A stretch of 30,813 bases of DNA from a virus. The stretch's first letter is position 1, and each line of letters opens with the position of its first letter. The stretch is taken from positions 1-30,813 of IMG/VR virus record IMGVR_UViG_3300008050_000186; one strand, written 5' to 3'. The notes beneath the pieces are model-generated. The model searched no databases. It was not told where the DNA came from and saw nothing but the letters and a program-made list of their open reading frames with translations. Position numbers and translations under genes: made by a program. This document shows positions 1 through 30,813 of this stretch, piece after piece.

Positions 1-321
1 ACAGCAGCTACAGTAACAGGAGCAGCACAATCTAATATTACTAGTTTAGGAACTTTAACAACTCTAACAGTTGATAATGTTATTATAAATGGTTCTACTA
101 TTGGACATACTGGTGATACGGATTTAATGACAGTAGCTAGTGGAGTACTAACAGTAGCCGGAGAAGTCTCAATGACTACTCTTGATATTGGAGGTACTAA
201 TGTTACAGCAACCGCAGCAGAACTTAATTATTCAGACGGTGTTACTTCTGCGATACAAACGCAGTTAGACACTAAAGCATCAACAGGCAAAGCTATTGCT
301 ATGGCTATGGTCTTTGGTTAA
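1..321 (+). CDS. Tail fibre protein, C-terminal fragment
   Basis: The frame is open from the left edge and stops with TAA at 319-321, so this is the last 106 residues of a longer protein whose start lies outside the window. The sequence is rich in Thr, Ala, Gly and Val, with beta-repeat character (LTTLTVDNVIING). It carries the segment ATAAELNY...DGVTSAIQTQLDTKA, which I know as a recurring unit of marine phage and cyanophage tail fibres. An internal ATG at 127 is open but is not needed as a start. Role inferred: distal host-binding fibre assembled on the tail. The structural and adhesin genes downstream on the same strand agree with this. The short C-terminal end AIAMAMVFG has no recognisable receptor-binding domain. 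Confidence 0.75.
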   Translation, partial: TAATVTGAAQSNITSLGTLTTLTVDNVIINGSTIGHTGDTDLMTVASGVLTVAGEVSMTTLDIGGTNVTATAAELNYSDGVTSAIQTQLDTKASTGKAIAMAMVFG

Positions 322-336
322 AAGGAGAACTTATAA

Positions 337-708
337 ATGTCAGCCCCTAATGTAGTAAATGTAGCAACGATTACCGCAAAAACAGCGCAAGTAGCTGTTG
401 GTACGTCTGCTACAGAAATCTTATCAAATGCCGCAAGTAGCAGTAAAGTATTAAAAGTTAATATGCTTATGATTACCAATATAGATGGTAGTGCTGCTGC
501 GGATATTACAGTAAATTTATATCCACAGGATGATATAGGTGGAACAGGAGTAGCTATTGCTTCTACAATATCTGTACCTGCTGATTCTGCTCTTATTGTA
601 CTTGATAAAGCAACTGCTATTTATTTAGAAGAAGATAAATCATTAGGCGGCATTGCAAGCGCAGCTAGTGATTTAGTAGCCACTATTAGTTATGAAGAAA
701 TTTCGTAA
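337..708 (+). CDS. Small virion structural protein, unknown role
   Basis: This 123-residue protein begins at an ATG preceded by AAGGAG (321-326) at good spacing. It is Ala/Ser/Val rich and looks all-beta: alternating hydrophobic strands such as KVLKVNMLMITNI and ADITVNLYPQD, with no signal peptide and no membrane segment. I do not recognise a named domain. Its place between the tail-fibre end and an adhesin, and its similarity in style to small beta-sandwich decoration or tail accessory proteins of marine phages, suggest a virion component. That role is inference. It could instead be a fibre-associated chaperone or head decoration protein. Confidence 0.6.
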   Translation: MSAPNVVNVATITAKTAQVAVGTSATEILSNAASSSKVLKVNMLMITNIDGSAAADITVNLYPQDDIGGTGVAIASTISVPADSALIVLDKATAIYLEEDKSLGGIASAASDLVATISYEEIS

Positions 709-718
709 GGAATAACTT

Positions 719-1930
719 ATGGGTTCAAGATTTAAAGGCGGTGTAGTTTCAGCCACACCTCCTACAATAAATAGTCCTACTGATGGTGAAGGCGGTTCAA
801 CATCTGGCGTTTGGTATATGACAGACGTTACTCAAGAAGAAGGAGGAAGCACTTGGCCTAAACTTGTACCACCCAGAGAGCAATGGGCTTGGGGTAGAAA
901 TCAAAATGGTCAGTTAGGTCAAGGTGATACCACTGACTATTCTTCACCTGTTCAGGTAGGCGAACTTACTAATTGGAAAGCCAGTGCCGGAGGTCAATAT
1001 ATTTCAGCGGCTATTAAAACTGACGGGACGCTTTGGACTTGGGGAGCAGGTGCTAGTGGAGGTTTAGGAGATGGCACTACTGCTAATAAAAGTTCTCCTG
1101 TCCAAGTAGGCACTGATTGGGCAACAGTTACTCAGATGCGTAATTCTACTCTTGCTATTAAAACTAACGGAACGCTTTGGGCTTGGGGGGCTAACGGACT
1201 AGGCCAATTAGGTTTAAATAACACCACTTACTATTCTTCCCCCGTACAAGTAGGCGCTTTAACTACTTGGTTAAAAGTGTCTTGTGGGTTATATTTTGTT
1301 ACAGCCATTAAAACTGACGGAACGCTTTGGGCTTGGGGTAAAAATACTCAAGGTCAGTTAGGTCAAGGAAATACTACCCACACTTCATCTCCCGTACAAA
1401 TAGGTGCGCTTACTACTTGGTCACAGTTAGGAGATGGTACACAAAGTAGTTTTGCTATTAAAACTGACGGAACGCTTTGGGCTTGGGGTAGAAATAACTA
1501 TGGACAATTAGGTGATGGAAGCACTACTGACCGATCTTCTCCTGTTCAAATTGGTTCGCTAACTACATGGGGTCAATTAGTAAGTGCAGGACAGTATCAT
1601 TGTGGAGTTGTTAAGACAGACGGGACGCTTTGGACTTGGGGCAGGAACAATTACGGCCAAGTAGGTGACGGAAGTACTACTAATAGAAGTTCTCCAGTAC
1701 AAATAGGTTCTTTAACCACATGGAGCAGATTTAGAGGTGCAAAACACAGTAGTATGGGGCTTACAACAGGCGGTACTCTTTGGGCTTGGGGTTATAATAA
1801 TCGTGGTCAATTAGGTCAAGGAAATACGACTAGCTATAGTTCTCCTGTGCAAGTTGGGGCGCTTACTACTTGGAGTAAGTTGGCAGGGCAACCAGAATCA
1901 GAACACGCACTTGTTACTAAAACAGTTTAA
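719..1930 (+). CDS. RCC1-type seven-bladed beta-propeller adhesin, copy A
   Basis: The 403-residue protein starts at an ATG after TAAGGA (706-711). Residues 1-54 form an anchor-like module (GGVVSATPPTI, then TSGVW and a WPK motif) that recurs in the protein encoded at 3721. Residues 55-400 hold seven copies of an RCC1-like unit with core TDGTLWAWG, GQLG.G, SSPVQ[VI]G and LTTW. Seven units equal one closed propeller of the RCC1 fold. There is no signal peptide. In phage virions such a propeller would most plausibly bind host surface sugars or protein; that is inference from position among tail genes. The eukaryotic RCC1 function (Ran nucleotide exchange) is not expected here. Confidence 0.8.
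   Translation: MGSRFKGGVVSATPPTINSPTDGEGGSTSGVWYMTDVTQEEGGSTWPKLVPPREQWAWGRNQNGQLGQGDTTDYSSPVQVGELTNWKASAGGQYISAAIKTDGTLWTWGAGASGGLGDGTTANKSSPVQVGTDWATVTQMRNSTLAIKTNGTLWAWGANGLGQLGLNNTTYYSSPVQVGALTTWLKVSCGLYFVTAIKTDGTLWAWGKNTQGQLGQGNTTHTSSPVQIGALTTWSQLGDGTQSSFAIKTDGTLWAWGRNNYGQLGDGSTTDRSSPVQIGSLTTWGQLVSAGQYHCGVVKTDGTLWTWGRNNYGQVGDGSTTNRSSPVQIGSLTTWSRFRGAKHSSMGLTTGGTLWAWGYNNRGQLGQGNTTSYSSPVQVGALTTWSKLAGQPESEHALVTKTV
881..1900 (+). repeat. Seven tandem RCC1 blade repeats (copy A) with DNA-level identity
   Basis: Seven units of about 150 bases. Some are still nearly identical in DNA: the 34 bases at 1307-1340 recur exactly at 1457-1490, 150 bases apart, and a close variant begins at 1157. Identity in third positions suggests recent duplication or homogenisation rather than only protein-level selection. 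Confidence 0.8.
1679..1716 (+). repeat. 38-base direct repeat shared with 4741-4778
   Basis: These 38 bases in blade 6 of RCC1 copy A recur without mismatch at 4741-4778 in blade 6 of copy B, 3062 bases apart in the same orientation. The repeat could seed recombination that deletes the sulfotransferase-glycosyltransferase gene and joins the two adhesins. Confidence 0.8.
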
Positions 1931-1954
1931 TTAGTTGTACTCAGAGTTAATAAT

Positions 1955-3724
1955 ATGAAAAAACAAATACATTTTATGTCAGGTGTGCCTCGCTCCGGTT
2001 CTACGGTACTGGCGGCTATACTTAACCAAAACAAACAGACTCATGTTTCTACAACGTCAGGGTTAGTATTTGCTTTAGACGGGTTAGCTAATACTTGGCA
2101 CTCACAACAGCTATTAAATAATACAGATAAAGATAAGACCAAGTTAGCTAAAACAATGAATGCTATAATTAATACGTTTTATGAAGATTATAAAAACCCT
2201 GTTATTATAGATAAAGGCAGAGGTTGGCCCATTCCTGTTATTATGCAGTCTATGAGCCAAGTATTAGGTAGACTACCTAAAATTGTAGCTACTGTTAGAT
2301 CAATACCTGATTGTATGGCATCATTTGTTAGAGTAGCTAAACCAGATAATCTTGATAAATTTATGGAATCTGGAATACTAAGTACTCATTTAAAAGCAGC
2401 ATATTTAACTTTACAAACTGGTTATGAGTTTGCACCTGAATGTTTTTGCATAGTTGAATATGAAGACCTTATAGCTAATCCAAAAGCTCAACTTAAACGC
2501 ATCCATAAATTTTTGGAGTTGCCTGATTTTAATTATGACTTTACAGCGATTGATGGGACTAGCGTTCAGGAAGATGATGAAGAGCTACATCACTATGAAG
2601 GTATGCACAATATTCAGCCTGTGCTTGGAAAGCAGCACAACGAAGACCCCAAAGATGTACTAAAGCATTATTACAATTCGTTTTGTCAGCCTGAGTTTTG
2701 GCTTAAAAACCCTCGTACAACCCCTGAAATACATGACCTAGACCTTCAGTTAGCTGCTTCAAAAAGAGGCCACTTTGCAGAGGGTTGGCGGTTAAGTCAA
2801 CAAATAGAAAAAAATGAGCCTAATAATCATAGAGCTGCTTTTAATCGTGGATGGTATTTATTACGTCAAGGAGAAATTCAAAAGGGTTATCAGTTAATGG
2901 ATAGAGGACGTTTAATAGGAGTATTTGGTAATACTGTTACTTCACAATCACCTTGTTGGGACGGAAAATCAAAAGGTACAGTTTTATTATATTTAGAAGG
3001 TGGACTAGGCGATCAAATACATCAAGTACGATATGCTAAGTCTATTGCCGAAAAAGGTTGTAAAGTAATCGTATCTTGTTCTGGACAGCTTGCATCTTTA
3101 TTTGTAGATGTTGAGGGCGTGAGTTCTGTTGTTCAACATGAGATGTGTCACGGGGTTTACCATGACTTTTTAGTACACGGAATGTCAGCCGTTGTTCCAC
3201 TAGGATTAGAATTAAAAGACCTTTCTGGTATACCTTATATTACTAAACCTAAAAGTATTAGAGGTTTTAAAACCCGAATTGGTTTACGATGGCAAGGACA
3301 AACTGTATTTGAAAAAGAACATCAAAAGAAATTTCCTTATGATCTTTTATTTGATGCTGTAAAAGATGCAGATGCAGAGTTTATTTCTTTACAAAAAGAT
3401 GAGGGTGTAGAAGATTGTCCATCGTGGGTTAAACAAGTTCCTTTAGATACTTGGGAAGATACACGACAAGCTACTGCCTCATGTGATTTGGTTATTTCAT
3501 CTTGTACTTCAGTAAGCCATTTAGCAGCCGCAATGGGTGTAGAAACTTGGACAGTAATACCTGTTATGCCTTACTTCTTATATGCACAAGAAGGAGATAC
3601 TTGTCCTTATTATGATTCAATGAAACTAATACGACAAAAAGAATTTGGTAATTGGGAAGATCCTTTTAATTTAATTAAAGAAAAACTTACAAAAAATAAA
3701 CAAATATTACGGAGAATTGCATGA
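1955..3724 (+). CDS. Sulfotransferase - TPR - glycosyltransferase fusion
   Basis: This 589-residue protein seems to join three parts. Residues 5-250 resemble PAPS-dependent sulfotransferases: the 5'-phosphosulfate loop GVPRSGSTVLAAIL is at 10-23, a 3'-phosphate-binding segment TVRSIPDCMASF at 113-124, and VEYEDLIANP at 167-176. Residues 262-325 look like TPR helices (AEGW..SQQIEKNEPNNHRA). Residues 340-580 resemble GT9/TPR-associated glycosyltransferases, with YLEGGLGDQI (346-355), IGLRWQGQ (442-449) and DLVISSCTSVSHLAAAMG (511-528). It would transfer sulfate from PAPS and a sugar from a nucleotide donor to a glycan or protein. The acceptor is unknown. It is translationally coupled by ATGA to the second RCC1 gene and lies between the two adhesins, so it may modify adhesins or host surface polysaccharide. 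Its own ribosome site is weak. Confidence 0.72.
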   Translation: MKKQIHFMSGVPRSGSTVLAAILNQNKQTHVSTTSGLVFALDGLANTWHSQQLLNNTDKDKTKLAKTMNAIINTFYEDYKNPVIIDKGRGWPIPVIMQSMSQVLGRLPKIVATVRSIPDCMASFVRVAKPDNLDKFMESGILSTHLKAAYLTLQTGYEFAPECFCIVEYEDLIANPKAQLKRIHKFLELPDFNYDFTAIDGTSVQEDDEELHHYEGMHNIQPVLGKQHNEDPKDVLKHYYNSFCQPEFWLKNPRTTPEIHDLDLQLAASKRGHFAEGWRLSQQIEKNEPNNHRAAFNRGWYLLRQGEIQKGYQLMDRGRLIGVFGNTVTSQSPCWDGKSKGTVLLYLEGGLGDQIHQVRYAKSIAEKGCKVIVSCSGQLASLFVDVEGVSSVVQHEMCHGVYHDFLVHGMSAVVPLGLELKDLSGIPYITKPKSIRGFKTRIGLRWQGQTVFEKEHQKKFPYDLLFDAVKDADAEFISLQKDEGVEDCPSWVKQVPLDTWEDTRQATASCDLVISSCTSVSHLAAAMGVETWTVIPVMPYFLYAQEGDTCPYYDSMKLIRQKEFGNWEDPFNLIKEKLTKNKQILRRIA

Positions 3725-4995
3725 GCAAGGAGTGGCCGGGAGGAATTGTAAATAAAACTGCTCCTACTATTACTGCACCTACTGATGGAGAGGGAGGCAG
3801 TGCTTCTGGTGTGTGGTCATTAGATGAAGTAATGGTTCATGAAAAAGCAGGTAATTGGCCTAAGCCGAATAAAAAAAGACAGTTATGGGGTTTTGGCCGC
3901 AATGCTAATGGACAATTAGGATTAGGTGCTACTGGTGGAGATGGTGAAACACAAGCTCATACTTCTCCTATGCAAATAGGTTCATTAACTGATTGGGCGC
4001 AAGTTGCTTTGGGTGGGGCACATTCTATAGCAACAAAAACAGACGGTACATTATGGTCATGGGGTTATAATTCTACTGGTCAATTAGGACAAGATAACAC
4101 TACTCAGCTTGTTTCCCCAAATCAAGTGGGTGCATTAACTACTTGGGGTTCTGATGTAGGACCATCAGGCGATGGTAATGCTCAAATATCTTGTGGAAAT
4201 GGCACATCACATATGATTATGAATGATGGTACATTGTGGAGTATGGGTAGAGGTAGTCAAGGTCAATTAGGTATGAATAATACTACTATTTATTCTTCAC
4301 CCGTTCAGGTTGGATCATTAACTAATTGGCGAGAATTAGCTGTTGGTGGCGGTTACAAGTTTATGCACTCAATTAAAACTGATGGAACTTTATGGGCTTG
4401 GGGAAAACAAGACAATGGACAACTGGGTGACGGCTCTACTACTGCTAGAAGTTCTCCAGTTCAAATTGGATCAGTAACAACTTGGGTAACTGTTGCTTGT
4501 GGTTATTCTCATACAATAGCAGTAAAAGAAGACGGTACTTTATGGGCAGTAGGTCACAACGATGATGGACAATTAGGAGATGGTTCTACTACTGATAGAA
4601 GTTCTTTAGTACAAATAGGTTCACTTACTAATTGGAAATTTGTAGCGGCAGGAGATAGAAATAGTCTTGCCGTTAAAACTGATGGCACTATGTGGGCTTG
4701 GGGAAATAACGGTTACGGAGTAGTAGGTGATGGTTCTACCACTAATAGAAGTTCTCCAGTACAAATAGGTTCTTTAACAACTTGGAGAAAAGTATTCACG
4801 CGACACAGAAATTCAGGTGCGATTAAATCAGACGGCACTTTGTGGGGTTGGGGTTATAACGATGAAGGAATATTAGGTATTGGTGCAGGTACTAATAGAA
4901 GCTCTCCAGTACAAGTAGGTACAGCAACTAACTGGCTTAGTAGTGGGCCTGGAGATTCACAAGGTATTCATTCATTATATTTGAGAGAAGGATAG
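3721..4995 (+). CDS. RCC1-type seven-bladed beta-propeller adhesin, copy B
   Basis: A 424-residue paralogue of the protein at 719. The start overlaps the preceding stop as ATGA, with GGAG about 7 bases upstream. Residues 1-53 repeat the anchor module (GGIVNKTAPTI, SGVW, WPK). Seven RCC1-like blades follow, with the cores TDGTLW.WG, GQLGDGSTT and SSPVQIGS. Blade 1 carries an insertion (ATGGDGETQAHTS) and blade 2 an extra loop (DVGPSGDGNAQISCGNG), so loops differ from copy A while the core is kept. This fits diversification of a receptor-binding surface on a common scaffold, which is inference. There is no signal peptide and no enzymatic motif. One blade-6 stretch is identical in DNA to copy A. 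Confidence 0.8.
   Translation: MSKEWPGGIVNKTAPTITAPTDGEGGSASGVWSLDEVMVHEKAGNWPKPNKKRQLWGFGRNANGQLGLGATGGDGETQAHTSPMQIGSLTDWAQVALGGAHSIATKTDGTLWSWGYNSTGQLGQDNTTQLVSPNQVGALTTWGSDVGPSGDGNAQISCGNGTSHMIMNDGTLWSMGRGSQGQLGMNNTTIYSSPVQVGSLTNWRELAVGGGYKFMHSIKTDGTLWAWGKQDNGQLGDGSTTARSSPVQIGSVTTWVTVACGYSHTIAVKEDGTLWAVGHNDDGQLGDGSTTDRSSLVQIGSLTNWKFVAAGDRNSLAVKTDGTMWAWGNNGYGVVGDGSTTNRSSPVQIGSLTTWRKVFTRHRNSGAIKSDGTLWGWGYNDEGILGIGAGTNRSSPVQVGTATNWLSSGPGDSQGIHSLYLREG
3880..4960 (+). repeat. Seven tandem RCC1 blade repeats (copy B)
   Basis: Seven blades of about 150 bases, more diverged in DNA from each other than those of copy A. The 38 bases at 4741-4778 are identical to 1679-1716 in copy A, and both lie in blade 6. 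Confidence 0.75.
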
Positions 4996-5006
4996 AGGAA
5001 AATATT

Positions 5007-5402
5007 ATGTCATTATTTGTAAAAGTAGTAAATGAAGAAGTAAGAGAAGTTTGGGATACACAACCTCCCGCAGGTGAGGCTAATTGGTATGCAGCTATTG
5101 AAGTGCGTCCTGAAATTACTGATGGCAAGCAAATTTATACTGGACATACGTTTGATCTTACTACTGATCCGGTACAGATTGTTTACGGTGTAAATAATTT
5201 AACTGTAGATCAGCGTAAATCAAATCTTATTAGTAAGGCTAAAGGTGCATATCAGGAAGTCGCTAATGATCAAACGCGCCTTGAAACTGAGGATGGTTCT
5301 GGTGATGCCGCATTAGTAAGTGATGCTAAAGATGCTAAAGATCAAAACATTACCGCTATTAATGCTTGTACTACTCACGACCAATTAGATAATTTAGGAT
5401 AA
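5007..5402 (+). CDS. Tail-associated protein, unknown function
   Basis: The 131-residue product starts at an ATG preceded by GAGGA (4995-4999). The N-terminal 65 residues look like a small beta domain (LFVKVVNEEVREVWDT, then EVRPEITDGKQIYTGHTFDLT). The C-terminal half is charged and helical (AKGAYQEVANDQTRLETEDG) and ends in a short Ala/Asp-rich helix. It has no signal peptide and no transmembrane segment. I do not recognise a named family. Position directly after an adhesin gene is where fibre chaperones or assembly proteins often sit, and helix-rich C-termini of this sort occur in them. That is only a positional argument. A virion component is equally possible. Confidence 0.55.
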   Translation: MSLFVKVVNEEVREVWDTQPPAGEANWYAAIEVRPEITDGKQIYTGHTFDLTTDPVQIVYGVNNLTVDQRKSNLISKAKGAYQEVANDQTRLETEDGSGDAALVSDAKDAKDQNITAINACTTHDQLDNLG

Positions 5403-5406
5403 TAAA

Positions 5407-5442
5407 ATGCCTGCTAAAAAAGTAAATAAGGTTAAATGGTAG
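5407..5442 (+). CDS. Possible 11-residue basic peptide
   Basis: An ATG at 5407 follows AGGA (5397-5400) by six bases and encodes MPAKKVNKVKW before TAG. It fills the gap between two genes, and its stop lies just before the GAGGTGG site of the next gene, so it may only serve translational coupling. Lys-rich mini-peptides of this kind do occur in marine phages. Too short to judge by sequence alone. Confidence 0.25.
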   Translation: MPAKKVNKVKW

Positions 5443-5455
5443 TGAGGTGGACATT

Positions 5456-5698
5456 ATGACCGAAACAGAACTAGAAAGGATTATACATCAAGCAGCGCAT
5501 GAGGGAGCAAAAGAAGCATTGAAAGAGATAGGTCTTTCAGATGAAGAAGCTTATGACGATGTAAAAGAACTAAGAGGATTACTAGATTCTTGGAGAGCTA
5601 CTAAAGTTACAGTGGGGCAAACAGTAGCTAGGATAGTAACAACTGCATTATTAACTGCTTTAGCTGTAGGCATTTATATGGGTTGGGGAAGTGACTGA
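5456..5698 (+). CDS. DUF6127-like small membrane protein in lysis cluster
   Basis: I chose the ATG at 5456 over an in-frame GTG at 5447 because GAGGTGG (5444-5450) sits 5 bases before the ATG. The 80-residue product has an acidic helical N-terminus (EGAKEALKEIGLSDEEA), then LRGLLDSWRATK, then one hydrophobic segment near residues 53-75 (ARIVTTALLTALAVGIYMGW). This order of helix, LRxLLDxWR motif and C-terminal membrane segment matches what I know of DUF6127 proteins, found near holins in alphaproteobacterial phages and gene transfer agents. Function is not established. A holin-accessory or antiholin role is inference from the neighbouring membrane proteins. Confidence 0.6.
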   Translation: MTETELERIIHQAAHEGAKEALKEIGLSDEEAYDDVKELRGLLDSWRATKVTVGQTVARIVTTALLTALAVGIYMGWGSD

Positions 5699-5843
5699 GT
5701 TTTTTATAAGATTTGGAATTGCTTTTTGTATCGTTGTAATAATAATTTGTTTAAAAATTTTAATACAAGGGAATATAGAATTAACTAGGATAGTTTATTA
5801 TCACTATAAAGATAAATTTAAAAGATGGTGGAGAAATTTATGA
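5691..5843 (+). CDS. 50-residue single-span membrane peptide
   Basis: A GTG at 5691 overlaps the end of the preceding gene by 8 bases and is preceded by GGGGA. The frame runs to TGA at 5841-5843. The product has one strongly hydrophobic segment (FGIAFCIVVIIICLKILI, about residues 8-25) followed by a basic, aromatic tail (YYHYKDKFKRWWRNL). By the positive-inside rule the tail would be cytoplasmic. The end overlaps the next start as ATGA. No family is recognised. Its place in a run of four small membrane proteins next to the holin suggests part of the lysis cassette. Confidence 0.55.
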   Translation: MTEFFIRFGIAFCIVVIIICLKILIQGNIELTRIVYYHYKDKFKRWWRNL

Positions 5844-5983
5844 TAGAGTTTTTAGACAAGTTAAAAGATTTAGTAATAAGAACTAAAGAAAAACTAAGCG
5901 AACCTGTAAGCGCACCTAGACGTAAGGTTATTCTTGTAGGTGTAGGTATCTTAATTGTAATTGGTATTGCACTGGTTATCTAA
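5840..5983 (+). CDS. 47-residue tail-anchored membrane peptide
   Basis: The ATG at 5840 overlaps the previous stop (ATGA), and the TAA at 5981-5983 shares its last base with the holin ATG at 5983, so it is tightly coupled on both sides. GGAG at 5830-5833 is the likely ribosome site. The N-terminal half is an amphipathic, basic helix (FLDKLKDLVIRTKEKL). A short PRRK stop precedes a C-terminal hydrophobic segment (VILVGVGILIVIGIALVI, residues 30-47). This layout is that of a tail-anchored protein with a cytoplasmic helix. The function is unknown; a modulator of the adjacent holin is a reasonable guess. Confidence 0.55.
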   Translation: MIEFLDKLKDLVIRTKEKLSEPVSAPRRKVILVGVGILIVIGIALVI

Positions 5984-6390
5984 TGTTAGGACTTATTGAT
6001 AGGCTTATCGGCCCTGTATCAACAATACTTGATAAGGTAGTAAGCGATAAAGACCTAAAAGAAAAGTTAGCTCACGACATTGCGACAATGGCAGAACGTC
6101 ACGGCCACGATGTTATTAAAGCACAGATAGAAGTTAATAAAGAAGAAGCTAAACATAGAAGTTTATTTGTTAGTGGTTGGAGGCCGGCAGTCGGTTGGAC
6201 TTGTACACTGGCGCTTTTGTCAAACTTTATCTTAATCCCTATGACTAATTTTATATTAGTTTTAGCAGATTCAGATATTGCAATACCTTTAATTGATGTT
6301 TCTACTATGATGCCTGTTCTTATGGGTATGCTCGGTTTAGGTACAATGAGAACGGTAGAGAAAATAAATAAAGTTGAGAGAAATACATAG
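5983..6390 (+). CDS. GTA-type holin (3TM holin family)
   Basis: This 135-residue protein resembles the holin family described from gene transfer agents (PF11351-like). Residues 1-58 form an amphipathic, charged region (LIDRLIGPVSTILDKVV, then EKLAHDIATM). The motif SLFVSGWRPAVGW (60-72) leads into hydrophobic spans at about 68-95 and 103-121. The end MLGLGTMRTVEKINKV is typical of the family. Such holins make lesions in the inner membrane so that endolysin can reach peptidoglycan. Here only two clear spans plus an amphipathic N-terminal helix are visible. Its start overlaps the upstream stop by one base. The likely partner enzyme is the GH24 lysozyme encoded 8 kb downstream. Confidence 0.8.
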   Translation: MLGLIDRLIGPVSTILDKVVSDKDLKEKLAHDIATMAERHGHDVIKAQIEVNKEEAKHRSLFVSGWRPAVGWTCTLALLSNFILIPMTNFILVLADSDIAIPLIDVSTMMPVLMGMLGLGTMRTVEKINKVERNT

Positions 6391-6398
6391 GAATTATT

Positions 6399-9300
6399 AT
6401 GGCCGGAAAAAGAGCAAGAGCGCAAAAGAAAAGAGCAGACTACCGTAAAGGTGGTAGAGTTCATGCTGAACAGGGTTGGAACCCAAATGATATTACAAGG
6501 ATGGTTGGAGGAATGTATGATAAAGCTAAAAATAAAGCAAGTTTAGCTTTAGGGCAAGAAAGAAATATGTACTCTGGGCCTCCTGTAGACAGGGGTGCGC
6601 CTGTTTATGACAGAGGTGCTCCTAAAGAATATAGTCCGTGGGATGATATTAATTCTGGTGGTGGTGTAAACACAACAAGTACCGATCCTACTGCTGATGC
6701 TAATAGAACTACTGGTTCAGTTTATAATGCAGCAGGAGCAGATTTAAACAGAGTTGCTATGTTTGATAACACTGTAAAACCAATTGGCGTTCAAGAAACT
6801 TTTAATCCTGATGCTGTTGAAGCCGAAAATACTACTACAACTACAACACCTGCTTATACTCAGGCAGACATAGACCAAGCAGTTGCCGATCTTAATTCAG
6901 GAAAAATAACTGCTGCACAATTAGCGGCACAGTATGGCGTTTCAGAAGACTATGTAAATCAAAATTTAAAAGCTATAAATACTCAAGCTGCTGCTGCTGA
7001 GACGGCAACTACTGACACTACAACTACTGATACTACGACTACTGGTACTGCTATAGACCCCGATGATGGTTTTATAAGTTTCCCCCGTGATGATTTTACT
7101 GCTACTACAACAACTGCCGCTGACGTAGCTGATATTCCAGTTGACGGGTCTTATACAGAATTTGAAACTGAACAAGTTGTAGAAGCTATTAATAGTGGAG
7201 CAATGACAGTAAAAGAAGTTGCTGATACTTTTGGAGCAACAGAAGCACAAGTACAGGCAGAATTAGATCGTCAAAATCAAAAGGCAGCAGGTGAAGAAGT
7301 AACTGGTACAGACCCCTTTTCGGAAGGAGTAAAGGATGCTACTAAAGAACTTGTAGGTAAACAAGAAGCTGCTAAATCACAAGAAGCTATAAAAGAAACA
7401 ATAAAAGATACAGGGTTTAAAAATAAACCTGTTAATTTTGATACAGAAAGTTTAAAGTCTCAAATTTTAGCATTAGATGAACAACTTAAAGCAAGAGGAT
7501 TAACACCGGACACTCCTGAGTATATAGCGGCACAAGAACAAGCAAGAGCAGAGTTTGTAAAACTTGCTCAAGGAACTGGGCAGGTTAATTTTTCTATAGA
7601 AGAGTTTGCAGCAGCAACAGGATTAACAGTAGCTCAAGCACAGAATCAATATTATAATTATAATCACGAAGGCAAAGTTCCTCTTGGTTTATCTTATAAA
7701 AATAATGTTACTAAAGCACAAGAAGAAACTTATGTACCGGGAAGTTATTTAAGAAATTATAAACCTGTAGATAAACAAAAATTAATACAGCAACAAACAG
7801 CCGAAGGTATTAGTAGAGAAGGAACTACTACTTCTGAAGAAGCTATACAACAATTAAATACTTTTTCTGGTATTGATTATAGTGGTATGGATAAAGCTGT
7901 TGCTAAAGACATAGAAGAAACTATTGGTACTTTAAAAGAAGCAGTAAATGATGGAACAGTATCGCCCGAAGATTACGAAGCTGAGTTAGCCCGTTCGTTG
8001 GGAGATATAATTCCGGCTTTTAAAGGTGCCCCAGTAGAAGCAGTAATGGAAGAAATTAGAGCTTTAACTGATCCTGCTGTAGCTGCTCAAGTAGCAGAAC
8101 AAGAGGCAGCATCTAGAAGGGCAAAAGGGGTTGATTATATTATAGACCCTAAAAGTTTTATATCTAAAGTAACAGGAGAAACAGCAGTATTATCTGAGTC
8201 TCCTGAAGCTGAGTTTGCAACGAGATCAGCAATTACGGGTAAACCCGCTACGCCTAGAGAAGCTGCACAGATAGATCAAATAGGTTATGAAGCAAGACAA
8301 AGAGCTAAAGTAACTGGAGAAGCTGCTAAAGGAGCTGCTGCAAATGCTGTGGTTGCTATTGGTAATATACCTGCTGAGTTAGCAGAACAAACAATAGAAG
8401 ATGCTGCATCTGTAAGTGAAAGAATAGATACTGAAGATATAGATGTTCAAGCAGCCGTAGCTGCACTACCGCCAGAACTTTTAGTTTCGGCTCAAATGGA
8501 AAATTTATTAGGTGGTATGGAGTCTGGAAATATTCCAACTTGGGCAAAACCCGCTGTATCGGCAGTAGAACAAGGTTTAGCCGCTAGAGGTTTGGGTGTT
8601 TCTACAGTAGGTAGAGATGCTTTGTTTAATGCTATTATACAAACTGCTTTACCTATGGCACAAAGCAACGCACAAGCTTTACAAACTAGAGCAACAAATA
8701 ATTTAAATAGAGAGCAACAGGCTAACTTAGAAGAAGCACGTTTAAATGCAACTAGACGATTAAGTAATTTATCTAATCAACAAACAGCTTCTTCACAAAC
8801 AGCTCAGTTTGCACAAAATATAAATGTTCTTGAAACTCAACAAAGACAACAAACGGCTTTAACTAGCGCACAGCTTATACAACAAACAGAATTACAAAAT
8901 TTACAAAATCGTCAAAGAACAGCAGAATTAGAATCTCAAAACCGACAACAAATTAATTCTCAAGAATTAGGCAATGCTCAACAAATAGAATTAGCTGAGT
9001 TAGAAATAAAGAACCAAACTGAGCAGCAAAACATGACTGCTGATAATCAAATGCGTCTTGCAAATATGCAGGTAGCTGCTGATTTTCTGTCTAAAAATGC
9101 AGGGTTCAAACAACAAATGGAGCTTGCTAATCTTTCTAATGAACAGCAAATGGAACTGGCTAATTTAAGCGCACAAAATCAAGCCAATGCAGAATCATTA
9201 ACAAATGAACAGCAAGCTTTAATGGCAGATTTAAATGCTACAATGCAAAGTAATCTGGCTCAAGGCAGAATAGCTGCTGAAATGAATGTTGCTCAATTAA

Positions 9301-10205
9301 ATGTTGATCAACAAAGAGCAGTAACTAATGCTACAAAACAAGCCAATATAGATTTAACTAAATTTTCTACAGCACAACAAGTTGAACTAGCTAATAGTCA
9401 GTTTATGCAAAACACTACATTAACTAATATGAATGCTAGACAACAAGCAGCAATGCAAAGAGCTACGTCTATGGCATCTTTAGATTTGAGTGCAGCCGAT
9501 TCAAGAACTAAATTATCAATAGAAAATGCTAGAAACTTTTTACAATTAGATGTAACAAATTTAAATAATGAACAGCAAGCTTCTGTATTAGATGCTCAGA
9601 TGGAGCAACAAAGATTATTATCTGATCAAGCAGCAGAAAATGTAGCAAGACAATTTGGAGCTACGTCCACTAATCAAGTTAATATGTTTCTTAAATCTCA
9701 AAAAGATACTATGGAACAATTTAACGCAACACAAAGCAATGCAATGGAACAGTTTAATGCTTCTGAAAAAAACAGAATAGCAGCTATAGAAGCTAATAAT
9801 TCATTAGACGCTTCAAAATTTAATGCTCAAGTAGAATTACAAGTAGAACAATTTAATGAAAACATTACTAACCAAAGAGATATTTGGAACGCTTCTAATG
9901 CACAAGCAATAGAACAGGCTAATACTAACTGGCGTAGACAGGCTAATACTGCTGATACTGCTGCTATTAATGCTGCTAATGCACAAAATGTACAAAATGC
10001 TTATGGTGTCACAACACAGGAATTAGATTTTGTTTGGAACTCTTTAAGAGATGAAGCTACTTTTTTAAGAAAAGAATCTTTAGATACAGCTAATCAAAAA
10101 ACAAATTTATATATTACAGCTATGAATAATGAAGCTAATACAGCTATAAATAGTACGGGTGTTGCAGACGGTGTTAAAAATTTAATTAACGAAATGTTTA
10201 ATTAG
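6399..10205 (+). CDS. Large Q/N-rich virion (ejection) protein
   Basis: A 1268-residue protein starting at an ATG eight bases after the holin stop. Residues 1-20 are very basic (AGKRARAQKKRADYRKGGRV). Thr- and Asp-rich linkers (TTTTTT and DTTTTDTTTT) separate two similar helical modules at about 153-195 and 251-295, with cores QAVADLNSG..TAAQLAAQYGVSEDYV and VVEAINSG..TVKEVADTFGATEAQV, which look like small helix-turn-helix-like repeats. From about 750 to 1200 it is a long Gln/Asn/Ala-rich helical region with near-repeats (QQMELANLSNEQ). No enzyme motif is visible. Size, position before a series of large late genes and fibrous composition fit a podoviral internal or tail-tube protein. This is inference. 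Confidence 0.6.
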   Translation: MAGKRARAQKKRADYRKGGRVHAEQGWNPNDITRMVGGMYDKAKNKASLALGQERNMYSGPPVDRGAPVYDRGAPKEYSPWDDINSGGGVNTTSTDPTADANRTTGSVYNAAGADLNRVAMFDNTVKPIGVQETFNPDAVEAENTTTTTTPAYTQADIDQAVADLNSGKITAAQLAAQYGVSEDYVNQNLKAINTQAAAAETATTDTTTTDTTTTGTAIDPDDGFISFPRDDFTATTTTAADVADIPVDGSYTEFETEQVVEAINSGAMTVKEVADTFGATEAQVQAELDRQNQKAAGEEVTGTDPFSEGVKDATKELVGKQEAAKSQEAIKETIKDTGFKNKPVNFDTESLKSQILALDEQLKARGLTPDTPEYIAAQEQARAEFVKLAQGTGQVNFSIEEFAAATGLTVAQAQNQYYNYNHEGKVPLGLSYKNNVTKAQEETYVPGSYLRNYKPVDKQKLIQQQTAEGISREGTTTSEEAIQQLNTFSGIDYSGMDKAVAKDIEETIGTLKEAVNDGTVSPEDYEAELARSLGDIIPAFKGAPVEAVMEEIRALTDPAVAAQVAEQEAASRRAKGVDYIIDPKSFISKVTGETAVLSESPEAEFATRSAITGKPATPREAAQIDQIGYEARQRAKVTGEAAKGAAANAVVAIGNIPAELAEQTIEDAASVSERIDTEDIDVQAAVAALPPELLVSAQMENLLGGMESGNIPTWAKPAVSAVEQGLAARGLGVSTVGRDALFNAIIQTALPMAQSNAQALQTRATNNLNREQQANLEEARLNATRRLSNLSNQQTASSQTAQFAQNINVLETQQRQQTALTSAQLIQQTELQNLQNRQRTAELESQNRQQINSQELGNAQQIELAELEIKNQTEQQNMTADNQMRLANMQVAADFLSKNAGFKQQMELANLSNEQQMELANLSAQNQANAESLTNEQQALMADLNATMQSNLAQGRIAAEMNVAQLNVDQQRAVTNATKQANIDLTKFSTAQQVELANSQFMQNTTLTNMNARQQAAMQRATSMASLDLSAADSRTKLSIENARNFLQLDVTNLNNEQQASVLDAQMEQQRLLSDQAAENVARQFGATSTNQVNMFLKSQKDTMEQFNATQSNAMEQFNASEKNRIAAIEANNSLDASKFNAQVELQVEQFNENITNQRDIWNASNAQAIEQANTNWRRQANTADTAAINAANAQNVQNAYGVTTQELDFVWNSLRDEATFLRKESLDTANQKTNLYITAMNNEANTAINSTGVADGVKNLINEMFN

Positions 10206-10214
10206 GAGATTAAA

Positions 10215-11564
10215 ATGGGTTTCTTTAAAAAAGTATTTGGCGGTGTTGCTAAAACCTTTAGAAAAATAGGTAGGGGCATAAAGAAAGTTGTTGGTAAAAT
10301 AGGCCAATTTATGAATAAAATAGGTATTGTCGGTCAAATAGCTATGGCTTTTATACTACCCGGAATAGGGAATATGTTAATGAATGGGATAGGTGGAATA
10401 GCTTCTAGTATGGTAACTAATACTTTAGGGGGTATTGGTGGGGCTATAGTTAAAGGAGCAGGTCATGTAGTTAGTGCCGCTCATAAGTTTGTAACAGTTG
10501 GAAAAAATGCTTTTAATACTGTAACTCAAGGAGTTACAAAGTTTGTAGGAGAGTTTACTAAAACTGCTTTAAATAAAATTCCGGGCGTTAATATTCAAAG
10601 TGCTTCTAAAAATTTCTTTGGTACTGGTGGAGCTTGGGACACTGTTCAAAAAGATATAACTAAGAATTATAAAAATATTATGAACCCATTTAAATCTACT
10701 GTAAACATAAAAGAAGGAATGGATATAAAAGATGTAGTAAACAGCACTGGAGTTTCTAAACAAAGAATTCAAGACATGAATATTGGTGTTGATTTAAATA
10801 ATTTAAAAGTCGGAGAAAGTTTAAATTTTGATGCAGGAAGTATAGGCAAGCCTATGACGGGTGATCAAATTAAAGAACTTACTGGTGTAGATTTTGGTGG
10901 AACCACCCCTAAACCAGATTATCTTTCTGCTCAAGATGTTAGAAATATGACAGGTGTAGATTTTGGTGGAGGAACCGTATCACCTAGCGTTGCTCGCGCT
11001 CAAGCCGGAGCAGAGGCGTTTGGAATAACAGACCCCTTAACAATGGATCAATCAGGAGTTTTTGGCCCTCCTCCTGCTCCTCTTACTCCTACTGCTCCAT
11101 ATACGCAAGCCGAAATAGATAGTATGAACTTAGGTTTTGATACTCGTAAGTATCAGACAAGTATACTATCTGCTCCTAATAATAATGTACCGCTTTCTTC
11201 TATTGTCCCTGATCCTGATCCCGGTGTAATGCAGCGTATGTGGACAGGAGCGAAAGGAGAGCTTGAAAATAGATATAGTTTAGATAAACCATTTACATCT
11301 GCATATCAAGCTGCTCAAGATATAGCAACAGCACAAGCAGTAATTGAACCAGAAGTAGATTACGATACTTGGGGTTCTTATAGCGCTCCTATGTATCTTG
11401 CTTCAGGGGCACAAGATTATGATGTTACAGTTCAATCTCCTCCAAGAAATTTCCAAGCTTATTCAAGTATGGGGCAGTATGGTTCAACCGCAAGAATATA
11501 TGATACTATTTTAATGAATCCTGTATCTACTTGGTCAAGAGATTTATCGTCTAGATTTGCTTAA
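10215..11564 (+). CDS. Virion protein with amphipathic N-terminus and LysM-like module
   Basis: This 449-residue product follows TAGGAG (10203-10208). Residues 1-40 are strongly basic and amphipathic (FFKKVFGGVAKTFRKIGRGIKK), followed by a Gly-rich hydrophobic stretch to about 85 (IAMAFILPGIGNMLMNGIGG) able to insert into a membrane. Residues 163-205 look like a LysM domain: NIKEGMDIKDVVNSTGVSK, then MN and NLKVGESLNF, which would bind peptidoglycan. Two copies of TGVDFGG occur at 223-252. The C-terminal 200 residues are Pro/Ser/Tyr rich and low in motif content. A role in cell-envelope penetration during DNA ejection is inferred from this architecture and from its neighbours. Confidence 0.6.
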   Translation: MGFFKKVFGGVAKTFRKIGRGIKKVVGKIGQFMNKIGIVGQIAMAFILPGIGNMLMNGIGGIASSMVTNTLGGIGGAIVKGAGHVVSAAHKFVTVGKNAFNTVTQGVTKFVGEFTKTALNKIPGVNIQSASKNFFGTGGAWDTVQKDITKNYKNIMNPFKSTVNIKEGMDIKDVVNSTGVSKQRIQDMNIGVDLNNLKVGESLNFDAGSIGKPMTGDQIKELTGVDFGGTTPKPDYLSAQDVRNMTGVDFGGGTVSPSVARAQAGAEAFGITDPLTMDQSGVFGPPPAPLTPTAPYTQAEIDSMNLGFDTRKYQTSILSAPNNNVPLSSIVPDPDPGVMQRMWTGAKGELENRYSLDKPFTSAYQAAQDIATAQAVIEPEVDYDTWGSYSAPMYLASGAQDYDVTVQSPPRNFQAYSSMGQYGSTARIYDTILMNPVSTWSRDLSSRFA

Positions 11565-11575
11565 AGGTAATAATT

Positions 11576-12160
11576 ATGTTAAAAGAAATAACTCCTGATT
11601 ATGTAAATACTGCTTCTAAAATGAAGCGTTCAATTCCGGGTGAAGCATTAGCAAATGATCCTGCTAATCCTTATCCATTTGAATCTTCTCCAGAGTTTAC
11701 AGTACAGCGTGAAGCTTTAGAATATTTATTTTTAACTATAACGGATGAAGAAAAATATCCTGATATTCTTGTAGCTATAGATAATGGTGTGCCAATAATG
11801 GAATTAACACAAGTAATATTATTTAAAGGTTTTACAGAAGGTAAATGGAATCCTGATTTATTAATGTTACTAGCTGAACCATTAGCTTATATGTTAATAG
11901 CTTTAGCAGAAAGACAAGGAATTGATTATATTATTAATAGAGATGATGTTAAAGAAGATACTATAGCAGAAAGTAAATTAAATAGTACAGGATTAGAAAA
12001 CCGATTAAAAGACAAACAAAATAAAATTAAAAAAAATAGTCCTATTCCTCCTGAAATTAAAACACTTGTTGAGGAAGCACCCATTATAGAACAAAGTTTA
12101 TTAGACAAACCAGAAGGCATAGAACCTATGGATAACAGTCTTTTAGCGCAGGGGGTATAG
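11576..12160 (+). CDS. Conserved phage structural protein (neck/tail type)
   Basis: The 194-residue protein is acidic and mostly helical. It contains RSIPGEALANDPANPYPFE (18-36) and VAIDNGVPIMELTQVILF (65-82), then LLAEPLAYMLIALAE. I recognise the order RxIPGxxLxxxPxNxPxE, then GVPxxxLTxxIL, then a LLxxPL helix, from a conserved structural protein of T4-like cyanophages and marine podoviruses. Its precise location in the virion is not known to me. The hydrophobic 103-112 segment is probably a buried helix rather than a membrane span. The C-terminal 50 residues are a charged tail. The gene is spaced 12 bases after the previous one and 1 base before the next. Confidence 0.55.
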   Translation: MLKEITPDYVNTASKMKRSIPGEALANDPANPYPFESSPEFTVQREALEYLFLTITDEEKYPDILVAIDNGVPIMELTQVILFKGFTEGKWNPDLLMLLAEPLAYMLIALAERQGIDYIINRDDVKEDTIAESKLNSTGLENRLKDKQNKIKKNSPIPPEIKTLVEEAPIIEQSLLDKPEGIEPMDNSLLAQGV

Positions 12161-12161
12161 T

Positions 12162-14396
12162 ATGTACAAAGAAGTAGAAGATTTAGGTTCCTCTCTTTTA
12201 GCTAGAGGAAGAGAAACTAGAAAAAGAACTGAAAAAAGATATAAAAAAGATGTCAGAAATCAAGCTGCCCTTCAAGTAGTTGGTAAAGGTGTACAACTAT
12301 TTAATCAAGCAATAAAAGATCGTACTAATACTTTTATTAATGAACAAGAAGATTTAGTAGGTGAAAGATTAAGATATGAAGCTACTTTAAAAGATAGAGA
12401 TGCAATTATAACTAACTATGAAACATCTACTGCACACGCAGGAGGAAGAAAAGGTTACTGGGCAGAAGAATTTGCAGGAGAAATATTAAGTAATTTAAAA
12501 TTAAATTTTGATGAATCTCAGTGGGATGAAGATTCTATGAATTTGTATGCCCAAGCTGAAGGTTTAAAAGCGGCTGAAGAATATTTACCTAAGTTTGAAG
12601 AAGCTTATCAAGCTTCTTTACAAATGCCAGATTTAGGAGACTATGATGCGTGGGTAAGAACAAAAGATGGTAGAGCAAGTAATGCAGGTGGTTGGCTTTT
12701 TAACAGAGCCGAAAGAGCTATAACCGGAAAAACTCAAGCAGATGTTGATAATGAACTTATAGATGCAGTTATTAATAGTCGGTATGGTGACGCTGCTACA
12801 AAAGTTAGCGCTTTTAAAAATGCTTTAGAGCAAGGATATGGTCTACGGGCTGCAAAAAAATTCGGTGACTTAACGCCTGAGAATTTAAACATACGTCCCG
12901 CAGGATTAAAGATTACATCAGTTGAAAGAAAGGAAAGAGAAGTTCCGTATTTTGATGTAACTCTTAAAGTGCCCTTTAATGTTATTAAAGGAACAATGAA
13001 CGGAAGACCTATTATATTTGAAGAAGCTCCATATGATATTGATCCTAATACTGGAGAATATATACGAGATGAAGAAGGTAAGAAAACAATAGAACCACAG
13101 CATTTAAGAAATTGGAATATAATGAGCCGAACAGCACAAGGACAAGACACCCTTACAGAAAGCGATAATGTTACTAGTGTAGAAGATAGGGTTGTAGTAG
13201 CACGACCAGAGGGCGCACCTAGAGTAGGTAAGGGGGAAATGTGGGGACAAGCGGGAACGTGGCAAACATATAAGGTAATAGGAGAGAGAGGAGAGTTAGT
13301 AGAAAGGTTTGAAGAATTCACACCTCATACTCCAGACGAAGAACTTTCTTTAGATCAAAAAATATCTACTTTATCTGAAGCTTCAATAACTCAAATGCAA
13401 GGAGCTATTACAGAAGCTTCTACTATGTTTACAGCAGGATCAAGTGGTTTTTTTGGTAAAGTGCCTTCTGTATTAGAAGGAAATGTTATGGGTTTTTATT
13501 TGGCAGGAGATGATGTAACTGCTGATGTAATGGATGAACTAAAAAGGAATGAACAATTAGGTACAAGAGCTACGGCTGAATATCAACGATTAGCTGTTAA
13601 AGCTAAAGAACTAACTGTAACAACTGGATTAGGAACAGAAGAAACTACAAAACTAATTGCCGATGCTTATATTTTTAGTATTCTTACTGGCATGGAAAAT
13701 TCTGAGTATAAAGCTTTTTCTGAAAATGAAAATTTTTTAGGATTTCAAAATTTTGAAAATACAATATTATTGGCGGCTGATGCAGAAAGAGAAGACGTTT
13801 CTGTTGAATCTGTTTCAATACCACCAAAAGAATATAGTTCTATTCTTGCAGGAGTTATAGAAGAAATATCTTATGATAAAGATGATGATATGAGAACTAC
13901 ATTACAAAAACAAAGAGCAAGAGATTTAATAGGTAATTCTCAACGGTTTATGTCGCAAGAAGTAACTTTAATAGATACAGAATCAGGTGAGCCACTAACT
14001 AAATTAATAAATGAACTTGCTACTACAAATCATACAGTAGTAGATAACAAAATATCTATGGGAAACCTTGTAGAGCATTGGAACATATCGGCTACACCAC
14101 CGCCACCACCGCCACCACCACCTGTTAATACGGGTTTGCCCAACGATAATCCTTATTATGATCCAACTTCGGACGTTTTTGGAGAACCGGAACCTCTCAG
14201 CTATACCTTTAGAGGGGTTATGCCTTGGATTAATAAACAGCTTGGGATAATTAGTGGCTCACGGGAATCAGTACTTAAACAACAAGAGCTTACGCGTTTG
14301 GTCAGGCAAATTATGGAAACCGAGGACGTTTCTTATGAGGATGCAATGTTCTTGGCTGCGAAGCAATTAGGAGGCGGTGAAGACGAGGAAAAGTAA
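12162..14396 (+). CDS. Internal virion (ejection) protein, possibly continued into the lysozyme frame
   Basis: A 744-residue protein. The N-terminus is charged and helical (LLARGRETRKRTEKRYKKDVRN), then comes a mostly helical body (EQEDLVGERLRYEATLKDRD). There is an extended beta-containing portion at about 250-400 (ITSVERKEREVPYFDVTLKV) and a nine-proline run at residues 646-654 (bases 14097-14123). No catalytic motif is visible. Size and position fit the T7 gp15-like class of ejection proteins, but this is by analogy. It ends in EDEEK-TAA. The minus-one frame past that stop is open into the GH24 lysozyme, so a longer fusion product is possible. Confidence 0.55.
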   Translation: MYKEVEDLGSSLLARGRETRKRTEKRYKKDVRNQAALQVVGKGVQLFNQAIKDRTNTFINEQEDLVGERLRYEATLKDRDAIITNYETSTAHAGGRKGYWAEEFAGEILSNLKLNFDESQWDEDSMNLYAQAEGLKAAEEYLPKFEEAYQASLQMPDLGDYDAWVRTKDGRASNAGGWLFNRAERAITGKTQADVDNELIDAVINSRYGDAATKVSAFKNALEQGYGLRAAKKFGDLTPENLNIRPAGLKITSVERKEREVPYFDVTLKVPFNVIKGTMNGRPIIFEEAPYDIDPNTGEYIRDEEGKKTIEPQHLRNWNIMSRTAQGQDTLTESDNVTSVEDRVVVARPEGAPRVGKGEMWGQAGTWQTYKVIGERGELVERFEEFTPHTPDEELSLDQKISTLSEASITQMQGAITEASTMFTAGSSGFFGKVPSVLEGNVMGFYLAGDDVTADVMDELKRNEQLGTRATAEYQRLAVKAKELTVTTGLGTEETTKLIADAYIFSILTGMENSEYKAFSENENFLGFQNFENTILLAADAEREDVSVESVSIPPKEYSSILAGVIEEISYDKDDDMRTTLQKQRARDLIGNSQRFMSQEVTLIDTESGEPLTKLINELATTNHTVVDNKISMGNLVEHWNISATPPPPPPPPPVNTGLPNDNPYYDPTSDVFGEPEPLSYTFRGVMPWINKQLGIISGSRESVLKQQELTRLVRQIMETEDVSYEDAMFLAAKQLGGGEDEEK
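14097..14123 (+). repeat. Nine-proline codon run
   Basis: Nine consecutive proline codons (mixed CCA, CCG and CCT) within the 744-residue virion protein. Polyproline runs of this length stall ribosomes and require EF-P. It probably forms a stiff hinge before the C-terminal segment. Confidence 0.85.
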
Positions 14397-14398
14397 CA
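14387..14398 (+). other. Candidate minus-one slippage site at the end of the 744-residue gene
   Basis: The terminal codons GAG GAA AAG TAA contain an A run (AAAAG) directly before the stop. A Lys tRNA on AAG could re-pair on AAA one base back, after which the frame reads GTA ACA ACG and stays open into the lysozyme. It is not the classic X XXY YYZ heptamer. An assembly indel in the A run would look the same. Confidence 0.3.
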
Positions 14399-14464
14399 AC
14401 GGAAACCCCTGAGCCTCAAGTTGCAGAGGTTTCCGAACAACCATATGTAGAACAGGAAGAAGAT

Positions 14465-14986
14465 ATGTCACTTAGCGGATTAGACATTACTCTAGCAGAA
14501 GAAGATAAATTTGAAAACGATACTTTAATTACTGTAGCTATAAAAAGTAAAGAAGGTTTTCTTAGGACTCCTGAATGGGATAATGCACAATGGACATGGG
14601 GATATGGAACAGAAGCACCTCTTCCAAAAGACCGAAATGCAGAAGTTCCTACAGATTTAACCATAACTAGAGAACAAGCTCAAGAAGAACTTCTTGGTTA
14701 TTTAGATAGAGAAATAATAAATAAATTAAATACTTATTCAGAAAGAAATAATTATAATTGGAATGATACTCAAAAAGAAGGTCTTACAAGTTTCTTATAT
14801 AATTTAGGTTTTGGCGCACTAAATCAACTTACTGCTAATGGTACACGTACTGATGAAGAAATAGCAGAAAAGATGCTAGAATATAATAAAGAAAGAAATC
14901 CAGAAACAGGAGAACTTGAAGTAAGCAGAGGCTTAACAAAAAGAAGAATAGACGAAAGTGATTATTTTAGAAGAGGCATGAATTAG
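14465..14986 (+). CDS. GH24 phage lysozyme (endolysin or virion-associated muramidase)
   Basis: The 173-residue protein matches T4-lysozyme-type muramidases, which cleave the beta-1,4 bond between N-acetylmuramic acid and N-acetylglucosamine. The catalytic Glu is E30 in KSKEGF, with D39 and T44 at the spacings expected for the Glu-Asp-Thr triad, followed by WGYGT. Later motifs fit too: NDTQKEGLTSFLYNLGFGAL (about 95-114) and the C-terminal GLTKRRIDESDYF. There is no signal peptide, so release would depend on the holin. AGGAAG at 14453-14458 supports the ATG at 14465. The same frame, however, is open upstream from 14381 with an acidic, Pro-rich linker-like translation, which raises the possibility of fusion to the preceding ejection protein. 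Confidence 0.8.
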   Translation: MSLSGLDITLAEEDKFENDTLITVAIKSKEGFLRTPEWDNAQWTWGYGTEAPLPKDRNAEVPTDLTITREQAQEELLGYLDREIINKLNTYSERNNYNWNDTQKEGLTSFLYNLGFGALNQLTANGTRTDEEIAEKMLEYNKERNPETGELEVSRGLTKRRIDESDYFRRGMN

Positions 14987-17900
14987 TGGGAATAAAAAAG
15001 AATACTGAAAATATCTGGGGTGTTTTAAATGCCGATAATATTATAGCGCCTGAAAAAACACAAATAGGATTAAGTGGGCCTTCTAGTTTTATTCAAAAAA
15101 ATCATGCTGATTTAAGGAATGATCCACGTTATCAAGCAGAAGCCGAAAAGTTTCTTAGTTACTTATCAGAACAAGAAGGGATGGCAGAAAAATTAACAGG
15201 TGGTGCAATATCTAACGATATTTTTGAAACACTTAGAGATGAAGAAGGCCGTTTACTTACAGTAATTGATAGAGCTAGAGTTTTAAGAGAGGCTCCTGAA
15301 GAAATTAAACAAACATATAGATATCTTAGAGATAATTTTGAAGCTTCTAAAGCAGGTAGTTTTGGCGAAATGTTAAAAGCTACTTTTGATAGAGGTGTAG
15401 ATATGTTTGCTGATCCTATTAATTTAGCTTTTGCATTGGTAGCTCCGGGTTTAGGTAGTGCTGTTGCTAGGACTTCTACAGGCGCAGCAACTAGAGTTTT
15501 AACAAGTCAAGCAGGTAAACAAAATGTTAAAAAGACTTTAAATAATATTGCAGCGGCTAATGCAGATTCTTTATCTCCAACAGTTACAGGCGTATCCGCA
15601 GCATTTGAAGGCGGTATTTGGACAGGCGTAGAAAATGCTAATAGACAAGATATAAATATAACTACTGGATTACAAGATGCTTTTAGTGATGGGGACTTTG
15701 CCTTGTCTGTAGGATTAGGTATTGGGCTTGGAGGTAGTTTAGGTTATGGTGCAAGTAAATTATTTTCTAGACGTACAACTAATGTAGCTGAAACTGGACA
15801 AAGTACTACCCCCACAGTATTGCCTCCTCCAAATTCTTCAATTAATTCAAGTGCTAGTAGTACTGCTGAACAAGAAGCAGAAACGCTTGTATCAGGATTA
15901 TTTAATAAAGTTGAATTAAAAACTGATAGAAGAGGTAAACAATATTACGATAGGCAAGGAAATCCTGAAGTAAATTTAACATTATTAAAAAATTTAAAAA
16001 AAGAATTAGGCAATCAATACGATGATGTAAGAATAGCTAATATAATACTGGCAATTAAAGATACTATTTTTAAAAAACTTACACCTGACGAAGTAAAGCA
16101 AGGTTTAAACTTTGCTACTAAACAAAGAACTTTACAAATTAATGATATTGATCCTGAAGTATTAAAATTGTTTGAACAATATGGATTAAAAAATTCTGAA
16201 ATTCAAACAGCTATAACTTTTGTTAAAAATACTTATATGAAAGATGCAGAAAAAACTGCAACAAAAGTTTTAAAAGGTCAAAAAGTAAAAGTAACTCAAA
16301 CTATAGATTTAGACGATGCACAAATAGGCAGTCTTGCCGACCAACTAGCTGCTAAAACTGGTGGAGGACAAAGAACTTCTGAAATTTTAACAGATGCTAT
16401 ACAAGAAGCTAATGCTACCAGAGGTATAACTAATATAGCTAGAGAAAGTTCTATACTAAGAAAAGTTTTAGATAAAACTTCTGACTTTAATGCTAGATAT
16501 TTAACAGGAAAAGTTACTGGTATTTTTAATAAGTATCAGGGTCTTAGCCCTAATGTTATAAATTCTTTTCAAGAAAGAATTGTATCTGCTGTATCTAATT
16601 CTTGGAAAAGAGGAGAGTCTATAGTAAGAGATACAAATGATTATGGTAATGTATTTAATATAGAATTTGGTAGACTTGGAATGGCTTGGAAAGCTATTTA
16701 TGATCCTATTGCTGAAACAACTCTTAAAGGTGGATATAAAGAAGAAATAGATACTTTACTTTCTAATGCTATTAGAACTAATGATATAAAAACTTTAGCT
16801 AGAGAAACACAACATTTAGGTAAAGATGTAAGAAAATCTTTATTTAATATAGTTAAATTTGGTAGAAGTCAACTAAAAGAAATGGGTGATGAATCACAAG
16901 GAAAAGGATTAGTAAATAATTTAATAGATAATTACCTACCTAGATTATGGAAAAGATCAGAAATAGAAAATAATAAAGAAGATTTTATTAGTCTTCTTGA
17001 AAAGAATGTTAATTGGAAACAACACGTAGATTTAGAAGAAACTATTGATGCCAATGGAAATATAATTAGACGGCAGCTTACTAATAAAGAAAAAGCAGAA
17101 AAAGTATGGGAAGAATTATTAGATATTAAATTTCAATTTGGTAATGATTCTGGTACAGGCATGAATAGTTTTTTTGCTAGAAGACAATTAGAATTAAAAG
17201 ATGAAACTGCCTTTACTAAATATTTAGATAACGATTTAAATAATGTAATGCTTAGTTATCATCGTTCTACTGCTAAAGCTATAGCAAAAGATACCGTATT
17301 TGGTGTAAGAAATATAGAAGATTTTAATACTACTTGGTTTCCGGCTTTAGAAAAAGAAATGAGAGCTAATGGAGCTACAACAGAATTAATAAACCAAGCA
17401 AAGAAAGACATGACTGATGTATATCAAAATGTTACTGGAGAAGGTTTAGATAGATATAAGGGGTGGAAAGGCACGGCAGCAGATTCATATATGTTATTTA
17501 ATAGAATGGCTTTATTACCCTTATCAACACTATCAAGTCTTTCAGAAATATTTATTAACATTTCTAAAGCAGGTGTTAAAACATCTTTCGCAGGATACAG
17601 AGATGCTATATTTAGTGGTTCTAAAAAAATGTTTGATGATTCTTTAAACGGTCTTCAAAAATCTTTTAATATGACTAGTAAAGAAGCAATGCACGAACTC
17701 AATCAAATGGGTACGGCTTTAGATCAAGCTTTTGCTGACTACGCAGATAGATTAGGAGGTGATGCACTATCTAGTCCTAGAATGAGAAATGTTAGTAATA
17801 AATTTTTTAGGTTTACACTTTTAGACCAATGGACTAAAGGAGTTCAAACAGCTTCATATATTATTGGAAAAAGATTAATAGCAGAAAATTTAGAAAGCAT

Positions 17901-20900
17901 TGCTTCACATATGCCTTTAATACAAACAGGTAAAATATCTAGAAGAGTACAAAGACAAATAGATGAACTAGCTGATCTTGGTATAAATTATAATGAAGGT
18001 GTATCTTGGCTAAATAAAGGAGCTAATATAGAAGACGATTTTTACAGAAAACTTAAAGAAGGAGCAAATACATATACTAATGAAGTTATTTTAAATCCTA
18101 GCGCACAGTCAGGTATAAAACCTATGTATATGTCAAATCCAAAAACTGCAATCCTCGGTCAACTATTAGGTTACCCCGCAGCTTTTACTAATACAGTTAT
18201 GAAAAATATGGCTAGACAAATAGCTAGAAATCCTGAGACTGCTTTAACTCAACATATTCCTGCTGTAGGAATTATGACAGCAGTAGCTATGTTTACTAAT
18301 GCTGCTAGAACTCAAGGCGAATCTTTGGAGGGTAAACCCCATGAAGTAATTGGTGGTGCTTTGGCTAGAGCAGGATTTAATGGTTTACCTGCTGATATGT
18401 TTACAAGAGGTAGAACGGCTGCTGAAATTTATCAAAGTCCTACTGCTTATATGACAGGGTTTGGACCGCTTTGGGGTGATGCTTATAAACTGGGAGTTAG
18501 TGCAGATGTATTTTCTATACTAGGACAAAAAATTCCGGGCTACGGAGCTTTTAATGCAATTTTTGGTGCTACTGAAGCCACTGAAGATTGGCCTGATAAG
18601 TATAGAGAAATGTTACGGGCCGGAGATACTTTTTTTCAAAAATCTACTACTCCAGAACAAGATGTAGTTTCTAGAAAAAACTGGGAAAAAGGCGGTGAAG
18701 TTTATAATGTACCACAAGTTACTGAAGAACCTGATGAACGTATAGATAGAATGACAGGACTTCCATATGATGTACAAGCGGGAGGAGCTTTTATAGACGA
18801 AGAAGATCGCCAAGGTTTTGCATTAGGAACAATAGTTTCAAAGGCGGCTCCGGTTTTAAAATCTAAACTATCAGAAGCTCTTGGTGAATTAGCAGATAAA
18901 GGTGAAAATATTCCTATTAATAGGTTAGTAAAAAGATTACAAAACAGAGGTGTTCGGAAAGATGAAATAGAGGCGGCAGGTATTGATGAAGACGGTAATG
19001 CATGGCATTCACCAACACAAGAATCCGAAGAAGCAGCCGCTCAAATTAGGACTGTAGTTACTAGATCAGGTAATCTAGCTTATACTCCTGATGGTTTAAG
19101 AGCTATAGATAAAGCTAGAATGGATAAACCTTTAATTGATTCTAACTTTGTAACTGCAAAAGAAACTTTATTAGAACATAATACAGCATTAGAAAAATTA
19201 GAATTTGATGCTGAGCTTGCCGAACGAGGAATTCCTTATGATGGCAAACAGCTTGAGGCAGATTTAATAATAAATGAAGAAGGCGCATTTTTTGACGAAT
19301 ATACTCCCCTAGATGTTAATGATTTAACATTAGAAACTAGAATATTTCGTGATCCTAGAGGCAAGCAAATAGGTGCTGAATCTAAACATTTTGTTCTTAA
19401 TTTGCCAAAGGGTAGTGCGGCTATTAAAGCGGGATATAAAGACGATCCTTATAGTTATCATGTAAGATTTGATGAGATTGATCCCGCTCTTAGAGTTTTT
19501 GAAATGCAAAGTGATTTAGCAATAGGTAGAAAAACTAGGTTGGCCTTATATGATATTGTGTTTGAGCCAACGAAGTGGAAGAAAAAATCTAATGATAATG
19601 TGTATAATGTATTGTTAGATTCATTTAATGTTAATAAAAAAGATATTAAATTTTCAAAAGAACAAGGCAAACAACTAGGTATAGATGTAAAAAACTTAAA
19701 TGCTTTATATAAAGAAGCTGCAAGTATGCGTAAAAACATTAAAGAATTTGCTTTGGAAGATGAAAAGCTTTATCACTTAGATACATTATTCGTGCAATAT
19801 GACTTAAATTTAGAAAGTTTTGTAAAAGAAAGTGATCTTATAGCCGATTTAAAATCTTATATAGAAAAAACAAAATATTTACCCCAACGTGGAATAAATA
19901 AAGATATAAAAAATTATATATCAAAATTTGAGTCCCAAAATATTTTAAAAAATAAAATAACAGATAAAGTACAAGATACTCTTAATGCAATTAATATATC
20001 AAAAGTTATACCTGAAATAGATGTTTCTCAAAATATAATAAATAGAATGATAGCTGAAACAAAAGAAAGAGGGCTTCCCGAAATTAGTTTTTTGATTGGT
20101 AGAGATACTCCAGAAAGTAGAAAATATATGGGTGTCCCGGCTTATAAAGAATGGAAGGTTAAGCCTAATAGATCAAAAGGTCATATGCAAAGAAGTTATC
20201 ATATTCAAGAATATTATGAAGATACAATAGCTCCACAAGTACAAAAAATTGCAAAAAAAATAGGAGCTACTACTCGTTGGGACGATAAAGGATACTTAAC
20301 TATAGTATTACCTGAAAAAGAATTTACTTTGCCTATGTATAAAAATGAAGGTGGATATATTTCTCGTCAAAAATATATGGCAGGTACGTTAGCTAGAACA
20401 GGTGCTAATATAATAAAAGGTTTATGGCACGGTTCTCCACATAGTGTTCCTACTTTAAAAGCTAGTAAATCTATTGATTCTAATGCTCTTCAATTAGGCA
20501 GAGGAGTAGCTGCAACAAAAGATAAAAAAATAGCTGAGTCATATCTTGATGCAACACCCAACCGTTCTGTAGGTTTATCAGAAAAAGCTCTTTTAGAAGA
20601 AAGAACTGCTAGAGGTTCTTCTACTCCTACTTTATATGAATTAGAAGCACATATAAATGAGGATGAAATAATTAGAACAGGTACAAAGTTTGCCGATCAA
20701 CCGACTCCTGTGCAGACTAGAATAGATGCTATAGCAAAAGACTATGATATTCAGTTGTCAGATAAAGACAAAGATAGTAAAAGAATATTTTATATTTTAA
20801 AAAGAAACTTAGAAGATAAAGATTTAAAAGCAGAAGATATTTTTAAAAACTATGGAATTAAAGCTGCAAAAAGAGATTTAAGGGAAACTTCTTTAGAAGG

Positions 20901-22377
20901 ATTAAGTCTTGGAGGAAATGAAGAATATTCTTTTTATGATGATAGTGTACTAGAAATTGTAAGTAAAAACATTAAAACAGGAGGGCCAGAAAATCTTATA
21001 CAAGGAGGTACAGCTTTAATAAAGAAAGCAAAAGAAGCGGGAATGGATACTGAGCGCATAGTGTATCACGCTGCTGGTGAGCGATGGGCTACAGACGGAA
21101 TAACTTTTGATGAAAAATATTTTCTAGATAATTACATGGATGATATTAGTCCCGAAAATCATATGGTCTATTTAGGTACTGATGCAGATATATCTTCTTT
21201 TTATGCACAAAAAAAATGGAACAGTAAAGCTGAAGCAGCCGACAGAGCAGCAGGAAGAAAAATTAAAAAAGACTACTGGACAACCCCCGAAATACTTCCT
21301 ATGTTTTTAAAGGGACCGGGATTAAAATTAAAAATAGATAAATGGGCACCCTCTACTTATAAATCTCCAGACAACAAGGCTATGCCGTGGGGAAAATGGT
21401 TTATACAGGATGCTATGGATCAATTAAATATTAAAACCCCTGTAACTAAAAAGTCTGATATGATAAAAGAAATTTGGAAGGAAGCAAAAAAACAAGGCTA
21501 TGGATATATAGAATTTATTAATGTTGAAGATGTTAGCAAAGCTGCTGATATAACTCCCCAAACTCAGATCATACCTTTAGGCCCAGATAAAGTAAAATCA
21601 ATTTATGCAAACTATAATCCAGATGCTACTAAAGAAGACCTAATGCGAAATCTATTTTCAGCCACAGGCGGCTCAATCAGAAAGCAATACAAAGACGGTG
21701 GAATTCTTAAAGGCGGTTTAGGAAACAGAATTGTTAGAAGTTTAAGATTTTTACTTAATACAAAAGATGCTATAAACTATTATAAAGAAGGCTATAGACA
21801 AGAAGCAATAGAAGCAGGAGCTAGAGCAGTTGGAATAGGTGCAAGAGAACAACGTCTTAATGAAAGAGATGCAGCTAAAGCTATTAATGATGCAGTAGCA
21901 GAAGGAATACTTAAAGAAGAACACGCTGTACCAGTAGATGATTATGGGTTTACTAAAGGAAATGTTGACGAACTTTTTAATGCGGTCAACCACGGTCTTT
22001 TATCTTTCAGATATGGTACTAATCCTGCTATGAGAGGGCTTCTTCAATTAAAAGAAGGTGAAAGATTTGGACAAGCAGCAGAAAATCCAATAGATAGTTC
22101 TGTAGATTCTTTTAATAATTCAAGAGGTTTTTATTTAGAACAACAAGGACTAACTGAATCCGCAGCTTTACAAGAAATGATTAGAAGTAAACAAAGAACA
22201 GATTTAAAATTAAATCTAGGCTTACCTCTAGTGCGAGGGCAAGATTTTATTTTTAATTCAGAAGATTTAAAAGCCGTAGGAACACAAGAAACATTAGGCC
22301 CATTATATACTGGTAGGATTGAACGCAATAAAGGCGGTAAATTACTAGGCAGCTTACATAGGAGCAACTGTAAATGA
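14986..22377 (+). CDS. Giant multidomain ejection/polyvalent protein with two ADP-ribosyltransferase-like domains
   Basis: This 2463-residue protein starts at a GTG that shares a base with the lysozyme stop; AGAGG at 14972-14976 is the ribosome site. Residues 1-1200 are mostly helical virion-type sequence with hydrophobic stretches at about 144-160 and 830-855. Residues 1290-1780 resemble a polyvalent-protein domain: LSEALGELADKG with RGVRKDEIEAAGI, then SKHFVLNLP, YHVRFDE and EMQSD near 1506. Two regions look like ART-PolyVal domains. The first is at about 1811-2000 (GLWHGSPHSVP). The second is at about 2022-2220 (RIVYHAAGERW, VYLGTDADISSFYA, then IPLGPDKVKSIYANYNPDA). Such domains would ADP-ribosylate host proteins after injection. 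Gly-Gly motifs mark several domain borders. Domain assignments are from remembered motifs. Confidence 0.65.
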   Translation: MGIKKNTENIWGVLNADNIIAPEKTQIGLSGPSSFIQKNHADLRNDPRYQAEAEKFLSYLSEQEGMAEKLTGGAISNDIFETLRDEEGRLLTVIDRARVLREAPEEIKQTYRYLRDNFEASKAGSFGEMLKATFDRGVDMFADPINLAFALVAPGLGSAVARTSTGAATRVLTSQAGKQNVKKTLNNIAAANADSLSPTVTGVSAAFEGGIWTGVENANRQDINITTGLQDAFSDGDFALSVGLGIGLGGSLGYGASKLFSRRTTNVAETGQSTTPTVLPPPNSSINSSASSTAEQEAETLVSGLFNKVELKTDRRGKQYYDRQGNPEVNLTLLKNLKKELGNQYDDVRIANIILAIKDTIFKKLTPDEVKQGLNFATKQRTLQINDIDPEVLKLFEQYGLKNSEIQTAITFVKNTYMKDAEKTATKVLKGQKVKVTQTIDLDDAQIGSLADQLAAKTGGGQRTSEILTDAIQEANATRGITNIARESSILRKVLDKTSDFNARYLTGKVTGIFNKYQGLSPNVINSFQERIVSAVSNSWKRGESIVRDTNDYGNVFNIEFGRLGMAWKAIYDPIAETTLKGGYKEEIDTLLSNAIRTNDIKTLARETQHLGKDVRKSLFNIVKFGRSQLKEMGDESQGKGLVNNLIDNYLPRLWKRSEIENNKEDFISLLEKNVNWKQHVDLEETIDANGNIIRRQLTNKEKAEKVWEELLDIKFQFGNDSGTGMNSFFARRQLELKDETAFTKYLDNDLNNVMLSYHRSTAKAIAKDTVFGVRNIEDFNTTWFPALEKEMRANGATTELINQAKKDMTDVYQNVTGEGLDRYKGWKGTAADSYMLFNRMALLPLSTLSSLSEIFINISKAGVKTSFAGYRDAIFSGSKKMFDDSLNGLQKSFNMTSKEAMHELNQMGTALDQAFADYADRLGGDALSSPRMRNVSNKFFRFTLLDQWTKGVQTASYIIGKRLIAENLESIASHMPLIQTGKISRRVQRQIDELADLGINYNEGVSWLNKGANIEDDFYRKLKEGANTYTNEVILNPSAQSGIKPMYMSNPKTAILGQLLGYPAAFTNTVMKNMARQIARNPETALTQHIPAVGIMTAVAMFTNAARTQGESLEGKPHEVIGGALARAGFNGLPADMFTRGRTAAEIYQSPTAYMTGFGPLWGDAYKLGVSADVFSILGQKIPGYGAFNAIFGATEATEDWPDKYREMLRAGDTFFQKSTTPEQDVVSRKNWEKGGEVYNVPQVTEEPDERIDRMTGLPYDVQAGGAFIDEEDRQGFALGTIVSKAAPVLKSKLSEALGELADKGENIPINRLVKRLQNRGVRKDEIEAAGIDEDGNAWHSPTQESEEAAAQIRTVVTRSGNLAYTPDGLRAIDKARMDKPLIDSNFVTAKETLLEHNTALEKLEFDAELAERGIPYDGKQLEADLIINEEGAFFDEYTPLDVNDLTLETRIFRDPRGKQIGAESKHFVLNLPKGSAAIKAGYKDDPYSYHVRFDEIDPALRVFEMQSDLAIGRKTRLALYDIVFEPTKWKKKSNDNVYNVLLDSFNVNKKDIKFSKEQGKQLGIDVKNLNALYKEAASMRKNIKEFALEDEKLYHLDTLFVQYDLNLESFVKESDLIADLKSYIEKTKYLPQRGINKDIKNYISKFESQNILKNKITDKVQDTLNAINISKVIPEIDVSQNIINRMIAETKERGLPEISFLIGRDTPESRKYMGVPAYKEWKVKPNRSKGHMQRSYHIQEYYEDTIAPQVQKIAKKIGATTRWDDKGYLTIVLPEKEFTLPMYKNEGGYISRQKYMAGTLARTGANIIKGLWHGSPHSVPTLKASKSIDSNALQLGRGVAATKDKKIAESYLDATPNRSVGLSEKALLEERTARGSSTPTLYELEAHINEDEIIRTGTKFADQPTPVQTRIDAIAKDYDIQLSDKDKDSKRIFYILKRNLEDKDLKAEDIFKNYGIKAAKRDLRETSLEGLSLGGNEEYSFYDDSVLEIVSKNIKTGGPENLIQGGTALIKKAKEAGMDTERIVYHAAGERWATDGITFDEKYFLDNYMDDISPENHMVYLGTDADISSFYAQKKWNSKAEAADRAAGRKIKKDYWTTPEILPMFLKGPGLKLKIDKWAPSTYKSPDNKAMPWGKWFIQDAMDQLNIKTPVTKKSDMIKEIWKEAKKQGYGYIEFINVEDVSKAADITPQTQIIPLGPDKVKSIYANYNPDATKEDLMRNLFSATGGSIRKQYKDGGILKGGLGNRIVRSLRFLLNTKDAINYYKEGYRQEAIEAGARAVGIGAREQRLNERDAAKAINDAVAEGILKEEHAVPVDDYGFTKGNVDELFNAVNHGLLSFRYGTNPAMRGLLQLKEGERFGQAAENPIDSSVDSFNNSRGFYLEQQGLTESAALQEMIRSKQRTDLKLNLGLPLVRGQDFIFNSEDLKAVGTQETLGPLYTGRIERNKGGKLLGSLHRSNCK

Positions 22378-23672
22378 AAACATTACTTGGTTTAATAATA
22401 GCTACTGCACTACTGGTATCAGCTAGTAAAGTATATTCAAATGAACCTACTTATGTAGATGATGTAGCTTCTATTATTAATAACAACTGTGTTGTCTGTC
22501 ACCGCGAAGGCGGTATAGGCCCAATGCAGTTTGAAAACTACGAACAGGTTCGCCCGTGGAGTCCTTTGATTCAGCTTAAAGTAGCTAACAGAGAAATGCC
22601 GCCCTATGCTTATGATGAAGGCATTGGCATACAGGAATTACATGGTGATTGGAGGCTCTCTCAGGCCGATATAGACACGATAGTAGAGTGGGTTAATACA
22701 GGATCAGAGTACGGAGATACTGACGTTGTAGTGCAGCCTCCGAGCCTCTCAGACCCCGATCAGTGGAACTTCTACGAAAACTTTGGAGAGCCTACGTTGG
22801 TTATACCATCTACTCCAATAGATATTCCGGCTACAGGAAACGATCTCTGGCACAAACATAATGTAGCCAGTGGACTAACTGAGGACAGGTGCATTAAAGC
22901 CATCCAAGTTAAGCCAAGAGGAGAGGCTAAGAGTGTGGTTCACCACGCTAACAGTACTGTTACTTTAGAAGGCGAGAGGTACGGTATGCTCACTGAATAC
23001 GCTATGGGTAAGTGGGGTGAAATAGTACCAGAGGGGGTGTGTAGAACCATACCTGCTAACGCAGAGATAGCTTGGGACATTCATATGTTCCCCGGAGGTC
23101 TTGGAGCTATAGCCCCCGGAACTATTATTAAAGATAATGTAGTAGAGATAGGGCTGTGGTTGTATTCTCCAGAGGAATCCCAAGAACTTGCTTACGAACA
23201 AGACCTGAGACTATACAGGATTAGCGATCAAGCTGATATTGTTATCCCGCCCAATGGTTATTCTATGACACAAGGCTTTCACTCCTTTGATCACCCAGTT
23301 CGTATAGACTCATGGCAACCACATGGACATTTAAGAATGAATGCAGCAAGCTTTGAGATATTCTACCCCGATACTGGGAGAACAGAGCAGATCAGTCAGG
23401 TATCTAACTGGAGTGCAACGTGGCATCACAGTCATTTGTATGATCCAGACTATGCCCCACTACTACCAACAGGAGCAGTGTTAGTTTTAAAACAATGGTA
23501 TGACAACACAGCAAACAACCCTAACAATCCTGATCCTGATATGTGGGTTGTAGGAGGTAGTAGGACAGGGGATGAGATGACTCACGCATGGATAGCAGTA
23601 ACACATCTTGATGAAGAGAAGTATCAAGAACTTATAACTGAGAGAAACAACAAGAGGTTAGTAGCTCAATGA
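22374..23672 (+). CDS. Exported cytochrome c - PHM/DBM-type copper monooxygenase fusion
   Basis: A 432-residue protein with a Sec signal peptide (residues 1-22, TLLGLIIATALLV core). A c-type haem module follows: C39-V-V-C42-H43, with M75 in REMPPYAY as probable axial ligand and IVEWVNTG closing the domain near 110. Residues 130-412 match the copper type II, ascorbate-dependent monooxygenase fold. Expected ligands are H190 and H191 (VVHHAN) and H237 (DIHMFPGG) for CuH, and H317 and H319 (QPHGHL) and M402 (GDEMTHAW) for CuM, with YDNTANNPNNPDP before the Met loop. Family members hydroxylate substrates with O2; substrate here is unknown. It would act in the periplasm, with haem feeding electrons to copper (inferred). 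It overlaps genes on both sides by ATGA. Confidence 0.85.
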   Translation: MKTLLGLIIATALLVSASKVYSNEPTYVDDVASIINNNCVVCHREGGIGPMQFENYEQVRPWSPLIQLKVANREMPPYAYDEGIGIQELHGDWRLSQADIDTIVEWVNTGSEYGDTDVVVQPPSLSDPDQWNFYENFGEPTLVIPSTPIDIPATGNDLWHKHNVASGLTEDRCIKAIQVKPRGEAKSVVHHANSTVTLEGERYGMLTEYAMGKWGEIVPEGVCRTIPANAEIAWDIHMFPGGLGAIAPGTIIKDNVVEIGLWLYSPEESQELAYEQDLRLYRISDQADIVIPPNGYSMTQGFHSFDHPVRIDSWQPHGHLRMNAASFEIFYPDTGRTEQISQVSNWSATWHHSHLYDPDYAPLLPTGAVLVLKQWYDNTANNPNNPDPDMWVVGGSRTGDEMTHAWIAVTHLDEEKYQELITERNNKRLVAQ

Positions 23673-23854
23673 AACATTTAATACTTACAGCTTTACTACT
23701 GACAGGCTGTAGCAACTTCGGAGCGCCTAGTGGAATGTCCTTACACTTACAAGAGTACCCTCAATTTAACTGGATTGATCAAGATATTTTTATGTTGAAT
23801 GTTAGGACTTGTAGAAGCTTAGACTACTGCGCTGCTGAACAACTATTTAATTAA
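23669..23854 (+). CDS. Small lipoprotein coupled to the monooxygenase
   Basis: The 61-residue product starts inside the monooxygenase stop (ATGA). It has a short lipoprotein signal: basic start MKH, hydrophobic core LILTALLL and lipobox LLTGC with C14 as the lipidated residue. Ser at +2 suggests outer-membrane sorting. The mature 48 residues contain two more Cys (C48 and C53 in TCRSLDYCA), which could form a disulfide or bind metal. No family is recognised. Overlap with the monooxygenase gene suggests a shared function such as anchoring or metal handling. A lysis (outer spanin-like) role is the alternative, though it lacks the Pro-rich character of Rz1. Confidence 0.65.
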   Translation: MKHLILTALLLTGCSNFGAPSGMSLHLQEYPQFNWIDQDIFMLNVRTCRSLDYCAAEQLFN

Positions 23855-23870
23855 TATAGAAGGTGAATAT

Positions 23871-24059
23871 ATGTTAGCTTTATATACAGAAGAACAATTA
23901 GGTGCAGCGTATCAAGTATATGCGCGGGTACACGCCTCAAAAGAAATAGAGATAGTAGACTTTGAAACATACAGAAGTATATTTGAATATCAATATATGG
24001 CTATGACTAAAGCTGATGAAATTTTTGACGGCACATTTGACACAACGATAGAGCATTAA
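23871..24059 (+). CDS. Unknown 62-residue acidic protein, last late gene
   Basis: The start has a good ribosome site (AGAAGGTGA, 23858-23866) before the ATG. The product is acidic, soluble and predicted helical (YTEEQLGAAYQVYARVHASK, then YRSIFEYQYMAMTKADEIF). It has no signal peptide, Cys or recognisable motif. It is the last plus-strand gene, and its TAA overlaps the stop of the converging minus-strand operon by three bases. I cannot assign a function. Proximity to the monooxygenase and lipoprotein may be accidental. Confidence 0.55.
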   Translation: MLALYTEEQLGAAYQVYARVHASKEIEIVDFETYRSIFEYQYMAMTKADEIFDGTFDTTIEH

Positions 24060-24274
24060 GATAAACTTTGCACTTCCTTTTCTATATAAGTATGCAAGTC
24101 TTCTAGTTTAAAGCACCCTTCTTTAACTATTTTATTAATAATAGGTATGTAATCTTTATTAAATATTTTTTCTATTTCCTTTACTGGTAAGTGTTTAAAT
24201 TCAGATATTATATTCCCATCTCTTGCAATAAATATTCTAAACGAAACAAGATTCCCTTCTTTTTTATTGTTCAT
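24056..24274 (-). CDS. Unknown 72-residue protein at the end of the nrd operon
   Basis: This is the last gene of the minus-strand operon. AAGGAGG lies just upstream of the ATG, the strongest ribosome site in the neighbourhood. The product opens with a basic NKKEG segment, then a short beta stretch (LVSFRIFIARDGNIISEF) and charged helices (PVKEIEKIFNKDYIPIINKIVKEG). It has one Cys, no membrane segment and no known motif. It is 9 bases from nrdB, so a role linked to nucleotide reduction is possible but unproven. Small glutaredoxins often sit here in phages, but it lacks a CxxC motif and is not one. Confidence 0.55.
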   Translation of the reverse strand: MNNKKEGNLVSFRIFIARDGNIISEFKHLPVKEIEKIFNKDYIPIINKIVKEGCFKLEDLHTYIEKEVQSLS

Positions 24275-24283
24275 ACTACCTCC

Positions 24284-25264
24284 TTAGTCTTCTAAACGCA
24301 GACTTTTAAATTGAACAGTTTCTATATTACCTTTGATGCCTCCTTTCATATAAGTAGTAGCTCTCCCTTCAAAAAAGTTTTGATGCTCTACTCCTAGTAC
24401 ATCATCTAACCAAACAAGCGGGTTATCTTTTACTTCAAAATTAGGTTTTAAACCTAGTTGTAGTAAACGCCTGTCTGCTATATATCTAATATACTCCTTC
24501 ATTTCAGACTTAGTAAGTCCTTGAATGTCTCCCATTTCAAATACTAAATCTAAAAACTTATCTTCTAACTTAACCATTTCTCTGCAAGCTTGGTATATTT
24601 CTTTCTTAAAATCATCTGTCCAAAGATGTATATTCTCTTTCATAAATTCTCTAAAGAGATTAGTCATTGCTTCAACGTGTAACGACTCATCTCTTATACT
24701 GTAAGTTACTATCTGTCCCATGCCTTTCATCTTACCAAAGCGCGGGAAGTTTAAAAGAATTGCAAAGCTGCTAAAGAGTTGTAGTCCCTCAGTAAAGCCT
24801 GAATAGATTGCTAAGTTTTTAGCTATGCTTTCTTTGTTAGATACTTTAAAGGGCACCGCGTTAATGTAGTCGTGCTTGTCGGCCATAGCTTCATATTCAG
24901 AAAAAGCTTTGTACTCTGTATCAGGCATATTTACAGTATCTAATAACAAGCTGTAAGCGTGTTGATGTATTGATTCCATGTTCGCAAAAGAAGACATCAT
25001 CATTCTAGCTTCTGGTTTCTTAAAAGCCCTCATGTATTTATCTATATAACAAGACGCTACATCCACATCAGACTGCGTAAAGAGTCTAAATATCTGAGTC
25101 AATAAATTCTTTTCAGACTCATCCATGTCCTGCCAATCTTTAACATCATTGTGCAGGGGTACATCTTCCGGCAACCATATCATTTGATTCTGCTGCACGT
25201 AGTAATCAAACATCCACGGGTAATCAAAAGGTTTATAATAATCTCTTGTTCCTAATAAGCTCAT
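24284..25264 (-). CDS. nrdB: Ribonucleoside-diphosphate reductase class I, beta subunit
   Basis: The 326-residue protein carries the di-iron/tyrosyl radical site of class I NrdB. Visible ligands are an Asp in FTQSDVDVA (66 or 68), E97 and H100 in MESIHQHAY, E159 in SGFTEGLQL, and E193 and H196 in RDESLHVEA. Y104, seven residues after E97, is the radical tyrosine, so this is the canonical tyrosyl type rather than the Phe-containing class Ic. The radical is passed to NrdA to make deoxynucleotides from ribonucleotides. The C-terminal tail would dock to NrdA. The ATG overlaps the upstream membrane-protein stop. Two genes separate it from nrdA in the same operon. Confidence 0.95.
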   Translation of the reverse strand: MSLLGTRDYYKPFDYPWMFDYYVQQNQMIWLPEDVPLHNDVKDWQDMDESEKNLLTQIFRLFTQSDVDVASCYIDKYMRAFKKPEARMMMSSFANMESIHQHAYSLLLDTVNMPDTEYKAFSEYEAMADKHDYINAVPFKVSNKESIAKNLAIYSGFTEGLQLFSSFAILLNFPRFGKMKGMGQIVTYSIRDESLHVEAMTNLFREFMKENIHLWTDDFKKEIYQACREMVKLEDKFLDLVFEMGDIQGLTKSEMKEYIRYIADRRLLQLGLKPNFEVKDNPLVWLDDVLGVEHQNFFEGRATTYMKGGIKGNIETVQFKSLRLED

Positions 25265-25551
25265 TTAGATTCCTTCATTAAATTAGTTATTGATTCAAAA
25301 TCATTTTTTGCATTAGTTAATTTGTTGTGTAAGTACATAGCAGACCAACACCCTAAGACTGCTCCGGTTGCAAGCTTCCACACTAAGTCCCAACTAGCCC
25401 CTAGTTTTACTATGTTAATAATTATATATACTTCTGTAAAGGCCATAGCCAAACTAAATACAGGTACAAATAAATAATTATTAAACGCAACATTGCGTTG
25501 TTGAAATGCTTTAACGAATACAGAAATATAACTAGCTATTATTAAGTACAT
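25261..25551 (-). CDS. Three-span membrane protein between nrdA and nrdB
   Basis: The 96-residue protein has hydrophobic segments at about 1-15 (MYLIIASYISVFVKAF), 26-48 (YLFVPVFSLAMAFTEVYIIINIV) and 58-76 (WKLATGAVLGCWSAMYLHNK). A basic loop (QQRNVAFNNY) lies between the first two, and a charged C-terminal helix follows. I associate this layout, with FVKAFQQRNV after the first span, with a conserved unnamed membrane protein of marine and Vibrio phages; its function is not known. AGGAG lies upstream of the ATG, and the start overlaps the previous gene by 20 bases. It is not a holin by position, as it belongs to the replication operon. Confidence 0.65.
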   Translation of the reverse strand: MYLIIASYISVFVKAFQQRNVAFNNYLFVPVFSLAMAFTEVYIIINIVKLGASWDLVWKLATGAVLGCWSAMYLHNKLTNAKNDFESITNLMKESK

Positions 25552-25852
25552 TAAACTCTGCTCCTATCTCTGCTATAATTTCCCAATATCTTGTAACCAT
25601 TCCTTTTGGAATTACCATGACAGCATTAACATACTCTTCATCCTTTTTGCTGTGGTAACGATCAGTACATAATATAATTTCATTATCATTATCCGCTACT
25701 AAATAACCTACGCTTGATCTAAGCACAGGTTTTAATTTTCTAGCATCAGATATGAGATGATCCTCAGTATCTATCCAAGCATCTTCCCACTCAACCTGCA
25801 TGATACAACCTAATAGTGCATCATGGTGCGGATTATTTGGTTTATCCTTCAC
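25532..25852 (-). CDS. Unknown conserved-type phage protein after nrdA
   Basis: The 106-residue frame can start at a GTG at 25852, overlapping the nrdA stop by 11 bases with GAGGGG upstream. It can also start at an ATG 17 codons later (MQVEWEDAW); the second would suit the apparent domain start better. The core VEWEDAW, then SVGYLVADNDNEIILCTDR, then MVIPKGMVTRYWEI resembles a short phage protein I have seen near nucleotide-metabolism genes: a small beta sheet closed by a helix after an IPKG turn. No catalytic residues are evident. It has no membrane segment. Function unknown. Confidence 0.6.
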   Translation of the reverse strand: MKDKPNNPHHDALLGCIMQVEWEDAWIDTEDHLISDARKLKPVLRSSVGYLVADNDNEIILCTDRYHSKKDEEYVNAVMVIPKGMVTRYWEIIAEIGAEFNVLNNS

Positions 25853-27671
25853 AACTTATACACCCCTCTTCCTCTAAATTAATTTTAGGTATTTTAATAT
25901 TAACATTCTCTGTACTACGGGCAGCGTTAGAACGTAAGTAGTATAAAGATTTAAGTCTATGTATACCCGCCCAATGTATATCGTTTAAATACTGTAAGAA
26001 ATTGTTGTGAGTTTCTTGGTCTGCTTCTATAGGTGGAGATTTAAAAAATAAATTAACACTTTGACTTTGACATATATACTCTTGACGCATAGCAGCGTGT
26101 TCTATAATCCATATTTGATTTATCTCTGGTGCTGTTTTAAATATTTTCTTTTGTTCATCAGATAAAATATCTAGGTGCTGCACTGAACCTTCATTTGCTG
26201 CTATATCTTTCCATATCTCTTCTCGTTTTTTTCCAGTAGGAACAAGCTCATATAATAAATCATCAAGATATTTGTTTCTAACTTTAAAGCTGCCAGATAA
26301 TGTCTTGTGTGTATAGACATTAGCTCTATTAGGTTCTATAGAGGGGCTAGTAGCACCACATATAATAGAACTAGAAGCGTTAGGAGCTACGGCAAGAAGA
26401 TGTGCGTTGCGTTTACCACTACCTTTCATGTCGGGAGCCTCACCCCGTTCTTCTCCTAGTTGTCTTGTGGCTTTGTCGGCTCTGTCTTTTATAAAAGAAA
26501 AAGCTTTGTTGTTAAAACTTGCAGCATACATACTTTCAAAAGGTATGTTATTCTTTTGTAAGTAACTATGGAAACCCATTGCCCCTAAACCAATAGACCT
26601 TTCTCGCATAGCTGAGTAGGCTGCTTTAGAATATCCGGGCTTATCACCAACTAAATCAATAAAGTTTTCTAGTACATTATCTAGCATAGTAATTAAATCA
26701 GATATAAAGTTATCTTCTTTAGACCACTCATTAAAGTATTCTAGGTTCACACTAGATAAACAGCAAACCGCTGTTCTATTTTCATCAGTTGGCAAAGTTA
26801 TTTCAGAACATAAATTACTTTGCTTTATTGTTAAGCCTAGTTTCTTTTGTTCCTCTGGCAGAGCAGCATTACAATTATCTATGTTAATTAAATAAGGCTC
26901 ACCAGTTTCCATTCGGGTCTGTATTATTTGAAACCATAAATCTCTTGCTTGTACAATCTTTACTGCTGTATTAGTTTTAGGGTCTATCAATCTCCACTCA
27001 TCATCTTCTGCTACAGCATTTAAAAATTCATTAGTAATATTAATTGCATTGTGTAGATTCAAACACTTCCTATTTAAATCACCGCCCGTAGTCTTACGCA
27101 TATTAATAAACTCTTCTACTTCGGGGTGTGATATATTTATATAAGCGGCATAGCTTCCTCTTCTAGTTACGCCTTGGTTAAAGGCCAACATCTGAGAGTC
27201 TACAACGTGCATAAAGGGTATTGATCCAGTACTGCGGCTACCGTTAGAAGTATCCACGCCATTGCTGCGAATATCACCCCAATGTCCACCGATGCCTCCA
27301 CCTCCACTTGCAAGCCAAATGTTCTCATCATAGTGAGCAGATAAACCATCCCTAGAGTCAGGTACATAATTAAGAAAACAACTGATAGGTAAACCCCTAC
27401 TTGTACCCCCATTAGAAAGTATAGGAGTACTGAAGCTAAACCAATGATTACTAGCGTACTCGTAAAGTCTCTGTCCAAGATTAAAATCAGTATGTCCTTT
27501 ATAAGTTGCACCAAAAATAGCGGCCCTAGCAAAAGCTTGTTGAGCATGAGTTTCACCTTCCCATAAATATCTGTCTGTTATAGTTTCTTTAGAAAAAGAA
27601 TTTAATAAGTTTTCTTTTTCATAGTTAATATGAATACCTAAATATGGCTGAACATCAATCTTCTCAGTCAT
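25842..27671 (-). CDS. nrdA: Ribonucleoside-diphosphate reductase class I, alpha subunit without ATP-cone
   Basis: The 609-residue catalytic subunit reduces ribonucleotides to deoxyribonucleotides. The redox Cys pair is C98 (PISCFLNY) and C303 (AVCCLSS); C304 is an extra neighbour. The active-site motif N286-L-C288-S-E290 supplies the thiyl radical Cys and its partners. Y577 and Y578 (LYYLRS) carry the radical path from NrdB. C604 and C607 (CISC) at the C-terminus re-reduce the active site. The protein is about 150 residues shorter than E. coli NrdA and starts directly at the catalytic domain, lacking the N-terminal ATP-cone that mediates dATP feedback. AAGGAG precedes the ATG. The start overlaps a small basic ORF. 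Confidence 0.95.
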   Translation of the reverse strand: MTEKIDVQPYLGIHINYEKENLLNSFSKETITDRYLWEGETHAQQAFARAAIFGATYKGHTDFNLGQRLYEYASNHWFSFSTPILSNGGTSRGLPISCFLNYVPDSRDGLSAHYDENIWLASGGGGIGGHWGDIRSNGVDTSNGSRSTGSIPFMHVVDSQMLAFNQGVTRRGSYAAYINISHPEVEEFINMRKTTGGDLNRKCLNLHNAINITNEFLNAVAEDDEWRLIDPKTNTAVKIVQARDLWFQIIQTRMETGEPYLINIDNCNAALPEEQKKLGLTIKQSNLCSEITLPTDENRTAVCCLSSVNLEYFNEWSKEDNFISDLITMLDNVLENFIDLVGDKPGYSKAAYSAMRERSIGLGAMGFHSYLQKNNIPFESMYAASFNNKAFSFIKDRADKATRQLGEERGEAPDMKGSGKRNAHLLAVAPNASSSIICGATSPSIEPNRANVYTHKTLSGSFKVRNKYLDDLLYELVPTGKKREEIWKDIAANEGSVQHLDILSDEQKKIFKTAPEINQIWIIEHAAMRQEYICQSQSVNLFFKSPPIEADQETHNNFLQYLNDIHWAGIHRLKSLYYLRSNAARSTENVNIKIPKINLEEEGCISCEG

Positions 27672-27777
27672 TGACTTGCTTCTCCTTACGTTTAACTTTT
27701 TGTTTTTTAGGCTTAGGTTTTTCTTGTTTCTTTTTTCTGTTATATCTTTCGGTTCTTTCTAATTTACGATCCCACAT
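27664..27777 (-). CDS. 37-residue highly basic ORF upstream of nrdA
   Basis: The ATG at 27777 lies inside the end of the DUF3310 gene (14-base overlap) and the TGA at 27664-27666 lies within the nrdA start (8-base overlap). The frame thus exactly bridges the two genes. The product is over 40 percent Lys/Arg (RKKKQEKPKPKKQKVKRKEK), would bind nucleic acid by charge alone, and has no fold I recognise. AAGG and CGGAAA upstream are modest ribosome sites. It may be a real small DNA- or RNA-binding peptide or only a translational coupler carrying ribosomes to nrdA. Confidence 0.45.
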   Translation of the reverse strand: MWDRKLERTERYNRKKKQEKPKPKKQKVKRKEKQVND

Positions 27778-28051
27778 TTTCCGTTACCTTAGAAATAAGT
27801 TTGTCTAAGTACCATCGGGCCTTTCGTAAATCTGTTACATTATCTTTGTATCTAAATCGCCATACATATTTTAACACATTATTACGCAAGTAACCTTCAA
27901 ACTCTTCTTTAGTTGAGGCTGCTTCAATAGCATCAATACATTCTATATTGCCTTTGTTGTAATGTGCCGGACTAGAAACATTACTACTTTGGTTCTTTAA
28001 TTGTTGGTGTACCCTATCCCATTCTTCTGGTGTTGCATTATCAATACTCAT
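27764..28051 (-). CDS. DUF3310 (SaV-like) phage protein
   Basis: The 95-residue protein matches the DUF3310 pattern: SPAHYNKGNIECIDAIEA (27-44), then FEGYLRNNVLKYVWRFRYK (52-70) and DLRKARWYLDKLI (74-86). This family is common in phage replication operons. Its biochemical role is not settled; some members are annotated as nucleotide kinase-like without strong proof. Here it sits between endonuclease I and nrdA, in keeping with a nucleotide-metabolism or replication association. GGAG lies 5 bases before the ATG. Nothing in the conserved block appears missing. Confidence 0.85.
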   Translation of the reverse strand: MSIDNATPEEWDRVHQQLKNQSSNVSSPAHYNKGNIECIDAIEAASTKEEFEGYLRNNVLKYVWRFRYKDNVTDLRKARWYLDKLISKVTENVGS

Positions 28052-28059
28052 AGTGTCTC

Positions 28060-28548
28060 CTACTCACTCTCAATGTTTAAAGTATTATCTTTACGATAGT
28101 TTATATCTACCCATTCACTTGGTAAAGAGTCTTCACTGTACCATGCAAATCCATTTGCTGATGCCCATTCTCCATGACTTCTTTTTGTACCATCCTTTCT
28201 TCTCTTAGCTTGTGGCATAGGAGCAGAAGGATTGGCAAACAAAAAAACTAATTCTGTATTAGGAGGCAATGCTTTTTTAACCCATATATATTTACTGTAT
28301 TCGGCAAAGTCCCAGAACCTTCCTTTAGCTTCTAACAAAATTATTTTATTGCCCATAATTCTAACAAAGTCAGGCTCATAAACGTGTTCAATTATATAAG
28401 CTATTTCTTTAGTATGATGATTCCATTGTTTTAACAGCCCATTGTGAAGCTCATGTTCCCAATTAGAATCATAGCTAGGAGGTACGTTCTTTTCTTTAGG
28501 CCGTTTAATTCTAGGCTTTCTAAATCCCTTGCGAATTTTTTTATTCAA
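28060..28548 (-). CDS. T7-type endonuclease I (Holliday junction resolvase)
   Basis: The 162-residue protein resembles T7 gp3, which cuts branched DNA and resolves Holliday junctions before packaging. The PD-(D/E)XK site is visible as E31 (SNWEHEL), D60 (VYEPDF) and E73-A-K75 (LLEAKG). The C-terminal part also matches: SHGEWASANGFAW and LPSEWVDI correspond to T7's SYGEFCEKHG and IPAEWI. The N-terminus is very basic (KKIRKGFRKPRIKRPKEK). The only in-frame start before the catalytic core is a TTG at 28548, just after AAAGGA, overlapping the preceding stop; spacing is short, so expression may depend on coupling. Confidence 0.85.
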   Translation of the reverse strand: MNKKIRKGFRKPRIKRPKEKNVPPSYDSNWEHELHNGLLKQWNHHTKEIAYIIEHVYEPDFVRIMGNKIILLEAKGRFWDFAEYSKYIWVKKALPPNTELVFLFANPSAPMPQAKRRKDGTKRSHGEWASANGFAWYSEDSLPSEWVDINYRKDNTLNIESE

Positions 28549-28807
28549 TGTCCTTTAACCTCACTGTAGTAACGTCCATGTTAGTCTTTCTAATTAAAGT
28601 TTTTATTTTTTTAACTGTCCACTTAAAAGAGTAGGCACTTAAAAATATTTGATTGTTAGCAAAGACATGAGTTTGACTAGAAAGATATGAGAGTATATTA
28701 CTTTCATTTATATTTTCTGATTCTTTTTTAGATACTAAAGTTTTAAACCATTCAACTAGAACAGTCTTAGATTGTTTCCGTATCTGCTTGCAAAGCTTGG
28801 AATTCAT
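28541..28807 (-). CDS. Unknown 88-residue basic protein in replication operon
   Basis: AGGAGGT is placed 6 bases before the ATG at 28807, so the start is well supported although it overlaps the exonuclease gene by 41 bases. The product is basic and mostly helical: KQIRKQSKTVLVEWFKTLVSKK, then FKWTVKKIKTLIRKTN near the C-terminus. The combination of an N-terminal KxxRKxxKxxxxEW helix and a C-terminal W..KKIKxL helix recalls a small unnamed protein seen between nuclease genes in other marine phages. DNA binding is plausible by charge only. It has one Cys and no catalytic motif. Confidence 0.55.
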   Translation of the reverse strand: MNSKLCKQIRKQSKTVLVEWFKTLVSKKESENINESNILSYLSSQTHVFANNQIFLSAYSFKWTVKKIKTLIRKTNMDVTTVRLKDIE

Positions 28808-29663
28808 GATCTACCTCCTGTACTTTAGGCTCTGCTACTACTTTAGTCAAGAAGGCATAGCCCTTAGAATATTGAAACACCCGTAATCCTTTACCGTTAT
28901 TAGAGTCTTTAAAGCATTCAAACTTATAAGGACACCAAGCACAGTTCTTATGTATCTTTTCATTGCCCTTTGTACCATCAGCTACAGGTTTAAAACAGAG
29001 GTCAGCCGGAGGCGTATTCTTTTTAAGAGCTTTGTTTATATTCTTTATCTTACTTCTGATGTTTGGTTTATCTAAATCCTCTGGTTGGTAGAAACATAGC
29101 TCACCGTTTTCTTTATTGATAACTAATAAACCACCGTTGCTTGTACCTTCAGACTCTTCATACCCTGCAAGTTGCCCCAAGTAACCGAAGGGATCATCAT
29201 CTCTGAGTGTTCCGTTTTTAAATTTACTAAAGGCAAAGCCCGATGCAGTTTTAATATCAACAACTTCATTGTCAATGATACAATCTATGTGGCCTGATAC
29301 ACTATCTACTACAACTTCTTTTTGTTCTCCAGTTAAGTCGTGACCAGATATAGTTACAAAAAGTTTTACTAGTTCTTCTAGCATATGACCATACAAAAAT
29401 TTAATTTGAGTAGGAGGATTAGGTTTAGATTCAGACTGTTTGTTTTTATATTTGTTATCAAACCATAAGCGCCTTGTACCCTTACCAACATTAGACATCC
29501 TTATAGAAAAGTTAGAATCTCTTTTAGTTGGATTAGCCCAAGAACGCATGACATCTTTCATAGCCTCACCGAAGTCTTCTATCTGTTGTTCAGATATGTC
29601 TAAGGCTTGGCCGTCTGATAAAGGCTCTATGGTTTTGTATATATCTTCAATCAGATTTTTCAT
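28767..29663 (-). CDS. Cas4/RecB-like PD-(D/E)XK exonuclease with iron-sulfur Cys set
   Basis: I start this at ATG 29663 (GGAG about 8 bases upstream) rather than at an in-frame TTG at 29678, giving 298 residues. The nuclease core reads H93 (YGHMLEE), D127 (GHIDCII), D136-I-K138 (VVDIKTAS) and Q164-x3-Y168 (QLAGY), the RecB/Cas4-type order. C223, C241, C244 and C250 follow; C-x2-C-x5-C is the spacing of the 4Fe-4S staple in Cas4 and AddB, here with the fourth Cys also in the C-terminal part. It would degrade DNA ends in recombination or host DNA breakdown. No cas genes are near, so it belongs to phage replication. Confidence 0.8.
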   Translation of the reverse strand: MKNLIEDIYKTIEPLSDGQALDISEQQIEDFGEAMKDVMRSWANPTKRDSNFSIRMSNVGKGTRRLWFDNKYKNKQSESKPNPPTQIKFLYGHMLEELVKLFVTISGHDLTGEQKEVVVDSVSGHIDCIIDNEVVDIKTASGFAFSKFKNGTLRDDDPFGYLGQLAGYEESEGTSNGGLLVINKENGELCFYQPEDLDKPNIRSKIKNINKALKKNTPPADLCFKPVADGTKGNEKIHKNCAWCPYKFECFKDSNNGKGLRVFQYSKGYAFLTKVVAEPKVQEVDHEFQALQADTETI

Positions 29664-29970
29664 TTCTATGCTCCACAAATCTAAGTTGTCTAGTAGCAGG
29701 ATTATATCCTAATAGTTTTACTCCTAGTTCTTTTTGTAATTCAGTTCTTACTTGATGAGTACAATAATAATTCCCCTCTTTGCGGGGATCATGTGATTCT
29801 GTTTTTACATCTATTAGTGTAGCATTTCCATCCTTATAAGCAATTAAATCTATTGGCCCTTGAGTACCTGCATTAAGGAAAACTTCATAACCATTATCCC
29901 ACAGCCAAGTAACAGCATAAAATTCTGATAAATCCCCAACCCTACTATTAGAATGTTTAATGTGTTTCAT
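29647..29970 (-). CDS. Small PD-(D/E)XK nuclease, Hjc-like
   Basis: The 107-residue protein has the minimal layout of Holliday-junction-resolvase-like nucleases. E16 lies in GDLSEFYAVTWLWDNGYEV, D41 in GPIDLIAY, and D54-V-K56 in LIDVKTES. A basic segment follows (ESHDPRKEGNYYC) and then a short C-terminal strand. The same arrangement occurs in small phage and archaeal endonucleases that cut branched DNA. With endonuclease I in the same operon, it would be a second structure-specific or nicking activity. It overlaps the exonuclease start by 17 bases and shares one base with the upstream gene's stop. Substrate is not evident. Confidence 0.7.
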   Translation of the reverse strand: MKHIKHSNSRVGDLSEFYAVTWLWDNGYEVFLNAGTQGPIDLIAYKDGNATLIDVKTESHDPRKEGNYYCTHQVRTELQKELGVKLLGYNPATRQLRFVEHRNEKSD

Positions 29971-30248
29971 TAATGGATGTCTCCATAGTTGTGAGAAAAA
30001 GTTTCTTCACCCGTCCAAATACATAAATTATAAATAGGGTACTTGTCTTTTTTCTTATCCTTTATAATACAAAACTCTAACTTAACTTTTCTTAGGGCAG
30101 GGTCTTGCTGTGCAGCATCATACCCCCATATAGCATTCCTTACACTTTTGGTTGTTATAACATCAACCGGAAACCAAGTGTCATCACATCCATATTCTTC
30201 ACCCCAAACTGTGTATTCGTATTTCCCATATTTGTTAATGTGTTTCAC
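29970..30248 (-). CDS. Unknown 92-residue protein after polA
   Basis: A GTG at 30248 overlaps the polA stop by 14 bases, with GGAG upstream in polA. The product is soluble and mixed alpha/beta: KYEYTVWGEEYGCDDTWFPVD, then TTKSVRNAIWGYDAAQQDP, then LEFCIIKDKKKDKYPIYNLCIW. Three Cys are scattered, without a CxxC. I recognise no family. The position between the polymerase and nucleases suggests a replication accessory role, but nothing in the sequence shows this. Confidence 0.5.
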   Translation of the reverse strand: MKHINKYGKYEYTVWGEEYGCDDTWFPVDVITTKSVRNAIWGYDAAQQDPALRKVKLEFCIIKDKKKDKYPIYNLCIWTGEETFSHNYGDIH

Positions 30249-30813
30249 TCCAGTTATCTCCTATATGATACTCACCATCTAAAGGACATTTTGTATTAAA
30301 CTCTAGCCCTGCATTTTGTATAGCCAATACACCTAGCTCACCCACTTTCTTGGCATCTTTCTCTAATACTTCTATCTGCCATTCATCATGGATGTTAGCA
30401 ACAAAGTGTGCGTCTAGATTATACTCTATAATATAATCATTCAAAAGCTCTAGTGCTTTCTTCATAACTATACTACCACCGCCCTGTAGTAAAGCATTAA
30501 GGGCTGAGTGTGCTGATCTAATGTATATCTTTCTACCATCTAATCCCTTGATATATCCCTTGGACGCTGCTCTTGTAACTCTATCTTTAAGATTTCTAAG
30601 TGATGGGAGATTAGCAAGGAAGCGTTGTTTAAGTCGTTGACCATCTTGTTTGCCTCCTCCAACCACACTTCCAAGCTTTTCATTTCCCGCTCCGTAGATG
30701 AAGGCATATATGAAAGTTTTAGCCTGATTTCTAGATTTAAGTCCTGCAATTTTTTGATTAGCGGAGTGTATGTCTCCGTGCAAAATTTCATTTGTAAACT
30801 CCTTATCGTTCAT
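30235..30813 (-). CDS. polA: DNA polymerase family A, C-terminal part (runs off the right edge)
   Basis: The visible 192 residues are the fingers/palm end of a family A polymerase. Motif B reads SRNQAKTFIYAFIYGAG: the Arg, Lys, Tyr36 and Tyr-Gly correspond to E. coli R754, K758, residue 762 and Y766-G. Tyr at position 762 is as in T7 polymerase. Motif C is IHDEWQIE with H142, D143 and E144. The Met codon at the window's last base is only an internal residue: motif A and the exonuclease domain must lie beyond the edge, and the first visible residues (NDKEFTNEILHGDIHSANQ) correspond to the mid-palm GDIH region. It copies the phage genome. Confidence 0.92.
   Translation of the reverse strand: MNDKEFTNEILHGDIHSANQKIAGLKSRNQAKTFIYAFIYGAGNEKLGSVVGGGKQDGQRLKQRFLANLPSLRNLKDRVTRAASKGYIKGLDGRKIYIRSAHSALNALLQGGGSIVMKKALELLNDYIIEYNLDAHFVANIHDEWQIEVLEKDAKKVGELGVLAIQNAGLEFNTKCPLDGEYHIGDNWSETH

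Follow-up and report, generated by a model that had tools for sequence, protein, structure and literature searches.

Gene A of the 30,813-nucleotide stretch of viral DNA analysed here (the window; IMG/VR record IMGVR_UViG_3300008050_000186) encodes a protein whose membership of the PHM/DBM copper monooxygenase superfamily is supported by its predicted fold and aligned metal ligands, and which has an N-terminal cytochrome c domain (Table 1). PHM and DBM are textbook animal enzymes, which make amidated hormones and noradrenaline. Taking together the fold, the ligand conservation, the phage location, the cassette partners and the distribution among bacteria, we give a probability of roughly 60% to the reading that protein A acts in the periplasm as a dicopper monooxygenase, receives its electrons through the cytochrome that it carries, and supplements the enzymes of the host. 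A preliminary description of the window had proposed an exported cytochrome c fused to a copper enzyme of the PHM/DBM type as a phage cargo, and its interpretation is partly supported by our analysis: the predicted model matches PHM/DBM structures, the six copper ligands align with those of human DBM, and the gene lies in a phage.

Table 1. Features in and around gene A (window coordinates; residues are those of protein A)
Feature	Position	Strand	Basis or remark
Virion/endolysin-type protein, 2463 aa, directly upstream of A	14986..22377	+	PHROG 7348, 6958
Gene A, cytochrome c/PHM-like dicopper monooxygenase (putative)	22374..23672	+	432 aa; ORF confirmed
Probable signal peptide, ~residues 1-22	22374..22439	+	By-eye call; helix 2-19 in model
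Cytochrome c domain, ~residues 25-115	22446..22718	+	Weak Pfam PF13442 29-79, PF00034 32-109; helices 27-38, 56-71, 97-108 in model
CVVCH haem-attachment motif, residues 39-43	22488..22502	+	Invariant, 98/98
REMPP, residues 73-77, M75 probable distal haem ligand	22590..22604	+	M75 in 98/98
PHM/DBM-like two-lobed beta domain, ~residues 137-413	22782..23612	+	Structural matches span 137-417
H190-H191, probable CuH ligands	22941..22946	+	Aligned with HH of human DBM; conserved
H237, probable CuH ligand	23082..23084	+	Conservation and DBM profile alignment
H317-G-H319, probable CuM ligands	23322..23330	+	Conservation and DBM profile alignment
H351-H352-S-H354, extra close-family histidines	23424..23435	+	Alignments; H351 replaces Gln of family B and DBM
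M402, probable CuM ligand, GDEM loop	23577..23579	+	Conservation and DBM profile alignment
Putative lipoprotein, 61 aa, CR-x4-C motif	23669..23854	+	Start codon overlaps stop of A
ORF, 62 aa, last of rightward gene cluster	23871..24059	+	Conserved in 33/81 phage loci, window's own included
Ribonucleotide reductase small (24284-25264) and large (25842-27671) subunit genes, convergent	24284..27671	-	PHROGs 86, 84

Predicted copper and haem sites of protein A

The predicted model (pLDDT 87.9) contains the two-lobed beta-sandwich of the PHM catalytic core. When it was compared with the PDB by Foldseek, ranks 1-31 were all PHM or DBM (best E 5e-13), and the structural Z against these enzymes was 16.3-19.0 over 228-269 residues, the next fold reaching 8.4. 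The overlay on rat PHM that had been suggested gave Z 18.5 and an rmsd of 3.1 over 245 residues of 1phm. The link to PHM/DBM comes from these fold matches and from a broad, 18-member profile of the superfamily, which finds human DBM (E 1e-4) and in which the six ligand positions, in an alignment read by eye, fall on what we take to be the copper ligands of the human enzyme. A 98-row profile made mostly of the close family did not retrieve PHM or DBM from the PDB, its best rows being chance-like matches to SMC3 (E 0.0075), and there was no match for protein A by phmmer against the PDB, in NCBIfam or in PHROGs. PF01082 and PF03712, proposed earlier as a check, miss the copper domain: neither was listed for protein A at E up to 1, and PF03712 had no match in the window's own record, the controls likewise giving none over the cut-off. 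Two of the 98 aligned members matched PF03712 at E 0.01 or better, and bacterial paralogues passed its cut-off in five of six genomes. Of 88 BFVD matches at E 0.001 or better, the best 50 had TM-scores of at most 0.29 and none was named a monooxygenase, so that no PHM-like viral model was recognised among them.

The alignment and the model give the N-terminal domain the features of a class I c-type cytochrome, i.e. CXXCH, three helices and a distal Met. The cytochrome profiles PF13442 and PF00034, of the kind that the preliminary description proposed to search with, both match protein A, but below the Pfam cut-offs (18.9 bits vs 21.3 and 27; PF00034 or PF13442); at E 0.01, PF13442 matches 73 and PF00034 49 of the 98 aligned members. 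The signal peptide stands as a by-eye reading of the sequence, together with a helix in the model, from which we infer that the product is exported.

A script located every residue named at the outset, i.e. C39-V-V-C42-H43, M75 in REMPP, H190, H191, H237, H317, H319 and M402 in GDEM. Both the CuH set (HH+H) and the CuM set (HxH+M) are present as judged by alignment, not by distances. Conservation was read from 98 sequences, comprising 75 close ones (>55% identity, the window's included) and 23 remote paralogues. C39, C42, H43, M75, H190, H191, H237, H317 and H319 are invariant in all 75 close sequences, and M402 occurs in 74 of them, the remaining one having a gap. Among the remote paralogues, C39, C42, H43, M75, H190 and M402 are found in 23/23 and H191 and H237 in 22/23, with H317 and H319 in just 6/23; as HxH is lost from the other 17, some members of the superfamily may be something other than hydroxylases. 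C173, C223, H351, H352 and H354 mark the close family, being present in 75/75 close and 0/23 remote sequences. H351 occupies the column of the PHM active-site Gln (Q272 of PHM), which presumably lies beside CuM, and 82/82 family B sequences have Gln there. As we only presume the role of Q272, we did not treat this Gln as defining the superfamily.

The PHM-like domain might have been kept for a role other than hydroxylation, such as periplasmic redox, the handling of O2, reactive oxygen or NO, or carrying or sensing copper, protecting the infected cell. Invariant H351, H352 and H354 and the replaced Gln alter the surroundings of CuM, most of the remote paralogues are without HxH yet keep haem and CuH ligands, and the conserved CR-x4-C motif of the partner lipoprotein could bind metal, all of which would fit such a role. 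We nevertheless consider it unlikely, since the close family and phage family B (a second cytochrome-PHM enzyme) alike retain the full set of six catalytic copper ligands known from PHM/DBM, and the neighbours of the bacterial homologues look catabolic, not protective.

Gene A in phage genomes

Gene A lies within a phage genome, as is looked for in an auxiliary metabolic gene. The abundance of close homologues in bacterial genomes could raise the suspicion that a bacterial gene was misjoined to a phage contig in assembly or binning, a doubt akin to the read chimera considered in the preliminary description. This is contradicted by an independent 53,281-base contig of the same phage, which has gene A in the same place; the contig shows a terminal direct repeat of 69 bp and encodes terminase, portal and major head proteins. 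Furthermore, the same reductase gene is found in 32 of the 80 related IMG/VR loci, with the same arrangement on these 32 other contigs, and the phage sequences fall mostly outside the bacterial clade. We reject such an artefact as vanishingly improbable. A recent pick-up of gene A from a host was rejected on the same grounds.

Relatives of gene A are encoded on 204 IMG/VR stretches and occur also in large tailed phages, while INPHARED gave no match to A and none to family B. In 18 of the 19 readable phage loci around reductase genes that are at least 85% identical, gene A is kept in place. A grouping of phage backbones by single linkage lumped most phages together and was left unused. Homologues were found on other phage contigs, where the preliminary description had proposed to look, and in bacterial genomes. 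The gene is phage-borne, as that description has it, but instead of a lone odd cargo gene we see a widespread marine phage gene with frequent partners.

With dN/dS of 0.056-0.072 in eight pairs of the window with phage sequences, gene A is, by sequence comparison, under purifying selection. Its conservation in many marine phages, this selection and the frequent pairing suggest a reaction that is of importance to infection and widespread in the sea. A scan of positions 21500-24500 gave 12 promoter-like sites vs 9.3 expected and one terminator-like site vs 1.3.

Bacterial homologues and partner genes

Bacterial homologues are 65-75% identical to protein A over most of its length and have the same ligands. 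They are carried by marine Gammaproteobacteria (Pseudohongiella, OM182 and SAR86-cluster bins) and concentrate in one gammaproteobacterial family, in which 68 of 99 genomes contain close ones, up to 10 per genome. In the tree, the bacterial copies share a single branch, from which most phage proteins are separate. The abundance of close homologues in a single bacterial family indicates a trait shared with bacteria and not a phage invention. Around the bacterial copies lie genes for PQQ dehydrogenase, GMC oxidoreductase, TonB receptor, cupin and NHL-propeller proteins. NHL propellers occur in 16 of the 73 bacterial loci; two of them, when tested, matched rat PAM in its PAL domain (E 2e-21 and 2e-23), with TRIM-type NHL proteins scoring higher, and a role of these loci in peptide amidation (PHM plus PAL lyase) is conceivable. 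Neither Pfam nor the PDB gave a match for a companion of about 315 aa, which is present in 51/73 bacterial loci.

The phage copies keep other company. The small putative lipoprotein often accompanies them and, as far as the search went, was confined to their neighbourhood, being absent from the 73 bacterial loci and from the 99 genomes searched. In large tailed phages A often directly precedes family B, and some phage copies are partnered by a small c-type cytochrome over the PF00034 cut-off.

Such an arrangement could also suit a virion- or envelope-directed factor, which, produced together with the late genes, would sit in the particle or alter the host surface (the receptor, or adsorption of competing phages) instead of serving metabolism. 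The ATG of gene A overlaps the stop codon of the long virion/endolysin-type gene upstream, some large phages have very long tail-like or tail-sheath genes close to the A-B pair, and the phage-only lipoprotein points the same way. This seems to us quite improbable, as close bacterial homologues stand in tandem, 2-5 at a time, in loci that are not phage and that also contain genes for dehydrogenases and transporters. Furthermore, c-type cytochromes are matured in the periplasm, a need that suits an enzyme of the cell.

Proposed reaction and comparison with known systems

As a dicopper monooxygenase, protein A would be made from the end of the virion-gene cluster, coupled to the small lipoprotein, and the cytochrome c at its N-terminus (His43/Met75 haem) would undergo maturation in the periplasm of the host. 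This domain would take electrons from the periplasmic cytochrome pool of the host and pass them to CuH (H190, H191, H237), and CuM (H317, H319, M402) would be the site where O2 and substrate react to give a hydroxylated product and water. Ascorbate may not be needed, the fused cytochrome suggesting another donor. We infer metal and haem loading, catalysis, the direction of electron flow, late expression, the host and the benefit to the phage. The substrate would most likely belong to the small organic compounds oxidised by the host in its periplasm. A family of marine Gammaproteobacteria already runs such an oxidation system with many copies of the enzyme, and the phage enzyme would supplement it. 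This little-studied family is a place to seek the substrate. Probably, gene A lets an infected ocean bacterium oxidise some compound outside the inner membrane; provided that the reaction is real, viruses contribute, in a compartment rarely credited to them, to the O2-dependent turnover of dissolved organic matter.

More tentatively, diverse marine phages might carry a mobile periplasmic oxidation cassette, made up of the phage-only lipoprotein and one or two dicopper monooxygenases that activate O2 and have their cytochromes built in, in some cases joined by a small cytochrome c. In infection it would divert respiratory electrons in the periplasm of the host and oxidise a dissolved organic compound for the benefit of the phage. 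Such phage-run metabolism outside the inner membrane would be undescribed.

Our searches of open-access literature (preprints excluded), with few subscription journals covered, yielded no description of a phage gene of the PHM/DBM type, and the large bacterial PHM branch is uncharacterised in the literature covered. The copper oxygenase subunits AmoC and PmoC have a fold unrelated to the PHM type. Phage copies exist of both pmoC (PMC7674155) and amoC (PMC8115048); these are single membrane subunits of multi-subunit enzymes, whereas protein A would be a whole enzyme of the soluble type that includes a domain for electron entry. The phage pmoC copies are reported to be >90% like the host's (PMC7674155), unlike phage A, which has long been separated from the bacterial copies. 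The bacterial cytochrome c-PHM paralogues stand in tandem with other oxidation genes, whereas the phage partners are family B, the small cytochrome c or the lipoprotein. Rat PHM (1PHM, 1SDW) resembles protein A in predicted fold and in the HH+H and HxH+M sets; it differs in sequence (about 14% identity), in the active-site Gln replaced by His in protein A, and apparently in its ascorbate dependence, in place of which protein A has a cytochrome c domain. Human DBM (4ZEL) is the best structural match (Z 19.0) and the sole PHM/DBM chain found by the sequence profile. It has a DOMON domain and a dimerisation region; protein A has cytochrome c at the N-terminal place.

Genomic setting of the putative monooxygenase gene

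The window's gene for a putative cytochrome c/PHM-like dicopper monooxygenase, here called A, is a phage gene. The window itself, 30,813 bases, makes up one complete IMG/VR record. A second record of 53,281 bases matches the window at 99.9% or more over the window's full length, ends in a 69-bp direct repeat, contains PHROGs for terminase, portal, major head and tail proteins, DNA polymerase and primase-helicase, and carries a single copy of A. The isolates nearest to the polymerase fragment of this phage are the Pelagibacter phages HTVC115P (58%) and HTVC103P (54%), and the A protein had no match among 50,697 isolate records. Two further genes follow A at the end of a rightward cluster. The ATG of A lies over the stop codon of the preceding 2463-aa virion/endolysin-type gene, its own stop is overlapped by the start of a putative lipoprotein gene, and to its right come ribonucleotide reductase genes in the opposite orientation. 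G+C content is about 0.40-0.41 across A (1-kb windows, 22001-24000) versus 0.28-0.43 over the entire window. Elsewhere in the window, two RCC1-repeat proteins, the first of which was run against Pfam, stand on either side of a protein of 589 aa that has a sulfotransferase domain (PF13469).

Features of the window and of compared loci (L-numbers), with coordinates
Feature	Location	Strand	Basis
Gene A, 432 aa	22374-23672	+	ORF
Putative lipoprotein gene, 61 aa	23669-23854	+	
Reductase small-subunit gene	24284-25264	-	
RCC1-repeat protein, first	719-1930		Pfam
RCC1-repeat protein, second	3721-4995		
Sulfotransferase-domain protein	within 719-4995		
IscA-like/IscU-like genes	L047:12832-13221, L080:13212-13571, L061:11244-11618		by eye
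Curlin-repeat-like and CsgG-like proteins	L070:5480-9337		by eye
Secreted protein, ~315 aa (example)	L120:1810-2766		
857-aa protein (example)	L113:4933-7506		by eye
Two NHL propellers	L147:1553-3963		

Predicted fold and metal ligands

In A, Pfam showed no copper domain; its hits were two weak ones to cytochrome c, both under the cut-off, and a still weaker one to Haem_bd. An AlphaFold2 model built with 98 related sequences (mean pLDDT 87.9, pTM 0.84) predicts a fold like that of peptidylglycine and dopamine monooxygenases (PHM/DBM): in a Foldseek search of the PDB, ranks 1-31 were all PHM or DBM (E 5.4e-13 to 8.1e-9), followed by an unrelated capsid (E 1.6e-6), and VIA-align gave Z of 16.3-19.0 for 26 PHM/DBM rows, the next row having 8.4.

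The preliminary description had read a CVVCH haem motif, a later REMPP and HH, H, HxH and M copper ligands in A, and a script recovered every motif that it named. C39, C42, H43, M75, H190, H191, H237, H317 and H319 are invariant in the 75 aligned sequences of more than 55% identity (window included), and M402 is present in 74 of them, the remaining one having a gap. Human DBM (4zel) was found by a profile of 18 superfamily members (E 1e-4), and in the alignment the family's HH, H, HxH and M coincide with the same motifs of DBM, which are the copper ligands of that enzyme. Against this stand a 98-row profile that found no PHM/DBM chain in the PDB and the absence of HxH from 17 of 23 remote paralogues; thus, the superfamily is not uniform. 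Where DBM has a Gln, which is also kept in a second phage family (B; 82/82), the close family of A has H351 instead; H352, H354, C173 and C223 are likewise invariant in the close family only (98 aligned sequences).

Spread among phages, partner genes and bacterial relatives

One scan found 204 IMG/VR stretches with a relative. The best 80 were kept, some being near-duplicates from different assemblies, and 32 of these also have the window's reductase small-subunit gene. In the reverse approach, 80 loci were fetched by that reductase gene: A was present in 19, absent within the available DNA in 39 (6 of which have less than 3,000 bases to judge by), and 22 were cut too short. At a reductase identity of at least 85%, A occurs in 18 of 19 readable loci (exception L231), versus 1 of 39 (L212) below, and therefore marks one phage lineage. 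It is under purifying selection (dN/dS 0.056-0.072, 8 pairs). Different phages also carry it, on contigs of 340 kb (tail-sheath genes), 335 kb (phage clamp loader and endolysin; binned in a bacterial MAG) and 115 kb (PhoH and baseplate-lysozyme genes). By eye, curlin-repeat-like and CsgG-like proteins directly precede the A-B pair on the 340-kb contig, and iron-sulphur carrier genes directly follow A or A-B in several large phages.

B, a cytochrome-PHM protein of about 410 aa and 27% identical to A, is the next gene after A in many other carriers. A scan with B gave 115 relatives. Of the 80 kept loci, 76 have A immediately ahead of B in the same orientation, with a spacing of -19 to 766 bases, and 4 are broken off close to the contig end. 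All 82 B sequences compared retain the haem and copper ligands, apart from a gap at M402 in one, and a model of B (pLDDT 79.5) again placed PHM/DBM at Foldseek ranks 1-31 of the PDB (Z 13.5-16.4 versus 7.8 for the next). In 9 of 78 B loci, a 122-aa cytochrome c separates A from B; the single one tested is above the PF00034 cut-off. The window's phage has the lipoprotein and is without B, which was also not found in the 53,281-base record. By tblastn the lipoprotein occurs in 37 of the best 80 of 204 A loci (24/32 with the window's reductase, 13/48 others), and by a stricter pattern in 33 of these 80, which share a CR-x4-C motif. It was found in 0/73 bacterial loci and in 0/99 genomes; the genome search was run without a positive control, and a query of 61 aa is easily missed.

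Scanning bacterial and archaeal genomes gave 180 relatives, and 75 loci were kept. Two of them, L082 (by PHROGs) and L094 (by eye), resemble phage contigs that were binned with bacteria; the remaining 73 have gammaproteobacterial or proteobacterial titles, with a best identity of 65-75% per locus, at least two close copies in 44 (maximum five) and a remote paralogue in 41. A match at E 1e-100 or better was present in 68/99 genomes of the family to which the Pseudohongiella single-cell genome G002 belongs, probably Pseudohongiellaceae; in its order 5/194 genomes matched, all 5 also in the family sample, and in its class 1/143 at E 1e-60, G002 itself. Six such genomes have 6-10 PF03712 matches each at E 1 or better, above cut-off in five, versus matches in 3 of 14 control genomes, none above cut-off. 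Neighbours of the bacterial copies include MFS, cupin, PQQ dehydrogenase with cytochrome c, GMC oxidoreductase, NHL propellers and, by eye, TonB receptors. Work on North Sea Gammaproteobacteria describes numerous oxygenases in the HTCC2089 clade, beside Pseudohongiellaceae, and suspects that algal metabolites or hydrocarbons are broken down (PMC8371827).

Several further features were seen at bacterial loci. Paralogues in L157, L159, L160, L164 and L168 have a three-part architecture in which the cytochrome c and PHM-like domains follow an N-terminal region that looks thioredoxin-like by eye. A secreted protein that matches nothing in Pfam or the PDB sits next to the copies in 51/73 loci, and a protein with apparent helix-turn-helix and NTPase features (by eye) recurs near them in 19/73. 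Of two NHL propellers near the bacterial copy in L147, one was tested; it matched rat PAM in the PAL domain (E 2e-21), with a score below those of generic NHL proteins.

A tree was built from 79 proteins, of which 44 are bacterial, 32 come from phages and 3 serve as outgroup. All bacterial sequences fall to one side of a single branch (93/100; 91% of bootstrap trees), and the phage sequences form phage-only groups, except that the pair L067 and L094 attaches basally to the bacterial branch; the position of the root is uncertain because of the great length of the outgroup branches. The tree favours a long history apart in phages, together with exchange between different kinds of phage, over a recent capture.

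Proposed mechanism and comparison with known systems

In the established model of PHM/DBM chemistry, electrons are taken up at CuH and hydroxylation with O2 occurs at CuM. Because a cytochrome is fused to the PHM-like domain of A, its haem would most likely supply the electrons directly: host periplasmic cytochromes would pass electrons into the fused haem, which would hand them to CuH, and at CuM O2 would be split and a substrate hydroxylated. The phage might gain extra capacity for the host oxidation system during infection. We put the probability that A is a working cytochrome-fed dicopper monooxygenase at about 60%, and we consider it possible, if rather doubtful, that the cassette forms a periplasmic pathway run by the phage.

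In the open-access literature searched, we found no report of a complete phage-borne PHM/DBM-type enzyme with a built-in cytochrome, nor of its pairing with a second PHM-type enzyme or a phage-only lipoprotein. The superfamily of A is already known, as is the idea of phage copper oxygenase genes, with phage-carried amoC (PMC8115048) and pmoC (PMC7674155) as examples.
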